In this document: positions 1-64,000 of the stretch, piece by piece | Position numbering within the stretch: the stretch's first letter is position 1 | How the letters are laid out: every line of letters begins with the position of its first letter | Assembly: GCA_900319225.1 (NCBI GenBank) | Contig: ONNV01000013.1 | Span: 1-64,000, forward strand | Length of the DNA: 64,000 bases | Source of the DNA: an uncultured Prevotellaceae bacterium | GTDB lineage: Bacteria; Bacteroidota; Bacteroidia; Bacteroidales; Bacteroidaceae | Direction: 5' to 3' | Translations under genes and position numbers: made by a program | Notes under the pieces: model-generated | Told to the model about the DNA's origin: nothing | Database searches by the model: none | The model's input: the letters and a program-made list of their open reading frames with translations, nothing else

Positions 1-59
1 TTTGCCTTGCTTAAATAGTTTCTTCCTGTTGGTGAAATAAATCCTTCATCAAACTTCAT
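1..59 (-). CDS. N-terminus of a gene running off the window start
   Basis: An open frame begins with ATG at 59 on the minus strand and stays open to the window edge, giving about 19 residues starting MKFDEGFISPTGRN. It is too short to assign a family. It lies downstream of the aspS terminator in the same direction and has a 6-bp palindrome directly in front of it, as a promoter-proximal operator might. It could also be chance coding. Confidence 0.4.
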   Translation of the reverse strand, partial: MKFDEGFISPTGRNYLSKA

Positions 60-63
60 TTTT

Positions 64-81
64 GTTGACTTTTGTGTCAAC
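64..81. promoter_or_regulatory. Palindrome GTTGAC-N6-GTCAAC before the cut gene
   Basis: A perfect 6-bp inverted repeat, GTTGAC at 64-69 and GTCAAC at 76-81, sits five bases upstream of the ATG at 59. Size and placement suit a dimeric repressor site or a small leader hairpin. No regulator can be named. Confidence 0.3.
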
Positions 82-209
82 CTGCTTCAGCGTAAGACAC
101 GTTGCACACCGTAGGTGGGCAAAAGGAGGAGTTCGACGTTTAGGGTCTGGAGGGGAGCCGGAGTAGCCACGGAACGTTGCGTCCCACACGGAAACTATAC
201 GGCGGATGC

Positions 210-247
210 AAAAAAGAAACCGCTCCCCCAAAAAGAGAAGCGGCTTA
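210..247 (-). terminator. Rho-independent terminator of aspS
   Basis: Read on the minus strand, a hairpin with CCGCT/AGCGG arms (220-224 and 239-243 on the plus strand) is followed by a T-rich run (about 219-210). It lies about 20 bases past the aspS stop. The stem is short and the loop T-rich, so efficiency is uncertain. Confidence 0.6.
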
Positions 248-268
248 TTTAACGCAGGTACAAACGTA

Positions 269-2023
269 TTATTTAACGTCAACCTTAAGCTGCAATTCAT
301 CAAGCTGAGACTGGTCAAGAGGACCGGGAGCATCCAGCATGACGTCGCGACCGGAGTTGTTCTTGGGGAACGCAATGCAGTCACGGATGCTGTCAAGCTT
401 GGCAAATATGCTGACAAAGCGATCCAGACCGAATGCCAGACCACCGTGAGGAGGTGCACCGAACTTGAATGCGTTCATCAGGAATCCGAACTTGGCCTGA
501 GCCTGCTCAGGAGTAAAGCCCAGAATCTTGAATATGGTAGCCTGCAGCTTGCTGTCATGGATACGGATAGAACCGCCGCCAACCTCAATACCGTTGATTA
601 CCATATCATATGCATTGGCGCGAACGCTGGCGGGATCAGTGTCAAGCAGAGGAATATCCTCAGGCTTGGGTGATGTGAACGGATGGTGCATAGCCATCAG
701 GCGGTTCTCCTCATCACTCCATTCGTACATGGGGAAGTCAATAACCCAAAGGCACTTGAACTGGTTCTTGTCACGCAGGCCAAGCTCATCGGCCACCTTA
801 AGACGCAGTTCCGAGAGCTGCTTGCGGGTCTTCATAGCGTCATCACCGCTCAGGATCAGGATAAGGTCACCTGCCTCAGCGTTCATGGCAGCCTTAAGCT
901 GCTGCAGAACCTCCTGGCTGTAGAACTTGTCCACCGATGACTTAACGCTGCCATCGGCCTCAACGCGGGCATAAACCATACCCTTGGCGCCAATCTGCGG
1001 ACGCTTAACGTACTCAGTAAGAGCGTCAATCTGCTTGCGGGTGTAAGTTGCGGCACCCTTGGCGCAGATACCGCCTATATATGCGGCGCTGTCAAACACA
1101 CCGAATCCGTGGCCTTTGAGAACATCCATCAGCTCAACAAAGTGCATGTCAAAACGCAGGTCCGGTTTGTCGCTGCCGTAGTATTTCATTGCATCCTGCC
1201 ATGTCATACGCTGGAAAGGCTCCTTGAAGTCGATGCCAAGAATGCTCTTGAACAGATGCTTGGCCATAGCCTCAAAAATCTGCAGGATATCCTCCTGCTC
1301 CACGAATGACATCTCGCAGTCAATCTGTGTGAATTCCGGCTGACGGTCGGCACGCAGGTCCTCGTCACGGAAGCACTTGGCTATCTGGAAGTAACGGTCA
1401 AAACCTGATACCATAAGCAGCTGCTTAAGTATCTGCGGGCTCTGAGGCAGAGCATAGAACTGACCGGGGTTCATGCGTGAAGGCACTACAAAGTCACGTG
1501 CACCCTCAGGAGTTGAGTTGATAAGAATAGGAGTCTCAACCTCCATGAAGTTCAGGTCATCCAGGAACTTACGGATCTCCATAACCATCTTGTGGCGCAG
1601 TTCCAGGTTCTTACGGACACACTGGCGGCGCAGGTCAAGATAGCGGTATTTCATGCGCAGGTCATCACCGCCGTCGGTCTCATCCTCTATTGTGAATGGA
1701 GGCGTATCGGCCGCATTGATAACGTTAAGAGTATTTACAAGTATCTCAATGTCACCTGTGGGAATCTTGGAGTTCTTGCTTGAGCGCTCGCTCACCTTAC
1801 CGGTTATCTGGATGACATACTCACGACCCAGACGGCTGGCCTGATCGCAGAGTGCGGCATCGGTAGCATCATCAAAAACAAGCTGGGTGATACCGTAACG
1901 GTCACGCAGGTCAACAAAGACCATTCCACCCATTTTACGTACTCTCTGCACCCATCCTGCCAGCGTAACCTCAGTGCCGGCATCGGTCAGACGTAACTCT
2001 CCACAAGTTTTGCTTCTAAACAT
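269..2023 (-). CDS. aspS: Aspartyl-tRNA synthetase
   Basis: Class II synthetase charging tRNA-Asp with aspartate in the cytoplasm. The 584-residue product shows the N-terminal OB-fold anticodon-binding domain ([20 protein letters not shown]), class II motif 2 ([18 protein letters not shown]) and motif 3 near the C-terminus (GGLAFGLDR). The long region between motifs 2 and 3 fits the GAD insertion of bacterial-type AspRS. An upstream ATG at 2050 would add nine residues, but it overlaps a perfect -7 promoter box (2055-2048), so transcripts should start after it. The [11 protein letters not shown] start at 2023 also matches the usual family N-terminus. It has its own promoter and terminator, so is probably monocistronic. 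Confidence 0.96.
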
Positions 2024-2047
2024 AAAGTCAGTTTCTAAAAAGACCTG

Positions 2048-2055
2048 CAAATTTA
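2048..2055 (-). promoter_or_regulatory. -7 box of the aspS promoter
   Basis: TAAATTTG on the minus strand matches the Bacteroidota TAnnTTTG consensus exactly. Transcription would begin near 2041, giving a leader of roughly 18 bases before the ATG at 2023 and ruling out the ATG at 2050. Confidence 0.6.
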
Positions 2056-2118
2056 CCTTTTTTGTTTGGGAATAGCATAGTTTGAAAGCGGATTTGTTCT
2101 AAATAGCCCTCTGGTACC

Positions 2119-2147
2119 TTGTTATTGGTAAATTTTATCTAACTTCG
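2119..2147 (+). promoter_or_regulatory. Promoter of the lipoprotein-AsmA pair
   Basis: TTG at 2119-2121 is followed after 18 bases by TAACTTCG at 2140-2147, one base off TAnnTTTG. The same TAnnTTCG variant precedes three other genes in this window (56774 on minus, 63098 on plus, 63086 on minus), which raises its credibility. Confidence 0.4.
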
Positions 2148-2194
2148 CAAGGTTTTATTTATATATTTTAAGGTATAATCTATAATAACAGAAT

Positions 2195-2563
2195 ATGAAG
2201 AAGACACTTTATTGCTTGTCATTGGTTCTTGCAACCGTTATGGTCCTTTTTGCAAGTTGCGCAAAGGAGGATGAGGATTATGAAGACCTGCTTATTGGTT
2301 CCTGGAACTCAACTGACTCATGGAGTTACATATTCCATGACGATCATACCGGTTCACGTACCCAGGGCGTCGCAACCCAGACATTCACATGGACCCTTGA
2401 CGACGATGAACTTGAGCTCAAGTTTGACAAGTATGGTGAGGGTCAGTCACAGATCATAACTTTCAGGGTATATATCGTTGAGTCACTCACGAGTACCAAG
2501 ATGGAGGCTTATGAAAAGGAAGATTCTTCTAAGGAAACAATTGTATTCACCAAAAAGAAATGA
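2195..2563 (+). CDS. Small lipoprotein, possible lipocalin-like fold
   Basis: A 122-residue protein with a hydrophobic signal ending in a lipobox (VLFASC), so probably lipid-anchored at about Cys22, followed by an acidic stretch (AKEDEDYEDLL) of the kind that directs some Bacteroidota lipoproteins to the cell surface. The rest alternates short beta segments (GSWNSTDSWSYIFHDD, TFTWTLDDDELELKF) ending in a Lys-rich tail, which resembles small lipocalin-like proteins of this phylum. The ligand is unknown. Its stop codon overlaps the AsmA start (ATGA), so the two are very likely translated together. Confidence 0.8.
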   Translation: MKKTLYCLSLVLATVMVLFASCAKEDEDYEDLLIGSWNSTDSWSYIFHDDHTGSRTQGVATQTFTWTLDDDELELKFDKYGEGQSQIITFRVYIVESLTSTKMEAYEKEDSSKETIVFTKKK

Positions 2564-5500
2564 GTCCTAAGTTAAAGAAGGCCCTTAAGATAACCGGAAT
2601 AACCATCGGTTCACTTCTGGGTCTGTTGATACTTGCTGTCGTGCTGGTTTGTGTACTTGTTTTCACATCACCCAGCCTGACAAACGTGGCCGAGAAGGGG
2701 CTGGACAAGTTCTGCCCTGCCCGCGCCAAGATTGATAAGGTGGACCTGACGCTGGTCAGCACCTACCCTTATCTGGCATTCCGTCTCAATGGTCTTGTGG
2801 TGTATGACGATATGGAGAGTTCTCCTTCCGATACGCTGGCAGCCATTGACGAGTTCACGGTAACCATTGATTTCAAGAGTCTCTATAAGGAGAACAAGAT
2901 CATTCTTACCAACCTCTTCATTGACGGAGTCAACGCCAACCTCTTTACCGCGGCCGATGGCAGCTCCAATCTGGATGTGTTCGGCATAGAGCAGACTGAA
3001 GAGCCTGAACCGGAACCCGAGCCTGAAGTTGAGGAGCCCGTTGAGCTTGATATTTATGCAGACCTGCAGAAAATTAAGATTGACGGTGTCAGTGCCTCAT
3101 ACATAGACCTCTCATCGGGAACTGAAGCTGTAGTCCAGGGACTTGGAATGGAACTGAAAGGCCTGCTCAACTATGACAGCCTTGAGGCCAAGACAAGTGT
3201 AAAGCTGGAATCTGTAATTTCTGCAGTCAGGAATGACTCCACAGACCTGTCGGCCAGCCTGAAGGAGCTTAAGGTGAACGGTAAGGTAACCAAGTTCAAC
3301 GATGATGTCAATTTAGACCTTAATGTCAGCCTGGGCAGCACCAATGCCGCCATGGGTGATATGGCTGCCAGCATCAACGGCATCAAGCTTGTTCTTGACA
3401 ATATGAGCTGCAGGATGGGCAGTGAGGGCCTGGGCAATCTGCTGGCAGGCATCAGCGTCAAGATTGACGATGTCTGCGTCAATCAGCCCGGTCTCAAGGC
3501 CTCCACAGGAGCCATAGCCCTTAAATCACCTATGACCGTACTTACCGGTGACAGCGCCAACATATCGGACTTAACTTTAAGTACAAACTCCATAAGCGTA
3601 GAGATGCTGGACTCTGCCGGAAACCTCACCAAGGCATCGGTTGACAATATCCTGTTGGGTATGGACGCTGCCGTAAAGCTGGATATGAGCAATATCGCTA
3701 CCGTCCTGGCTCTGGCAGTTGAGGGCACCACATTTGAGATGGGCGGAGAGTCTCCCGTAAAGTTGGACGCAGCCAATATCACTCTCGATGCCGATGCCGG
3801 TATCAAATCAGGTGACATAGCCCTGAACCTCAAGTTCCGGACACCGTCCGTCAATGCTGCGATGGGTGATGAAGTCTATGTGCCGGGATGGCCAATCAGC
3901 CTTAACCTGCCTCTTGAGACCAACATGGACATTACCCGGTTCGCCATCCTGAACGGCGCAGGCGTAAGTATTGACGGTCAGCGTATAGGATTCAGCGCCA
4001 ACGGTACTATGAATGGTGCCGACATAGCGGGACGTGTACGTGTCAACACCATAGATGACCTTGATATTGACCATCTTGTATCCATGATCCCGGAGTCATT
4101 CCGGAGCATGCTTGACGGTATCGATGTCCATGGCACCGTTGGACTTGACATCAACGTCCGCGGCGGAATGAATGACAACGGCCCCGTACTTGACGGTGCT
4201 GTAGCCGATATTCGTCTGCAGCAGCTTGATGCATCAGTCAATGACTCCCTCAAGGCAGCATCGGGCAAGCTCACCCTCCATGCCAACTACCCCAGCAACA
4301 TAGCTGTCGATAAGGACCGTCAGACTGCCGATGTAGCTGTCCAGGCAACAGACCTGCAGCTGACAATGGTTGACTCCACCACCATCAACGCATCCGTTGA
4401 CGGACTTGGCCTGAATGCCTCTGTGGCAGGTCTTATGGAGGATGTTGACAAGATGAATCTAATTGTAGATATCAAGGCTGATTGCATTGAGGCCGATATG
4501 GACACCATTTTCGGAACCTTGAGCAACACGTTGGTAAACCTGGCCATGACACCGGCCGACGGTAGCATTGCCATGAAGGCCAACGTTAGTCTGGACGGGC
4601 TTACAGCCGGTATGGGCAGTATGCTCTCCGCAACAATGGGTCCAAGCTCGTTGCAGGCTTTCGCGCAGTATGACTCCACCAAGCAGGAGATCCTTAACCA
4701 GTGGAATCCCCAACTCAAGATGAGCCTCAAGGACGGCCAGGTTGATATGCTGGCATCGCCCATCTGCCTCAAGACACTTGACTTTGATTTCTCTCTGGGC
4801 CGTTTCAATATCAATGACTGCCGTGTTGAAATTGATGACTCCGACATCCAGTTCTGGGGTGACATCTATAATATAGGTGAGTTCATTGACAACACAGGCC
4901 TGCTTACAGGTGAGCTCTACATTGAGTCCGATTACATGGACCTTAACAGGCTCATGTCACTTACAGGTGACGATCAGGCCACAGATGATGAGGCTGCAGA
5001 GCAGGACGTTGCAGATAATGACAGCGTCATTTCAAAGCCTATCATGATACCCAAGGGTATTGACCTTACGCTTTACACCAACCTGTCTAAGGTTGATTTC
5101 AACAACCACAGTTTCAACAACGTAGGTGGTGACGTATCAATCAAGGACGGTGTCATAACGCTCCAGGAGCTTGGCTTCTCATCCAAGGCAGCCGAGATGC
5201 AGCTTACAGCCATCTACCGCACGCCCGATGTGGAGCGCCGTTTCATGGAACTTGATTTCCATCTGCTGGACATTGAGATCGATGAGCTCATAGACCTGGT
5301 TCCTGCAGTTGACTCAGTAGTTCCCATGCTGAAAGCATTGTCCGGTCAGGCACAGTTCCATCTGGCAGCCCAGACCTATCTGGATCCCGACTGCTCCAAG
5401 AACGGCCCTCTCTACCCTCTCATGTATTCACTCATGGGTAACGCCGTGATTGAGGGTGCCAACCTGGTGGTTCTTGACAATGAGCTGTTTGACGGCATCA

Positions 5501-5922
5501 AGCGCAAGCTCCTTATGAGGAAGGATGCCAAGCCTGTCATTGACAGCTTGGATATAGAACTGCAGGTACTTGACGGTAAGGTTGACCTCTATCCTGCCCG
5601 TATCAAGATGGACCGTTATGAGGCTATCATAAGCGGCCGTCACAATATTGATGCAGGACTTAACTGCAGCTACAACATATCACTTACCAAGTGTCCGCTG
5701 CCCATCCGTCTGGGTGTGACCATCAGCGGTCCTCTTGAAGCTATCTCACAGTACCCCATTCGCCATATCAAGGTGGGACGAGCCAAGTATGACAAAATGT
5801 ACACTCCCTCCAAGGGTAAGGCAGAACAGGCTATCCTGGCCCGCAAGAACGCCATACTTGAAGCATCACGCTCCAATGTACGTCCCCGTTCATCGGCCAA
5901 GCATGTCGTAAACCAAGAGTAA
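2560..5922 (+). CDS. Large AsmA-like envelope protein
   Basis: A 1,120-residue protein with one N-terminal membrane segment (about residues 10-35) followed by a long periplasmic region rich in repeated beta strands. This is the layout of AsmA/TamB-like bridge proteins, thought to help phospholipid or outer-membrane protein traffic between membranes. The opening after the membrane helix (KGLDKFCPARAKIDKVDLTL...YPYLAFRLNGLVVYD) and the C-terminal part (residues about 830-1090) are the recognisable AsmA-type ends. An acidic Glu/Pro run near residues 147-163 and an Asp/Glu-rich patch near 808-825 look like linkers. It begins within the last codons of the preceding lipoprotein gene. The exact function is inferred from the family. 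Confidence 0.8.
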   Translation: MSPKLKKALKITGITIGSLLGLLILAVVLVCVLVFTSPSLTNVAEKGLDKFCPARAKIDKVDLTLVSTYPYLAFRLNGLVVYDDMESSPSDTLAAIDEFTVTIDFKSLYKENKIILTNLFIDGVNANLFTAADGSSNLDVFGIEQTEEPEPEPEPEVEEPVELDIYADLQKIKIDGVSASYIDLSSGTEAVVQGLGMELKGLLNYDSLEAKTSVKLESVISAVRNDSTDLSASLKELKVNGKVTKFNDDVNLDLNVSLGSTNAAMGDMAASINGIKLVLDNMSCRMGSEGLGNLLAGISVKIDDVCVNQPGLKASTGAIALKSPMTVLTGDSANISDLTLSTNSISVEMLDSAGNLTKASVDNILLGMDAAVKLDMSNIATVLALAVEGTTFEMGGESPVKLDAANITLDADAGIKSGDIALNLKFRTPSVNAAMGDEVYVPGWPISLNLPLETNMDITRFAILNGAGVSIDGQRIGFSANGTMNGADIAGRVRVNTIDDLDIDHLVSMIPESFRSMLDGIDVHGTVGLDINVRGGMNDNGPVLDGAVADIRLQQLDASVNDSLKAASGKLTLHANYPSNIAVDKDRQTADVAVQATDLQLTMVDSTTINASVDGLGLNASVAGLMEDVDKMNLIVDIKADCIEADMDTIFGTLSNTLVNLAMTPADGSIAMKANVSLDGLTAGMGSMLSATMGPSSLQAFAQYDSTKQEILNQWNPQLKMSLKDGQVDMLASPICLKTLDFDFSLGRFNINDCRVEIDDSDIQFWGDIYNIGEFIDNTGLLTGELYIESDYMDLNRLMSLTGDDQATDDEAAEQDVADNDSVISKPIMIPKGIDLTLYTNLSKVDFNNHSFNNVGGDVSIKDGVITLQELGFSSKAAEMQLTAIYRTPDVERRFMELDFHLLDIEIDELIDLVPAVDSVVPMLKALSGQAQFHLAAQTYLDPDCSKNGPLYPLMYSLMGNAVIEGANLVVLDNELFDGIKRKLLMRKDAKPVIDSLDIELQVLDGKVDLYPARIKMDRYEAIISGRHNIDAGLNCSYNISLTKCPLPIRLGVTISGPLEAISQYPIRHIKVGRAKYDKMYTPSKGKAEQAILARKNAILEASRSNVRPRSSAKHVVNQE

Positions 5923-5950
5923 TCATTTAATCCTAAAACAAATAATAATT

Positions 5951-6610
5951 ATGAGAAAACTGTTTTCAGTATTGCTGATAGCTGCCATTGCAGTTCCGGC
6001 ATTTGCACAGACCAAGAAGGTTTCAGTGCTGGGTGATTCATACTCTACATTCCAGGGCGTGAATCCTCCGGGTTACAACCCCTTCTACCCCAATAACAAC
6101 AATGACGTAAAGGAGATTGCACAGACTTGGTGGGACCTCTATATCAAGGCCAAGGGTTACGTTCTGGAAAAGAATGACTCATGGGGCGGCACCACCATAT
6201 GCGGCACCGGATACGGCCGTAGGGATGTCTCTTCATCAAATTTCATATCACGTGTGGACAGCCTGGGCAACCCGGATATCATATTCGTATTTGGCGGAAC
6301 CAATGATGCATGGGCCGGCGCTCCTATCGGCGAGTACAAGTATTCGGACTGGACCAAGGAGGATTGCATGAATTTCCGTCCTGCCCTAGCCTGCCTGCTG
6401 GATATGCTCCAGAAGAAATACCCCAAGGCACAGCTCTACTCCATACTCAACTCAGAGTTGCGTGAGCCCATCAATGAGTCTATGCGTGAGGTCTGCAAGC
6501 ACTACAATGTACAGCTAATAGAGCTTCATGACATTGACAAGCAGAACGGACACCCTTCAATAAGCGGTATGAAGAGCATCTGCGACCAGCTTCTGGAGGC
6601 AATTAAATAA
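5951..6610 (+). CDS. Secreted SGNH-family hydrolase
   Basis: A 219-residue protein with a signal peptide ending AFAQ (about residue 20). It shows the SGNH blocks: GDSYS with nucleophile Ser30, Gly near residue 80 (SWGG), GGTND with Asn118, and NGHPS with His201. The Asp usually three residues before the His is not in its standard place; Asp196 or another acid may serve. Such enzymes are often esterases that remove acetyl or other acyl groups from polysaccharides. It sits 28 bases after the AsmA-like gene and 120 bases before a GH10 xylanase, so a role in xylan de-esterification is plausible but inferred from position only. Confidence 0.8.
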   Translation: MRKLFSVLLIAAIAVPAFAQTKKVSVLGDSYSTFQGVNPPGYNPFYPNNNNDVKEIAQTWWDLYIKAKGYVLEKNDSWGGTTICGTGYGRRDVSSSNFISRVDSLGNPDIIFVFGGTNDAWAGAPIGEYKYSDWTKEDCMNFRPALACLLDMLQKKYPKAQLYSILNSELREPINESMREVCKHYNVQLIELHDIDKQNGHPSISGMKSICDQLLEAIK

Positions 6611-6661
6611 ACCTTAGCGCCTTTACTCTATCTTAATTATATATAGTTAGAAAATAATGTT

Positions 6662-6669
6662 TAATTTTG
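6662..6669 (+). promoter_or_regulatory. -7 box of the GH10 xylanase promoter
   Basis: TAATTTTG matches the consensus exactly in the AT-rich 120-base gap before the xylanase. It predicts a leader of about 55 bases. No clear -33 element was seen. Confidence 0.5.
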
Positions 6670-6730
6670 GGGCGCAAATTAGGAAAGCGAATAGTCAACT
6701 ATCATTAATTACTTTTTACATCATTATTAA

Positions 6731-8059
6731 ATGAAAAAATTCTTTTCAATCGCTCTCATTGCATCAACTGTAGTGATGAGCTCATGTGGCGCTCAGGACC
6801 CCGGTCTGAAGGATGCCTACAAGAACTATTTCAAGATTGGTGTTGCTGTTACCCCGCGTAACATCACTGATTCACTTCAGGCATCAATCGTACTCAAGGA
6901 GTTCAACAGCATTACAGCCGAGAACTGCATGAAACCCGGTGAAATCCATCCCCAGCCCGGTGTATGGAACTTTGCCCAGGCCGATGCTATAGCAAATTTC
7001 TGCCGTGAGCACGGTATCAAGATGCGTGGTCACTGCCTTGTATGGCACAGCCAGTTCGCAAACTGGATGTTCAACAAGTATGACGAGAACGGCAACCAGG
7101 TTGTTGAGCGTGATGAGAACGGTGATACCATTTGGGTAGAGCAGCCCGCTCGTGGCGGATTCGGCGGCTTTGGCGGCGGATTCGGTGGTTTCGGTGGCTT
7201 TGGTGGCCAGCGTCCTCAGGGCGCACCTCAGGGTGCTCCTCAGCAGGGCCAGCGTGCACAGGGTCAGCGTCAGGGCCAGCGTCCCGGCCAGCAGGGTCAG
7301 GCTCAGGCTCCTCAGATGACCAAGGTTCCCAAGTATGCTAAGGCAACCAAGGAGGAGTTCTACGATTCACTCCGTGCTCATATCAACGTTGTAATCAACC
7401 GTTACAAGGACGTTGTATACTGCTGGGACGTTGTAAACGAGGCTATGAGCGATGACAACAATCCTAATGCTACTTACGAGCAGTCATTCCGTAGGTCAAC
7501 CGCTTATCAGCTCTGCGGTGACGAGTTCATTCTCAAGGCATTCCAGTTCGCTCATGAGGCTGATCCCAACGCTACTCTGTTCTACAATGACTACAGCGCT
7601 TGGACTCCTGCCAAGAGAACTTACATCTACAACATGGTTAAGAAGCTTCAGGCTGAGGGTGCTCCTATCACCGGTATTGGTATGCAGGGTCACTACAACA
7701 TCTATGATAACCCCACCATCGAGGACTTCGAGAAGGCTATCCAGATGTATCTTGAGCTTGTTGATGACATCCAGATCACTGAGTTCGACGTTCGTATCAA
7801 CCACGAGGCCGGCGGTCAGCTCCAGTTCAGCCGTGGCGAGGGTCAGGTTCTTACCGATTCTATCGCTCAGCTGCAGATGGCTAAGTATGACGAGCTCTTC
7901 AAGGTTATCCGCAAGTACAAGAAGAACTTCTCTTGCGTAACATTCTGGAACCTCGGTGACCGTGATTCATGGCTGGGTGCCAACAACTTCCCGCTGCTGT
8001 TTGACAGTGAGTACAACCGTAAGGCTGTTTACTACACAGTACGCGATTTCAAGAAGTAA
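6731..8059 (+). CDS. GH10 endo-beta-1,4-xylanase lipoprotein with Gly/Gln-rich insert
   Basis: Retaining endo-xylanase that cuts the xylan backbone. The signal peptide ends in a lipobox (VVMSSC), so it is lipid-anchored. GH10 landmarks are clear: ITAENCMKPGEIHP, RGHCLVWHSQ, the acid/base Glu237 in WDVVNEAM and the nucleophile Glu351 in QITEFDV, ending with TFWNLGDRDSW. The catalytic barrel is interrupted at about residues 139-196 by a low-complexity stretch of Gly/Phe followed by Gln/Gly/Pro/Arg. This lies after the LVWHSQ strand, where GH10 proteins have a loop, so the barrel should tolerate it. The gene has its own promoter and a strong terminator. GH115, GH43 and SGNH genes elsewhere in the window would act on the same glucuronoxylan. 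Confidence 0.93.
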   Translation: MKKFFSIALIASTVVMSSCGAQDPGLKDAYKNYFKIGVAVTPRNITDSLQASIVLKEFNSITAENCMKPGEIHPQPGVWNFAQADAIANFCREHGIKMRGHCLVWHSQFANWMFNKYDENGNQVVERDENGDTIWVEQPARGGFGGFGGGFGGFGGFGGQRPQGAPQGAPQQGQRAQGQRQGQRPGQQGQAQAPQMTKVPKYAKATKEEFYDSLRAHINVVINRYKDVVYCWDVVNEAMSDDNNPNATYEQSFRRSTAYQLCGDEFILKAFQFAHEADPNATLFYNDYSAWTPAKRTYIYNMVKKLQAEGAPITGIGMQGHYNIYDNPTIEDFEKAIQMYLELVDDIQITEFDVRINHEAGGQLQFSRGEGQVLTDSIAQLQMAKYDELFKVIRKYKKNFSCVTFWNLGDRDSWLGANNFPLLFDSEYNRKAVYYTVRDFKK

Positions 8060-8082
8060 TCCGGTATTACTCCTATAAAAGC

Positions 8083-8113
8083 AGAGGATGGCCATCAGGT
8101 CATCCTCTCTTTT
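8083..8113 (+). terminator. Terminator after the xylanase, shared by convergent genes
   Basis: An 8-bp perfect stem, AGAGGATG (8083-8090) with CATCCTCT (8101-8108), is followed by CTTTTTT. On the opposite strand the same hairpin is followed by GCTTTTAT, so it may also end the umuC transcript. Confidence 0.85.
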
Positions 8114-9421
8114 TTATTTGAGCCTTATTATGTCAGTCCAGCGGGTTGTTGGGTTGGGACTGCGGAAATCATGTCTGATTGCGTTTGCAAACACCTGGGC
8201 CTTTCCTGCAGCATTACCGTCCTTATCCCTTGATGTGTATTGCTGAGCGCCCAGAACTATCGTCTCAGAGCCTTGCAGACGGTTTATACGGTCTATCACC
8301 TCATCCAGACGGCGCATTTTCTGGAACTGCTCCGCATTATGGTCAAACAGGTCCTGCTGTATGGGGCTTTTGGGCCCTACTCCCAACACTATCACTCCAG
8401 CACGCTTGTACTGATACCCCTTGCGGAATATCTTCTCCAACAGTGCCGATGCAGTCTGTACAATGGTCGTAGTGGACGATGTGGGTGTGATAAGGCGTTG
8501 TTCCCTGAAACTCCAGCATTGTGGAAGGTCCTCACGGAACGGGTTGGTGCTTAAGAATATGCTTACTATGCCGGCCACACTACCCTGCTGGCGGAGTTTT
8601 TCTGCACATCGGGCCGCGTAATTGCTTACGTGCGTACGCAATTGCGCAAAGTCATCTATCATACCCGGGAATGACCGGCTGGTACAGATACTCTTCTTTG
8701 CGGCAAGCTGCTCATTAGGTACACAGTCATCACCGTTCAGCTCACGCCAGGTACGTTCCACCACAATATTGTGGAATGTGGCATGCAGCCATCCTATCGT
8801 ATGCTGTGCAAAATCATATGCGGTATTTATGCCATACTCCTTAAGGCGGGCCGTGTATCGGCGCCCAATGCCCCAAACATCCTCAATGGGAAACAGTTTA
8901 AGGGCCTTGATGCGCTTATCGTCCGTATCTATCATGCAGCAGTGACGGTAGCCGGGATGTTTCTTTGCAAAATGGCTGGCCAGCTTGGCAAGGGTCTTGT
9001 TTGGACCGATACCAATGCTGACGGGCATTCCAACTGATTTGAAAATGCGGCGGTGAAGGTTCTCACCCCACTCTTTCAGGTTTATATCCTGCATGCCTTC
9101 CAGGTAGACAAAACACTCGTCAATGCTGTATCGGAAATATGACGGCGCCTCCTGGCGGATTATCTCTATCACGCGGCCGGTCAGCTCGGCATAGAGCTCG
9201 TAATTTGATGAGAATACGGCAATCTTCCGGTCCGGAAACTGCTCCTGCAGCTTAAAAAAGGGCATTCCGGCTTTAATTCCCAAAGCCTTGGCCTCATTGC
9301 TGCGGGCCACCACACAGCCGTCGTTGTTGCTCAGCACTACGACAGGCTTTCCCTCCAGGTCAGGACGGAACACACGCTCACATGAGACGTAGCAGTTGTC
9401 ACAGTCAATAATGCCATACAT
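8114..9421 (-). CDS. umuC: Y-family DNA polymerase, UmuC type (Pol V)
   Basis: Error-prone translesion polymerase of the SOS-type response. The 435-residue protein opens with [16 protein letters not shown], holding the metal-binding Asp residues and the Cys/Tyr steric position of Y-family enzymes, and has the second catalytic block [10 protein letters not shown] near residue 100. A helix-hairpin-helix/thumb region ([15 protein letters not shown]) and little-finger domain follow, ending with [15 protein letters not shown], the short conserved C-terminal block of UmuC-like proteins (DUF4113). It lies 11 bases after the umuD-like gene, the usual order, so the two should be co-transcribed. Confidence 0.93.
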
Positions 9422-9432
9422 AGCTGCATGGA

Positions 9433-9915
9433 TTAATAGTTGCGCCAGTTGTGAATGGTCCAGATAATGACGCCCCAGACACGGAACTGGTCCGGATTGT
9501 CAATGCGAATGGTCTTGTAGCTGGGATTGGCCGGATGCAGTTCAATGTAACCATCGGGACGGTGCGTCAGGTCCAGACGCTTTATCGTGAACTCTCCGTC
9601 TATGAATGCCACCACTATATCACCGTCACGTGGGTCAAGGCTGCGGTCAATGACTGCTATATCTCCTGGCAGGATACCGGCATCACGCATGGAATCACCG
9701 TCTACACGTGCGTAGAAGGTAGCCTCCTTATGGTGAATCATGTCATTGTTGAAATCCAGCGTATCATGCAGATAATCCTGCGCCGGACTTGGAAAACCGG
9801 CACGGATACCCGGTGCCAGCGGCAACGGTAGCTCCGTGCTGAAATTGCCCTTGATTATGGTTATATCCGATGACATTACGCGATGTATGGATACTACGTT
9901 CTGCCTATCAGGCAT
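9433..9915 (-). CDS. umuD: UmuD-like S24 self-cleaving peptidase
   Basis: Partner of the polymerase, activated by RecA-stimulated self-cleavage. Using the ATG at 9915 (160 residues), the predicted cleavage bond is Ala39-Gly40 (GIRAGFPSP), the nucleophile Ser75 lies in GDSM, and the general-base Lys112 in FTIKRL; these spacings match UmuD/LexA enzymes. An internal start at 9876 ([12 protein letters not shown]) gives a more typical length of about 147 and is a real alternative. The 9915 start overlaps the end of the upstream transporter gene by eight bases, which would couple it to that gene. There is no DNA-binding domain, so it is not LexA. Confidence 0.9.
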
Positions 9916-11665
9916 TCAGGTCTACAAGAGCCTGGGAGATGTTGATCATAAAGTCTCCCATGGTTTCAAACTCCTGTATCAGGTCAAAGTAGTATACACC
10001 TGCGGTGTAGTCATATGACTTGTTCTCCATCTTCTTGAGGTGCTCCTCACGCAGACGGTCACGCAGATTGTTAATGGCATCCTCGGCCTGATATGCGTTG
10101 GTGATATCGGTCAAATGAGGATCTGACATATTGGTGTTCATGACATCATATGCGTTCTGCATCACATCAATCATCTCACCGATACGCTCCATCATGTTCT
10201 TGTCAAACACTTTCTCATGGTCACGCTTACGCTGCAGCAGACGTGATATGGCCTCACCTGAGTCACCCAGCGACTCCAGCTCACCTATAATCTTGAAATA
10301 GGCCTTGACCTGGATACGGGCCTGCTCAGAAATGTCATTCTGGCTAACCTGGTTAAGGTATGTGGCAATCTCAAACTCAATACGGTCTGTAATCTCCTCA
10401 TACTTGACCAGTTTCTGACGCATTTCCTCAAATTCGTCAGTCTCAGACTCCTGAACGGCCTGACGTACGTAACCGAATCCCTTGGTGCAGATCTCTGCAA
10501 AGTGGTTGATCTCCTTACGGGCCTCAGTAACTGAGATTTCGGCAAGATTTGCGTTACCCTTACCGATATATACCAGATGGAACTTCTCTTTCTGATCCTC
10601 CTCCTTGCTGGGAACCATCTTCATAACCAGTTTCTCAAGCTGCGGTATGAACCATACCAGGATGAGTGTGGTGATGATGTTGAACAGCGAGTGAACAATA
10701 GCTACGCTGTACGGCAGGCTGCTTGCAAGTGTTGTCTGAGCCTTAAGGGCCTCACCTTCAAGACCTGTCATGGACAGTATTGTAAAGTCCGATGTAAGCG
10801 GATTGGGGAATCCGAATGCCTCAACGATATGGGCGTTGAGCATCATATAGGGCCTGAACAGGGCTATAACCAGTACTGATCCGAACAGGTTGAATACCAG
10901 GTGTGCACGTGCGGTGCGCTTGGAACTGATATTGGTTGATGTTGCGGCCAGGTTTGATGTGATGGTAGTACCTATATTCTCACCCAGGATGAATGCGACT
11001 GCATTGGGGAATGTGATTACGCCGCATGCCAGCAGCAGCATCGTGATACTTGTTGCGGCAGCCGATGACTGCAGGCAGAATGTCATCACCGCACCTATTA
11101 TTATAAAGAGGATGGTGCTGAACCTCATATCGGTTATCGGCGCAAGGAAATTACGTACGGCCTCGCTTGACAGCAGCGGATAAGATGTATCCTTAAGCAT
11201 GCTCAGGCCCAGGAACAGGAATGCGAATCCTATCAGGAATGAACCAAAGTCCTTGAGTTTCTGTTTCTTGGAGAATGATGAGAATACAAATCCTACGAAT
11301 ATGAGCGGGATTGCAATGGCACCCAGACTGAATGATCCGTCCATGCTGACGGCGAACAGCCATGCAGTTACCGTGGTACCGATGTTTGCGCCCATGATCA
11401 CGCCGATTGCGCTGCGTAGCGACATCAGACCGGCGTTCACAAAGCTCACAAGCATGAGCGTAGTGGCTGTTGAAGACTGCACAAGTACGGTTACGATGAA
11501 TCCGGTAAACAGGCACTTGCCTGTGTTGGAAGTCATCTTCTCGATAAATGAACGGAGACCGTTACCTGCAAATTTCTGAAGTGAGCTGCTCATAAGGCTC
11601 ATGCCCCAAAGGAACAGGGCAAGACAGCCGAGCATCGTAAGAATTTGGTAAGCTACTGTATTCAC
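9908..11665 (-). CDS. Na/Pi cotransporter family protein with PhoU-like tail
   Basis: A 585-residue inner-membrane protein probably importing phosphate with sodium. The first about 345 residues carry two related blocks of membrane segments, each with the family signatures QSS(T/A)A and G(A/E)NIGTT (QSSTATTLM...GANIGTTVTAW; QSSAAATSITM...GENIGTTITS). The cytoplasmic C-terminal about 200 residues are helical and resemble PhoU, a common fusion in this family that links transport to phosphate status. It is transcribed from its own promoter box and leads into the umuDC pair by an overlap, an odd partnership that probably reflects tight packing rather than shared function. Confidence 0.88.
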   Translation of the reverse strand: MNTVAYQILTMLGCLALFLWGMSLMSSSLQKFAGNGLRSFIEKMTSNTGKCLFTGFIVTVLVQSSTATTLMLVSFVNAGLMSLRSAIGVIMGANIGTTVTAWLFAVSMDGSFSLGAIAIPLIFVGFVFSSFSKKQKLKDFGSFLIGFAFLFLGLSMLKDTSYPLLSSEAVRNFLAPITDMRFSTILFIIIGAVMTFCLQSSAAATSITMLLLACGVITFPNAVAFILGENIGTTITSNLAATSTNISSKRTARAHLVFNLFGSVLVIALFRPYMMLNAHIVEAFGFPNPLTSDFTILSMTGLEGEALKAQTTLASSLPYSVAIVHSLFNIITTLILVWFIPQLEKLVMKMVPSKEEDQKEKFHLVYIGKGNANLAEISVTEARKEINHFAEICTKGFGYVRQAVQESETDEFEEMRQKLVKYEEITDRIEFEIATYLNQVSQNDISEQARIQVKAYFKIIGELESLGDSGEAISRLLQRKRDHEKVFDKNMMERIGEMIDVMQNAYDVMNTNMSDPHLTDITNAYQAEDAINNLRDRLREEHLKKMENKSYDYTAGVYYFDLIQEFETMGDFMINISQALVDLNA

Positions 11666-11726
11666 TTTTGCTTATTTACGCACCCCTTTGGTACGTTTTG
11701 TTAGTAAAACCTCTAAAATGTCGATA

Positions 11727-11734
11727 CAAAGATA
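11727..11734 (-). promoter_or_regulatory. -7 box of the Na/Pi transporter promoter
   Basis: TATCTTTG on the minus strand matches the consensus exactly and predicts a leader of about 55 bases before the ATG at 11665. Confidence 0.55.
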
Positions 11735-11810
11735 ATATAATATATGAAATTGTTTCCATTTGCACTAAGAAAAACAATACCACCGCACCTGCGTTTCCCC
11801 GAGCGCGCTC

Positions 11811-12120
11811 CTAATCCGCAGATAGGTTTCCAGCTAGCTATACCTAGGTTCACAAAGGTTTCCAGCTGCACCCAGTAAAACGGAATCCCGACAGCGAAGC
11901 CCGTCGGGATCCCGTTTTACCCGGCCTGGAAGGCCGGCAGAGTGGAATGGAACGAAGTGGAATGAAACGGGTTTGGGGCGTCGCCGCCCTAAACTAAAAA
12001 AAGGTAAAATGCTTCTAATACAAAATTAACCCATCTGGAAGATGGGTGTTTCCGAAGGAAACTAAAATGAGGTCAAGGAATGTCTTGACATTCCCGCGAA
12101 GCGGCGAGCAACCCGCCGTA
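11811..12120 (+). repeat. Dispersed structured repeat, copy A
   Basis: This fills most of the gene-free stretch 11735-12124. The core (11857-12004) holds in order: GTTTCCAGCTGCACCCA; a long hairpin with GTAAAAC/GTTTTAC at its base (18-bp arms, 11875-11892 and 11903-11920, one mismatch); a CCGGCC-TGGAA-GGCCGG hairpin (11921-11937); two near-identical 15-base units starting AGTGGAATG (11941 and 11956); and a GTTTGGGGCG/CGCCCTAAAC hairpin before an A-run. A second part has ACCCATC-TGGAA-GATGGGT, GTTTCC-GAA-GGAAAC, GGAATGT/ACATTCC and CCGC-GAA-GCGG hairpins and ends GAGCAACCCGCCG four bases from the stop codon of the phosphodiesterase gene. Copies B (45809-46060) and C (62071-62312, inverted) match it. 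Confidence 0.9.
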
Positions 12121-12124
12121 AGGC

Positions 12125-12883
12125 TTATATTTCCACCTGCAGCCCATCATAAGCAAACGCCACCCCAGCCGGAAACTTAGCGTTCATAACCGCATGCAAC
12201 CCAGCCCGATGGCTCATATGAATAAAATAGGTCTCCTTAGCCCCCACCCGCTCAGCAAACAGAACCGCCTGCCGAACATTCTGGTGCGTAGGATGCTCCT
12301 TGGTATGCAACGCATTGACAACCAACGTCTCAGTACCCTCAAGCAGCTTAAAAGTCTCCTCATCCATTGATTTCATATCGGTGATATAGGTAAGTCCCCC
12401 TATCCTATATCCCAGTATCGGCAGATTGCCGTGCATGACGCGCAGCGGCATTATCTCAAGGTCACCAATTGTAAATTTCTTTCCGGGCCAGACCTCACGC
12501 AGTTCCATAGCCGGGACACGCGGGCTGCGGTCCTTGCAGAAACAGTAAGGCATGCTCTGGACTATATGATCCATCACGTTCCTTTCAGCGTATATGGGAA
12601 TGGTCGTGGTAGTGCAGTACGGGCGCAGGTCATCAAGGCCTCCTATGTGGTCGTAATGTTCATGTGTAACAATCACTGCATCAAGCTGTTCAATGCCGGC
12701 TCTTAAAGCCTGCTGACGGAAATCGGGACCACAGTCAATAATGATTTTCGTGGTGTCAGTCTCTATCAGTGCCGACGTACGCAGACGCTTGTCATGCGGA
12801 TCCGTAGACTGACATGTCTGGCAGTGGCAGCGCATCTCAGGTACGCCTATTGATGTTCCCGTTCCAAGAAATGTGAGTCTCAT
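12125..12883 (-). CDS. Metallo-beta-lactamase-fold phosphodiesterase, PhnP-like
   Basis: A 252-residue hydrolase with the metal-binding THEHYDH motif (His74, His76, Asp78, His79), later metal ligands at MHGNLP and ITDMKSMD, and a C-terminal HMSHR. The N-terminal RCHCQTC (Cys19, Cys21, Cys24) corresponds to the structural-zinc cysteines of PhnP, a cyclic-phosphate diesterase. No other phosphonate genes are near, so the substrate here is unknown and a general cyclic phosphodiesterase role is likely. Its start overlaps the murB stop (ATGA), indicating translational coupling. Repeat copy A begins immediately after its stop codon and would form its 3' untranslated region. Confidence 0.88.
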   Translation of the reverse strand: MRLTFLGTGTSIGVPEMRCHCQTCQSTDPHDKRLRTSALIETDTTKIIIDCGPDFRQQALRAGIEQLDAVIVTHEHYDHIGGLDDLRPYCTTTTIPIYAERNVMDHIVQSMPYCFCKDRSPRVPAMELREVWPGKKFTIGDLEIMPLRVMHGNLPILGYRIGGLTYITDMKSMDEETFKLLEGTETLVVNALHTKEHPTHQNVRQAVLFAERVGAKETYFIHMSHRAGLHAVMNAKFPAGVAFAYDGLQVEI

Positions 12884-13881
12884 ATGTAATTGACCTCAGT
12901 TGAAAGGATTATTCCGAATTTCTGTCTTACATCCGCGATGATTGTATCGGCCAGACGTATCACGTCGGCACCGGTGGCACCACCCTTGTTTAAAAGTACC
13001 AGCGCCTGCTTGTCATAAACGGCAGCAGGACCAAGTGAACGGCCTTTCCATCCGGCCTGCTCTATGAGCCATCCTGCCGGAACCTTGATCATGCCGTCCT
13101 GTGCGGGATATGAAGGGATATCGGGATAACGGCTCTTAAGTTCATCAAACTGTGCCGCAGGGATGACCGGATTCATAAAGAAGCTGCCGGCATTGCCAAG
13201 AACCTTAGGATCAGGCAGCTTGCCCTCACGGATTTCAATCACAGCCTGGCGTATATTGGCAAGTGTAGGCCCTCCAAGCTTGTTTACCTGAGCCTCAAGT
13301 GCACCGTAGCCAAGTCTGGGCTGCGCTACACGTGACAGACGGAACTGCACATATGTGACTGCATACTGGCCTTTAAGCTCATTCTTGAATATGCTCTGAC
13401 GGTATGCGTATCGGCACTCCGCATTACTGAAATCACGTGACTTGCCGTTATCCAGGCAGATTGTCTGCACCGTCTCTATCACGTCCTTGGCCTCAACTCC
13501 GTATGCACCTATGTTCTGTACCGCACTGGCACCCACCTCACCCGGTATGGCCGACAGATTCTCAACGCCCCACCAGCCGTTAAGCACGGAATACGCCACA
13601 AAATCATCCCAAACCACTCCTGCACCAACACGCACCAGCACGGAATCCTGTGTCTCCCTTACTATGTCTATGCTGTCAATTGTGGAGTGAAGTATCGTTC
13701 CCTTGAAATCGGCTGTAAAAAGCAGGTTACTCCCGCCACCCACAAGCAGATACGGACGTTCTACGGTACCCAGAAGCGTTCTGAGCTCATCCGGGCTTGA
13801 CCATTCGGCCAGGCAATCGGCCTTGACATCCATGCCGAAAGTGTTCCTGCTGTAAAGCGGGCAGTTCTCTATTATTTTCAT
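12880..13881 (-). CDS. murB: UDP-N-acetylenolpyruvoylglucosamine reductase
   Basis: FAD-dependent enzyme making UDP-MurNAc for peptidoglycan. Family blocks are visible: YSRNTFGMDVKAD at the start, FAD-binding PYLLVGGGSNLLFT, NLSAIPGEVGASAVQNIGAYG, and GNAGSFFMNPVI containing the active Ser, with a C-terminal Glu in STEVNYI. The product is 333 residues from ATG 13881. An ATG at 13899 adds six residues but overlaps the minus-strand -7 box TATTTTTG (13894-13887), so 13881 is preferred; the leader would then be almost absent. It is divergent from pheS with about 75 bases between the starts. Confidence 0.94.
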   Translation of the reverse strand: MKIIENCPLYSRNTFGMDVKADCLAEWSSPDELRTLLGTVERPYLLVGGGSNLLFTADFKGTILHSTIDSIDIVRETQDSVLVRVGAGVVWDDFVAYSVLNGWWGVENLSAIPGEVGASAVQNIGAYGVEAKDVIETVQTICLDNGKSRDFSNAECRYAYRQSIFKNELKGQYAVTYVQFRLSRVAQPRLGYGALEAQVNKLGGPTLANIRQAVIEIREGKLPDPKVLGNAGSFFMNPVIPAAQFDELKSRYPDIPSYPAQDGMIKVPAGWLIEQAGWKGRSLGPAAVYDKQALVLLNKGGATGADVIRLADTIIADVRQKFGIILSTEVNYI

Positions 13882-13886
13882 GCCTG

Positions 13887-13894
13887 CAAAAATA
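13887..13894 (-). promoter_or_regulatory. Candidate -7 box of murB
   Basis: TATTTTTG on the minus strand fits TAnnTTTG. It lies so close to the murB ATG (13881) that the mRNA would be nearly leaderless, so this assignment is less secure. Confidence 0.35.
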
Positions 13895-13904
13895 CTCATT
13901 CTAA

Positions 13905-13935
13905 TTGTTGAATAGCTTCTTTTTTGCTAATTTTG
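13905..13935 (+). promoter_or_regulatory. pheS promoter
   Basis: TTG at 13905-13907, a 20-base spacer and TAATTTTG at 13928-13935 form a complete Bacteroidota promoter. The start site near 13942 leaves about 16 bases of leader before the ATG at 13958 and excludes the in-frame TTG at 13940. Confidence 0.6.
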
Positions 13936-13957
13936 CGCCTTGAAAAACCGTAAAGCG

Positions 13958-14977
13958 ATGTTAGAGAAAATAGAACAGCTTATAAATGAGGTTAACGGGC
14001 TCAAGGCTGCAACGGCCGAAGAGCTTGAGTCTCTGCGTCTTAAATATCTGAGCAAGAAGGGTGCCATCAATGACCTCATGGCCGATTTCCGTAACGTTCC
14101 TGCCGATCAGAAACGTGAGGTTGGCCAGCGTCTTAACGTACTTAAGCAGTTGGCTCAGGATAAGATCAACGCCCTCAAGGAGAGTTTTGAGGCACAGAAG
14201 GCAGAATCCGAGCGTCCTGACCTTACACGTACCGCTTACCCCGCTCCCCTGGGCACACGCCATCCGCTTACCATTGTAAAGAATGAAATAATAGAGATAT
14301 TCTCACGTCTGGGTTTTGTCCTGGCCGACGGCCCCGAGGTTGAGGATGACTGGCACGTGTTCTCATCCATGAACTTTGCCGAGGATCATCCCGCCCGTGA
14401 CATGCAGGACACCTTCTTTGTTGAGGCACACCCCGATATCATACTGCGTACGCATACATCATCGGTCCAGAGCCGCGTCATGGAGGTTACAGAGCCCCCT
14501 ATCCGCATCATCTGCCCGGGCCGCGTATACCGTAACGAGGCTATCAGCTACCGTGCACACTGCTTCTTCCATCAGGTTGAGGCCCTGTATGTTGACAAGC
14601 ACGTCAGCTTTGCCGACCTCAAGCAGGTTCTGCTCTACTTTGCACAGCAGATGTTCGGTCCCGATACCAAGATCCGTCTGCGTCCCAGCTACTTCCCCTT
14701 CACAGAGCCATCGGCCGAGATGGACATAAGCTGCAACATATGCGGCGGTAAGGGCTGCCCCTTCTGCAAGGGTACCGGTTGGGTTGAGATCCTGGGTTGC
14801 GGTATGGTTGACCCCAACGTACTGGAGCTCAACGGCATAAACAGCAAGGAATACTCAGGTTTTGCTCTTGGAATGGGTATTGAGCGCATAACCAACCTTA
14901 AATATCAGGTTAAGGACCTGCGCATGTTCTCTGAGAACGATATCCGTTTCCTCAAGGAGTTTGAGTCAGCAAACTGA
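13958..14977 (+). CDS. pheS: Phenylalanyl-tRNA synthetase alpha subunit
   Basis: Catalytic class II subunit of the alpha2-beta2 PheRS. The 339-residue protein has the N-terminal coiled coil (residues about 1-85), the class II core with ILRTHTSSVQSR and motif 2 (GRVYRNEAISYRAH), and the C-terminal GCGMVDPNVLE...GFALGMGIERI motif 3. A Cys-rich insert CNICGGKGCPFCKGTGW, a small zinc-ribbon-like loop, lies before motif 3; this is seen in Bacteroidota PheS. The beta subunit gene pheT is not in the window. The start at 13958 follows from the promoter position and the usual MLEKIEQL N-terminus. nth follows after 15 bases. Confidence 0.96.
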   Translation: MLEKIEQLINEVNGLKAATAEELESLRLKYLSKKGAINDLMADFRNVPADQKREVGQRLNVLKQLAQDKINALKESFEAQKAESERPDLTRTAYPAPLGTRHPLTIVKNEIIEIFSRLGFVLADGPEVEDDWHVFSSMNFAEDHPARDMQDTFFVEAHPDIILRTHTSSVQSRVMEVTEPPIRIICPGRVYRNEAISYRAHCFFHQVEALYVDKHVSFADLKQVLLYFAQQMFGPDTKIRLRPSYFPFTEPSAEMDISCNICGGKGCPFCKGTGWVEILGCGMVDPNVLELNGINSKEYSGFALGMGIERITNLKYQVKDLRMFSENDIRFLKEFESAN

Positions 14978-14992
14978 TAACCACAGTCCCTT

Positions 14993-15628
14993 ATGAAAAA
15001 GAGGGAACTATACGATAAATGCAGCGAGAGATTGGCTCAGGCGTATCCTGAGGCAGCGACCGAGCTGCATTTTTCATCTCCGTATGAGCTGCTTGTAGCC
15101 GTAATGCTGTCGGCCCAGTGTACCGATAAGCGCGTCAACATGGTCACCCCTGCCCTTTTTGAGGCATTCCCCACGGTGCAGGATATGGCAGCCGCTACAC
15201 CTGAGCAGATCTATCCGTACGTAAAGAGCGTATCATACCCCAATGCCAAGTCAGAGCATCTGGCACAGATGGCACGTATGGTTTGTCAGAAATTCGGAGG
15301 TGAGATACCGCAGGACTTGGACAGCATGACCACCCTTCCCGGCGTAGGACGCAAGACAGCCAATGTCATGACAGCAGTGGCATTCGGCGGACAGGCAATG
15401 CCTGTAGATACCCATGTATTCCGTCTGAGTCACCGTATAGGACTGGTTCCCAAGCGCTGCACCACCCCTCTGAGCGTGGAGAAAGAGCTTGTAAAATACT
15501 TCCCTGAAAACATACTCTCACGCGCGCACCACTGGCTGATTCTGCACGGCCGCTATGTATGCACAGCACGCGCTCCCAAATGCAAGGAGTGCTGTTTGCA
15601 GGACATATGCGCACAATCTGTAAATTAA
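14993..15628 (+). CDS. nth: Endonuclease III (base-excision DNA glycosylase/lyase)
   Basis: Removes oxidised pyrimidines and nicks the abasic site. The 211-residue product has the helix-hairpin-helix LPGVGRKTANV with catalytic Lys121, the catalytic Asp139 in PVDTHVFR, and the C-terminal iron-sulfur cluster ligands Cys190-X6-Cys197-X2-Cys200-X5-Cys206. All catalytic and cluster residues are present. It is 15 bases behind pheS and probably shares its promoter. A fresh promoter box immediately follows its stop codon, separating it from the desulfidase gene. Confidence 0.95.
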   Translation: MKKRELYDKCSERLAQAYPEAATELHFSSPYELLVAVMLSAQCTDKRVNMVTPALFEAFPTVQDMAAATPEQIYPYVKSVSYPNAKSEHLAQMARMVCQKFGGEIPQDLDSMTTLPGVGRKTANVMTAVAFGGQAMPVDTHVFRLSHRIGLVPKRCTTPLSVEKELVKYFPENILSRAHHWLILHGRYVCTARAPKCKECCLQDICAQSVN

Positions 15629-15633
15629 TTTTA

Positions 15634-15641
15634 TACATTTG
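15634..15641 (+). promoter_or_regulatory. -7 box of the desulfidase promoter
   Basis: TACATTTG matches the consensus exactly. The sequence TACATTTGTCAGT here and TATATTTGTCAGT at 17083 before the TonB receptor are the same 13 bases but for one free position, so the two genes might share a transcription signal. Confidence 0.5.
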
Positions 15642-15674
15642 TCAGTCTATTACTGTCAATAACTGTGCTTTGGT

Positions 15675-16967
15675 ATGACAAACGCCGACATCATCAAACT
15701 GGTAAAAAGTGAGGTTATCCCCGCTGTGGGATGTACAGAACCTATGGCCGTTGCTCTGTGTACCGCATATGCGACCGAGTCTCTTGGAACCACCCCTGAC
15801 AAGATAAATATCCTGCTCAGTGCCAACATCTTAAAGAATGCAATGGGAGTGGGTATTCCCGGAACAGGAATGATAGGCCTGCCTATAGCTGTGGCATTGG
15901 GCGCGCTCTACGGCAAGAGCTCGTACGGACTTGAGGTGCTCAAGGATGTAAACCCTGACCGTGTTGAGAAGGGAAAGCAGTTCATAAACGGCAACCGCAT
16001 AAGCATATCTCTAAAAAAAGACATTACAGAGAAACTCTATATTGAGGTCTGCTGCAGTGCCGGCGCCGTTTCGTCGACCGCAATTATTGCCCATGACCAT
16101 ACCAATCTGGTATATCTGGATAAGGTTGATGCCGATGGCAAAAGCCAGATCCTCAAGGATACCCGCAGCAAACAGTCCGATAATGACCAGGAGGAGGCTC
16201 AGGAGGAGCTTAACCTTAAGCGTGTGTATGAATTTGCCACCACCGCACCTCTGGCCGACATCGAATTCATCAATGAGGCCCGCAAGCTGAATGAGGCTGC
16301 ATCCAACAACGCGCTCAAGGGTAACTACGGCCATAACCTGGGCAAGACACTCACACGCCCCCTGGGCCGTGGAGTTATGGGAGACAGCATTTTCAGCCAT
16401 ATCCTGGCTGCCACGAGCTGTGCCTGCGATGCGCGAATGGCCGGCGCCATGATACCGGTAATGTGCAATTCGGGCAGCGGAAACCAAGGCATAGCAGCCA
16501 CAATGCCCGTTGTGGTGTTTGCACGTGAGAACCATAACACTGAAGAGGAACTTACACGTGCGCTTATGCTCAGTCACCTTACTGCAGTCTACATAAAGCA
16601 GAGCCTGGGCCGTCTCAGTGCCTTGTGCGGATGCGTCGTTGCCGCCACCGGAAGCAGTTGCGGCATAACCTATCTCATGGGAGGCTCATATGAGCAGGTT
16701 GCCTACAGCGTAAAGAACATGATTGCCAATCTGGCCGGCATTGTCTGTGACGGAGCCAAACCCAGTTGCTCACTCAAGGTAAGCAGCGGTGTATCGACCG
16801 CAGTTCTGAGTGCCATCATGGCCATACAGAATGACGTCGTGACAAGCGTTGAGGGCATAATTGAGGATGACGTTGACAAGAGCATCCACAACCTGACCAA
16901 GGTGGGTTCAATCGGTATGAATGAGACCGACCGTCTTATTCTGGATATAATGACCCATAAGGGTTAA
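15675..16967 (+). CDS. L-cysteine desulfidase / UPF0597 family protein
   Basis: A 430-residue protein of the family containing CyuA (YhaM), which breaks L-cysteine into pyruvate, ammonia and sulfide using an iron-sulfur centre; related to the alpha part of iron-sulfur serine dehydratases. Family blocks visible are EVIPAVGCTEPMAVAL at the N-terminus, NAMGVGIPGTGMIG, CNSGSGNQGI near residue 275 and the Cys-containing LCGCVVAATGSSCGITYLMGG and VCDGAKPSC near the C-terminus. Several conserved Cys could ligate the cluster. Whether cysteine or serine is the true substrate cannot be decided from sequence. It appears monocistronic. Confidence 0.85.
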   Translation: MTNADIIKLVKSEVIPAVGCTEPMAVALCTAYATESLGTTPDKINILLSANILKNAMGVGIPGTGMIGLPIAVALGALYGKSSYGLEVLKDVNPDRVEKGKQFINGNRISISLKKDITEKLYIEVCCSAGAVSSTAIIAHDHTNLVYLDKVDADGKSQILKDTRSKQSDNDQEEAQEELNLKRVYEFATTAPLADIEFINEARKLNEAASNNALKGNYGHNLGKTLTRPLGRGVMGDSIFSHILAATSCACDARMAGAMIPVMCNSGSGNQGIAATMPVVVFARENHNTEEELTRALMLSHLTAVYIKQSLGRLSALCGCVVAATGSSCGITYLMGGSYEQVAYSVKNMIANLAGIVCDGAKPSCSLKVSSGVSTAVLSAIMAIQNDVVTSVEGIIEDDVDKSIHNLTKVGSIGMNETDRLILDIMTHKG

Positions 16968-17082
16968 GAAAGTGCTCATTTTGCCACTCTGCACTAGTCA
17001 GAAATGGGTATTTTGCCCTTTTTAACGGCGTCAGGAAATCACTTTATAGCCCCACAGTACACAACATATTATATTTTATACA

Positions 17083-17116
17083 TATATTTGTCAGTTCAAA
17101 CGCGGAAAAAATCCGC
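17083..17116 (+). promoter_or_regulatory. TonB receptor promoter box and leader hairpin
   Basis: TATATTTG at 17083-17090 is a perfect -7 box. The transcribed leader contains a small perfect hairpin GCGGA-AAAAA-TCCGC (17102-17116) ahead of the ATG at 17142. The hairpin could influence translation of the receptor; no riboswitch class was recognised. Confidence 0.5.
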
Positions 17117-17141
17117 CTTTACTAAACTATAAAAGGACGTG

Positions 17142-20087
17142 ATGAAAACTATCGGAACGATGAAATATATCAGAATCGCTGTTCTTGCCCTCATGACAGT
17201 AGCATTGAGCAGCAACTCTTTCGCACAGAATGCACGTAACCAGAGAAACGCCAATCAGAACAGCGGTTACACAGTAAGCGGACGCATCATTGACGCTGCC
17301 GACGGCACTCCTCTGGAGTTGGTAAACATCATCTTTGAGAACAACTCATTCTGGGCAGTCAGTGACCTTGAAGGAAAGTTCAGCCTCAAACTCCGCAACG
17401 GCGAGTACCACTATGAGGTATCATACATCGGTTATGAGACCGTAAAAGGCGTACTCAAGGTTGACGGCAAGGACATCAGCAACTTCAATGTTAAGCTTCA
17501 AGCCTCAAGCCTGGCACTTGAAGAGGTTGTAGTAACTGCCAAACAGCAGGCCATGGGTTCATCATCTGTGATTGACCAGGCTGCTTTACAGCATCTGCAG
17601 CCCAAGAGTGTAGAGGATATGCTTCAATTGTTACCCGGTAATGTTACTAAGAACCCGGATGTCAACTCTATAGGACAGACCTATATCCGAGAAGTATCCG
17701 GTAGCAGCAACAACGCAATGGGTGCTCTTGTTATGGTTGATGGAGCTCCTATTGCAAATGACGCTACCATGCAGCTGCTCTCTACCTCCAAGAGCGGTTC
17801 CAGTCTTAACTCATCAGCTAGCACAGGACAGGCATCGACCGGACGTGGCGTAGATTTGAGAATCATATCTACAGATAACATTGAGAATATGGAGGTTATC
17901 AGAGGTATACCGTCTGTAGAATACGGAAATTTAACATCCGGAGCCGTTCTTATCAAGACAAAGAGAGGTGCGACCCCTCTTGAAGCTAAAGCAAAGATTG
18001 ATCCTGAATCAAAAATGCTATATGCGGGCAAAGGCTTCACATTGGGAACAGGAGGTACCATTAACCTTGCCTTGGACTATACTGAATCATACAATGACGT
18101 CAGATTCCCGGCTAAGGGTTTTGAGCGCATCACCGGTGATGTAAGCTACGGAAGAACATTCTTTACTCAATATCCGTTAAGTTTCAACGTCAAGGTTTCT
18201 TATTACCAGAACGTCTTTGATATCAGGAAGGACAAACAGCAGCGCTCTTTTGAATTGACCAAAAGCGAGAACCGCGGTATACGTGTCAATCTGAATGGAG
18301 ATTGGAACATAAAGAGAGCACTCATCTCAAACTTGAGCTATAATATCTCATACAGCAACAGCTACCAGCGTGATTATCAGTTGCAACAGATTCTGCTTAC
18401 CACAGGTATTACTCCTGTTGCCGTATCAACCGTATCGGGTGAGTTCCGCTCATATATGCTTAACGGCACATATCAGTCAGAGCACACGGTGAAAGGTAAT
18501 CCTGTAGATTTGTTCGCTCAACTCAAGGGAACAAAAACCATTTTTATTTCAGAAGGTTTTACATCTTCTTTCAAAGAGGGTGTCGAGTTCAATTATGACG
18601 TCAACCATGGCGATGGCCTTGAGTTTGACCCCAAAAGGCCTCCTTTTGTAAGAAATGCCCAGACAGTACGTCCCCGTCCCTACTCCGATGTACCCGCTAT
18701 GCAGACCTTATCCGGATTCATTGAGAATAAGACGATAATGCCCATAGGTGGCACCAATCTGACAGCTCAGGTGGGTATAAGAGCAAATAGACTTTTTATT
18801 GACCGCAACTATCTGGATCGTAGCGACATGGTTACTGTTGAGCCCAGATTTAATGTTGAATGGTCTTTCCTCACTCCAAGAAACTCCGCATTTGATAATT
18901 TCAGTATAAGCGCCGGTTGGGGTCTTACTTCAAAGATGCCTCCGTTGGTTTACCTGTATCCGGATAAAGCATATTTTGATGACAAGTCCTTTAGTTACGT
19001 GGAGCCTGGCATGAGTATGGATAAAAGTATCGCCATTATGACAACTTCTGTCATAGAAGACACATCAAATCCAGACCTGAAACCCTCAACAGGCAAAAAA
19101 TTTGAACTGGGTCTCAACTTTGAATTCAAGAAGATGTCCGGTAATGTAACTTTCTTTATGGAGAAATATGAGAATGAGTTCTCATACCGTTCCGTGCCTT
19201 ACACTTTCACATACAGGACATATCTGCCTCCTGCCGGTGCTACCGATTACCAATATGAAAATGGCGTCTTGAGTTGCCTGATGGGAACTGACAGAATCAA
19301 CGTTGATTGCAGAAATGACTCAACATTCCAATCATACAATGTACCTATGAACGGTAATTCAACTCAAAAGATGGGTGTTGAGTACACACTTAACCTGGGT
19401 CAGATAAAGGCTCTGAGAACATCAGTTGTAGTTGACGGAGCCTGGTTATGGGTAAAACGACGCAATGAGCTGGGATACTGGTCTACTATATCCGTTGTTG
19501 ATCCGGTCGTTGACGGACGCTCAAATCCTAAGAAGATATATCCGTTCCAACCCTTCTACCCTGCTGGATCCGGATCTATCGAGTCTCGTCTTAACACCAA
19601 CTTGAGATTTATTACGCACATTCCCAAATTGTCTCTCATTTTCTCCACTACAGCCCAGATCATATGGAGTGAGACAGGGCAGACTGTATATAAGGACGGA
19701 GATGGCAATGACATATGGTATTTGGCTCAAAACCAGCAGTCAACCACAGAGGATCTGAGACCTAACGTGGATCCCGCCTATTTCCGTGATTTTGCCGGCA
19801 ATATATATGAATGGAATACGGCATACAGAAGTAAGGCCAACTACAGACGTGAGTATGAAATGGTTAATACATACACATATGACACTTATTTCAATAAGAC
19901 CACATATCCGTCATCCGTTATCATCAATTTCAGATTAACCAAGCAGTTTTCTGACATTCTTGAGGTTTCATTCATGGCAAACAACCTGTTCAATACCCGG
20001 AAACTGTACCGTGATCCCAATGATGGATCTTACACCAATTTGGCTATCCCGCAGTATTTTGGAGCAGAATTGAAAATCAAAATATAA
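17142..20087 (+). CDS. TonB-dependent outer-membrane receptor
   Basis: A 981-residue outer-membrane importer powered by TonB. It has a signal peptide ending SFAQ, a carboxypeptidase-D regulatory-like beta domain (about residues 40-125, VSGRIIDAADGTPLELVNIIF), a plug domain (about 130-270) and a C-terminal beta barrel ending in ELKIKI. It is not followed by a SusD gene, so it is not a standard glycan importer; the next genes encode a DUF4876-like lipoprotein and a DUF6850-like barrel, then proteases and a HmuY-like lipoprotein. Uptake of a metal complex, haem or a peptide is therefore more likely, by context only. GTG at 17139 is also in frame but ATG 17142 is preferred. Confidence 0.9.
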   Translation: MKTIGTMKYIRIAVLALMTVALSSNSFAQNARNQRNANQNSGYTVSGRIIDAADGTPLELVNIIFENNSFWAVSDLEGKFSLKLRNGEYHYEVSYIGYETVKGVLKVDGKDISNFNVKLQASSLALEEVVVTAKQQAMGSSSVIDQAALQHLQPKSVEDMLQLLPGNVTKNPDVNSIGQTYIREVSGSSNNAMGALVMVDGAPIANDATMQLLSTSKSGSSLNSSASTGQASTGRGVDLRIISTDNIENMEVIRGIPSVEYGNLTSGAVLIKTKRGATPLEAKAKIDPESKMLYAGKGFTLGTGGTINLALDYTESYNDVRFPAKGFERITGDVSYGRTFFTQYPLSFNVKVSYYQNVFDIRKDKQQRSFELTKSENRGIRVNLNGDWNIKRALISNLSYNISYSNSYQRDYQLQQILLTTGITPVAVSTVSGEFRSYMLNGTYQSEHTVKGNPVDLFAQLKGTKTIFISEGFTSSFKEGVEFNYDVNHGDGLEFDPKRPPFVRNAQTVRPRPYSDVPAMQTLSGFIENKTIMPIGGTNLTAQVGIRANRLFIDRNYLDRSDMVTVEPRFNVEWSFLTPRNSAFDNFSISAGWGLTSKMPPLVYLYPDKAYFDDKSFSYVEPGMSMDKSIAIMTTSVIEDTSNPDLKPSTGKKFELGLNFEFKKMSGNVTFFMEKYENEFSYRSVPYTFTYRTYLPPAGATDYQYENGVLSCLMGTDRINVDCRNDSTFQSYNVPMNGNSTQKMGVEYTLNLGQIKALRTSVVVDGAWLWVKRRNELGYWSTISVVDPVVDGRSNPKKIYPFQPFYPAGSGSIESRLNTNLRFITHIPKLSLIFSTTAQIIWSETGQTVYKDGDGNDIWYLAQNQQSTTEDLRPNVDPAYFRDFAGNIYEWNTAYRSKANYRREYEMVNTYTYDTYFNKTTYPSSVIINFRLTKQFSDILEVSFMANNLFNTRKLYRDPNDGSYTNLAIPQYFGAELKIKI

Positions 20088-20122
20088 TGTTTAACCTTTT
20101 TATTAATTAATTTTTCAAAGCA

Positions 20123-21319
20123 ATGAAAAAGTATTTATTTATGGCCCTGGCTGCTGCATTTACAGTATTCACGGCATGTGATGATGAAAAGGAGGCTCAG
20201 AAGTATCAGGTAACCGTTAAGGTTAGCTGTGAAGAGGCAGATCTTTCATCAATGAATTCTATTAAAGCTACCGCTCTGAGTGAGACAGGTAAAACAACTT
20301 CTGTTTCAGCTGACAATGGCTTGGCTGTCCTTAAACTGGTTGCCGGCTCATACACCATTTCAGTTGTAGGTTCTGATGACGTATTCAACTATGTAGGTTC
20401 TGTACAGTGCGTTGTTACCAATTCAAACATTGACAGCCTTTCAGTATCTCTTGTCAAGACCAAACCTTACGGTTCCATTGTTTTCAAGGAAGTTTATTCA
20501 ACCGGCGTAAGCGACTTCTATTGGACCGACGGATTCTATGAGTTGTTCAACAACAGCGATGAGGTACAGTATCTTGATGGTATCATTCTTGGTATTGTTC
20601 AGTGCGGATATGGTAGTGTAAGCAGTTGGGCTGATGAGGCAGGAAACCTGCCTTCTTACTATCCTATGGGTAGCCACACTGTATATTTCCCCGGTTCCGG
20701 CAATGAGTATCCTATCAATCCCGGACAGAGTGTCGTAATTGCAACCCGCGCAATCAACCATTCTGCACGTGAACTTGGTGAAACTGATGTAGAATCTCCC
20801 GTTGACATGAGTAATGCAGACTGGGAAATCTATATTCCGTCATCAACTCAGGATACCGATAATCCTGATGTACCCAACCTTGAGGTTGCTTACTCACAGT
20901 TCGGATTTGATTTCATGCCTGCTGTAGCAGGACAGGCTCTTATTATCGCCAGACTTCCCAAGGATTCCGTAATGGAAGATTTCATCGCAAACAATGCTTT
21001 GAAGCCCGAGGGACAGTACCGTGCAGCTCTTTGCATACCTAACGAGTATGTCATAGATGCCGTTGATATCATCTACTACAATGAGGATCAGATGATCAAT
21101 AAGACCATTCTTGAAACAGATGATGCAGGTTACACCTACTATAGTGGCTCTGATGACGAGTGGACCAGCCCCATGTACTGTGGCAAGAGCCTTCGCAGAA
21201 AGTGCTCAAGTGTTAAGAACGGTCGTTTCTACCTCCAGGATACAAACAATTCATCCAATGACTTTATCCTTGGTGGTCAGACTCCTGTAGCTCACAGATC
21301 ATTTACATCAGCTGACTGA
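20123..21319 (+). CDS. DUF4876-like surface lipoprotein
   Basis: A 398-residue lipoprotein: the signal ends FTAC (Cys19) and is followed at once by DDEKE, an acidic tag resembling Bacteroidota surface-export signals. An Ig-like beta segment covers about residues 25-115. The middle (GSIVFKEVYSTG...DGFYELFNNSDEVQYLDGIILG and INPGQSVVIATRAI) looks like a lamin-tail-type beta domain: a strand, an E-L-Y/F-N block and a later PGQ turn. I recall this architecture as DUF4876, typically beside a TonB receptor. It probably works as the ligand-capturing partner of the receptor 35 bases upstream. The ligand is unknown. Confidence 0.75.
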   Translation: MKKYLFMALAAAFTVFTACDDEKEAQKYQVTVKVSCEEADLSSMNSIKATALSETGKTTSVSADNGLAVLKLVAGSYTISVVGSDDVFNYVGSVQCVVTNSNIDSLSVSLVKTKPYGSIVFKEVYSTGVSDFYWTDGFYELFNNSDEVQYLDGIILGIVQCGYGSVSSWADEAGNLPSYYPMGSHTVYFPGSGNEYPINPGQSVVIATRAINHSARELGETDVESPVDMSNADWEIYIPSSTQDTDNPDVPNLEVAYSQFGFDFMPAVAGQALIIARLPKDSVMEDFIANNALKPEGQYRAALCIPNEYVIDAVDIIYYNEDQMINKTILETDDAGYTYYSGSDDEWTSPMYCGKSLRRKCSSVKNGRFYLQDTNNSSNDFILGGQTPVAHRSFTSAD

Positions 21320-21332
21320 TAAACTATTTATA

Positions 21333-21370
21333 CCGCAGAGTAGGGCCGTTTCCCTACCCTGCGGTTTTAA
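21333..21370 (+). terminator. Hairpin and U-run inside the locus (attenuator or terminator)
   Basis: CCGCAG-A-GTAGGG (21333-21345) pairs with CCCTAC-C-CTGCGG (21352-21364) around one mismatch, followed by TTTTAATTATTT. This is a convincing terminator 14 bases past the DUF4876-like gene. It splits the receptor and lipoprotein from the protease operon. No clear new promoter follows in the 22 remaining bases, so partial read-through is likely. Confidence 0.75.
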
Positions 21371-21392
21371 TTATTTAATTTGAAACTCAATT

Positions 21393-22991
21393 ATGAAAAA
21401 GCATTATTCCGGATTATCATTTTTAGTAGCATGTCTTACTATGTCTGCTTTTGCACAAACCGTTTCAGCAGAGACAGAACGGAAAGTTGACCCATGGTAT
21501 CAGGATGGGCTTTTCATATATGACATTACATCCAATTCCATAAACCCGGCAAATATCTGCAATCTCCCTTATTCCGGTCTTAATGACATATCTGTATCAT
21601 ATTCAGGAGATAAGGGCAGATACAGAGCGTTTGACGGTTCTGTAAAATCACGTCTGTTTGATGCCAATATATTTGGTATCAGAAAGTTTGACAATCTCTC
21701 ATTTAAGGGAGGCATTAATTATTCCAATAACTACAAAGAGGATATGAGGTGGAATGCCACCGCATTAACCTCAGAACGTAATCCGTTCCTCCTTGCAGAT
21801 ACACTTAGGTATGACTCTCTTACCAATGATTCAAGAACGGAATCATTCAGGATAGATGGAACGGTCTCATATCAATTCAGTGATATGATAACAGCTGGAC
21901 TGACATCAGTATACTCCGTTGCTCAGAAGACAGACCAGTCAGACCCCAGAATGAAAGCAATCGGCGCCAGGACCAGAATTATTCCCGGCATCAACTTTAC
22001 ATTTGGCAAGTTCACCCTTGGTCTTGCCGGCTTGTACGAGATTTACCATGAAGATGACAAGTCCTCTGTTGAGGATAATATGATAAGTGAACATAATAAC
22101 GTATACATTTTTAAAGGCCTTGGAGGTTATGAAGGTAAGGACGGTTTAGGATATAACCGTCGTTATGACGGACACAAATTTGGTGGATCCTTAAACTTCC
22201 ATACATCTGGTACTTTCAGGAACTTTACAGAGCTGTCTTTCATTTCAAATTCAGAGGACGCAATTGACGGCGGTACCTCTTACAGTTATAGAGGTGGTGA
22301 TTATTCACAAATGACGATGGCTCTATACAGCCGTTTCTCCTATAATGCCAACAACCGTATCCAGCATGACCTGATTATTACGGCCAGTATGGACAACAAT
22401 AAAGGAAAATGGTACAACCAGAAGCAGAAGAAAGACAGTTGGAACATGATTTATTATGAAGTAACGTCAACAGAAATAATTCATAAAGAGAGTGATATGG
22501 CAGCATCGCTGACATATTGCATCAATTTCATCAAATCTGACGTACCTCATATGACTGCATCTGTCACCGCTGGCTACAATAAAGCAGACATTAAACAGTT
22601 CCCTGACGAGAACTATGCCAAATATGCAAAAGTGAATGCAGGACTCTCATTAAGCAAGAAATGGATAGCCGGAAAGATGCGCTATTTGACTGATATTACA
22701 GCAAGCATGAACCACGCTGTTTCTCCGCTTGATATTTCTGTTATTACAGACACCCCTGCACTAAGAAGGTTTTATAACGGATATTATCTGCCCAAATTCA
22801 CATATCTTTCGGCCGATGATTATTGCGTTTCCCTAGCTCTTGGAGCCTCATATCCTTTGAGTCTGTTCTCAAAAGACGGATGGCTGAATCTGACTGTCAA
22901 TGCATCCATGAAAAAGTACTCTGGCGACAGTCCGCTGTTTAAGGACACTGACAAGAATGCATTGGGAATAAAACTCAACTACACATTTTAA
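21393..22991 (+). CDS. DUF6850-like outer-membrane beta-barrel protein
   Basis: A 532-residue secreted protein: the signal peptide ends AFAQ, and nearly the whole length is alternating amphipathic strands ending in KLNYTF, whose terminal aromatic residue is typical of outer-membrane barrels. Its position after a TonB receptor and a DUF4876-like lipoprotein is that of proteins I recall as DUF6850. Function is unknown; a channel, or an outer-membrane anchor for the lipoproteins encoded downstream, is possible. The first protease-like gene starts three bases after its stop codon, so it should be part of the same operon. Confidence 0.7.
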   Translation: MKKHYSGLSFLVACLTMSAFAQTVSAETERKVDPWYQDGLFIYDITSNSINPANICNLPYSGLNDISVSYSGDKGRYRAFDGSVKSRLFDANIFGIRKFDNLSFKGGINYSNNYKEDMRWNATALTSERNPFLLADTLRYDSLTNDSRTESFRIDGTVSYQFSDMITAGLTSVYSVAQKTDQSDPRMKAIGARTRIIPGINFTFGKFTLGLAGLYEIYHEDDKSSVEDNMISEHNNVYIFKGLGGYEGKDGLGYNRRYDGHKFGGSLNFHTSGTFRNFTELSFISNSEDAIDGGTSYSYRGGDYSQMTMALYSRFSYNANNRIQHDLIITASMDNNKGKWYNQKQKKDSWNMIYYEVTSTEIIHKESDMAASLTYCINFIKSDVPHMTASVTAGYNKADIKQFPDENYAKYAKVNAGLSLSKKWIAGKMRYLTDITASMNHAVSPLDISVITDTPALRRFYNGYYLPKFTYLSADDYCVSLALGASYPLSLFSKDGWLNLTVNASMKKYSGDSPLFKDTDKNALGIKLNYTF

Positions 22992-22994
22992 GTC

Positions 22995-25154
22995 GTGACA
23001 AGAAAAATCCTTTTATTACTTGTCGGCTTCATATTAACAATATCCTGCACCGACAAGAAGACTGGTTTTGCCATAGTGATTGATCCCCAAAGCTATAGTG
23101 AAGCTAAGGCTGAGATTGATGATTACCTGAAACTTGTCCAGAGTCGTGGTCTCCACCCCATTCTGGTCATTGACCGTTGGGGAGTACCCGACAGTATCAG
23201 GGCGGAGCTTATCAGACTCTATAATGATGAGGTATATCCTATTGAGGGATGTGTATTTATAGGTGATATACCTATTGCACGTACACGTGACGCGCAACAT
23301 TTCACCACAGCGTTCAAGATGGACCAGGACGGCCAGTTTGACCGTACGGAGTATACCGTTGCCTCAGACCGTTTCTATGACACCTTTGAGCTGCAATGGG
23401 ACTATCTGGACCGTGACTCAGTCCGCCCTGAGTATTTCTATTATCATCTGCGCTCGGATTGCCCCCAGAGACTCCGCCCCACCATCTACTCGGCACGCAT
23501 AATGCCCCGCACCAATGACCTGGGCAACAAATATGACAAACTGCGCCGTTACATGCAGCGTGTAAACAAGGCCGATGAGCAGAACAACCCGCTTGACCGT
23601 ATGTTCTATTTCAGCGGTTACGGATACGTGTCAGAATCCGTTGATGCACGTATTGATGAGAAAGCGGAGCATTATGACCATTTCCCATGGATGAAAGGAC
23701 AGCAGGCCACGATAACCTATCTTGATTACAAGCGTGATCCGTTCGTAAAGAAGCGTTTCATGACAGAGCTGCAGATGCCTGAGTATGACTGGGCAGTACC
23801 CCACCATCACGGCAGTCCGGATATTGAACATCTGAGTGATATGCCTGTAGGCACTGATTATTATGAAGCTATTGACTGGATTAAGGAGTATATACTTTCT
23901 CAGGTAGCCAAGGGTAAGGCCAAGGGACGCAGCATGGACCAGATAAAGAAATCCATCAACGCCGCATATGACTGCACGTTCCCCGATGAGTGGTTCAAGG
24001 GTGAGCCCTCATACAATTTTGAGAAGGAGCGTAACCTCTACTACTCAGACTTCAAGGATTTCCATCCTCAGGTACGTATGGTAACCCTTGACGGCTGTTA
24101 CAACGGTTCATTCCATCAGGATGAGAGCATACAGGAGGGTTATCTGTTCGGTGAGGGTAACGGGACACTGGTTGTCATGGGTAACACAGTGAATGTGCTG
24201 CAGAACAAGTGGGTATGCCACTTTATGGGTATTGTTGGCCTGGGTGCACGTGTAGGCAATATGGCCAAATACGGTGCCTATCTTGAGGCGCATCTGTTCG
24301 GTGACCCCACATTCAGTTTCACACCCGGCGCATTCTGCGGATTTGACATAAACAAAGCCTTGCTTTCTGATGACCCCAAGTTCTGGAAGGTGCAACTTAA
24401 CAGCGAGTTCCCTGCCATGCAGATCATGGCTATGGACAAGCTTGCCAATAGCGGTGGCAACTACTCGGACCTGATATTTGAAAAGTTCCGCACATCAGCA
24501 TCAGGAATAGTTCGCCTGGCAGCACTTGAGGAGCTCAAGAAATACCGCGATGACAACTACGTCAACGCATTGGTACTGGGTATGAATGACGCCCATGAGA
24601 TGGCTCAGCGTTTTGCAGTCATCCAGGCCGGAGACTGTGGTGACAGCCGTGTAGTAGAGCCTCTTGTTAAGCTGTATTGCGCAAACACCCTGCCCGAGCG
24701 TGTTGAGTATTCAATACAGGGCAGCATCCAGATCCTGGATTCCACTCTTGTAATGAAGGCCTTTGACGAGTATTTCCCCACCCTTACCTTCTACAATAAT
24801 GCCGACAGTGTATACAAAGCCAAGCGCAAGGCATTGCATCGCATGTGCACACGTCAGATCAGGAATGTGGAGAGTACGGTATTTGACGCAGATGAGGAAT
24901 TGTATGACAGGAAGATGGCTCTTCGCACCACCCGCAACTACAATTATCATATCCTTGTTCCCAGAGAGCTTGAATACCTGAGCAATCCTGATGACGTAAC
25001 CCTGCAGACCGTAATGTGGGAGGCATTAGGCTGGTATGTGACATCATATCAGGCCCCCAAGATAGCTGAGCTGGCACTTAAAGTGGCATCTGATGACCGT
25101 TTTGACCTAAAGGTACGTGATGAAGCATTGAAAACATATAACAGACTTAAATAA
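22995..25154 (+). CDS. Clan CD (gingipain/caspase-like) lipoprotein with HEAT-like tail, paralogue 1
   Basis: A 719-residue lipoprotein (lipobox LTISC, Cys18), first of four tandem paralogues. The N-terminal about 430 residues resemble the caspase-fold of C25 peptidases: a strand/helix start (GFAIVIDPQSYSEAKAEIDDYL), a VFIGDIP block where C25 enzymes have a VLLVGD-like strand, then His272-Gly273 (PHHHGS) and Cys368 in LDGCYNGSFH. Clan CD enzymes pair a His-Gly with an (Asp/Glu)-Ala-Cys; here Gly replaces Ala. About 95 residues separate the pair. The C-terminal about 270 residues are helical with HEAT-like repeats (GIVRLAALEELKKY, EMAQRFAVIQAG). The start is a GTG three bases after the upstream stop. 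Peptidase activity is inferred. Confidence 0.75.
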   Translation: MTRKILLLLVGFILTISCTDKKTGFAIVIDPQSYSEAKAEIDDYLKLVQSRGLHPILVIDRWGVPDSIRAELIRLYNDEVYPIEGCVFIGDIPIARTRDAQHFTTAFKMDQDGQFDRTEYTVASDRFYDTFELQWDYLDRDSVRPEYFYYHLRSDCPQRLRPTIYSARIMPRTNDLGNKYDKLRRYMQRVNKADEQNNPLDRMFYFSGYGYVSESVDARIDEKAEHYDHFPWMKGQQATITYLDYKRDPFVKKRFMTELQMPEYDWAVPHHHGSPDIEHLSDMPVGTDYYEAIDWIKEYILSQVAKGKAKGRSMDQIKKSINAAYDCTFPDEWFKGEPSYNFEKERNLYYSDFKDFHPQVRMVTLDGCYNGSFHQDESIQEGYLFGEGNGTLVVMGNTVNVLQNKWVCHFMGIVGLGARVGNMAKYGAYLEAHLFGDPTFSFTPGAFCGFDINKALLSDDPKFWKVQLNSEFPAMQIMAMDKLANSGGNYSDLIFEKFRTSASGIVRLAALEELKKYRDDNYVNALVLGMNDAHEMAQRFAVIQAGDCGDSRVVEPLVKLYCANTLPERVEYSIQGSIQILDSTLVMKAFDEYFPTLTFYNNADSVYKAKRKALHRMCTRQIRNVESTVFDADEELYDRKMALRTTRNYNYHILVPRELEYLSNPDDVTLQTVMWEALGWYVTSYQAPKIAELALKVASDDRFDLKVRDEALKTYNRLK

Positions 25155-27148
25155 TGAGAAAATCAGCATTTATACTTTCACTCGCAGCCCTGCTGTTATC
25201 AGCATGCGGTCCCACAAATAAAAAGACCGGTTTTGCTGTTGTCATTGACCCCCAGAGCTATCAGGAGGCCCAGACAGAGATAGACCAGTATCTTAAGGTG
25301 GTCAAGAAGCGTGGTCTATACCCCTTCCTGGTCATTGACCGCTGGGGTGTTCCCGACAGCATACGTGAGGAGCTGATAAGACTGCACAATGACAGCGAGC
25401 ATCCCATTGAGGGTTGTGTGCTTATAGGTGACATACCTGTTCCTATGGTACGTGACGCTCAGCATATGGCCAGCGCATTCAAGATGGATCAGGACCGGTT
25501 CCCCAGAATAGAGAGCCATATACCGTCTGACCGTTTCTATGACTGCTTTGACCTTAAGTTTGATTACATAGACCAGGACTCATCACGCTGGTTTTATTAC
25601 AGCCTGCGTGCCGACGGTGCCCAAAAACTGGCTCCTACCATCTACTCTGCACGTATTACTCCGCGTGACAACGAGCGTGGAGAGCGTTATGAGAAACTGC
25701 GCCGTTACATGCAGCGTGTAAATGAGGCCGATAAGAACAACCGTGAATTGCTGAACGTACTCATGTTTGGTGGTGACGGGAACCTGTCAGGTTCATTCGC
25801 AGCACGCACAGATGCCAAGATTGAGTTCTATGAGCAGTTCCCCTGGATGAAAAGCCAGCAGCTTTCTGTAGTATATCTGGATTACACACGTGACAAATAC
25901 ATAAAGGCACGTCTTACAGATGAACTGCAGCATCCCAAGACTGACTATGCTCTGCTCTCCCATCACGGAGACCCCACCATCCAGTATCTGAGCGGAACAA
26001 AAGATCCCCGTGACATACTTGTCACCAAGGAGTTTGCCAATTATCACCCGCAGACCAGACTGGTATCACTCGATGCCTGCTACAACGGATCGTTCCATCT
26101 GGATGACAATATCCAGGAGGCATATCTGTTTGGTGAGGGTAACGGAACCCTGCTTGTCCTGGCCAACAGTGTCAATGCAATACAGGATAAATGGGTAAAC
26201 CGCTACACCGGTTTGCTGGGTCTTGGCATGCGTGCCGGATTCCTGGCCAAGCTAGGTACTTTCATGGAGTTCCACCTGTTTGGTGACCCCACCTATGCAT
26301 TCGCAAAGTCTGCCGATCCCGGTTTTGACATAAACCAGGCCATCAACTACGCTCCCGCCAGATTCTGGTTCAAGCAGTTAAGTAACAACTATCCTGCAGT
26401 CCAGGGATTGGCCATTCACATGCTTGCTCTGGACGGAAAGAAATGGTCAGACTCCATATACAAGAAATTTGTATCATCCGAGAACCGTATCGTGCGTCTG
26501 TCATGCCTTATGGAGTTGGCACAGTTCAAGGATAAGAATTTGCTTAGATGCATAATGCTGGCACTCCATGACGAGCATGAGATGACTCAGCGCTTTGCAG
26601 TGCTGTATGCCGGAAAATATGGTGACCCACGATTGGTTGATGTCATATCCGGTCTGCGATGCGAGAATAATCTCAGTGAGAGAGTTGATTTTGACCTGAA
26701 CAATGTATTGCGCAGTTTTGACTCTACAGCCGTAATGAACTCCGCAAACCATTATCTTGACCTCAGAGCCCCGTTCCACAGTAACCCTGACAGTGTAAAT
26801 AAAGCCATCACTGATGTCATCAAGCTGTATGCCGGACAGCAGGCTTTTGATATAAGGAAGGCATTAAAGAGCACCAAAGCCAGCCAGAACAGCAAGATGA
26901 ATGCCATTCACAGCATGCGCAACAATCCTCCCCACTACTATACTGATGATATTCTGGATTATCTGGAATCATATGTTCCGGCCGAGGATTCAGTATTACA
27001 GCGTGCCACATGGGAGGCAATCGGCTGGTTTGACATGTCATACCGCGCTCCCGATATCGCCGAAGCAGCGCTAAAGGTATCACAGGATGAGAAATATCCC
27101 GTCACCGTACGTAAAGAGGCTTTAAAGACATATAACCGTACAAAATAA
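25154..27148 (+). CDS. Clan CD-like lipoprotein with HEAT-like tail, paralogue 2 (short)
   Basis: A 664-residue paralogue with lipobox LLSAC (Cys18). Candidate catalytic residues are His271-Gly272 (LSHHGD) and Cys309 in LDACYNGSFH, which keeps the canonical Asp-Ala-Cys. Only 37 residues lie between them, against about 95-106 in the other three, because the inserted helical segment is missing. If the insert is a regulatory or substrate-gating loop, this copy would have the most open site. The HEAT-like C-terminus is retained (NRIVRLSCLMELAQF, EMTQRFAVLYAG). The start codon shares one base with the previous stop (TAATG), so it should be coupled in translation. Confidence 0.75.
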   Translation: MRKSAFILSLAALLLSACGPTNKKTGFAVVIDPQSYQEAQTEIDQYLKVVKKRGLYPFLVIDRWGVPDSIREELIRLHNDSEHPIEGCVLIGDIPVPMVRDAQHMASAFKMDQDRFPRIESHIPSDRFYDCFDLKFDYIDQDSSRWFYYSLRADGAQKLAPTIYSARITPRDNERGERYEKLRRYMQRVNEADKNNRELLNVLMFGGDGNLSGSFAARTDAKIEFYEQFPWMKSQQLSVVYLDYTRDKYIKARLTDELQHPKTDYALLSHHGDPTIQYLSGTKDPRDILVTKEFANYHPQTRLVSLDACYNGSFHLDDNIQEAYLFGEGNGTLLVLANSVNAIQDKWVNRYTGLLGLGMRAGFLAKLGTFMEFHLFGDPTYAFAKSADPGFDINQAINYAPARFWFKQLSNNYPAVQGLAIHMLALDGKKWSDSIYKKFVSSENRIVRLSCLMELAQFKDKNLLRCIMLALHDEHEMTQRFAVLYAGKYGDPRLVDVISGLRCENNLSERVDFDLNNVLRSFDSTAVMNSANHYLDLRAPFHSNPDSVNKAITDVIKLYAGQQAFDIRKALKSTKASQNSKMNAIHSMRNNPPHYYTDDILDYLESYVPAEDSVLQRATWEAIGWFDMSYRAPDIAEAALKVSQDEKYPVTVRKEALKTYNRTK

Positions 27149-27152
27149 AAGA

Positions 27153-29339
27153 ATGAGAAAATACATATCAATTCTATTTGCAGTGGCTCTTTTGGTGTCT
27201 TGCACTAGCGTAAAAAGAGACGGTTTTGCCGTTGTCATTGACCCTGAGAGCTATAATCAGGCAAAGGCCGAGATTGACGGATATCTGAGCACAGTTCAGA
27301 ACCGTGGTCTGCACCCTATCCTGGTGATTGACCGCTGGGGTGTGCCCGACAGCATCCGTGCAGAACTTATCAGACTCTATAACGCACCTGTCAACCCCAT
27401 CGAGGGCTGCGTATTCATTGGTGATATCCCCGTTGCCAAGGTACGTGACGCACAGTTCCTTACCAGCGCATTCAAGATGGACCAGGGCGGCCGTAACGCA
27501 ATGGCAGACTATTGCGTATCTACAGACCGCTTCTATGACTCATTTGACCTGGAGTGGGATTTCATACAGCAGGACACGGCACGCACCGAGTATTTCTACT
27601 ACTCATTGCGTAATGACTGCCCGCAGAAACTGCGCCCCACCATCTATAGCGCACGCATATTCCCCCGCACCAATGCCCGCGGTGACAAATATGAGAAACT
27701 GCGCCGCTACATGCAGCGTGTAAATGAGGCCGATGCAAACAACAACCCCATTGACAACGTACTCTCATTTGGAGGTCATGGCAATGTATCGGACTCATGG
27801 GAGGCCCGTATGGATGAGAAAATTGAGATGTATGACCAGATGCCCTGGATGCGCCGTCAGCAGAAAGGCATCATGTACATTGATTTCCGTCATGATGATT
27901 TCATAAAGGAACGTCTTACCACCCAGTTGCAGATCCCGGAGTTGGATTACGCCATCCTGCACCATCACGGAAGTGAAGAGGAGCAGTTGCTGTCAGGTTA
28001 TCCCGTGACATCATCCCTGCCCGTTGATATGGATAACGCCCGCCGTTATGCACACTCACAGACACGCTCCTACCTTAAGCGCGGACGTACCCTGGCCGAG
28101 GCAAAGAATAGCATTGAAACATACTTACGCTCTCCCATCCCCGACGAATGGGTAAAAGAGGCCAATAAACCTGACGTAATTGCTGCCGATGAGGCCTACT
28201 CATACGCTCAGGACCTGCATGTAGCAGAGTTCAGCAACTACCATCCGCAGGTTCGTATGGTATCGCTTGACGCCTGCTACAACGGTTCATTCCATGTAGA
28301 CGAGAGTATCCAGGAGGCATATCTGTTCGGTGAGGGCAACGGTACACTGATTGCCGTAGCCAATACCGTAAACTCCATCCAGGACCGTTGGATAAACCGC
28401 TATCTGGGTATGCTGGGTATGGGTATGAGAGTGGGTTACGTAGCCGTATTCAACAACACTCTTGAGAACCATGTGTTTGGTGATCCCACATTCGCATTCA
28501 CCCCTGCCGCAAATCCCGGTTTTGATGTAAACGAGGCCGTAAAGGACCATTCGCCCAAATTCTGGAAGAAACAGCTTGACAACCCCTATCCTGCCGTTCA
28601 GGTACTTGCCTGCTATATGCTTGGCCAGAAATGTGACGGCGATTGGAACAGTCTGCTGCTTGACAAGTTCAAGACATCCCCTTACGGCATGGTACGTCTG
28701 GCAGCACTGCTTGAGCTTGGTGAAAACCGCAGTGATGAACTTGTCGAGTGCATTGAGCTTGGACTCAATGACGGCAATGAGATGACCCAGCGTTTTGCCG
28801 TACTGCTGGCCGGAGACTGCGGTGACAAATCACTCGCAGAGACACTGGTAAGGCTCTATTGCGAGAACACTCAGCCCGATAGAGTACGTTTTGACCTTAC
28901 CAGCACGACACTGCGCTCATTTGACTCAGCATCGGTTGTATCGGCATTTGAAAAAGTGTTCCCTGAGTATACCTGCTACAACAACCCTGACAGCGTAGGC
29001 AAGGTTATACTCCGTAATCTCATTAACGGAACCACATCAATGACAAGTGACTTTGATGAGGAGGTGCTGTCAAACAAATACACTGACAAGAACCGTATCT
29101 CAAACATACGCTCCATGCGCAACTACCCCGTACATGAGCTGGTTCCGGTAATGCTTGATTATCTGTCCGAGCCCAAGGAGCCTGCTATCCAGGAGGCAAT
29201 GTGGGAATCACTTGGTTGGTTTGAACTCTCATACCAGGCTCCGCTTATTGCAGCCAAGGCAAAGGAGATTATGGATGACGAGCGTTATGAGAAGGCCGTG
29301 CGCTATCAGGCACAAAGAGCATATAACAGACTGAAATAA
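27153..29339 (+). CDS. Clan CD-like lipoprotein with HEAT-like tail, paralogue 3
   Basis: A 728-residue paralogue, lipobox LLVSC (Cys17). The candidate dyad is His272-Gly273 (LHHHGS) and Cys375 in LDACYNGSFH. The roughly 100-residue segment between them carries Arg/Lys-rich helices (RRYAHSQTRSYLKRGRTLAEAK). The shared signature YEKLRRYMQRVNEAD before the His block and the GDPTFAFTPA strand after the Cys block are kept. The HEAT-like region follows (GMVRLAALLELGEN). It lies four bases after paralogue 2. Together with paralogue 2 this is the best match to clan CD consensus and the most likely active copy. Confidence 0.75.
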   Translation: MRKYISILFAVALLVSCTSVKRDGFAVVIDPESYNQAKAEIDGYLSTVQNRGLHPILVIDRWGVPDSIRAELIRLYNAPVNPIEGCVFIGDIPVAKVRDAQFLTSAFKMDQGGRNAMADYCVSTDRFYDSFDLEWDFIQQDTARTEYFYYSLRNDCPQKLRPTIYSARIFPRTNARGDKYEKLRRYMQRVNEADANNNPIDNVLSFGGHGNVSDSWEARMDEKIEMYDQMPWMRRQQKGIMYIDFRHDDFIKERLTTQLQIPELDYAILHHHGSEEEQLLSGYPVTSSLPVDMDNARRYAHSQTRSYLKRGRTLAEAKNSIETYLRSPIPDEWVKEANKPDVIAADEAYSYAQDLHVAEFSNYHPQVRMVSLDACYNGSFHVDESIQEAYLFGEGNGTLIAVANTVNSIQDRWINRYLGMLGMGMRVGYVAVFNNTLENHVFGDPTFAFTPAANPGFDVNEAVKDHSPKFWKKQLDNPYPAVQVLACYMLGQKCDGDWNSLLLDKFKTSPYGMVRLAALLELGENRSDELVECIELGLNDGNEMTQRFAVLLAGDCGDKSLAETLVRLYCENTQPDRVRFDLTSTTLRSFDSASVVSAFEKVFPEYTCYNNPDSVGKVILRNLINGTTSMTSDFDEEVLSNKYTDKNRISNIRSMRNYPVHELVPVMLDYLSEPKEPAIQEAMWESLGWFELSYQAPLIAAKAKEIMDDERYEKAVRYQAQRAYNRLK

Positions 29340-29346
29340 TAATAGT

Positions 29347-31563
29347 ATGAACAGAATCAAATCTTTATATCATAGCATTCTGGGGGCAGCATGTTTGCTG
29401 CTCCTGGTATCTTGCGGCCACAGCAAACCGGGTTTTGCCATAATCATTGACCCTCAGAGCTATACCGAGGCCCAGGCTGAGATAGACCGTTACCTGGAGG
29501 TGGTTGAAAGCCGTGGTCTCCACCCTTTCCTGATAATTGACCGTTGGGGCGTTCCTGACAGCATTCGCGCGGAGTTGATGCGTCTGCACGCTGACCGCAA
29601 CAATCCTATTGAAGGATGTGTGCTCATAGGCGATATCCCCGTGGCAATGGTTCGTGACGCACAGCATTTCACCACAGCTCTCAAGATGGACCAGTTCAAT
29701 CCGTCATTCAGCCGTAATGAGTACTGTGTACCGTCAGACCGTTTCTATGACAGTTTTGACCTTAAGTTTGACCTAATAGAGCAGGATTCGGCCCGCAGCG
29801 AGTATTTCTTCTACTCACTGAGAGGTGACTGCCCGCAGCGTCTGCGCCCCACCATATACAGCGCACGTATCATGCCGCGTGACAATGAGACCGGCACCAA
29901 ATATGACAAACTGCGCCGATACATGCAGCGCGTAAATGAGGCTGACAGCAACAACAACCCTCTGGACCGCATGTTCTACTTTAGCGGTGAAGGTTACATA
30001 TCCGAGTCTGTCGATGCCCGTATAGATGAAAAGATTGAGCTCTATGACCAGTTCCCATGGATGCGCACACAGCAGCAGTCCATTGAGTACATAGACCACA
30101 AGAGAGAGAAATTCGTAAAGAACCGCCTCATGCAGCAGATGCAGTACCGCGATGTGGACTTTGCCATACTCCACCATCATGGAGCATTTGATACTGAGTA
30201 TCTGAGCGTTTACCCAGAGGCTGAGACAATGATTGAGGATGTTGCCATGATGCGCCGTTTTATGCGTGAGCAGATGCGTGAAGGTGACCGTAAAGGTCTC
30301 AGCAAACAGGAGGTGATGCGCCGCGTGAACAAGTATTTTGGCTGCGATATACCCGAGTCCTGGTATAAAGGCGCTCTTGATCCGGACCAGATAGCACGTG
30401 ACAATCAGGATGACATAGATGAGGAGAACAACATCAACCTGCACTTTCAGGATTTCACCTTCTATCATCCTCAGGTACGCATGGTATCACTTGACGGTTG
30501 CTACAACGGATCGTTCCACCGTGATGAGAGCATTCAGGAGGGCTATCTGTTTGGTCAGGGCAACGGTACCATAGTAGTTATGGCCAATACCGTAAACGTG
30601 CTGCAGGACAAATGGGCAGACCATTTCATAGGCCTGATGGGAATAGGAATGCGTGCCGGCCGTATGGCTCAGTTCGGAGCATTCATGGAGCAGCACATAT
30701 TCGGTGACCCCACATTCAGTTTCACTCCTGCTGTTAAGACCGGTTTTGACGTGAATGACGCCATCAACAATGCCGGTGACGGATTCTGGAAGAAACAGCT
30801 TAAGAACGGCAGTCCCGCCATGCAGATACTGGCACTTGATATGCTTGCAAACGGCAGTACAAACTATTCAGACCTTATTGCCCGTAAGTTCAAGACCTCT
30901 AACTCCGGTATAGTACGTCTTGCCGCGCTCATGGAGCTGTCAGGCTATCGTGACGAGAACTTTGTGCAGTGCCTTGCCCTGGCTCTTGATGACAGCCACG
31001 AGATGACACAGCGTCTTGCAGTAAACATGGCAGGCCGCTCAGGTGACGAGCGCCTGATTCCCGGACTGGTACGCATAGCATCCAAAAACAACACCTCAGA
31101 GCGTATAGAGTTTGATGTGACCAATGCGTTCCACACGTTTGACTCCACACTTGTGCTGGAACAGTTTGACCGCTACTTCCCCACTGTGGACTGCTATCTG
31201 AATCATGACAGCATAGGCGGTCTGATACGCAGTGCGCTGCACAGTTTCACCACATCAATAACTGATGAGGTAAATACAAGACTGTTTGACACCACACTAA
31301 CCCAGACCCAGCGTAAGGCCGGAGCCCGTGCCCTGCGTAACAACCCTGTACACAGCATGATACCGCAGTTGCTTGAGTTGCTGGACAATCCCGCAGAGGA
31401 TGACCTTATACTCACCGTGCTGTGGGAGGCAATGGGTTGGTATGACCTTTCATACCGTGCCGATGAGATTGCAGCTGCCGCACTTAAGGCCAGCACTGAT
31501 GAGAGATTTTCTGAAAGAGTCAGGAATGAAGCACTTAAGACATACAACAGATTACAGAAATGA
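29347..31563 (+). CDS. Clan CD-like lipoprotein with HEAT-like tail, paralogue 4
   Basis: A 738-residue paralogue with lipobox LLVSC (Cys23) and the longest N-terminus. The candidate dyad is His278-Gly279 (LHHHGA) and Cys385 in LDGCYNGSFH, like paralogue 1 with Gly in place of Ala. The insert between them is acidic towards its end (DDIDEENN) with basic helices before it (MRREQMREGDRKGL-type). HEAT-like units follow (GIVRLAALMELSGY, EMTQRLAVNMAG). It is seven bases after paralogue 3 and overlaps the papain-like gene by ATGA. Paralogues 1 and 4 share the DGC form and 2 and 3 the DAC form, hinting at two functional pairs. Confidence 0.75.
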   Translation: MNRIKSLYHSILGAACLLLLVSCGHSKPGFAIIIDPQSYTEAQAEIDRYLEVVESRGLHPFLIIDRWGVPDSIRAELMRLHADRNNPIEGCVLIGDIPVAMVRDAQHFTTALKMDQFNPSFSRNEYCVPSDRFYDSFDLKFDLIEQDSARSEYFFYSLRGDCPQRLRPTIYSARIMPRDNETGTKYDKLRRYMQRVNEADSNNNPLDRMFYFSGEGYISESVDARIDEKIELYDQFPWMRTQQQSIEYIDHKREKFVKNRLMQQMQYRDVDFAILHHHGAFDTEYLSVYPEAETMIEDVAMMRRFMREQMREGDRKGLSKQEVMRRVNKYFGCDIPESWYKGALDPDQIARDNQDDIDEENNINLHFQDFTFYHPQVRMVSLDGCYNGSFHRDESIQEGYLFGQGNGTIVVMANTVNVLQDKWADHFIGLMGIGMRAGRMAQFGAFMEQHIFGDPTFSFTPAVKTGFDVNDAINNAGDGFWKKQLKNGSPAMQILALDMLANGSTNYSDLIARKFKTSNSGIVRLAALMELSGYRDENFVQCLALALDDSHEMTQRLAVNMAGRSGDERLIPGLVRIASKNNTSERIEFDVTNAFHTFDSTLVLEQFDRYFPTVDCYLNHDSIGGLIRSALHSFTTSITDEVNTRLFDTTLTQTQRKAGARALRNNPVHSMIPQLLELLDNPAEDDLILTVLWEAMGWYDLSYRADEIAAAALKASTDERFSERVRNEALKTYNRLQK

Positions 31564-33155
31564 TTTTTAAGCCGAAACACATAATACCTACACTAATATC
31601 ATTCTTTTTCTGCGCAGGGTTACATGCGCAGCAGGATCAATATGCCATAAGACCGGGTCTTGAATTGCCCGAACTGCAAATCAATACTCAAAGGGTACTA
31701 TCACGAGACTCTGAGCAACCTCAATTACCCACATATGTAGATAATTCTTTATCGGATTTCTTTCCGGCAGTAGTAAATCAGCATGGAGGATCGTGTGCCC
31801 AGGCATCAGGTATACATTATCTCTTTACATATGAGATGAACCGTGTACTTGAAAGAAAGGTAAGTGCCAGTCCAAAAGCTTATACGTTCAGTTATCGATA
31901 TACATGGCACTATCTGAATGAAGGAAAGGATCAGGGTTCCATATCAAGTGACGGTTTGGAAATAGTCCAAACAGCCGGATGTATGACCGTATCTGATTAC
32001 GGAAATGAGGATGAGAGCGTTTACCGTTGGGTAAATGGATACACAAAGTATTACAATGCCATGCATTACAAAGCCAAAAATATCAGTTCTGTCTCATTAA
32101 GGACACGTGAAGGAATAGAGAAACTGATGGCTTATATGGTAGACAAGAATGATGGCCATCCGGGAGGAGGAATAGCCGGATTCTCAGTATCCGGCGATTG
32201 GAGTATTTACAATTACTCCGGTCCATCACAGGCTGGTATCACTAATATAATGAGACCTAAAGGTTCAGGCGGCGCTCACGCGATGACTCTGATTGGATAT
32301 GATCTTTCTGTCGAATTTGACTGTGATGATGACGGTATTATTGATGATGACGAGAAAGGCGCATTCATATTCATAAACAGTTGGGGAACCTGGTGGGGAA
32401 ATGACGGTAAGGCATATATGCCGTTTTCAGCGTTTACCAGATCAATTGAAGATGGAGGTTTCTATCGCTTTGACGGTGAAGCCAAAGCACTGTGTACAGA
32501 TGCCGAATATCAAGAACCGACATTGGCCATGGAGGTTAATTTGACTTATAGCTCACGTAATGACCTTAATATCAGATTCGGAGTAGCTGACGGGGCTCAG
32601 TCAACCAAACCGGACAAGGGATGCTTTGCAGAATACAAACATGTCCTTAAAGCCCAGGGTGGAGATCTTAGGATGCAGGGAACTACTTTTGAAACAGGAA
32701 AAACCATAACTATGGGATTTGACCTTTCAGAACTAAAAGCTGCTGTAGATACTATGAAGGCTCCATGCTGGTATTTGATAGTATCAAAAGTAATCTCTGG
32801 TGATAATGGTAGCGGAAACGTAAATGAAATAAAACTTCATGATTACAGAAACGGGAAAGATTCTATAGTATCTGCTTCTTTCAAAGGATCGACTGCTGCA
32901 ATTTCTACAGGAACCCGTTATTTCAAGATAATGACAAAAGATTGGTTTAAGGATTCATCGGGCAAATGGTATAGACCAGTCAATACTTCCGCCTCCCGAA
33001 TTGTTGCCAATACAGATTACATGCAGCAATTTAACTGGAACAGAATCTTTGCAGTAAGAAAATCAAAGGGAGGTTTTGCCAAAATCAAGATCACTGGTTA
33101 TGATCCCAAGACTAAGAAACTGACATTTAAAGCTAACAACTATGAACTCAAATAA
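31560..33155 (+). CDS. Papain-family (C1) cysteine peptidase, secreted
   Basis: A 531-residue secreted protein (signal ending LHAQ). The papain fold spans about residues 60-310 with the full catalytic set: NQHGGSCAQASG with Cys79 and the oxyanion Gln, GGAHAMTLIGYD with His240, and FINSWGTWWG with Asn273. An acidic DCDDDGIIDDDE loop (about residues 251-262) sits between His and Asn and resembles a calcium-binding loop. The last about 200 residues are beta-rich and could be a binding domain. With no lipobox it should be periplasmic or released. It overlaps paralogue 4 (ATGA) and the next gene by 14 bases, placing it firmly in the protease operon. Confidence 0.88.
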   Translation: MIFKPKHIIPTLISFFFCAGLHAQQDQYAIRPGLELPELQINTQRVLSRDSEQPQLPTYVDNSLSDFFPAVVNQHGGSCAQASGIHYLFTYEMNRVLERKVSASPKAYTFSYRYTWHYLNEGKDQGSISSDGLEIVQTAGCMTVSDYGNEDESVYRWVNGYTKYYNAMHYKAKNISSVSLRTREGIEKLMAYMVDKNDGHPGGGIAGFSVSGDWSIYNYSGPSQAGITNIMRPKGSGGAHAMTLIGYDLSVEFDCDDDGIIDDDEKGAFIFINSWGTWWGNDGKAYMPFSAFTRSIEDGGFYRFDGEAKALCTDAEYQEPTLAMEVNLTYSSRNDLNIRFGVADGAQSTKPDKGCFAEYKHVLKAQGGDLRMQGTTFETGKTITMGFDLSELKAAVDTMKAPCWYLIVSKVISGDNGSGNVNEIKLHDYRNGKDSIVSASFKGSTAAISTGTRYFKIMTKDWFKDSSGKWYRPVNTSASRIVANTDYMQQFNWNRIFAVRKSKGGFAKIKITGYDPKTKKLTFKANNYELK

Positions 33156-33555
33156 AATATACTCACTGATTCTTGTATTGCTCTTATTTGCTGTAAGTTC
33201 ATGCAAGGATAATGAAGATAAGGAGAAGGTTCCTGTGCTCATAAGCAATGATATTGAAATAACCTTAAAGCCGGGAGAATGGGTATATTACAGATTCTCT
33301 GACAGTACTGTAGTAGGAACCGGTATTATTGGAGATAAGGATGATGATGCCATGTGGTATAAACGCACAGACTGGGATATCGCTTTCAGTGAGGGTGGAA
33401 TCCGAACCAATGGTGGAACTGCAGGACGTGGTATAGGAGGTATTTCAATTATTGATGAAGAGACTTTCAATCAGGATTCGTATACCGATGCATCATTGCT
33501 TTACTACTATCAGGATGTATCGAACGTACCAATAACTGTACCTGTTGACAGATAA
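33142..33555 (+). CDS. Short HmuY-like haem-binding lipoprotein
   Basis: A 136-residue lipoprotein (VSSC, Cys21) followed by an acidic stretch KDNEDKEK suggesting surface export. WVYYRFSDSTVV, then YKRTDWDIAFSEGGIRTNGGTAGRGIGG, matches the core of HmuY proteins, which bind haem at the surface and pass it to a TonB receptor. It is shorter than the usual roughly 200 residues: the C-terminal strands are missing, and no His lies in the remaining core, so classical bis-His haem ligation is not supported. It may be truncated or bind another ligand. It ends the operon that begins at 21393 (or 22995). Confidence 0.65.
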   Translation: MNSNKIYSLILVLLLFAVSSCKDNEDKEKVPVLISNDIEITLKPGEWVYYRFSDSTVVGTGIIGDKDDDAMWYKRTDWDIAFSEGGIRTNGGTAGRGIGGISIIDEETFNQDSYTDASLLYYYQDVSNVPITVPVDR

Positions 33556-33592
33556 GTAGTCAATTATTTAAAGCATTCTGAAAATAAATGTC

Positions 33593-33600
33593 TAATTTTG
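33593..33600 (+). promoter_or_regulatory. -7 box of the cysE promoter
   Basis: TAATTTTG matches the consensus exactly, 20 bases before the cysE ATG at 33620, and marks the end of the protease operon. Confidence 0.5.
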
Positions 33601-33619
33601 CAGCCTGTTACAGCAGGCA

Positions 33620-34447
33620 ATGGAAAATAAAGACATTTTTGAAAGCATCAGGGACGTAAAGAAATCCCTGCAGAAAGCCGATAAGTACATCCCCAATGTT
33701 GAGGAACGCTCTATTGACCGCGCCGAAATAAAGGAGGCTGTCAAACTGTTCCGTCATGTGGTGTTCGGCAATTTTTTTGGAGCGGTTGATCTCTCCACGT
33801 CTTTAAGCCGGCTCTATACAATCCTTTCACACCAGATTGATTATATAGGCCGTATATTCCATGAGTCACTTCCCTGTTGTGCCGAGGACATTTCCCAGCA
33901 GTTCATTGAGAGCATACCGGAGCTGCGCCGCTTGCTTGGTACCGATGTCAAGGCAATCTTTGACGGAGACCCCGCTGCGGTAAGCCATGAGGAGGTAATA
34001 CTGTGCTATCCGTCACTGGTAGCCATGTATCATTACCGCATGGCGCACCGTCTGCTTGAGCTTGGCGTGCCTATCCTGCCCCGTGTAATCACAGAGCTTG
34101 CCCATTCTCTTACCGGTATTGACATCCACCCGGGTGCCCGTATCGGTGAGTTCTTCAGCATTGACCATGGCACAGGCGTGGTTATAGGCGAGACTGCAAT
34201 CATAGGCAATCATGTTCAACTGTATCAGGGAGTTACGCTTGGAGCCAAGAGCTTTAAGTTTGATGAGAACGGCAATCCCATCAACGTTCCGCGCCATCCT
34301 ATCATTGAGGATAATGTGGTCATCTACTCCAATACCTCAGTGCTGGGTCGCATTACCATCGGTCATGATACCATCATCGGCGGTAACGTATGGCTTACGC
34401 AGGACCTGCCCCCCTACTCCAAGTTCTTCCAGAATAGAGAGAAATAA
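33620..34447 (+). CDS. cysE: Serine O-acetyltransferase
   Basis: Acetylates L-serine for cysteine synthesis in the cytoplasm. The 275-residue protein has an alpha-helical N-terminal half (about residues 1-150) and a C-terminal left-handed beta-helix of hexapeptide repeats (IDIHPGARIGEFFSIDHGTGVVIGETAIIGNHVQLYQGVTLGA...), with the catalytic Asp/His in IDHGTGVVIGE. The extended N-terminus corresponds to the longer class of the family. The usual partner cysK is not adjacent. It has its own promoter box and sits between the protease operon and pgk. Confidence 0.93.
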   Translation: MENKDIFESIRDVKKSLQKADKYIPNVEERSIDRAEIKEAVKLFRHVVFGNFFGAVDLSTSLSRLYTILSHQIDYIGRIFHESLPCCAEDISQQFIESIPELRRLLGTDVKAIFDGDPAAVSHEEVILCYPSLVAMYHYRMAHRLLELGVPILPRVITELAHSLTGIDIHPGARIGEFFSIDHGTGVVIGETAIIGNHVQLYQGVTLGAKSFKFDENGNPINVPRHPIIEDNVVIYSNTSVLGRITIGHDTIIGGNVWLTQDLPPYSKFFQNREK

Positions 34448-34471
34448 GTGGACAAAGTGACAGATTTTGAC

Positions 34472-34479
34472 TAACTTTG
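34472..34479 (+). promoter_or_regulatory. -7 box of the pgk promoter
   Basis: TAACTTTG matches the consensus exactly and predicts a leader of about 35 bases before the pgk ATG at 34520. Confidence 0.55.
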
Positions 34480-34519
34480 CGAACCAAAATAAAATTGTAA
34501 CAATTAACATACAATCATT

Positions 34520-35770
34520 ATGACAATTGACAAATTCAACTTCGCCGGAAAGAAAACTTTCGTACGCGTAGACTTCAACGTTCCCGTTGATGAGAACTTC
34601 AACATTACAGACGATACCCGTATCGTAGCTGCTATGCCTACCCTCAAGAAGATCATCGCTGATGGCGGTCGTCTTATCATCGCTTCACACATGGGTCGTC
34701 CCAAGAAGAACCCGGACCCCAAGTACTCACTCAAGCACATCCTGAAGCACGTTTCAGAGTGCCTTGGTGTTGATGTTAAGTTCGCTGAGGATTGCGCAAA
34801 GGCTCAGGAGCAGGTTGCCGCTCTTAAGGACGGTGAGGCTCTGCTGCTTGAGAACGTACGTTTCTATGCCGAGGAAGAGGGCAAGCCCCGTGGCATTGAG
34901 AAGGAGGATCCCGCATACGATGCTGCCAAGAAGGAGCTCAAGGCTGCCCAGAAGGAGTTTGCCAAGACTCTGGCTTCATATGCTGACGTTTATGTAAACG
35001 ATGCATTCGGTACCGCTCACCGTAAGCACGCTACCACAGCTGTTATGGCTGACTTCTTTGATGCTGACCACAAGATGTTCGGTTATCTGATGGAGAAGGA
35101 GGTTGTAGCTGTTGAGAAGGTACTGAACAACTCAGTTAAGCCTGTAACCGCTATCATTGGTGGTTCAAAGGTTTCTTCTAAGATCACCATCATCGAGAAC
35201 CTGCTGCAGAAGGTTGATAACCTGGTTATCATCGGCGGTATGGCTTACACATTCGTTCTTGCCAAGGGCGGTAAGGTTGGTAACTCACTCTGCGAGCCCG
35301 ATCAGGTAGACGTTGCTCTGGCTGTTCTCAAGAAGGCCGAGGAGCTGGGCGTTAAGATCGTCCTCCCCGTTGACTGCCTTGCAGCCGATGCATTTGACAA
35401 CAACGCCAACACTCAGGTTGTTGACAACAACAACGTACCCGACGGTTGGGAAGGTATGGATATAGGTCCCAAGTCAGCTCAGCTGATGGCCGGTGTTATC
35501 GAGTCTTCAAAGACCATCCTCTGGAACGGTCCTGCCGGTGTATTCGAGTTCAGCAACTTCCAGACCGGTACAAAGGCTATCGCTACCGCTGTTGCCAACG
35601 CTACTTCCAAGAACGGTGCTTTCTCACTCGTTGGTGGCGGTGACTCTGTAAGCGCTGTAAAGCAGTTCGGTTTTGCCGATAAGGTATCTTACGTATCAAC
35701 CGGTGGTGGTGCACTGCTGGAGGCTATCGAGGGTAAGATTCTTCCCGGTATCGCTGCTATCAAGGGCTAA
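34520..35770 (+). CDS. pgk: Phosphoglycerate kinase
   Basis: Glycolytic enzyme transferring phosphate from 1,3-bisphosphoglycerate to ADP. The 416-residue product shows [14 protein letters not shown] at the N-terminus, [38 protein letters not shown] and the nucleotide-binding [13 protein letters not shown] near the C-terminus. Its length, slightly above 400, is usual for Bacteroidota. The codons are more uniform and C/T-ending than in neighbours (repeated GCT, GTT, AAG), as expected for a highly expressed gene. It is monocistronic apart from read-through into the TPR gene. Confidence 0.97.
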
Positions 35771-35792
35771 TTCCAAAAAAATTAGTATATTT

Positions 35793-35830
35793 GAAACCGC
35801 TGGAGCCATTCTCCGGCGGTTTCTTTTTTT
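35793..35830 (+). terminator. pgk terminator abutting the next start codon
   Basis: GAAACCGC-T-GGAG pairs with CTCC-G-GCGGTTTC (35793-35823) and is followed by seven Ts ending directly before ATG 35831. A TATATTTG box (35786-35793) overlaps its 5' arm; a transcript starting there would begin inside the hairpin and so escape termination. Confidence 0.85.
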
Positions 35831-37963
35831 ATGACAGCTGATGAGGATTTGAAACGGCGTGCGGCACAGATCAGGGACCTGCTGCTTTCGTCACGTCTTA
35901 AGGAGGCTCTGGAACTGATACAGATGCAGATGGCGGGTGTATCGGACTGGGCGGTTACGTCCAGGTATGAGGATATAAACCGCTCCTACCAATATATGCT
36001 CCAGTATTTTGGACAGGGTTCACCCGATGAACACCGTGCCGAGCTCTATCATCAGCTTGTACGCCGTTCACTGCTTCTTAATGATGATGTGCTGCAGGCA
36101 CGCATGCAGGCCCAGTCCATGCTGCTCTATTACCAGCACCTGCGTTCCAGGATAACCAGGACCGAGACCATTGAGGGAATCCGTCTGGTACTTGAGTCAT
36201 TCACCGATACCGGTGACACCGCCGCTCATGAGCGCGCCATCGGCATCATGTTTGAGCTTATCTGGACCAACGGTCAGTGGACCACACAGGATTCAGCATC
36301 ACTGCTTGAACTCATTGAATCTCCGCTTGTTATAGAGGATGACTCAGCCCTTGCCGTGAGTGCCGTCACCCTATCCCTGCTGGAGCGTTTTGACCCGCTC
36401 AAGTGCCTGTTCCTGTGCCAGGCTGCACAGAACCTGAGCATGACGGTATCCATCCGTGCGCTTACCGGTCTGGCCGTCGCATTGAGCGGTTACAGTGACA
36501 TAATGCCCTATTTCCCCGAGGTAAGCAGCCGCATTACTCTCCTGGCCGATGAGCCCGGAATAAGCCAACGTATGCTCAAGGTTCAGATGGCGCTGCTGCA
36601 ATGCCGTGAGACCAAGGAGATAGAACGCCGTATGCGTGAGGATATAATACCCACCATGCTGCGTAACCCCAAGCTGGGAGACCTTATGCGTGAGGAGCTG
36701 GAACGTGACGGTGCCAGCCCTGACTGGACGGAATGGGTACAGAAATCCGAAGTCAAGGATAAGCTCCTGCAAATGTCCGAACTGCAGATGGAGGGTGCCG
36801 ACGTCTATATGAGCACCTTCTCAAACCTAAAGAGCTATCCATTCTTCCGTGAGATACATAACTGGTTCCGCATATTCAGCATGGACCAGCCCGATGTAAA
36901 GAACGCCTTCGGCTCAGATGGAGCCCCTGCAATCATGGGCAAGTCAATGCTTTCCAACTACATATTCTGCAACTCAGACAAATACTCGTTCGCCCTTACA
37001 TTCTCCAGCATTCCGCAGGAGCAGCGTGATTTCCTTACCGGCCAGATGACCGATGAGGCCCTTGAGGCAATAAAGGATACTGAGTCACACCCGTCACCTA
37101 CCGATGTGGTTGAGACCTACCAGGCGCGTCAGTATGCGCATGACCTGTACCGTTTCTTTAACCTGTTCAGCCGCCGCCACGAGTTCCGCAATCCGTTTGA
37201 CAGCAACCTTAACCTGCTTACGGACAGTACATTATCTCCGTTGCTTAAAGCAGACGACTCACAGAAAACAATAGCCTCATGGCTGCTGGGAAAGAACTAT
37301 TTTGATGAGGCCGCCCAGGCATATATCCTTATGGAACAGGGCGCTCACCCCTATTCTACCGATTACCGTTTCTACCAGCAGATGGGATATGCCCTGCAGC
37401 GCACCCAGCACTACAAGGAAGCACTTGAATCATACAAACGTGCCGATATACTTGGTCCCGACAACGGCTGGACCCTACGCCATACGGCACAGTGTTACCG
37501 TCTCATAGGCAAACCCGAGAGCGCCCTGGAGCTGCTCCTGCAGGCCGAAAAGCTGGATACCGACAACCTGTCACTGCAGATCCAGATTGGTGACTGTCTG
37601 GTAGACCTCAAGCGTTATGACGACGCTCTGACACGTTTTTTCAAGGTTGATTATCTCAAGCCTGACTATCCCAAAGCATGGCGTGCCATAGCATGGTGCG
37701 CGTTCCTGGCATCCCGCACGGACCGCGCCAAAGAGTACTACAGCAAACTTCTGGCCGGCAAGCCTACCGGTAATGACTGTCTCAATGCCGGACACACCTG
37801 GCTTGTAGACGGAGATATACAGCGTGCTGTATCCCTGTACCGCCAAAGCCGTGACAAACTGGGCGCTGAGACATTTGAGTCTGAGTTTGAAAAAGACCGT
37901 GAAATACTTATGGAAAAAGGCATACGTGAGCAGGATTTTCCATTATTGCTGGACCTTATATGA
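35831..37963 (+). CDS. Tetratricopeptide-repeat protein
   Basis: A 710-residue, mostly helical protein without signal peptide or membrane segment, so probably cytoplasmic. The C-terminal third (about residues 500-690) has clear TPR units: AAQAYILMEQGAHPY, EALESYKRADILGPDNGWTLRHTAQCYRL, ALELLLQAEKLDTDN and DALTRFFKVDYLKPDYPKAWRAIAWCAFL. The N-terminal two thirds are helical with no recognised domain. It probably serves as a scaffold; the partner is unknown. The start codon lies directly after the pgk terminator T-run, so expression may depend on read-through or on the TATATTTG box at 35786. Confidence 0.8.
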   Translation: MTADEDLKRRAAQIRDLLLSSRLKEALELIQMQMAGVSDWAVTSRYEDINRSYQYMLQYFGQGSPDEHRAELYHQLVRRSLLLNDDVLQARMQAQSMLLYYQHLRSRITRTETIEGIRLVLESFTDTGDTAAHERAIGIMFELIWTNGQWTTQDSASLLELIESPLVIEDDSALAVSAVTLSLLERFDPLKCLFLCQAAQNLSMTVSIRALTGLAVALSGYSDIMPYFPEVSSRITLLADEPGISQRMLKVQMALLQCRETKEIERRMREDIIPTMLRNPKLGDLMREELERDGASPDWTEWVQKSEVKDKLLQMSELQMEGADVYMSTFSNLKSYPFFREIHNWFRIFSMDQPDVKNAFGSDGAPAIMGKSMLSNYIFCNSDKYSFALTFSSIPQEQRDFLTGQMTDEALEAIKDTESHPSPTDVVETYQARQYAHDLYRFFNLFSRRHEFRNPFDSNLNLLTDSTLSPLLKADDSQKTIASWLLGKNYFDEAAQAYILMEQGAHPYSTDYRFYQQMGYALQRTQHYKEALESYKRADILGPDNGWTLRHTAQCYRLIGKPESALELLLQAEKLDTDNLSLQIQIGDCLVDLKRYDDALTRFFKVDYLKPDYPKAWRAIAWCAFLASRTDRAKEYYSKLLAGKPTGNDCLNAGHTWLVDGDIQRAVSLYRQSRDKLGAETFESEFEKDREILMEKGIREQDFPLLLDLI

Positions 37964-38002
37964 TTAAGCCACAAAAATGGTGATTCTGACTTAACTTTTT
38001 CT

Positions 38003-38010
38003 TACTTTTG
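38003..38010 (+). promoter_or_regulatory. -7 box of the GH43 gene promoter
   Basis: TACTTTTG matches the consensus exactly and predicts a leader of about 40 bases before ATG 38057. Confidence 0.5.
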
Positions 38011-38056
38011 TAATCTAATAGAAAGTGGAATTAACCAAATAACCAATTATATAAAA

Positions 38057-40210
38057 ATGACAGCCAATAGACTTTTCAAAAGCGTGATGCTTCTCATGGC
38101 ACTCGCTCTGGTTCTGTTTACACAGGACACATTCGCTGCTAAGAAGGCCAAGGAAGGCCCGGTAAAAGCATCACAACGATTTGTACACAACTATGGAGGC
38201 CGCGGAAACCCCTACCTGCCCCTTTGGGAGCATGTACCCGATGGTGAGCCTAAGGTATTTGAGGATCCTGATCGTCCCGGTCACTACCGCGCATATATCA
38301 TCGGTTCTCACGATGTAAGTGCCAACCGTTACTGCGGTCCGGATATCCGTATCTGGTCTGCTCCTATCGAGAACCTGAACGAGTGGCGTGATGACGGCCC
38401 CGTATTCACATACAAGGCTGCCAACGGCCGTTGGGACGTAATGTACGCTCCTGACCTGGTTGAGGTTTATGAGAAGGATGAGAAAGGCAAGGAGCACAAG
38501 GTATACTACCTCTATCCCCACAGCCGTGGTCCCCGTCGTGAGGCAATGGTCTGCAAGGGTGACCGTCCCGACGGCCCCTTCACTCCTCTGAACCTTGACG
38601 AGAACGAGGCTGCAATCCCCGGCAGTTGCATCGGCTTTGACCCCTCAGTATTCATTGAGAAGGTAACAGATAAGAATGATCCCGATTATGCAAAGGGCTT
38701 CCGTGCTTACGCATACTGGGGCTTCCAGCACTCAACAGGTGCTCAGCTTGACCAGGAGACCATGTACTCTGTACGTCCCGGCACAAAGGCTGTAGATCCC
38801 CTGCTACCCGCCAGCTCAAGCTACGGCCGCGTACGCGGTGCCCAGGATGCAGCCAGCTATCCTGCTCTTGCCGAGGGACAGAACCCCGGTGAGTTCAATT
38901 TCTTTGAGGCTTCATCAATCCGTCAGGTCGGCAACAAGTACGTGATGATATTCTCTGGTTACTCAGGTCCTGACTACGGTCTGGGTTCAACCAACTCAGC
39001 TCTGCGTTACTGCTATGCAGACTCTCCTCTGGGCCCCTGGAAGAGCGGTGGTGTAGCTGTTGACTCACGTGGTGTAATCCTGAATGAGGATGGTACCAAG
39101 CTCATGACCAGCAACTTTGCTCACAATACACACGGAAGCATCCAGCAGATTGGTGACCAGTGGTATATTTTCTACCATCGTCCTCCGCGTGGCAACGGTA
39201 ACGCCCGTCAGGCCATGGTTGCTCCTATCAAGATTGAGTGGGATGAGAAGCCCGTATCAGAAGGCGGTAAGGTTGTTCTGCACGGATATGATCCCTATGC
39301 CCCCGATGAGATCTGGGAGGCTAAGGCTTCAAACGGTGACTGCTACAGCGGTGCCGAGGTTACATCAGAGGGATTCAACATCTACGGTCTGCCTCCTTAT
39401 GCTTACTACTCAGCAGGTTACGCTTGCGTATTCATGAACAAGAATGGCGGTCAGAACCGCAACTCCCTGCAGGATACATGGGATATCTGGAGCAACGAGC
39501 AGGTTTGCAACGTTGACGCCGGCGATATTATCGGTTACAAGTACTTCGGTCTGGGTGGTCTTAAGAAAGACTCAAAGGGTATCGAGGCATTTGACGGCAC
39601 AACATCAAAGCTCCACTCATCATTCAACATCTGGTTCAAGCGTACTGCCGGTGAGGGTGGTATCAACGTCAAGGTTATGATGGACGGTCCCTGGAAGAAC
39701 GATGTTTGGAAGGGTAAGGAGATTGGCCGAATCAAGATTCCTGCAAACTCACCCGTTGACAAGATTGAGAAGTACACTATTGATGTATCAGAGTTTGTTG
39801 ATGATGTACAGGGCAAGCACGCCATCTACCTGGTATTTGACGCTGCTATCGATGGTGCCATCGGTCAGTTCTACGGCTGCGGATTCAACACCAAGACCAC
39901 ATCACTCAAGCGTCCTGTACCTCCCACCCTTAACGTTAAGATCGGTGGTAAGGAGATTGAGCTTCCCACAGAGCCTATCCACTCAAATGACAACAACGGT
40001 TATACCGATAACACTCACTATGAGATGGACTACAAGCTTGAGCCCGGTCAGAAGTCAAAGGTATCTGTAGAGTGCCTCTGGTCAACAATGCAGTTCTGGG
40101 TAGATCAGATCAAGGGTGATGAGGGCACCGCCGTTATCACTGCCGAGTACCTGTTCCCCGGCACACTCAGCAAGCAGACTAAGGTCTACAAGATCAACAT
40201 CTCAAAATAA
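38057..40210 (+). CDS. GH43-type glycoside hydrolase, secreted
   Basis: A 717-residue enzyme with a signal peptide ending TFAA. The N-terminal about 400 residues look like the five-bladed propeller of GH43 (inverting beta-xylosidase or alpha-L-arabinofuranosidase): VFEDPDRPGHYRAYIIGSHD with a candidate base Asp near residue 70-72, DVMYAPDLVEV with the Asp133 modulator, and NFFEASSIRQVGN holding the acid Glu. NTHGSIQQIGDQWYIFYHRP is a late-blade block. The remaining about 300 residues form beta-rich accessory domains, probably carbohydrate binding. The substrate is not determined by sequence; xylan side chains fit the other enzymes here. It has its own promoter and terminator. Confidence 0.85.
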   Translation: MTANRLFKSVMLLMALALVLFTQDTFAAKKAKEGPVKASQRFVHNYGGRGNPYLPLWEHVPDGEPKVFEDPDRPGHYRAYIIGSHDVSANRYCGPDIRIWSAPIENLNEWRDDGPVFTYKAANGRWDVMYAPDLVEVYEKDEKGKEHKVYYLYPHSRGPRREAMVCKGDRPDGPFTPLNLDENEAAIPGSCIGFDPSVFIEKVTDKNDPDYAKGFRAYAYWGFQHSTGAQLDQETMYSVRPGTKAVDPLLPASSSYGRVRGAQDAASYPALAEGQNPGEFNFFEASSIRQVGNKYVMIFSGYSGPDYGLGSTNSALRYCYADSPLGPWKSGGVAVDSRGVILNEDGTKLMTSNFAHNTHGSIQQIGDQWYIFYHRPPRGNGNARQAMVAPIKIEWDEKPVSEGGKVVLHGYDPYAPDEIWEAKASNGDCYSGAEVTSEGFNIYGLPPYAYYSAGYACVFMNKNGGQNRNSLQDTWDIWSNEQVCNVDAGDIIGYKYFGLGGLKKDSKGIEAFDGTTSKLHSSFNIWFKRTAGEGGINVKVMMDGPWKNDVWKGKEIGRIKIPANSPVDKIEKYTIDVSEFVDDVQGKHAIYLVFDAAIDGAIGQFYGCGFNTKTTSLKRPVPPTLNVKIGGKEIELPTEPIHSNDNNGYTDNTHYEMDYKLEPGQKSKVSVECLWSTMQFWVDQIKGDEGTAVITAEYLFPGTLSKQTKVYKINISK

Positions 40211-40225
40211 AAGAAGAGATAATCA

Positions 40226-40256
40226 GAAAAAGGCGGCCTGACGGTCGCCTTTTTTT
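40226..40256 (+). terminator. Terminator of the GH43 gene
   Basis: AAAAAGGCG (from 40227) pairs with CGCCTTTTT (from 40246) around a 10-base loop, followed by a T-run, 16 bases past the stop codon. Confidence 0.88.
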
Positions 40257-40279
40257 GTTGAAGGCCGTCGCCATTAGAT

Positions 40280-40336
40280 CCAGCCGTTAAAACGGCTGGG
40301 ATGTGGTATTTTACATTTCAGGCACAAAAAAGTGCC
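40280..40336. repeat. Two small palindromes before tRNA-Ser
   Basis: CCAGCCGTT-AA-AACGGCTGG (40280-40299) and GGCAC-AAAAAA-GTGCC (40321-40336). The first is almost the same hairpin as at 45714-45732, suggesting a dispersed REP-like sequence. Confidence 0.6.
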
Positions 40337-40342
40337 ATAGGA

Positions 40343-40374
40343 TTTGCTGGTCACAAAAAAAATCACCACCTTTG
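40343..40374 (+). promoter_or_regulatory. tRNA-Ser promoter
   Basis: TTTG (40343-40346), a 20-base spacer and CACCTTTG (40367-40374), one base off the -7 consensus, sit 35 bases before the tRNA. Confidence 0.55.
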
Positions 40375-40409
40375 CACCGCTCAAACGGAGAGAAACCCGC
40401 GATGAGTTT

Positions 40410-40494
40410 GGAAGGATGGCAGAGTGGTCGAATGCGGCGGTCTTGAAAACCGTTGACCTTCACGGGTCCGGGGGTTCGAATCCCTCTTCTTCCG
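40410..40494 (+). tRNA. tRNA-Ser (anticodon UGA)
   Basis: An 85-base class II tRNA. The acceptor GGAAGGA pairs with TTCTTCC, with discriminator G40494. The anticodon stem GCGGT/ACCGT encloses CTTGAAA, giving anticodon TGA, which reads UCA-type serine codons. A variable arm and the T-loop TTCGAAT are present. The 3' CCA is not encoded. The gene has a promoter upstream and a strong terminator two bases downstream. Confidence 0.95.
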
Positions 40495-40495
40495 C

Positions 40496-40526
40496 AAACA
40501 GGTTCCCAATCGGGAGCCTGTTTTTT
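40496..40526 (+). terminator. Terminator of tRNA-Ser
   Basis: AACAGGTTCCC-AATC-GGGAGCCTGTT with one wobble pair, followed by six Ts. Confidence 0.88.
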
Positions 40527-40528
40527 AT

Positions 40529-40573
40529 GCGGAAGAAGAGGGATTCGAACCACCCGGACCCGCTTGGTCAACC
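40529..40573 (-). pseudogene. Inverted copy of the tRNA-Ser 3' half
   Basis: The minus strand of 40529-40573 repeats the 3' half of the tRNA (40451-40495): GTTGACC, CGGGTCCGGG and the last 23 bases through TTCTTCCGC are identical. The differences are the first base, the short variable-arm segment between GTTGACC and CGGGTCCGGG, and one inserted T. There is no 5' half, so it cannot be a working tRNA. It lies 33 bases past the real gene in opposite orientation. It may be a scar of a mobile element that used the tRNA end as attachment site. Confidence 0.8.
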
Positions 40574-40619
40574 AACCTTTTTTTTAATTTGCTCCGCAAA
40601 TACGCTCACTACCGTTCGC

Positions 40620-40753
40620 TATGGCACGGGTCCTCTGTGCAGATGGAATCTTTTTCATTTCGCTTGGCGGCCCTCCGGGACCGCGGTCTCGCTCCAAGCA
40701 TTCGCTCGCTCCAATACGTAGTACCTGCGTATTATATTTATGGCACGGGTCCT
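40620..40753. repeat. 15-base direct repeats flanking a palindrome-rich segment
   Basis: TATGGCACGGGTCCT occurs at 40620-40634 and 40739-40753. The 104 bases between contain a GCTTGG/CCAAGC pair around GGCCC-TCC-GGGACC and an AATACG/CGTATT pair. No gene is seen between 40574 and 40793; the stretch looks like an inserted small element or a REP-like cluster. Confidence 0.7.
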
Positions 40754-40764
40754 GAAAAATTCAC

Positions 40765-40772
40765 TATCTTTG
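40765..40772 (+). promoter_or_regulatory. -7 box of the DUF389 gene promoter
   Basis: TATCTTTG matches the consensus exactly, 22 bases before ATG 40794. It lies after the in-frame ATG at 40740, which therefore cannot be the start. Confidence 0.6.
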
Positions 40773-40793
40773 TGGAAACTTGATATTAATAAT

Positions 40794-42149
40794 ATGGACA
40801 AGAACAAGGTAATGGACTTTATTAGGCACAGAGTGCTGGAGAGATTCGCTCTTGGTGCTGATGCCGCTACGCAGGAGGAGGTGAACTCCAATATCCAGAA
40901 GGGAATCATGATAAGGGGCACAAATCTTTGGGTCCTTATATTCGCCATATTCATAGCTTCGCTCGGCCTTAACACCAACTCAACGGCCGTAATCATCGGC
41001 GCCATGCTCATATCCCCCCTTATGGGACCTATCATCGGCATGGGATACTCCATGGGTGTTTATGATTTCAACCTGCTTAAGGAGTCACTGCGTAACTTCC
41101 TTGTAATGGTTGTGGTAAGCCTTGTCACATCGGCCGTATTCTTTACCCTGCCGCTTATCACATCAACACAGAGTGAGCTGCTGGCACGTACGCAGCCTAC
41201 TACATATGACATACTGATTGCCCTGTTCGGCGGTCTGGCCGGTATGGTTGCCCAGACACGTAAGGACCGCACCGGAACCGTAATCCCGGGTGTGGCCATC
41301 GCAACCGCTCTCATGCCCCCACTCTGCACCGTAGGTTACGGACTGGCCACATTCCAGTTCCGTTTCATGCTTGGTGCACTGTACCTGTTTACCATTAACT
41401 CCATTTTCATAGCTCTGGCGTCATTCATCGTAACCAGAGTCATGCAATTCAGGATGATCGGTGAACTGGAGCCGGCCAAGCTCAAAAAACTGCAGCGTGC
41501 TATGGTCACCGTGATAATCATAATCACACTGCCCAGTGTCATAATAGCCATCTCAATCATTCAGCGTTCATCATTTGAGACCAATTACCAGAACTTTGTG
41601 CAGGAGGCATTCAAATATGACAACACATTCGTGGTGGAGTCATCATATGAGTACAATGCCAACCCCCGCAAGAAGTCTCAGATTGAGGTACGCCTGTTCG
41701 GTGAGCCGCTCTCCGACAACATAATCAACAACATACGCGGCCAGATGTCGAGCGTATACCATCTGCCTAAGGTTGACCTTGTGGTGCGCCAGTCAAGCCA
41801 GGAGGACGGCGGCATAGCCATCACCGCCCTGCAGAGCAACTACACAGAGATGCTCAATGACAAGAATCTGCAGATAGCACGTCTGCAGGAGCAGCTCTCA
41901 TCCATCCGTATGGCCGATACGCTGGCAGTAGGCGGCATGACCCGCGAGCTTGGCATATTCGTACCCCAGATAAATGACATGTCACTCTCACGCCACGTCT
42001 CATATAACAAAGATGGCGTTCCTACCGATACCACATACATCTGTTTCCTCTCATTCCGTGAGGATTCAGTGGCCAATCTGGAACTTATCCGCAACTGGCT
42101 TTCAAACCGTACCGGTACATCTAACATCAAGATACTATTGAAAGAATGA
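40794..42149 (+). CDS. DUF389 integral membrane protein
   Basis: A 451-residue inner-membrane protein. The N-terminal part has several membrane segments with the family blocks NTNSTAVIIGAMLISPLMGPIIGMGYSMG and TVIPGVAIATALMPPLCTVGYGLA; the C-terminal about 180 residues are soluble with a possible coiled coil (LNDKNLQIARLQEQLSS). The biochemical role of the family is not established. The start at 40794 (MDKNKVMDFI) is set by the promoter box at 40765. Its stop overlaps the mutS2 start (ATGA), so the two genes are co-expressed. Confidence 0.87.
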   Translation: MDKNKVMDFIRHRVLERFALGADAATQEEVNSNIQKGIMIRGTNLWVLIFAIFIASLGLNTNSTAVIIGAMLISPLMGPIIGMGYSMGVYDFNLLKESLRNFLVMVVVSLVTSAVFFTLPLITSTQSELLARTQPTTYDILIALFGGLAGMVAQTRKDRTGTVIPGVAIATALMPPLCTVGYGLATFQFRFMLGALYLFTINSIFIALASFIVTRVMQFRMIGELEPAKLKKLQRAMVTVIIIITLPSVIIAISIIQRSSFETNYQNFVQEAFKYDNTFVVESSYEYNANPRKKSQIEVRLFGEPLSDNIINNIRGQMSSVYHLPKVDLVVRQSSQEDGGIAITALQSNYTEMLNDKNLQIARLQEQLSSIRMADTLAVGGMTRELGIFVPQINDMSLSRHVSYNKDGVPTDTTYICFLSFREDSVANLELIRNWLSNRTGTSNIKILLKE

Positions 42150-44668
42150 TATACCCTGACAATTTTGAGCATAAGACAGGATTTGATGAGATAAGACAGA
42201 TGCTTGCAGACCGCTGCATCTGCCCCTTGGGTGTACAGCTTGTAGAACAGATGCAGTTCCAGACTGAGTTCCAGGCCGTTGAGAAGGCATTGGACCAGAC
42301 CATGGAGTTTGTCAGGATACTCACCGAGGGCAAGTCTTTCCCCGACCAGAACTACCATGACCTGCGTGAGGCATTGTCACGCATCAAGGTGGTAGGCACA
42401 TGGATGGATGAGACTGAGCTGCTGGGACTGTGGCGATCCCTTGAGACAATCAGCAGAATCGTGGATTTCCTGGGCAAGGAGGAGAACCAGGGTCTATACC
42501 CCAACCTCTCCGAGCTTGCCGAGAGCGTAGCCGTATTCCCCACCATCACACAGGGCATAAGCCACATACTCACCAAATTCGGCAAACTCAAGGACAACGC
42601 GTCACCGGATCTGTACCGCATACGTATGGACCTGGCCAACACCTCATTCAGCATATCGCGTATCCTTAACGGCATACTCAAACAGGCCCAGATAGACGGA
42701 TATGTGGACAAGGATGCCGCTCCCACCATGCGTGACGGCCGTCTGGTACTGCCCGTAGCACCGGGACTCAAACGCAAGATACGCGGTATAGTACATGACG
42801 AGTCTGCATCGGGCAAGACAGTATTCATTGAGCCCGAGGAGGTAGTTGAGGCCAATAACCGCATACGTGAACTTGAGGCCGATGAGCGCCGCGAGGTAAC
42901 CCGCATCCTGATAGCGTTCACGGACTCCATACGCCCCGAGATTCCCTCCATACTGGAATCATACGCATTCATGGCACAGATTGACTTTATCCGTGCCAAA
43001 GCGCGACTGACGCTTGATTTTGACGGCTGCAAGCCCATCATGGAGCGCAAGACCGTCGTTGACTGGGTGCAGGCCATACATCCGCTGCTCAAGCTGTCAC
43101 TGGCCAAACATGACAAGACCGTTGTACCCCTTGACATAGACCTGGATGCCAAGAACAGCATCCTTCTGATATCGGGCCCCAACGCCGGCGGTAAGTCCGT
43201 CTGCCTTAAGACCGTAGGCCTGCTGCAGTACATGCTGCAGTGCGGTATACCGGTTCCCATGCGCCCCAACAGCCACGCAGGCATATTCAAGAGCATATTC
43301 ATTGACATCGGCGACGAGCAGAGCATAGATGACGACCTGTCAACCTACTCCAGCCATCTGCTCAACATGAAGAATATGATGAAGAATGCCGATAACCGCA
43401 GTCTCATCCTGATTGATGAGTTTGGTAGCGGCACGGAGCCCAACATAGGCGGCGCAATTGCCGAGGCTGTCCTGTCACGCTTTAACCGCAATCGCGTATT
43501 CGGCATAATTACAACACATTACCAGAACCTCAAGCACTATGCCGATGACCACGAGGGCATCCGCAACGGTGCCATGCTCTATGACCGCCACCTGATGCAA
43601 CCCCTTTACATCCTGCAGATAGGCAACCCCGGCAGTTCGTTTGCCGTCGAGATAGCCCGTAAGATTGGTCTGCCTGAGGATGTGATTGAGGACGCCACAC
43701 AGATTGTAGGCCGTGACTATGTCAATGCCGATAAGTACCTGCAGGACATTGTCCGTGACAAGCGTTACTGGGAGAACAAACGCCAGAACGTGCATCAGCT
43801 TGAGAAACAGCTGGACCAGCAGATTGAGCAGCACCGCCAGGAACTGGAATCACTGCAGAAAGAGCGTAAATCAATCATACGTGAGGCCAAGGAGAAAGCA
43901 GATCAGCTTATCCAGGACTCCAACGCCATGATTGAGAACACCATACGTACCATCAAGGAGGCTCAGGCCGATAAGGAACTCACCCGTCTGGCCCGTCAGG
44001 AACTTACTGAGTTCAAGGATACTCTCGATGACCGTCAGGCTAACAGTGAGGACGAGCTTAAGATACAGCGCAAGATGGAGCGCATACGTCAGAGCCAGGA
44101 GCGCCGTGACCAGCGCAAGCGTGACAAGCTAAAGGAGCGCACACAGCAACCTGCCCCCACTCCGTCAGAGCCGCTTAACATACCGGTATCACCTTCCAAA
44201 CGTTCATTCAAGGTTGGTGATACGGTTCGTCTGGCAGGTCAGACACAGGTTGGTGAGGTGATTGCCGTAAACAAGAATGATGTGTCTGTCGCTTTCGGAC
44301 AGATTACCACCGTGGTCAAGGCTAACCGTCTGGAGGCTGCTCAGCCGGTCAAGGTTCAGGATGTACGCACCGCCACATATGTCAGCAAGCAGACTCATGA
44401 CGATATCTACAACCGCAAGCTTGCTTTCAAGCCTGATATCGATGTCCGCGGCATGCGTGGTGACGAGGCTATCCAGACCGTCATGCACTTTATTGATGAC
44501 GCCACGCTCATCGGAATGAGTCGCGTGCGTATCCTGCATGGCACCGGCAACGGCATCCTGCGCAACCTCATCCGCCAATATCTCCACACTGTACCCGCCG
44601 TCAAGGACTATCACGACGAGCACATCCAGTTCGGTGGTCACGGCATCACAGTTGTTGACTTGGGATAA
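42146..44668 (+). CDS. mutS2: MutS2 ATPase/endonuclease
   Basis: An 840-residue MutS-family protein without the mismatch-recognition domain; members act on recombination intermediates or on collided ribosomes. Visible are a helical clamp/lever region (1-320), Walker A GPNAGGKSV (about 345-353), Walker B ILIDEFGSGTEP, a long coiled coil (about 525-670, very rich in Gln/Glu/Arg/Lys), a KOW-like segment (FKVGDTVRLAGQTQVGEVIAV) and a C-terminal Smr nuclease domain with DVRGMRGDEA and HGTGNGILRN. All expected parts are present. It overlaps the DUF389 gene by four bases. Confidence 0.95.
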   Translation: MIYPDNFEHKTGFDEIRQMLADRCICPLGVQLVEQMQFQTEFQAVEKALDQTMEFVRILTEGKSFPDQNYHDLREALSRIKVVGTWMDETELLGLWRSLETISRIVDFLGKEENQGLYPNLSELAESVAVFPTITQGISHILTKFGKLKDNASPDLYRIRMDLANTSFSISRILNGILKQAQIDGYVDKDAAPTMRDGRLVLPVAPGLKRKIRGIVHDESASGKTVFIEPEEVVEANNRIRELEADERREVTRILIAFTDSIRPEIPSILESYAFMAQIDFIRAKARLTLDFDGCKPIMERKTVVDWVQAIHPLLKLSLAKHDKTVVPLDIDLDAKNSILLISGPNAGGKSVCLKTVGLLQYMLQCGIPVPMRPNSHAGIFKSIFIDIGDEQSIDDDLSTYSSHLLNMKNMMKNADNRSLILIDEFGSGTEPNIGGAIAEAVLSRFNRNRVFGIITTHYQNLKHYADDHEGIRNGAMLYDRHLMQPLYILQIGNPGSSFAVEIARKIGLPEDVIEDATQIVGRDYVNADKYLQDIVRDKRYWENKRQNVHQLEKQLDQQIEQHRQELESLQKERKSIIREAKEKADQLIQDSNAMIENTIRTIKEAQADKELTRLARQELTEFKDTLDDRQANSEDELKIQRKMERIRQSQERRDQRKRDKLKERTQQPAPTPSEPLNIPVSPSKRSFKVGDTVRLAGQTQVGEVIAVNKNDVSVAFGQITTVVKANRLEAAQPVKVQDVRTATYVSKQTHDDIYNRKLAFKPDIDVRGMRGDEAIQTVMHFIDDATLIGMSRVRILHGTGNGILRNLIRQYLHTVPAVKDYHDEHIQFGGHGITVVDLG

Positions 44669-44673
44669 TTATT

Positions 44674-44759
44674 AATTGAAAATTGAGAATTGAGAATTGA
44701 AAATTAAAAAAACGCACCGCATGGTCAATTCTCAATTCTCAATTCTAAATTCTCAATTT
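44674..44759. repeat. AT-rich inverted repeat of AATTGAGAATTGA units
   Basis: The left arm (44674-44705) is built of AATTGAGAATTGA-type units and the right arm (44725-44759) of their complement TCAATTCTCAATTC. Together they could form a long AT hairpin around a GC-richer centre. Such units are common between genes in this phylum. It spans the gap between mutS2 and nfo and, if read as protein, adds a false 21-residue extension to Nfo. Confidence 0.85.
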
Positions 44760-45611
44760 ATGAAACATATCGGTCCACACGTATCAGCATCAGGAGGAGT
44801 TTTCAACGCTCCGGTCAATGCAATGGCAGTTGGTGCTTCGGCATTTGCTCTGTTTACAAAGAACCAGCGTCAGTGGTTCAGCACGCCTTTGCAGCAGTCA
44901 GAGATAGAGCAGTTTAAGGCTAAGGTTGCTGAGAGCGGCATCGAGGCCCGGTATATCCTGCCTCATGACAGCTACCTCATTAATCTGGGAAGCCCTGATC
45001 CTGAGGGTCTGGAGAAATCACGTGCTTCATTCCTGGAGGAGATGCAGCGCTGCGAGCAGTTGGGACTCACCATGCTCAACTTTCATCCCGGCAGCCACCT
45101 CAAGCAGATAACACCCGAGGAGTGTCTGGACCGCATTGCGGAGAGCATCAACCTTACTCTTGACAAGACCAGCGGCGTGACAGCAGTCATTGAGAATACC
45201 GCCGGACAGGGATCAAATATGGGATTCGCATTCTGGCAGATAAAGCGCATCATTGACGGCGTAAAGGATAAGAGCCGCGTTGGCGTGTGCATCGACACCT
45301 GCCACACCTATACCGCAGGCTATGACCTCAAGAACGCATATGAGAGCGTCTGGGAGGAGTTTGATAACGAGATTGGCTTCTCATACCTGCGTGCCATCCA
45401 TCTCAACGACAGCAAGAAGGAGCTAGCCTCCCGCGTTGACCGCCACGACTCAATTGGCAAAGGTTTCCTGGGCATGGATTTCTTCAAGAAGATCATGCAG
45501 GACCAGAACCTCAACCACATACCTTTTATACTGGAAACACCGGATGAGGCTCTCTGGGCAGAGGAAATCAGGTTACTTACGGATTTATCCAATACCTCCG
45601 GCATTGGATAA
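44760..45611 (+). CDS. nfo: Deoxyribonuclease IV (AP endonuclease)
   Basis: Zinc-dependent AP endonuclease of base-excision repair. The 283-residue product has the TIM-barrel metal motifs: [11 protein letters not shown] at the start, [53 protein letters not shown] and the C-terminal FILETPDE. Length and motifs match Nfo. The start at 44760 (MKHIGPH) is chosen because upstream codons lie in the AT-rich inverted repeat. It complements the nth gene at 14993. Confidence 0.95.
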
Positions 45612-45632
45612 TAAATGGTGAATACCCACAAA

Positions 45633-45732
45633 CCCAGCCATTGAAATGGCTGGCTACCATTATCCAATGCCTACGGCATTACCCTGTGCCGTTAGGCACA
45701 TAATAGGGGTAGCCAGCCGTTTCAACGGCTGG
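45633..45732. repeat. Cluster of four small hairpins after nfo
   Basis: In order: CAGCCATT-GA-AATGGCTG, ATGCC-TAC-GGCAT, TGTGCC-GTT-AGGCACA (loosely paired), and CAGCCGTT-TC-AACGGCTG. The outer two carry GGCTGGCTACC and GGTAGCCAGCC, so the whole cluster is itself an inverted repeat, a REP/BIME-like cross-shaped element. It opens the gene-free stretch 45612-46084; the rest of that stretch is repeat copy B. Confidence 0.8.
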
Positions 45733-45808
45733 ATCCTTCCAACCCTAAATACGTTTCCACGTGCGTGTCCCTAATCCGCACAATGTTTCCCATTGCACAC
45801 ACCAACAC

Positions 45809-46060
45809 GGTTTCCAGCTGCACCCAGTAAAACTAAGGCCTCGCGAGCAAAGCTAGCGAGGTTTTAGTTTTACCCGGCCTGGAAGGCCGGCAGAGTGGAA
45901 TGGAACGAAGTGGAATGAAACGGGTTTGGGGCGTCGCCGCCCCAAACTAAAAAAAGGTTGTGTCTAATACGCAGATAACTTTCCAGCTAGCGACTTTTTA
46001 GGCCCAAAGGGCCATAAAAGTCAAAAAAGACCGAGCTGCGAAGCAGCGAGCAACCCGCCG
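45809..46060 (+). repeat. Dispersed structured repeat, copy B
   Basis: The core (45809-45957) is near-identical to copy A outside the variable hairpin: GTTTCCAGCTGCACCCA, GTAAAAC...GTTTTAC with a different but still paired inner stem, CCGGCC-TGGAA-GGCCGG, the AGTGGAATG double unit, and a perfect GTTTGGGGCG/CGCCCCAAAC hairpin. The second part (45964-46060) matches copy C: TAATACGCAGATA, a GACTTTTTAGGCCC-AAA-GGGCC...AAAAGTC stem, GCTGC-GAA-GCAGC and GAGCAACCCGCCG. It ends 24 bases before the stop codon of the HTCS gene. Confidence 0.9.
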
Positions 46061-46084
46061 CATGGCCACCTTCAATCCGCATGG

Positions 46085-49000
46085 TTATCCATCCGCCTTG
46101 TTTTCCTCCTCCTCCAGCTGCTTAATATACTCCGTAGGACTAACCCCGTAATACTGCTTGAACGTGGTAGAGAAATGGGTCTGCGATGAGAATCCCACCG
46201 TGTACGCAATCTGTGACACATTCACCTTCTTCTCCTTGAGCAGCTTCATGGCCTGTTGCATACGGATGTTCTGCATGAATCGTGCGGCCGAGAATCCCGT
46301 AATCTCCTTCAGCTTGCGGTGCAGCTGGGTACGGCTCATTCCCACCTCATCAACCATCTGGGATATATTGAAATCGCTGTTAGACAGGTTCTTGTTTACG
46401 ATTGCCATGACACGTTTCATGAACAGCTCGTCACTTGACTCAAACTGTACAGGCTCAACCTTCTCGGTCTGCTCAAGCTTTCCTGAGAACTTGCCCTTGA
46501 CAATAAGTCGGTTGTTTATCAGGTTCACCATAAGTGCCTTAAGCTCACTCATATAGAACGGTTTGGGCAAGTAACTGTCGGCACCTGTATCCAGTCCCAG
46601 CATACGGTCCTGCAGCTTATTCTTGCCCGACAGCATGATAACCGGGATATGGCTAACCAGAGTGTTGCCCTTAAGCGCCTTGACCATCTGGATGCCATCC
46701 ATCTCGGGCATCACCACATCGGTAATGATAAGGTCAGGCATCTGTGATACGGCCAGCTTGAGACCCTCCTTACCGTTACGTGCGGTAATGATCTTATAGT
46801 TGTGCTTGAGGCTGTCTGTAAGGTAATCCAGCATTGAGTCGTCATCATCCACCAGCAGCACGCGGATAGAGCCCTTTGACGTCTTGCTCTCATCCTCAAC
46901 CTCAAACTCCATACTGGTGCGGTTACGTTCCAGCTGCGGACGTGCTATCTGCTCTGAGTCAACAATATCCTCAGGCGGGATATGGCTGTTACCCAGCGGC
47001 AGACGGAATGAGAATACGCTACCTTTCTGGCCGTCTGTGCGGTTGGATGCCTTGATGGTGCCGTGATGCATATGTATCAGCATCTGGCTGTAGTTAAGGC
47101 CTATACCCATACCCATCGTCATGGATGTAAGCTGGTTGTCAGCCCTGTAGAAACGCTCAAACACCTTATTGGCCTCATCCTTATCCAGACCTACGCCTGT
47201 ATCTGAAACCGATACCTCGACATAGTTATGCAGAGGTCCCTTCACGCTGTCATCGGTCCCCACCTCAACGCTCATCTCAATTGTGCCGTCATCGGGGGTG
47301 TATTTGAATGCGTTTGACAGCAGGTTCATCATCACCTTGTCAATGCTGTCACGGTCTATCCAAACCGGCTGCTCAGCCATGGCATGGTTAAAGCGGAACG
47401 TGATGTTGTTGCGCTCGGCAGTCTGCGTGTAGAGCTCAAACGGGCCCATCAGGAAGTTGATAAGGTCAGTCTGCGCATAATGCAGCTGCATCTGACCCTC
47501 ATCATACTTACGCATATCCAGCAGTTGGTTAATCAGCGAAAGGATACGTGTAGAGCTGCGGTGCATCTGCCTCAGGTTGGACTGGATATCGGCCGGCAGG
47601 GTATCATTCTGCAGCATATCCTCAAGCGGCGATATCACCATCGTCATAGGAGCGCATATCTCATGAGCCACGTTGATGAATGACTGGAACTTGGTCTCCT
47701 CCATCTCACGTACACGTGTCTTGCGGCGTGAACGCTGAATGAACAGCAGCATAACCGATATAAGCACCACGTACAGGATAATCGCACCCGTATCGGCATA
47801 CCACGGGGCCTCCACCCTGATTGAATACATCCTTGTGTCCGATACGATATCGTTCAGTCTGGCCCTTACATAGAGGTTGTATCGGCCAAAACCAAGCTTG
47901 GAGAATGTAAAGCGGTTCAGTCCGGCGGGGTTGCTGTTCCACTCATTGCGGTCGGGGTTGAATGTATATTCATAAATAAGGCTCTGCTCGTCACCATAGT
48001 TCAGCGTACTGAATTCAAGCGTGAATGAGTTGTCCCTGTATGCAAGCCTGAAATGGTCCGATACGCTAAGCGGCAGCTCCGTTATCTTCTTGCCGCCCGA
48101 CAGCGACTGTGAAGTGATACGCTCACCGTTCAGGTAGAAGCCGGTCATGATGACATTATTCACGGTAGACCTGGTGGTGATGCTGTATGGACAGAATGAC
48201 GTGATACCGAAGTTACTGCCAAAATATGCACGGTCATCAATCTGTGAGAATGTCGATACACGGTTGAACGCCTTCTCCTCAGTGTAGAAACGGCTTATCT
48301 CATAATTATCCGGATCAATACGGTTCATTCCGCTTGGAGTGGAAACCCAGATGTAACCTTCATTATCCTTGAGCATGCTGCGAATGTCATCATTAGACAT
48401 ACCCGATGCAGTATTTAGAATACGGGTCTCACCGTACGTGGAGTTATAGATTATTATACCCTTTGTCGTACCGAACCAAAGCACACCTTCACGCTCCTCA
48501 AGGATACATGTACAGCCCGATGTACCCATGGCAGCCGACAGCTTGCTGTTACCTATGAACGTCTTGTTGTCTATGTCAAAGCAGTCTGCGCCGTTGTCGT
48601 GGCCTATCCACAAACGGTTCCAGCTGTCCACAAGCATGATATGAACCCAGTCATTAGATAGCCACTGCCCGTTCTTGCCACTCTGGGCAAAATCCTTGTA
48701 TCCCTCAACCTTTGTCTCGGTCGAGTCCAGACGGCTGAATCCGTTACCCAACTCAGAGAAGTAAATCCTGCCCTGCAGGTCCTCAGTAATTGACGACACG
48801 TTTGAGTACTCATTTATCACAACCGTAGTCAGGCGCCCTGTATTGGGGTCCAGACGTGCCAGACCTCCGCTGGGATAACCGGCCCAGATGCGGTCATGAC
48901 TGTCACGGAACAGGCAGCTTATATACGGTGCACGGCGGCCGTCACGTATCACGCGGCCGTCACTTGACAGGCAGGTAAGACCGTTGTTGTTATATCCAAC

Positions 49001-50065
49001 CCACAGACGGCCCTCGGTATCAGTAACCAGCGCCGTTACGGTACCCGACACATCCTGCTGATAATCAGAGAATTTCCAGTAATCAAACTCGTTTCGGTCC
49101 TTTGTAACCAGAATCAGGTCCGACAAAAAACAGCCTATCCACAGATTGTCTGACTTATCCTTGTAATAGGTACTTACGTCAAGTTTCTCAAGGCTCCTGT
49201 CCGATGGCTTAAGCTCCACACGCTCCAGCTGCAGTTTATCATTAAGAGCCAGCAGACCCTTTCCGCGTATGGATATCTTAAGCCCCTCATTATCCATGAA
49301 TGAGTGGGTTATCTCCCAGACACCCTCATCGGGTGTAAGACGGTCAAGCGTGTGTCTGGAGGGATTCCACATGTACAGATGATTGTTTGTGGTTATGTAA
49401 ATGTTACCGTTTTTGTCACTGTTTATACCGGTAATGTCACGGTCAATCACGTCCATGCGGAATGATGATACGTTATCGGTCTTGGGATCATACAGCAGCA
49501 CTCCGGTGGGTGTACCCAGCCATATTATACCCTCACGGTCCTCAATCATGGTCCTGAATATGCCACCGGCAGCCACATTAGTGTTAAGGCTCACCACGCT
49601 GTTGAGTTTATCGGGGTTCTTGGGGTCAATCCAGTATATGCCGTTACCCTGGGCGGCAATCCAGATTCGGCCGTCGCTGAACTGGCTTATCTTCTGTATG
49701 TATGCATTACGGCTTGCCGGAAATGGGACCGTATAGAAACTCTTCTCACTGGGCTTGAGATACTGGACGCCACGGTTGGTTCCAATCCACAACGTACCCT
49801 CATCATCAATGTACAGGCTCCTTATGTAGTTGCTCATAAGTGACAGCGAGTCATTGTCATCATGAAAGAACTTATTGAAATTATAACCGTCATAACGGTT
49901 CAGGCCGTTCTCGGTACCTATCCAAATAAAACCGGACTTATCCTCACAAATGGCATGGAAACGGTTGTCTGAAATCTGCCCCAATGAGTATCGGTTTATT
50001 CTCTGCGCATGCAACGGAAAGAGCAGGAATAGACCGGCAAACAGACAAAATAGAGTTTTACGCAT
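46085..50065 (-). CDS. Hybrid two-component sensor/regulator (HTCS)
   Basis: A 1,326-residue one-protein signalling system. It has a signal peptide, a periplasmic two-component propeller sensor (about 22-660, repeats such as IWIGTENGLNRYD and LWIGTNRGVQYL), a Y_Y_Y-type beta domain (about 690-765), one membrane helix (about 770-790), a HisKA/HATPase kinase with His801 in NVAHEICAPMT, a receiver with Asp1116 in TDVVMPEMDG, and a C-terminal AraC-type HTH (about 1220-1315). HTCS proteins usually sense an oligosaccharide and activate nearby degradation genes. It is divergent from the SGNH/CotH genes and near GH115, its likely targets. The kinase box reads HEICAP rather than the more usual HEIRTP. 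Confidence 0.95.
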   Translation of the reverse strand: MRKTLFCLFAGLFLLFPLHAQRINRYSLGQISDNRFHAICEDKSGFIWIGTENGLNRYDGYNFNKFFHDDNDSLSLMSNYIRSLYIDDEGTLWIGTNRGVQYLKPSEKSFYTVPFPASRNAYIQKISQFSDGRIWIAAQGNGIYWIDPKNPDKLNSVVSLNTNVAAGGIFRTMIEDREGIIWLGTPTGVLLYDPKTDNVSSFRMDVIDRDITGINSDKNGNIYITTNNHLYMWNPSRHTLDRLTPDEGVWEITHSFMDNEGLKISIRGKGLLALNDKLQLERVELKPSDRSLEKLDVSTYYKDKSDNLWIGCFLSDLILVTKDRNEFDYWKFSDYQQDVSGTVTALVTDTEGRLWVGYNNNGLTCLSSDGRVIRDGRRAPYISCLFRDSHDRIWAGYPSGGLARLDPNTGRLTTVVINEYSNVSSITEDLQGRIYFSELGNGFSRLDSTETKVEGYKDFAQSGKNGQWLSNDWVHIMLVDSWNRLWIGHDNGADCFDIDNKTFIGNSKLSAAMGTSGCTCILEEREGVLWFGTTKGIIIYNSTYGETRILNTASGMSNDDIRSMLKDNEGYIWVSTPSGMNRIDPDNYEISRFYTEEKAFNRVSTFSQIDDRAYFGSNFGITSFCPYSITTRSTVNNVIMTGFYLNGERITSQSLSGGKKITELPLSVSDHFRLAYRDNSFTLEFSTLNYGDEQSLIYEYTFNPDRNEWNSNPAGLNRFTFSKLGFGRYNLYVRARLNDIVSDTRMYSIRVEAPWYADTGAIILYVVLISVMLLFIQRSRRKTRVREMEETKFQSFINVAHEICAPMTMVISPLEDMLQNDTLPADIQSNLRQMHRSSTRILSLINQLLDMRKYDEGQMQLHYAQTDLINFLMGPFELYTQTAERNNITFRFNHAMAEQPVWIDRDSIDKVMMNLLSNAFKYTPDDGTIEMSVEVGTDDSVKGPLHNYVEVSVSDTGVGLDKDEANKVFERFYRADNQLTSMTMGMGIGLNYSQMLIHMHHGTIKASNRTDGQKGSVFSFRLPLGNSHIPPEDIVDSEQIARPQLERNRTSMEFEVEDESKTSKGSIRVLLVDDDDSMLDYLTDSLKHNYKIITARNGKEGLKLAVSQMPDLIITDVVMPEMDGIQMVKALKGNTLVSHIPVIMLSGKNKLQDRMLGLDTGADSYLPKPFYMSELKALMVNLINNRLIVKGKFSGKLEQTEKVEPVQFESSDELFMKRVMAIVNKNLSNSDFNISQMVDEVGMSRTQLHRKLKEITGFSAARFMQNIRMQQAMKLLKEKKVNVSQIAYTVGFSSQTHFSTTFKQYYGVSPTEYIKQLEEEENKADG

Positions 50066-50098
50066 CTGTAATAGGGTTATAGTAATAGTTGATTATGG

Positions 50099-50106
50099 CA
50101 AAGATA
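50099..50106 (-). promoter_or_regulatory. -7 box of the HTCS promoter
   Basis: TATCTTTG on the minus strand matches the consensus exactly, 34 bases before the HTCS ATG at 50065. Confidence 0.55.
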
Positions 50107-50114
50107 ACCCAATA

Positions 50115-50147
50115 TTTGCAAAGCTATGCCAATAATTAGTATCTTTA
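50115..50147 (+). promoter_or_regulatory. Promoter of the SGNH esterase
   Basis: TTTG (50115-50118), 21 bases, then TATCTTTA (50140-50147, one mismatch). The divergent promoters lie within about 50 bases of each other, so the HTCS could bind between them and control both. Confidence 0.5.
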
Positions 50148-50189
50148 CGAATCAAAAATAAGATCATCCAAAATCTAACAAATTACAGT

Positions 50190-51407
50190 ATGAAACTTAG
50201 ATCCTTTTTACTGACCGCCGCAGTAGCGGTTATCAGCTGGTCACCAGCCAGTGCAGGTAAGCATTGGGTAGCAACATGGGCTACCGCAGAACAGGTTGTA
50301 GAACCCCACAACTGCCCCCCTGCCCCCGGTCTGGAGAACAACTCTATACGTCAGATCGTACAGACATCCATCAGCGGTAAGGTTGTCAGGGTAAAATTCT
50401 CAAATGAGTTCAGCAAAGGTCCCGTAACCATCAATGCAGCAGAGATTGCACATGCAGCCACTGCCGGAAGCAGCAGTGACATCATAGCCGGAACAGAGGT
50501 AAGCCTCACATTCGGCGGCAGCAAGTCCGTAACCATCAAGCCGGGTGAGCTTGTAACATCTGATCCCGTCAAGTTCCCCATGACAGAGCGTCAGAACGTG
50601 GCTATCACCATGCATCTGGGCCAGGCCTCATCAACCAGCGTAACCGGTCACCCCGGTTCACGTACAGACTCCTACCTCATTGAGGGACAAGGTTCTGACT
50701 TTACCGGTGCCGTAAAGACCGCTCACTGGTACATCATCAACGCCATAGAGATCCAGGCCGAGAAGAATGCCCGTGCCGTTGTAGTTCTGGGCAACTCCAT
50801 CACCGATGGCCGCGGATCAACCACCAATGAGCAGAACCGCTGGACCGATAACCTGTCACGCCGTCTGCTTGCAAACAAGAAGACCAAGCGCGTATCAGTA
50901 CTGAACATGGGTCTTGGCGGCAACTGCGTACTCCAGGGCGGCCTTGGCCCCACAGGTAAGAGCCGTTATCCGCGTGACCTGTTCCAGCAGGAGGGCGTTA
51001 AGTACATCATCCTGTTTGAGGGCGTGAATGACCTGGGCGGTCGTGGTGATGCCATTCAGAAGGCCAAGGATATCATAGAGGTATACAAGCAGATCATCAG
51101 TGAGGCTCATGAGCGTGGAATTTACGTATATGGAGCTCCTGTAATGCAGTTCAAGGGTAACAACTACTACAGTGAGAACCATGAGGCCGGCCGCCAGCAG
51201 CTTAACCAGTGGATTCGTACCAGCGGCTACTGCGACGGTGTAATTGACTTTGACGCCTTTATGGGTAACCCCAATGACCCCGCACAGCTCAATCCCAAGT
51301 ACCTGTTTGAGAATGACTATCTGCACCCCAATGCCGACGGTTACGTACAGATGGGCGACTGCATAGACCTCAAGCTGTTTGAGCGCAAGGGCAATCCCGG
51401 CAAATAA
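50190..51407 (+). CDS. Secreted SGNH/GDSL-type esterase
   Basis: A 405-residue protein with signal peptide (ending about SASA). A beta-rich N-terminal domain (about 25-190, with HPGSRTDSYLIEG) precedes an SGNH domain with Ser203 in GNSITDG (Asn in place of the Asp of GDS), Gly244 in GGN, Asn280 in GVND, and Asp376/His379 in NDYLHPNADGY; the catalytic set is complete. Proteins of this layout are often esterases acting on plant polysaccharides or related esters. Position next to the HTCS and upstream of CotH and GH115 genes supports a xylan side-group role. Confidence 0.87.
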   Translation: MKLRSFLLTAAVAVISWSPASAGKHWVATWATAEQVVEPHNCPPAPGLENNSIRQIVQTSISGKVVRVKFSNEFSKGPVTINAAEIAHAATAGSSSDIIAGTEVSLTFGGSKSVTIKPGELVTSDPVKFPMTERQNVAITMHLGQASSTSVTGHPGSRTDSYLIEGQGSDFTGAVKTAHWYIINAIEIQAEKNARAVVVLGNSITDGRGSTTNEQNRWTDNLSRRLLANKKTKRVSVLNMGLGGNCVLQGGLGPTGKSRYPRDLFQQEGVKYIILFEGVNDLGGRGDAIQKAKDIIEVYKQIISEAHERGIYVYGAPVMQFKGNNYYSENHEAGRQQLNQWIRTSGYCDGVIDFDAFMGNPNDPAQLNPKYLFENDYLHPNADGYVQMGDCIDLKLFERKGNPGK

Positions 51408-51514
51408 GCCTTAGGATAGCATTCTGGAAGGGTGGATTGATCTCCTTCTCATATTTAACTTTTAGTCCATTCCGCACTATTATTCTGCGAATGACTAAAA
51501 CAAAAATAAGCAAT

Positions 51515-53263
51515 ATGAGAATTGAGAGATTATCCACCCTTCTGGTATTATCACTGCTGTCTACACCCCTACTCGCACAATTCCCCGGCGGAGGCTTCCC
51601 CGGCGGAGGCGGATTCCAAGGCGGCGGATTTCCGGGTGGTTTTGGTGGCCGATTCCCGGTTCAGGACCAGCAGGAAGGCGGTCAGATGCCCGGTGGGTTC
51701 CCCGGATTTCCGGGAGGTGCCGATGGAGGATTCCCCGGTGGCGGTGGATTCGGAGGCGGTTTCGGAGGTTTTGGAATGGGTACCGAGTATGACCCTGCAA
51801 CAACCCGTAATGATGTAGAGTTCAGTTCATCAAACCTGCCTATCATACTTATTGAGACAGGAGGCAAGTCACTGACCAACAGGGAGAAGTCAAAGGCCAG
51901 CATGAAGGTCATTGACAATGCCAAAGGCCGCAACAAGGTGACAGACAAGCCCAACGGCTATGACGGTGACATAAAGATAAAGCTTCGCGGCAACTCGTCA
52001 CTCTTCTTTGACCAGAAGCGTTTCACCTTTGAGACAACGCGCCCTGACGGAGGTGAACTGGACGTAGAGCTGCTGGGAATGCCCGCCGAGCATGACTGGG
52101 TCCTGCTGGCCCCCTACAATGACGTATCCATGATGCGTGACGTGTTTGCGTTTGACATGTGGAACAACATGGGCCATTGGGCACCGCGCACCCGCTACTG
52201 TGAGGTTGTCATGAACGGCAAGTACATAGGCGTCTATATCCTGTGTGAGAAAATCAAACGCGGCAAGAACCGCATTGACATAGCCAAGCTCACCCCAAGT
52301 GACACCACCGGAATTGATATCACCGGCGGTTACATAGTACGTGTAGACCCGCCCGATGAAGGTGAGAAATCATTCACATCCGATGTTCCCGGCATCATGA
52401 ACACCAACGTAGGCGGCATGTTCGGTGGATTCGGCGGCGGAATGGGCGGATTCGGCGGCATGGGTGGCCGTGCAACCGTAACCTGGACCATCTTCTACCC
52501 CAAGGCCAACAAACTGACCGACAAGCAGCAGGAGTACATATCCAATTATGTAAATACCGTAGAGAAAGTCATCCAGAGCGATGATTTTGCCGATCCCGTG
52601 AACGGCTATGCCAAATACATAAGCGTCAGCTCATTTGTGGATTACTTTATCCATACCGAGCTCAGTATGAATGCCGACGGCCTTAAGCGCAGCACCTATT
52701 TCTATAAGACCAAGCAGAATCCTGACGGCACCGGCGGCAAGCTCCATGCCGGAACAGTATGGGATTACAACCTGGCATACGGAAACTGCAATTTCGCCAA
52801 TGCCAACAGGACCGATGCATGGGTTTATGAGGGCAGTGAGACCAACCCCACCCCTGCCATGTGGAAACGCCTCACTGAGGATCCCGCCTTTATGAATAAG
52901 GTAAAGGCACGCTGGAAAGAGTTGCGTAAGGGATACCTGAGCGATGAGAACATCAACCGTTTCATTGATGAGCATGCCGCAGTCCTTAAGGAGTCACAGG
53001 CCCGTCAGTATGCCAAGTACTCAGACCTGCTGGTACCCAAGACAGGTGATAACGGCCAGGCTCAGCAGAACGGCGGATTCGGCGGCTTTGGCATGGGCGG
53101 ATTCGGCGGAGGATTCGGCGGAGGATTCGGCATGGGAGGCTTTGGCGGCGGTGGTGCAGCCATGTTCTCGGCCTACACCGTATCAAGCTATGATGAGGAG
53201 ATCCAGGTACTCAAGAAATGGTTTGCAGACCGTATAGCATTCCTTGACAGCAACTGGAAGTAA
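51515..53263 (+). CDS. CotH-like secreted kinase-fold protein with Gly-rich segments
   Basis: A 582-residue protein with signal peptide ending PLLAQ. The core resembles the CotH kinase family: GDIKIKLRGNSSLFFDQKRFTFE, the LLAPYNDVSMMRDVFAFDMW helix, YCEVVMNGKYIGVYILCEKIKRGKNRIDI and GTVWDYNLAYGN. CotH proteins are atypical kinases, some phosphorylating spore-coat proteins; the target here is unknown. Three low-complexity Gly/Phe/Pro stretches occur: right after the signal peptide, in the middle (MFGGFGGGMGGFGGMGG) and near the C-terminus. ATG 51515 is chosen because it starts directly with the signal peptide; ATGs at 51437 and 51491 would add a poor N-terminus. Confidence 0.82.
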   Translation: MRIERLSTLLVLSLLSTPLLAQFPGGGFPGGGGFQGGGFPGGFGGRFPVQDQQEGGQMPGGFPGFPGGADGGFPGGGGFGGGFGGFGMGTEYDPATTRNDVEFSSSNLPIILIETGGKSLTNREKSKASMKVIDNAKGRNKVTDKPNGYDGDIKIKLRGNSSLFFDQKRFTFETTRPDGGELDVELLGMPAEHDWVLLAPYNDVSMMRDVFAFDMWNNMGHWAPRTRYCEVVMNGKYIGVYILCEKIKRGKNRIDIAKLTPSDTTGIDITGGYIVRVDPPDEGEKSFTSDVPGIMNTNVGGMFGGFGGGMGGFGGMGGRATVTWTIFYPKANKLTDKQQEYISNYVNTVEKVIQSDDFADPVNGYAKYISVSSFVDYFIHTELSMNADGLKRSTYFYKTKQNPDGTGGKLHAGTVWDYNLAYGNCNFANANRTDAWVYEGSETNPTPAMWKRLTEDPAFMNKVKARWKELRKGYLSDENINRFIDEHAAVLKESQARQYAKYSDLLVPKTGDNGQAQQNGGFGGFGMGGFGGGFGGGFGMGGFGGGGAAMFSAYTVSSYDEEIQVLKKWFADRIAFLDSNWK

Positions 53264-53287
53264 CCCTGATATCACATACTGTTAAAT

Positions 53288-53327
53288 GAGAATCCCTCGG
53301 GCAACCTTTGTTACCCGAGGGATTCTC
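53288..53327. terminator. Bidirectional terminator between convergent genes
   Basis: A perfect 14-bp stem, GAGAATCCCTCGGG (53288-53301) and CCCGAGGGATTCTC (53314-53327). T-runs are weak on both sides, but the stem is strong and sits between the CotH-like gene and the Gly-rich gene. Confidence 0.7.
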
Positions 53328-53354
53328 TCCATATAAACTTACCTAATTACACAT

Positions 53355-54089
53355 TCAGAATCGCATATTCAATGTGGCGCCGAATGATGTGCTGTACTGT
53401 GTATCCAACATAACCGTTGGAGCGAATTCAAATTGCAGCATCTTGGCCGCTTTCTTGTATTCAAGTTCCTGGTTATATGTATCACATATGTTGTTCAACG
53501 CCTTTACCGCTTTCCTCTTCTTGGCCAATCCTATTCCGTAAATGGTCAGGGACGGTACCACCAGTGCTCCCGATATGATATACAGTTTCCGGGATAGATC
53601 AGGATCATCCTCCACCTGGTGTGTGACTGCTATCAAGGTCAGTATCGCTGCTGGAACTCCAAGTATTACACCCAGGCTCTGACGGTTATCACCCTTGATG
53701 AATAGTCTGTTAGCGGCTTCATATCTCTCAAACTGGACAGAATCCAGTATCTGTTTCAAATCATCGTCACGTATGGCGTTATTTGCGCCACGGCCCTCAG
53801 TAAATGAAAGGCTGCCGCTGAGTCTTATGAGTGGTGTACTGTCATTTACGGCAGAGAAACCTCCCCAACCTCCGCCAAACTGGCCCATACCACCTCCACG
53901 GCCGCCACCGCCGCCAAACTGGCCACCGCCACCCATGCCGCCCATGCCGCCGCCGCCAAATCCGCCGCCGCCAAATCCGCCACCGCCGCCAAAGCCGCCA
54001 CCTCCGCCACCACGCTGGGCAAAGGTTACAACAGAGATCATAAGGATGAAAAACAGCGTTACAGCTCTTTTGATAGTGAGATTGGGCAT
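53355..54089 (-). CDS. Gly-rich exported protein of unknown function
   Basis: A 244-residue protein with a signal peptide (ending TFAQ), then about 55 residues that are almost only Gly with Phe, Met, Gln and Arg (residues 26-80). The rest has two hydrophobic segments (LGVILGVPAAILTLIAV and LYIISGALVVPSLTIYGIGLA) and ends in SFGATLNMRF, a terminal pattern resembling outer-membrane barrels. I do not recognise a family. The same Gly/Phe composition is seen in the adjacent CotH-like protein and the GH10 enzyme, so it may interact with them or share an envelope location. It lies between CotH and GH115 genes. Confidence 0.7.
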   Translation of the reverse strand: MPNLTIKRAVTLFFILMISVVTFAQRGGGGGGFGGGGGFGGGGFGGGGMGGMGGGGQFGGGGGRGGGMGQFGGGWGGFSAVNDSTPLIRLSGSLSFTEGRGANNAIRDDDLKQILDSVQFERYEAANRLFIKGDNRQSLGVILGVPAAILTLIAVTHQVEDDPDLSRKLYIISGALVVPSLTIYGIGLAKKRKAVKALNNICDTYNQELEYKKAAKMLQFEFAPTVMLDTQYSTSFGATLNMRF

Positions 54090-54130
54090 AATTATAGTGA
54101 GGTTAGTATTTAATTTTTTCTATTAGACAC

Positions 54131-54167
54131 AAAGAGGCCCGTTTGGTTTAATCAAACGGGCCTCTTT
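54131..54167 (-). terminator. Terminator after GH115
   Basis: A perfect 15-bp stem, AAAGAGGCCCGTTTG with CAAACGGGCCTCTTT, around a 7-base loop, 16 bases past the GH115 stop. The following T-run on the minus strand is short (TTTGTGTCT). Confidence 0.8.
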
Positions 54168-54182
54168 ATCGTTCATTTATTT

Positions 54183-56738
54183 TTATTCACGTACGTAAGG
54201 AGATTCGGGCATGAACAGATAGCTCTTAATATAGCCTCCGCAATCCATTACCACCTTCTCAAATACGGTACCCGGCTCAATGGGACGGATAGTCAGGGTG
54301 TGCTCACCCTTGGCAGCCTTACCCAGCTCTACACGGTCATCCTTTACACGTGTGGCAACTGTGGGATAGTATACAGAGTAGATGTTGCGCTGATCCTCGT
54401 TAAGGCGCTCGTTGAATACCACCTCAACCTCCTGGCCGCCGTCCAGGCTGACCATATAACGGTGGCCCTCAAGACGGTAGAATGTCAGTGTTGCGTTAAC
54501 TGCAATCACAGCCTGCAGGTTCTCTACGTCATCGGTCAGGTTGAACTTATAGGTCATGCTGGCGCCGTCAGTAGGCTGGCTGTAAGGCATCAGGGCTACA
54601 CCTGACAGTGTACGGCCCATATAAGGAATGGTGGTCCACTTGGCCGTACCTGCAGTCACCGGAGCCTGTGCATAGAAGTGCTCAGCCTCCATTGCCACAA
54701 CGCCATCCTTCTGGGTGAATACATATCCGCCCTCCTTGTCACCCTTCTCAACGCGTGTTACGCGGGGCTGTGTATCGGCACGGAAGTTGTCATTCCATGA
54801 TGTGTAACCTATGTGCTTCTGGATCATCATACCGTTCCACTTGCCACCGGCCATCTCCTTATTGTAATATGCGCACAGCTCGGCATCACGCTTAAAGTCA
54901 CGCTCGCAACGCTCTGCCCAGTAGTTTGCGGCAGGATCATTGTTACGTGCCAGCTTCTGGTTCATGGCCTGGCTGTAGTACATGTCATATACGTTACCCA
55001 TAGCCTGTACGGGGAACAGGATTATCTGCTGATATGCGTCACGGTACTCGGGTTTGAGTCTCAAATACTGACGCAAAGCCTCAGCCTCCAGGCGTACATA
55101 ATCGTCACAAACCTGCTCAAACTCACCGGTCTCAAGTGTGTAGTACTGGCGGGCGTCAAGCATCTCGGCGCTGATACGGCCGTTGTACTTGCAGCAAAGG
55201 TTCAGAATGCGGGCAGCCTCCTGGGCCTCCTCCTCACCGAAGAACTCCTTGCAGAACTCATATGTATGGTCCAGCAGATTGTCTACAGTGAATGATGTGG
55301 GGTTCCATGCCATATCCAGGAACAGGGTGATAGGATACTCCATAGGCTTAAGGTCACCTACGTTGAGAACCCAGATCTTGTCAACTCCGTAATCATAGGT
55401 AAGCTGCATCTGCTCCCACAAGTGCTGTATCGGAGTGATATTGAGCCACTTTGAGTTACGCGGAGCACCGACATAGTCTACGTGGTAGTACATACCCCAA
55501 CCGCCTTTGCGCTTACGCTCCTGCTCATTGGGCAGACGGCGTATGTCACCCCAGTTGTCATCGGACAGCAGGATGATCACGTCATCAGGCACGCGCAGGC
55601 CCTTATTATAATAGGTCTGAACCTCCTTGTAGAGAGCCCATACTTGCGGACGCTGCTCGGCAGGCTTGCCGGTTACCTCCTTTATTATCTGGCGCTGGTC
55701 GGCAAACAGGCCCTCCAGCATCTTCATGTTATCCTCATCGCTGCCACGCAGCTCGGCATCACCGTCACCGCGCATACCGATGGTAATCAAATCCTCGGTA
55801 TCCTTGGCACGCTCCACGCCCTCGCGGAAGAAACGCTGCAGCTCCTGCTTATTGGTGGTATAGTCCCACTGACCGCCGTAAGCCCTGGGGTTACGTGCCC
55901 ATTCCTGGTGGTTACGGGCCATAGGCTCATGATGGCTGGTTCCCATGATGATACCCATCTCATTTGCAGTCTTTGAGTTCTCGGGATCATCGGCATAGAA
56001 TGCCCAACCCCACATTGCAGGCCACATAAAGTTGGCACGGAGCCTGAGCAACAGCTCAAAGCAGCATGCATAGAACTCATGACCGCCACGCTGTGTACCG
56101 AATGTGTTCCTTACCCATGTAGTAAGACAGGGATCCTCATCGTTCAGGAAAATGCCGCGGTATGTAACTGCGGGCTCGCCGGCAGTGTATGTACCCTTGG
56201 CCAGTGATACGTTATCCTTATGCTCAACCGGAACGTCAGCCCAGTAATACCAGGGTGATACGCCAATCTGCTCAGAGAGCTCATAGATACCGTAAATGGC
56301 ACCACGCATATCGCTACCAGCAATTACCAGAGCCTCATCGATACCCTTTATAGGATTCTCAACGACAGTCATGATATACTTCTCACGCTTGCCCTGCAGA
56401 TCCTTCTTGTTTATCTTCTTTGACTTGATAACCTGACTGATGAACTTGCTGTCAATCGTACCCACAATCACGGGCTTGCCGCTAATGCCGGCTGCATCAT
56501 AAATCACCTGAGCCTCCTGCCCTGCTACGGCCTTGAAATCCTTCTGCAGAGCCTTAAGAGCAATCTGAACGCCGCTCTTATCGGCCTCATCGGCCAGGAT
56601 CTGTACCGGCTTGCCGTTCTCAATCAGGGTAAACCTGTCTGCGGATAATTCACTGAATGAAATACCCTTGTTATCGGCCGCCTGGACCGATGCACACGTA
56701 AGCGCTAAAACACTTAGGATTCGTAATAATCTTCTCAT
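54183..56738 (-). CDS. GH115 xylan alpha-glucuronidase
   Basis: An 851-residue secreted enzyme removing (4-O-methyl)glucuronic acid from internal xylose units of glucuronoxylan. The signal peptide ends SVQA. The GH115 layout is visible: an N-terminal alpha/beta domain (about 25-170), the barrel starting TYRGIFLNDEDPCLTTW, and blocks RANFMWPAMWGWAF, IIMGTSHHEPMARN, ITIGMRGDGDAELRG, ILLSDDNWGDIRRLP and HVDYVGAPRNSKWLN, followed by a helical domain and a C-terminal beta domain (about 665-851). Promoter and terminator flank it, so it is probably monocistronic. It complements GH10 and GH43 in the window. Confidence 0.93.
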   Translation of the reverse strand: MRRLLRILSVLALTCASVQAADNKGISFSELSADRFTLIENGKPVQILADEADKSGVQIALKALQKDFKAVAGQEAQVIYDAAGISGKPVIVGTIDSKFISQVIKSKKINKKDLQGKREKYIMTVVENPIKGIDEALVIAGSDMRGAIYGIYELSEQIGVSPWYYWADVPVEHKDNVSLAKGTYTAGEPAVTYRGIFLNDEDPCLTTWVRNTFGTQRGGHEFYACCFELLLRLRANFMWPAMWGWAFYADDPENSKTANEMGIIMGTSHHEPMARNHQEWARNPRAYGGQWDYTTNKQELQRFFREGVERAKDTEDLITIGMRGDGDAELRGSDEDNMKMLEGLFADQRQIIKEVTGKPAEQRPQVWALYKEVQTYYNKGLRVPDDVIILLSDDNWGDIRRLPNEQERKRKGGWGMYYHVDYVGAPRNSKWLNITPIQHLWEQMQLTYDYGVDKIWVLNVGDLKPMEYPITLFLDMAWNPTSFTVDNLLDHTYEFCKEFFGEEEAQEAARILNLCCKYNGRISAEMLDARQYYTLETGEFEQVCDDYVRLEAEALRQYLRLKPEYRDAYQQIILFPVQAMGNVYDMYYSQAMNQKLARNNDPAANYWAERCERDFKRDAELCAYYNKEMAGGKWNGMMIQKHIGYTSWNDNFRADTQPRVTRVEKGDKEGGYVFTQKDGVVAMEAEHFYAQAPVTAGTAKWTTIPYMGRTLSGVALMPYSQPTDGASMTYKFNLTDDVENLQAVIAVNATLTFYRLEGHRYMVSLDGGQEVEVVFNERLNEDQRNIYSVYYPTVATRVKDDRVELGKAAKGEHTLTIRPIEPGTVFEKVVMDCGGYIKSYLFMPESPYVRE

Positions 56739-56766
56739 ACTATATTTGGTTGGTTTTTGTTTTTTG

Positions 56767-56774
56767 CGAAGTTA
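56767..56774 (-). promoter_or_regulatory. -7 box variant of the GH115 promoter
   Basis: TAACTTCG on the minus strand, one base off the consensus and identical to the box at 2140-2147. Confidence 0.4.
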
Positions 56775-56827
56775 GGTATTATACAGCGACTTTCCAAATA
56801 AAAAACCCGGTATTACCCCTCCAAAAG

Positions 56828-56867
56828 CGGCCTACGGCCGGCCCTCCCACGCCGATGGCGCGGGCCC
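56828..56867. repeat. GC-rich small hairpins overlapping a gene end
   Basis: CGGCC-TAC-GGCCG (56828-56840) and CGCC-GAT-GGCG (56850-56860) with GGGCCC next to them. The stop codon of the UPF0280 gene lies in the first loop, and the last about 12 residues of that protein (KGPAPSAWEGRP) are encoded by this repeat-like DNA. Confidence 0.5.
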
Positions 56868-57614
56868 CTTGAATATGCGTATTTCAAACTGTCCGCAGAC
56901 TGCAAGTTGGTCGGATTTTATTGCTAATGCACCCAGGATTTCCGATGTGTTTTGGATGCGGTTTATGACGGGTTGGAGGTCGTTGACAGTTTGGATGCGG
57001 TTGGCAAAGGCGGTGGCGTAGCTGTCGGCCAGGAGGACATCACGGCACACTATCATCATGGCATCGGCACGGCCCATGCTCAGTGAGGGGCCTACGGTTC
57101 CGCTTGATGTGCATATTCCGCACGGGAATGCGGCTGCGGGGATGTGCAAACCTACTTTCTCGGACAGCGGTGACTGTCCGGCAAAGACGCTGATATCCAT
57201 ATCAGAGTTTGCATCGGCGTAGATGTCTCCTCCGTTTTCAACTATTACCTCTTTAACGTTGAATTTGCCCTTTATGAAATCGGCCACACGCAAGGCAACG
57301 GCACCGGCCACGGCACTCATGGGGCCTATTCCGGTCTTGTGGCTTACACGAGACATGTCCTTAAGTATGGTCGGAGCCTCAAGGCCTGCATCATAAGGTA
57401 CAAGAGCGGCCTTATAACCGGGGTCCATGAGCAGATAGGCATCCATTGTGCGGCGCAGGTCTACCAGCATGGCGTAAGTATCGGCCTCCATAGAAGCATG
57501 ATAGGAGCCGTTGTCGACTCCTATCCATAAATCTGATTCCAGGAACTTTACGCAGAACCAGTGTCTCTCATCACCTGAGAAACGGCTGCGGTAACTGCGT
57601 TCCTTGTATTCCAT
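56832..57614 (-). CDS. UPF0280/ApbE-like protein of homocysteine synthesis
   Basis: A 260-residue protein of the COG2122/UPF0280 group, related in fold to ApbE flavin transferases: MSAVAGAVALRVADF and IVENGGDIYAD correspond to ApbE-like ligand-binding blocks, and ICTSSGTVGPSLSMGRADAMM follows. In methanogens a COG2122 protein is linked genetically to sulfide-dependent homocysteine formation together with the two proteins encoded just upstream here. Its exact reaction is not established. It follows the ferredoxin gene by three bases and closes the operon. The C-terminal dozen residues come from a GC-rich repeat and are probably not conserved. Confidence 0.82.
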   Translation of the reverse strand: MEYKERSYRSRFSGDERHWFCVKFLESDLWIGVDNGSYHASMEADTYAMLVDLRRTMDAYLLMDPGYKAALVPYDAGLEAPTILKDMSRVSHKTGIGPMSAVAGAVALRVADFIKGKFNVKEVIVENGGDIYADANSDMDISVFAGQSPLSEKVGLHIPAAAFPCGICTSSGTVGPSLSMGRADAMMIVCRDVLLADSYATAFANRIQTVNDLQPVINRIQNTSEILGALAIKSDQLAVCGQFEIRIFKGPAPSAWEGRP

Positions 57615-57617
57615 AAC

Positions 57618-58028
57618 TTAATCGGCAAACTCTATGTGGAAGAGTTTGAGCGGACAAGCCGTGATGCAGAGCTTGCAGACCACGCATTTATCAGGCTGGA
57701 AACGCAGTTTCCAATCAGGAGCACATATGGAGAGTGCCCCAGACGGACAAGCCGATGTGCATGCACCGCAACTTACACACTTGGAGTCATCATAACTGAT
57801 CTTCTTCTCCAGCGGGCTTACGTTTACGCCGCTCTGCTGCATGAAATCAATAGCCTGACGTATATGCTCTGAGTCAGAATCCAGCTCCAGCACAAGCTTT
57901 CCGCTGCGGCCGCCGTCAATATCGGCCTTGATGATGCTGACCATGATGTCAAACTTCTTGATCAGTTCATAGATGAGCGGGCGGCTGGCCTCGCCATCGG
58001 GGAAAGATATAACTACTTTCTTTGTCAT
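57618..58028 (-). CDS. NIL-domain/2[4Fe-4S] ferredoxin partner of homocysteine synthesis
   Basis: A 136-residue protein: an N-terminal NIL-type ACT-like domain (about residues 1-75) followed by two ferredoxin motifs, CVSCGACTSACP and CVVCKLCITACP, each with all four Cys ligands. The combination is the small partner of L-aspartate semialdehyde sulfurtransferase and probably supplies electrons to release sulfide from the enzyme persulfide. The gene is 11 bases after the large subunit gene and three before the UPF0280 gene. Confidence 0.9.
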   Translation of the reverse strand: MTKKVVISFPDGEASRPLIYELIKKFDIMVSIIKADIDGGRSGKLVLELDSDSEHIRQAIDFMQQSGVNVSPLEKKISYDDSKCVSCGACTSACPSGALSICAPDWKLRFQPDKCVVCKLCITACPLKLFHIEFAD

Positions 58029-58039
58029 AATCAGCTCAT

Positions 58040-59185
58040 TTACAAGTTCAAATCCTTAAGACCCTGGAGAGATGTTCCTGTCGGCATGGGACGTACCGGG
58101 GCAGTCAGCTCAAACTGGCCCTTCTCTATCCATTCCTTAAGTATGGCGGCAATCTTGCGTGCCTTGTAGAGGCTTGACAGAGGTGCGGTGTGGATCTTCT
58201 TGCCCATGAACTCTATCTCACCGGAGCGCAGCTGCTCATAGTTTACCTTACCTATCAGGTCACCCTTGCAGCCGTAATCCTCAATAAAGGTGTCGATCTG
58301 GCTGTTACGGATACTAACGCGGTGAGCCAGGTCCTCATCCAGCAGCGGGATGGGCACACCCACACCAACGTACATCGTAACACCGTACTTCTCAAAATAA
58401 GCGCCGCGCAGGAACTCACTTGACATCTCACGCATCTCACCCATCAGGGCCAGAGTACGTGCATTGCCCATGGGTACACCATACTCGTTAAGAGGCTTTG
58501 AGCAGTTGAACTGAGTGCCGTTCCATACAACGTAACCCTGCGTTCCGCACAGGAATATGCGGGTTCCCAGGCCGATGGTACGGCATTCGGGATCGTTCAG
58601 AAGCGGTGAAAGTTCACCGGCCGAACTGTAGGACGCATTTTTCATGCGGGGCAGCAGCGTGCCCATGTATGTATATAAGGTGCGGTCTGTTGAGTTCACA
58701 GCCACATTGTAGTTCTGATATGCGTTACGCGGATTCATCAGGATGGCCTCATTGATGGTCTTAAGGCTGATTGTGGTCTTTATGTGCTTGCGCGGGTAGC
58801 AATCGGTACCCTTACCCCAAGCCTCAAGAGTCAGCTCCTTACCGTCAATAAGCTCCTGGATAATGTGAGCGCCGCCGTATGTGGGATTCTGCGGATTGCA
58901 GTCAGTTGCACCCACAAATGTATCCACAGCTGCCAGGCCGCCGCTTACCGGCACACCGTTAATCTCAATCCTCTCCATGCGGATAGGCGGATTGGCGTGA
59001 CCGAAGTTCAGGAACGCACCGCTTGAGCACATGGCGCCGAACGTAGCGGTAGTTACCACATCAACCTTGTCAAGAATCTCCTTGGGTGACATTGTGCGGG
59101 CCATCTCCGACACCTCCTCGGCTGTCAGGACCACCGCCTTACCCTTGCGGATCTTCTCATTGATCTCCTCGTATGATTTAGTCAT
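58040..59185 (-). CDS. L-aspartate semialdehyde sulfurtransferase (DUF39/COG1900)
   Basis: A 381-residue protein of the COG1900 family, shown in Methanosarcina to make homocysteine from aspartate semialdehyde and sulfur carried as a cysteine persulfide, bypassing O-acyl-homoserine. Conserved Cys are seen at residue 53 (FGAMCSSGA), 96 (GATDCNPQN) and 129 (GTDCYPRKH), candidates for the persulfide carrier. NFGHANPPIRMERIEINGVPV is another family block. It heads the three-gene operon and has a perfect -7 box upstream. This gives the organism a direct sulfide-assimilation route to methionine. Confidence 0.9.
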   Translation of the reverse strand: MTKSYEEINEKIRKGKAVVLTAEEVSEMARTMSPKEILDKVDVVTTATFGAMCSSGAFLNFGHANPPIRMERIEINGVPVSGGLAAVDTFVGATDCNPQNPTYGGAHIIQELIDGKELTLEAWGKGTDCYPRKHIKTTISLKTINEAILMNPRNAYQNYNVAVNSTDRTLYTYMGTLLPRMKNASYSSAGELSPLLNDPECRTIGLGTRIFLCGTQGYVVWNGTQFNCSKPLNEYGVPMGNARTLALMGEMREMSSEFLRGAYFEKYGVTMYVGVGVPIPLLDEDLAHRVSIRNSQIDTFIEDYGCKGDLIGKVNYEQLRSGEIEFMGKKIHTAPLSSLYKARKIAAILKEWIEKGQFELTAPVRPMPTGTSLQGLKDLNL

Positions 59186-59208
59186 CTCTGAGTTTTTTTA
59201 ATTGCTCG

Positions 59209-59216
59209 CAAAGATA
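59209..59216 (-). promoter_or_regulatory. -7 box of the homocysteine operon
   Basis: TATCTTTG on the minus strand matches the consensus exactly, 24 bases before ATG 59185. Confidence 0.55.
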
Positions 59217-59232
59217 ATAAAAGCACGCAATA

Positions 59233-59247
59233 GGGATAGTCCCCTTT
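59233..59247. repeat. GGGAtAGTCCCCTTT motif, first copy
   Basis: GGGA-TAG-TCCC followed by CTTT, matching 61546-61560 (GGGACAGTCCCCTTT) at 14 of 15 positions. The motif resembles REP-type sequences built around GGGGACAGTCCCC. Confidence 0.5.
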
Positions 59248-59324
59248 GTCTGCTTTTTCGCCACAAATCGGACTCTATTAGCCACAATTATATATTATAT
59301 AGTTCTATTAGTATCTATATGCAG

Positions 59325-59332
59325 TAAATTTG
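59325..59332 (+). promoter_or_regulatory. -7 box of the acyltransferase operon
   Basis: TAAATTTG matches the consensus exactly. Transcription from near 59339 supports ATG 59357 over the in-frame TTG at 59330, which overlaps the box. Confidence 0.6.
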
Positions 59333-59356
59333 CACGCAAATTTTAAGCGAGCAAAT

Positions 59357-59908
59357 ATGTGGCGAAAAATCTGCGGATGGATACTGAAAGTCTGGGGATG
59401 GGAGACAAGCCCGTTCCTTCCACCTGAACCCAAGTGCATACTCCTGGGCGTGCCCCACACATCGATGCTGGATTTTGTAGTGGCCTACCTGTTCTACATC
59501 TCAATTGGAGGCAAGACATTCTGCATGGTCAAGAGCAGCCTGTTCTTCCCTCCCCTGGGTTGGATTCTGAGAGCCATCGGAGGCATACCCGTGGACCGCA
59601 AACATCCCAGCTCCGTGGTACGTTCAGTGCTCAAGGAGATGGAAAAGACCGACCTGATGCACCTGGCCATTGCCCCTGAGGGCACCCGCAAACCCATAGC
59701 CCGTTGGAAAACCGGCTATCATTTCATTGCCAAGGCCGCTAATATCCCCGTTTATCTGTGCTACTTTGACTGGGGAACCAAGAAAGTGGCCGTAGACCGT
59801 AAAGTTGAACTTACTGATGATGCAAACGCCGATACCCGCCGCATCCAGGAGATATATGAGAGCATGAACCTGAAGGGACGTCATCCTGAGAAATACATAA
59901 CCAAATAA
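59357..59908 (+). CDS. PlsC-like 1-acyl-glycerol-3-phosphate-type acyltransferase
   Basis: A 183-residue membrane-associated acyltransferase. The HX4D motif is HTSMLD (His34, Asp39), followed by a hydrophobic segment, GGIPVDR (substrate-binding block) and APEGTR (Glu108). It is shorter than typical PlsC and lacks a long N-terminal membrane anchor, fitting the small acyltransferases found beside acyl-CoA ligases. The acceptor could be a lysophospholipid or other lipid. The ligase ATG directly follows its stop codon, so both act in one lipid pathway. Confidence 0.85.
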   Translation: MWRKICGWILKVWGWETSPFLPPEPKCILLGVPHTSMLDFVVAYLFYISIGGKTFCMVKSSLFFPPLGWILRAIGGIPVDRKHPSSVVRSVLKEMEKTDLMHLAIAPEGTRKPIARWKTGYHFIAKAANIPVYLCYFDWGTKKVAVDRKVELTDDANADTRRIQEIYESMNLKGRHPEKYITK

Positions 59909-61540
59909 ATGAGACACAGATTCACAACACTTGCCGATCTGCTTGATTATACCACAACCGTAAACCGCAACCGCCTTGCATCGGACTTTGTGGACGGAGG
60001 TTGCAGTTACACATTCGGACAGTTCAAGGACAAGGCCGATGAGTTATCGGGCGTACTTGGTACATTCGGACTCAATCCCGCCGATAAGGTTGCCATCCTG
60101 TCCGAGAACATGCCCAACTGGGCCATAGCATTCTTCAGCATAACCGCTCACGGACGCATTGCAGTGCCCATGCTTCCTGACCTTTCGCCCAATGAAGTTG
60201 AGAATATCTTCACTCACTCCGAGTCAAAGGCCATATTCGTAAGCCGCAAGCAACTGCCCAAAATCAGCCGGGAGTCATACGACCGCTTGAATCTGATAAT
60301 TGACATAAGCACTTTTGAACTCATAAAAGCCCTGGATGAAAGCTATACCTGCGACGGACGCAGCAAAGTGCCCGATGCCACCGATATAGCCGCCATCATA
60401 TACACATCGGGCACCACCGGCAACGCCAAAGGCGTGATGCTGAGCCACCGCAACTTCTGCCACAACGTGCTTGAGGCGTGGTACGCGCACAAGGTCTATC
60501 GCCGCAAGGACGTGTTCCTGTCCATCCTGCCGCTGGCCCATACGTACGAGATGAGCATCGGCATGCTCTATCCGCTCTCCACCGGCTGCCCCGTATATTA
60601 CATCCAGAAGCCTCCCACACCCACAATACTGAGTCAGGCGCTTCTCAAAATACGCCCCACCACGATATTATCGGTCCCCCTCATCATTGAGAAGGTAATC
60701 CGCGGCAAGATATTCCCTACCATAAACGGCAGCAAGTACCTGCGCTACATGAAGAAACATTTCCCGCGCATACTCTACTTCCTGGTAGGCAAGAAGGTAA
60801 AGCAGCAGTTCGGCGGCAGAGTACGTTTCTTTGGCGTAGGCGGCTCCAAGCTTGACCCTGAGGTTGAGCAGTTCCTCCGTAACATAAAGTTCCCCTACGC
60901 TATAGGTTACGGCCTTACTGAGACAGCCCCGCTCATATGTGACGCAGGCCCCAAGCGCACCCATCTGGGCAGCACCGGCACCTCATCGCGTGAGGTAAAG
61001 GTGCGTCTGGCCGATGTCAACCCTGAGACCGGTCAGGGAGAGCTGCAGGTAAAGGGCCCCAACGTAATGCTGGGTTACTATAAGGATTACGCCCGCACCA
61101 AGTCAGTCTTTACCGATGACGGCTGGATGCGCACCGGCGATATAGCCAGCATGGACAAGAAAGGCCGATACTACATACACGGCCGCTCCGGAAGCGTGAT
61201 CATAGGTGCATCGGGCGAGAACATCTACCCCGAGGAGATTGAGAGCGTAATCAACAACATAACTGATGTAAACGAGTCACTGGTTATAAGCCGCTCAGGC
61301 CAGCTGGTAGCGCTGGTTCAGTTTAATGAAGGCGCTGTTGACTGGAATCTGGAGGGCCAGGAGAAATTCCTTGAAAACATAGAGAAACGTAAGAAAGAGA
61401 TAATGGAGTTTGTCAATTCCAAGGTGAGCCATTTCCTCAAGATCAAGGATGTGGAGGTCATGAAAGAGCCTTTCAGCAAGACCGCCACACATAAGATTCG
61501 CCGTTTCCTCTATCAGGACAAGAAAACAGATAAAATGTGA
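59909..61540 (+). CDS. Long-chain fatty acid-CoA/ACP ligase (AMP-forming)
   Basis: A 543-residue adenylate-forming enzyme activating fatty acids. The P-loop-like motif YTSGTTGNAKGVMLSHRNF lies at about 165-183; GYGLTETAP is the adenine-binding block, DDGWMRTGDIA the hinge region, GENIYPEEIE follows, and the catalytic Lys is expected in KTATHKIRR near the C-terminus. The 64 residues before GVLGTFGLNPADKVAILSENMPNWA fit the family start. It follows the acyltransferase with no gap and leads, through a small hairpin, to a hotdog thioesterase. Confidence 0.9.
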   Translation: MRHRFTTLADLLDYTTTVNRNRLASDFVDGGCSYTFGQFKDKADELSGVLGTFGLNPADKVAILSENMPNWAIAFFSITAHGRIAVPMLPDLSPNEVENIFTHSESKAIFVSRKQLPKISRESYDRLNLIIDISTFELIKALDESYTCDGRSKVPDATDIAAIIYTSGTTGNAKGVMLSHRNFCHNVLEAWYAHKVYRRKDVFLSILPLAHTYEMSIGMLYPLSTGCPVYYIQKPPTPTILSQALLKIRPTTILSVPLIIEKVIRGKIFPTINGSKYLRYMKKHFPRILYFLVGKKVKQQFGGRVRFFGVGGSKLDPEVEQFLRNIKFPYAIGYGLTETAPLICDAGPKRTHLGSTGTSSREVKVRLADVNPETGQGELQVKGPNVMLGYYKDYARTKSVFTDDGWMRTGDIASMDKKGRYYIHGRSGSVIIGASGENIYPEEIESVINNITDVNESLVISRSGQLVALVQFNEGAVDWNLEGQEKFLENIEKRKKEIMEFVNSKVSHFLKIKDVEVMKEPFSKTATHKIRRFLYQDKKTDKM

Positions 61541-61561
61541 AAAAGGGGACAGTCCCCTTTT
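61541..61561. repeat. AAAAGGGGA/TCCCCTTTT hairpin after the ligase
   Basis: A perfect 9-bp stem with loop CAG starts one base after the ligase stop codon and ends in TTTT, so it could weakly terminate or protect the transcript. It contains the second copy of the 15-base motif seen at 59233. Confidence 0.7.
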
Positions 61562-61589
61562 CCACATTTTCAAAGAAAATGAAAATAAA

Positions 61590-62069
61590 ATGAGTATGCG
61601 TAAGATTATCAATCCCTGGATAGGAACAGAAGGTTACAACTGCTTTGTCTGCTGCCCCACCAACCCCATCGGTCTACACCTGGAGTTCTGGGAGGATGGT
61701 GATTACATTGTTACCAAGTTCAAGCCTACACATGATTATGAGAGCTGGCAGAACACCCTGCACGGTGGAATCCAGGCCCTGCTTATAGATGAGACCGCAG
61801 GTTGGGTGGTTTGCCGCAAGCTTCAGACCAACGGTGTCACATCCAAGATGGATATGCAGTATCTCAAACCCGTGAGCACCCTTCTTAATGAAATCACAGT
61901 ACGCGCCAAGATCAGCAAGATGATGCGCAACGTTGCGTTCATTGAGGCGGAGCTGCTGGATGAGGATGGTACGGTGCTTACACGCGCTGACCTTGTGTAT
62001 TTCTGCACTCCTAAATTCAAGCTGGACGAGAATAAATTCCATACCTGTAAGGTTGAGGGAGAGGAATAA
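61590..62069 (+). CDS. Hotdog-fold (PaaI-like) thioesterase
   Basis: A 159-residue protein with the hotdog signature NTLHGGIQALLIDETAGWVV, in which the HGG and acidic Asp/Glu positions typical of PaaI/YbgC-type acyl-CoA thioesterases are present, followed by MDMQYLKPVSTLLNEITVRA. An N-terminal CFVCCPTNPIGL Cys cluster is a common feature of one subgroup. It probably hydrolyses acyl-CoA, perhaps as housekeeping for the ligase upstream. Repeat copy C begins right after its stop codon. Confidence 0.85.
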   Translation: MSMRKIINPWIGTEGYNCFVCCPTNPIGLHLEFWEDGDYIVTKFKPTHDYESWQNTLHGGIQALLIDETAGWVVCRKLQTNGVTSKMDMQYLKPVSTLLNEITVRAKISKMMRNVAFIEAELLDEDGTVLTRADLVYFCTPKFKLDENKFHTCKVEGEE

Positions 62070-62070
62070 T

Positions 62071-62312
62071 ACGGCGGGTTGCTCGCACCTTCGGTGCTCG
62101 GTTATTTTTGACTTTTATGGCCCTCTGGGCCTAAAAAGTCGTTAGCTGGAAACCTATCTGCGTATTAGGTACACGACATTTTTTTAGTTTGGGGCGGCGA
62201 CGCCCCAAACCCGTTTCATTCCACTACGTTCCATTCCACTCTGCCGGCCTTCCAGGCCGGGTAAAACTAAGACCTCGGATGCCTTAGTTTTACTATACTG
62301 CAACTGGAAACC
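62071..62312 (-). repeat. Dispersed structured repeat, copy C
   Basis: It occupies the whole space between two convergent stop codons (62069 and 62313). Read on the minus strand: GGTTTCCAGTTGCAG, the GTAAAAC...GTTTTAC hairpin with a third, shorter inner arm, CCGGCC-TGGAA-GGCCGG, the double AGTGGAATG unit (second C-to-T/A variant at one base), a perfect GTTTGGGGCG/CGCCCCAAAC hairpin, then CTAATACGCAGATAGG, the GACTTTTTAGGCCC...GGGCC stem, CACC-GAA-GGTG and GAGCAACCCGCCG. Order and spacing match copy B. Confidence 0.9.
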
Positions 62313-63056
62313 TTAGCTGTTTTTCCATTCGAATCTGACTCGTGCTAATTCCCTCCCATCTTCTACCGCTATTACACTGTGAAGGGAGGTATCCCCATCC
62401 ATCTGGGTGCGGACCAGAATCTTTTCACCAAACAGGCCTTCTTTCTTGAAATTGATATCCAGGCGGGCGGGTTCGTGACCCATGCGGTACTCAGGGACAA
62501 GGCTCTCGCTTGCCCAGAGTGAGTAGATAGCGTTGTTTACGTGGTCATTACGGTCTATATCGTCATAACGTACCAGGAAACGCTCGGTGTAGTCCTCACG
62601 CTCCACCTCAGGGAGCTTGCGGAATCGGTTATCGGCAATGACCTTCTCACGGACCGGCTCATACTCGGGCAGATGACGGCGTACCGGAACCGGACGGCGT
62701 GACGCAAAGTCAATTATGATCCACTGGCTGCAGGCACGTATGATACGCTCCCCGCTGGCACTCCACACCTCGAATTCACGCTCGGTATAGAGAGGCAGCT
62801 CATCGCTGGGCCAGCTTACCACCGTAATCTCCTCCTGCAGATGCGGCATACGGTCTATCTCCACGTTCATGGCAATCAGCACCCAGGCCTTGCCAACGGT
62901 ACGCAGGTAGTCATACCCTATCCCGATGCTGTTGGCGCTGTCATCGGCTATATCCTGGAACATATTGAGCAGAGTGAGCAGACGCAGAGTGTCCTTGCGG
63001 TCGCACTCAAAACTCTTGATAGTATATTTGTGTGTCAGTTTTTCAACCTTAACCAT
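62313..63056 (-). CDS. Acyl-ACP thioesterase
   Basis: A 247-residue FatA/FatB-like enzyme releasing fatty acids from acyl carrier protein. It has two hotdog repeats; the catalytic block is in the second, DIDRNDHVNNAIY (Asp/Asn-x-His with following Asn), and the first holds NMFQDIADDSANSIGIGYDYL and the AWVLIAMNVEIDRMP strand. It starts from a promoter with TTTG, 19 bases and TAATTTCG. Its product, free fatty acid, could feed the ligase/acyltransferase pair nearby. The last codons end directly at repeat copy C. Confidence 0.9.
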   Translation of the reverse strand: MVKVEKLTHKYTIKSFECDRKDTLRLLTLLNMFQDIADDSANSIGIGYDYLRTVGKAWVLIAMNVEIDRMPHLQEEITVVSWPSDELPLYTEREFEVWSASGERIIRACSQWIIIDFASRRPVPVRRHLPEYEPVREKVIADNRFRKLPEVEREDYTERFLVRYDDIDRNDHVNNAIYSLWASESLVPEYRMGHEPARLDINFKKEGLFGEKILVRTQMDGDTSLHSVIAVEDGRELARVRFEWKNS

Positions 63057-63068
63057 AGAACTACTTGA

Positions 63069-63109
63069 TTTGTTGCCGCGAAATTAATAAAAAATACTAC
63101 CTTCGCAAA
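63069..63109. promoter_or_regulatory. Overlapping divergent promoters
   Basis: On minus: TTTG (63109-63106), 19 bases, TAATTTCG (63086-63079) for the thioesterase. On plus: TTG (63073-63075), 22 bases, TACCTTCG (63098-63105) for the methyltransferase. Both -7 boxes are the TTCG variant. Confidence 0.45.
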
Positions 63110-63133
63110 CTGTCAAACCAAGCATAAAACAAG

Positions 63134-63913
63134 ATGCAGACCAGACATCGGGACCACAAACAGTATTTTGACGAGCTTGCCGTTACAAGCCAGAAATATT
63201 TCCTGCCGTATATTGAGCGTTTCTTTAAGATTGACAGCCAGTTACGAATCATAGAGATAGGCTGCGGCGAGGGCGGAAACCTGCTCCCGTTTGCCCGTAT
63301 GGGATGTGACGTGACCGGCGTGGATATAGCTGAGGGTAAGATCAAGTCTGCCATCACCTATTTTGAGCAGGAGGGCTCACAGGCCCGTTTCATTGCGTCC
63401 GATGTATTCAAACTCAAGGAGTTGGAGCACCAGTTTGACCTTATCATATGCCATGACGTGATAGAGCATATCACTGACAAGAAGGGATTCATTTCCAAAT
63501 GCCAGATGCTGCTCAAGCCCCAAGGCCTTATGTTCATGTCATTCCCCGCATGGCAGATGCCGTTCGGCGGTCACCAGCAGATATGCCAGAGCAAGCTGCT
63601 GTCACACCTGCCATGGTTCCACCTGCTGCCCAGATTCATGTACAAGGGACTGCTCAAGCTGTTCCATGAGCGTGAATCGGCCATAAATGAGCTGCTTGAC
63701 ATAAAACAGTGCAAATGTCCCATAGAGAGGTTTGAGAGAGTAATCAAGGATAGCCCGTTCCAGAAACTGGACCGCATGTTCTGGTTCATCAACCCCCATT
63801 ATGAGACCAAGTTCCACCTTAAACCACGCAGACTGTGGCGCTGGGTAGGAGTGATTCCATGGGTAAGGAATTTCTTTACCACATCCAGTTTCTACATGCT
63901 CAAGCTTAAATAA
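63134..63913 (+). CDS. SAM-dependent class I methyltransferase
   Basis: A 259-residue protein with motif I IIEIGCGEGGNLLPFA, the acidic GVDIAE that binds the SAM ribose, SDVF for the adenine, and ICHDVIEHITDK as motif III/IV. The C-terminal about 100 residues (from PAWQMPFGGHQQICQSK) resemble those of UbiE/glycan-biosynthesis methyltransferases, but the substrate is unknown. It is divergent from the acyl-ACP thioesterase and convergent with a gene cut at the window end. Confidence 0.87.
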   Translation: MQTRHRDHKQYFDELAVTSQKYFLPYIERFFKIDSQLRIIEIGCGEGGNLLPFARMGCDVTGVDIAEGKIKSAITYFEQEGSQARFIASDVFKLKELEHQFDLIICHDVIEHITDKKGFISKCQMLLKPQGLMFMSFPAWQMPFGGHQQICQSKLLSHLPWFHLLPRFMYKGLLKLFHERESAINELLDIKQCKCPIERFERVIKDSPFQKLDRMFWFINPHYETKFHLKPRRLWRWVGVIPWVRNFFTTSSFYMLKLK

Positions 63914-63918
63914 CTGAG

Positions 63919-64000
63919 TCAGTTACCGGTATGCTCCAGGCTGTTGCAGTGTGAGCAGCCCGGCATATAAAACACCCATCCGTCAGAGCAAAGCATCACA
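63919..64000 (-). CDS. C-terminus of a gene running off the window end
   Basis: An open minus-strand frame runs from the window edge to a TGA at 63921-63919, giving about 26 residues that end FYMPGCSHCNSLEHTGN. The CxxC and mixed composition look protein-like. It converges on the methyltransferase five bases away. Family not recognisable. Confidence 0.45.
   Translation of the reverse strand, partial: VMLCSDGWVFYMPGCSHCNSLEHTGN

Follow-up and report, generated by a model that had tools for sequence, protein, structure and literature searches.

A putative iron-linked TonB-dependent import cassette with tandem gingipain-fold cysteine peptidases in Bacteroidales

The four tandem paralogues at the center of this locus (CD1-CD4) almost certainly belong to the gingipain-fold (C25/clan CD) peptidase family, judging from their sequences and a structure model, and thereby gain a likely enzyme identity beyond the HEAT-repeat label, which is all that Pfam and NCBIfam assign to the four copies in the window (the whole stretch of 64,000 nucleotides analyzed here). 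Our best reading of the surrounding cassette is an iron-linked, protease-associated import system, a putative Fus analogue with C25-fold peptidases; the family is well supported, and we infer the cargo and compartment. The cassette comprises nine closely packed + strand genes at 17142-33555, listed here with one gene that lies upstream of them:

15675..16967, + strand: SDH_alpha (serine dehydratase alpha-like) gene (Pfam PF03313, E 7.1e-67)
17142..20087, + strand: TonB-dependent receptor (Pfam PF13715 (CarboxypepD_reg), and PF07715 and PF00593 (plug, barrel))
20123..21319, + strand: DUF4876 lipoprotein (Pfam PF16215, E 2.2e-40), its N-terminus acidic and export-signal-like (C-DDEKE) by acidic count
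21393..22991, + strand: DUF6850 protein (Pfam PF21012, E 6.6e-66), a probable outer-membrane protein with a signal peptide seen by eye
22995..25154, + strand: CD1, predicted gingipain-fold lipoprotein peptidase with HEAT tail, 719 aa; His272, Cys368
25154..27148, + strand: CD2, CD family, 664 aa, without the insert between His and Cys; catalytic domain modelled
27153..29339, + strand: CD3, CD family, 728 aa
29347..31563, + strand: CD4, CD family, 738 aa
31560..33155, + strand: papain-like (C1) peptidase, 531 aa, with Cys79, His240, Asn273 and, by eye, a type I signal peptide
33142..33555, + strand: short HmuY-like lipoprotein, 137 aa, N-terminal half of the HmuY family only (Pfam PF14064)

An initial annotation had described four paralogues of 664-738 residues with a C1 peptidase and a HmuY-like protein, and all of these ORFs were confirmed on the + strand; it began the set at 21393, which is the DUF6850 gene, while two genes farther upstream, for the TonB receptor (17142) and DUF4876 (20123), come first in the set. 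The four paralogues carry the lipobox, GDIP strand, His-His-Gly block and LD(A/G)CYNGSFH block as claimed, His272 and Cys368 are correctly numbered for CD1, and the HEAT-like tails correspond to Pfam HEAT_2 matches (E 7.1e-5 to 2.9e-10, that of CD1 under the Pfam cutoff). Identity to CD1 is 51% for CD2, 53% for CD3 and 56% for CD4. Junctions are tight, with overlaps of 1 base (CD1/CD2), 4 bases (CD4/C1) and 14 bases (C1/HmuY-like) and gaps of 4 (CD2/CD3) and 7 bases (CD3/CD4). Riboswitch control was rejected, since Rfam at its gathering threshold returned only a tRNA in the window, and alignment of upstream regions revealed no shared motif.

The clan CD (C25) identity proposed in that annotation was borne out by the predicted fold and by conservation of the dyad. 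A Foldseek search of the PDB with the CD2 catalytic-domain model (pLDDT 87.0, pTM 0.90; an earlier model from an alignment of only four sequences reached pLDDT 47.8) placed RgpB at ranks 1-3, each with probability 1.00 (E 9.7e-11 to 5.4e-9, TM 0.60-0.61, identity 14-15%), and the best 50 rows included no Kgp, caspase or other clan CD chain besides RgpB. The dyad His and Cys of the model lie directly behind predicted strands 246-250 and 284-288. His-Gly and Asp-x-Cys are kept in 51/51 aligned CD proteins (all >600 aa; one of the 51 was dropped from alignments A2 and A3), and likewise in all 89 proteins of an alignment that leaves out L007, L011 and ORFs <550 aa. Pfam Peptidase_C25 matched 20 of 50 CD members at E <=1 (best 2.9e-8), with those from L012 and L015 under the curated cutoff and the window's four proteins giving no match at full length. 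Profile searches of the PDB returned HEAT-type chains and three chance-level chains (alignment A1) or one chance-level match (alignment A3).

The CD proteins nevertheless have the gingipain fold without being gingipains proper. They share with RgpB (C25) a caspase-like fold (in the CD2 model) and a His-Gly and (Ala/Gly)-Cys dyad. Gingipains sensu stricto carry an N-terminal propeptide and a T9SS C-terminal domain, whereas CD proteins have a plain signal peptide or are lipid-anchored; the fold's first strand in CD2 starts ~8 residues past the lipobox Cys, leaving no room for a propeptide, and the window's copies gave no Pfam match to the T9SS tail (Por_Secre_tail) and have a HEAT tail instead. 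A phage-defence caspase-HEAT protein was rejected: among the four proteins on which PADLOC was run (CD1, CD2, CD4 and C1), the sole match was a weak HEAT one, to CD2 (E 0.0018), and the lipoprotein signals on the window's four CD proteins also oppose this reading.

For the cassette as a whole we tentatively favor, at slightly less than even confidence, TonB-dependent import followed by periplasmic processing by the predicted gingipain-fold cysteine peptidases, with a link to iron somewhat more probable than not. The DUF4876 protein, DUF6850 protein and TonB receptor would form an outer-membrane capture and uptake module that delivers its cargo, a peptide or a protein and in the most probable case one holding iron or haem, to the periplasm, where lipid-anchored, periplasm-facing CD1-CD4 would cut it with diverged specificities. 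The HEAT tails may hold substrate or one another, and the C1 peptidase and short HmuY-like lipoprotein would be accessory. A bolder form, which we regard as rather unlikely, has whole iron- or haem-proteins entering through the TonB receptor for periplasmic digestion by a gingipain-fold set with separate specificities, as a Bacteroidales counterpart of Fus whose protease array stays fixed while the receptor side diverges fast to track cargo or escape phage or bacteriocins.

The cassette and its TonB receptor very probably constitute one functional unit. In Bacteroidales the order TonB-DUF4876-DUF6850-CD, with CD present in 1-5 copies, was visible in 14 of 20 loci (where L007 seemingly duplicates L008, being from the same isolate with the same match figures, and a single isolate supplied both contigs L003 and L013) and in 14 of 17 stretches; all four genes were also present in 9 of 10 additional stretches of our choice from 27 genomes. 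Genomes common to both collections are L002/G491, L004/G665, L005/G413, L009/G617, L011/G654 and L019/G400. This recurrence, whose absence the initial annotation had said would count against it, indicates that the arrangement is not due to chance and upholds the proposed coupling to the receptor at 17142. CD genes (match E <=1e-10) occurred in 16 of 393 genomes, all of which also hold DUF4876, itself held by 71 (hypergeometric 2.8e-13, kinship uncorrected); a class-wide search found CD in 2 of 295 genomes, both found before. At the E 1e-10 threshold, CD was not matched in the remaining 55 of the 71 DUF4876 genomes (each genome had at most four candidates scored), so CD is not a requirement of the DUF4876 module as such. 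No peptidase family was found downstream of CD-less DUF4876 genes among 10 proteins taken from 5 of 20 CD-less loci, a result that gives the broader protease-import idea no support, and one CD-less locus, L126, has an ABC ATPase and DUF4857 instead.

Among close relatives, conservation is higher in the CD proteins than on the receptor side. Identity across the six pairs of the window, L001, L002 and L005 was 74.5-94.8% for CD, 34.8-69.5% for DUF6850 and 51.4-59.4% for C1, and CD led by less when L008, which is more distant, was one of the pair (CD 60-73%, TonB 54-60%, C1 51-54%). This contrast, and the position of CD next to the receptor module in the 17 stretches except L092 and L101 (contig ends) and L099 (an unlinked copy), could alternatively reflect periplasmic self-processing, in which CD peptidases would act on outer-membrane components of the cassette itself (or on blocked receptors, or bound bacteriocins) to mature, trim or recycle them. 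Gingipains do mature other proteins. We nonetheless consider self-processing improbable, since CD1-CD4 are four supported orthologous clades and other lineages have separate multi-copy sets, a fixed divergence that suggests several substrates, and since so many DUF4876 genomes have no CD match.

The same conservation bears on where the CD proteins sit. Following part of PMC5080379, we defined the export signal as acidic residues behind the lipobox Cys and counted them in proteins with a lipobox by script (38 of 50 CD, 12 of 15 DUF4876). The mean at positions +2 to +6 was 0.39 for CD versus 3.08 for DUF4876, with no acidic residue in 24 of the 38 CD lipoproteins and one in 13. The mostly absent signal, combined with stronger conservation than the receptor side among close relatives, suggests that CD proteins are probably periplasmic. 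Of the "surface or periplasmic" placement first proposed, the periplasmic half is thus the more probable one for CD. Surface digestion, in which the CD lipoproteins and C1 peptidase would cut host or feed proteins outside the cell and pass fragments or haem to the receptor, appears quite improbable given these counts, the missing T9SS tail in the window's copies, and the signal peptides, by eye plain and lacking a lipobox, of 11 CD proteins spread over seven loci (L012, L014-L018, L020). It is consistent with the gingipain fold, the acidic N-termini of the HmuY-like and DUF4876 lipoproteins, a SprA_N match in the genome, from which a T9SS may exist, and the K-E-E motif of one CD copy (L006, CGKEE), which fits the minimal Capnocytophaga export motif as defined in the same part of PMC5080379.

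The case for an iron link draws on published work with related operons of other species. In the portion of PMC10434189 used here, the P. gingivalis DUF4876 operon PG1019-22 is upregulated 20.8-214.5 fold under iron depletion, and the B. thetaiotaomicron BT1933-39 set 3.5-7.4 fold. Like our cassette, these sets and BT3625-33 contain a receptor and DUF4876, and BT1933-39 also lists a "HEAT repeat domain-containing protein", comparable with CD by description only; no peptidase is named for them in that portion, whereas the window has four CD proteins, a C1 peptidase and a short HmuY-like protein. The CD family is tied to an uptake module reported to be iron-responsive, and an iron or haem role for the cassette seems somewhat favored. 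The haem link of the initial annotation survives in this indirect form, through published iron/hemin responses of related DUF4876 genes, and not via HmuY.

PqqU of E. coli was formerly called YddB. PqqU imports PQQ (PMC12124388, in part), so a protease beside a TonB receptor need not mean protein import. The least probable alternative, in which the cassette would import a small molecule (a siderophore-peptide, haem or another cofactor) and its peptidases would only free a peptide-bound ligand, is compatible with this precedent, with the CD-less DUF4876 genomes, and with the ABC ATPase and DUF4857 at L126, partners also listed for the iron-induced BT3625-33 operon (PMC10434189, in part), but four CD proteins plus C1 would be a great deal of proteolytic machinery to spend on a single bond.

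Import with periplasmic proteolysis finds a close parallel in Fus (FusA/FusC), which likewise combines a TonB-dependent transporter and a dedicated protease in one cluster in an iron context (PMC6793856, PMC6071955, both in part). The Fus protease is an M16 metalloprotease (PMC6793856, in part), whereas the cassette has C25-fold and C1 cysteine peptidases and no Pfam M16 match among its nine genes. Protease-associated import was surveyed in Proteobacteria, while our cassette is from Bacteroidales, and "gingipain", "C25" and "cysteine protease" are absent from the available text of that survey (PMC6793856, in part). Among the open-access papers listed in the literature searches, no title or abstract opening described the cassette. 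If import and periplasmic proteolysis are both true, nutritional protein import would reach past Fus-type M16 systems.

The papain-like peptidase was upheld by Cys79, His240 and Asn273, which we take to be catalytic from the papain pattern and which are invariant in 15/15 full C1 proteins (the 212-aa fragment from L010 left out); its Pfam PF00112 match (E 0.0018, 18.9 bits) is under the cutoff of 20.7, and its three PDB matches have E 0.092 or worse, one being cathepsin L at 0.12. The HmuY-like protein shares an N-terminal half motif with P. gingivalis HmuY, matching positions 4-77 of the 157 in Pfam PF14064 above cutoff (37.9 bits, cutoff 27). Its weak alignment with 3h8t (E 0.12) ends at chain position 76, which would correspond to roughly residue 101 given a chain start at residue 26. 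The match thus stops short of where HmuY has its haem ligands, His134 and His166, a region that the short protein lacks; a haemophore role was rejected, and the haem-carrying HmuY of the initial annotation was not supported. The copies are short in 14/14 cases (119-143 aa; that of L018 is cut by a contig end).

The corresponding site was empty in 10/10 genus-mates examined, making the cassette a natural test case of one genus with and without it at the same site. The SDH_alpha gene shares this genus-level insertion and lies outside the proposed machine.

The CD proteins (the family of the four window paralogues CD1–CD4) are, on predicted structure and sequence conservation, a C25-fold family, as indicated by gingipain R as top fold match, an invariant His/Cys pair and Peptidase_C25 matches in some relatives; the initial annotation was thus right to call them gingipain-like. 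CD2–CD4 are 51–56% identical to CD1. A scan of genome contigs gave relatives at 20 loci (L001–L020). Together with the window, these loci supplied 51 proteins longer than 600 residues, in all of which His271, His272, Gly273, Asp366 and Cys368 (CD1 numbering) are invariant. Once further genomes are included, 89/89 proteins keep His272 and Cys368, and Glu replaces His271 in 10 of these 89. An AlphaFold2 model of CD2, built on an alignment (A3) of 50 catalytic domains after one duplicate of the 51 was dropped, had a pLDDT of 87.0 and a pTM of 0.90. With this model, Foldseek placed gingipain R (RgpB) at ranks 1–3 (probability 1.00); the remaining 47 of the best 50 rows were binding-protein-like chains, LacI-type regulators and receptor domains (probability ≤0.84, TM ~0.2), and neither Kgp nor a caspase was among these 50. 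His252 and Cys290 of the CD2 model are predicted to lie directly behind strands 246–250 and 284–288, respectively; His and Cys right behind strands is the arrangement expected for a C25 fold. Pfam Peptidase_C25 matches 20/50 CD relatives (E up to 1; best E 2.9e-8) and 0/4 of the full-length window proteins, which Pfam and NCBIfam mark solely by HEAT-type repeats.

ORF calling and a Pfam scan of the window confirmed the proposed four-paralogue gene set within nine plus-strand genes, neighbours of which overlap by up to 14 bases or stand up to 73 bases apart:

15675-16967, upstream of the cassette: serine dehydratase alpha-like (SDH_alpha) gene
17142-33555, + strand: cassette, in the order TonB receptor, DUF4876 lipoprotein, DUF6850 protein, CD1, CD2, CD3, CD4, papain-like peptidase (C1), short HmuY-like lipoprotein
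64 bases past the cassette end: cysE-like (serine acetyltransferase-like) gene

Elsewhere in the window, a large hybrid two-component-type protein is encoded at 46085-50065 (minus strand), and a GH10 gene at 6731 with a GH115 gene at 54183 suggests xylan use.

The expectation that this combination is kept in other genomes held. The order TonB-DUF4876-DUF6850-CD was seen in 14/20 loci (taking in L012 by its DUF6850 Pfam match; L007 and L008 look like duplicates) and in 14/17 stretches of a second set from 15 other genomes; in a third set of 10 stretches picked from the 27 CD-bearing family genomes, TonB, DUF6850 and CD occur in 10/10 and DUF4876 in 9/10. Part of the order stands at a contig edge in L004, L009 and L018, and the contigs of L010, L011 and L013 begin within the CD array. 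Among the second-set exceptions, L092 and L101 reach contig ends, with no receptor within the 9.6 kb preceding CD in L101, while L099 is the second CD copy of its genome and the receptor is absent from that stretch. In L093, ~3.3 kb between DUF6850 and CD (6367-9698) hold nothing matching cassette proteins. CD copies per locus range from one (L012, L015) to five (L006) across L001–L020, and C1 and short HmuY co-occur in 13/20 loci, 1/17 stretches and 5/10 stretches of the three sets. The CD family was found in 27/301 genomes of the taxonomic family and, at E up to 1e-10 with at most four candidates scored in each genome, in 16/393 of the order; all 16 are among the 71/393 with DUF4876, the two genes being on separate contigs in one genome (G317). 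We found no description of this combination in the titles and abstract openings listed by our literature searches.

Operons of the DUF4876/TonB type are reported to be induced by iron depletion (PMC10434189): expression rises 20.8-214.5 fold for PG1019-22, 3.5-7.4 fold for BT1933-39, whose genes include one for a HEAT-repeat protein, and 38.1-128.1 fold for BT3625-33, which carries an ABC transporter and DUF4857. A DUF4876 gene is also tabulated among the hemin-dependent expression changes of P. gingivalis (PMC10470040). On gene content alone, the HEAT protein of B. thetaiotaomicron may be a CD homologue. For comparison, 20 DUF4876 loci outside CD genomes were taken, and none of ten downstream proteins scanned, from five loci, was a peptidase. 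At one of the five (L126:6256-9075), the DUF4876 module is followed by an ABC ATPase, one further protein and DUF4857, resembling the iron-induced BT3625-33 operon in joining DUF4876 to an ABC component and DUF4857 (PMC10434189); partners at the other four are a glycyl-radical enzyme, a TonB/SusD pair, an efflux system and one weakly matched protein. Given these varied neighbours, the receptor module seems to pair with different partners, a protease not being a general one.

Acidic residues at positions +2 to +6 average 0.39 in CD lipoproteins (38/50 with a lipobox by script), 3.08 in DUF4876 (12/15) and 1.93 in HmuY-like proteins (14/14); by eye, the script missed one CD protein (L002) and two DUF4876 proteins (L016, L017) and took the plain signal peptide of one protein (L018) for a lipobox, in an N-terminal listing with some HmuY cysteines mis-picked. 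The minimal export signal of Capnocytophaga, K-(D/E)2 or Q-A-(D/E)2 (PMC5080379), which we infer to apply in the window's genus, fits one CD copy (L006, CGKEE). At seven loci, among them those of B. fluxus (L012) and Prevotella sp. DNF00663 (L015), eleven CD proteins have by eye an ordinary signal peptide without a lipobox. The Pfam scan found no T9SS tail in any of the nine cassette proteins; elsewhere in the genome there are SprA_N matches in one frame and two T9SS tail matches. Between L001 and L002, identity is 94.1% for CD1, 35.5% for DUF6850 and 38.3% for HmuY, a gap that shrinks against the more distant L008 (CD 60-73%, TonB 54-60%). The few acidic residues, lack of a T9SS tail and CD conservation in close relatives make a periplasmic location probable.

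Of the Pfam profile, the short HmuY-like protein matches the first half and no more; its alignment with 3h8t is weak (E 0.12) and stops at chain position 76, and it has no counterpart of the region with His134 and His166. Moreover, 14/14 copies are short, that of L018 being cut by the contig end. Since this region is missing, it is not a canonical haemophore, and the haemophore reading in the initial annotation finds no support.

In pairing a transporter with its own, probably periplasmic, proteases and in its probable link to iron, the cassette resembles the ferredoxin uptake system (PMC6793856), but its cysteine peptidases have another fold. By this analogy, it may follow a Fus-like functional pattern of transporter plus periplasmic cysteine peptidases, the favoured though tentative reading; a bolder form of it, import of whole proteins, is less likely. 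Alternatively, the receptor may take up a small molecule: PqqU, an E. coli TonB receptor with a protease neighbour, imports PQQ, so a protease next to a receptor is no proof of protein import (PMC12124388). The CD peptidases could also serve in self-processing. Surface digestion is a further, less likely alternative; the surface placement initially suggested finds no support, the export signal being mostly missing and the T9SS tail absent.

Between nth and cysE, the window carries an insertion of ~18 kb (15629-33619) comprising the SDH_alpha gene and the cassette. Since nth and cysE are side by side in 10/10 chosen genus-mates (eight without a CD match in the family search, G975 and G986 being outside it), the cassette seems to have been gained or lost as one block of ~18 kb; no integrase was found among the genes scanned in the window. 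In the genus, 8/37 genomes have SDH_alpha, one of these by a 35% match. The gene often adjoins the cassette, but it lies on a different contig from the CD genes in G654 and G665, so this link is incomplete. In a tree of 89 CD proteins (quick method, SH-aLRT support alone, midpoint root), window CD1, CD2, CD3 and CD4 each fall in their own clade (support 100, 100, 100 and 98), the four nesting in a single lineage-specific expansion (36 rows, support 100). Other lineages have separate multi-copy sets, such as one common to L134, L091, L095 and L098, which together with the supported clades indicates that duplication happened more than once and that the resulting copies stayed distinct. The first CD copy of L017 (8401-10568) consists of two overlapping open frames, either a broken gene or an assembly error.
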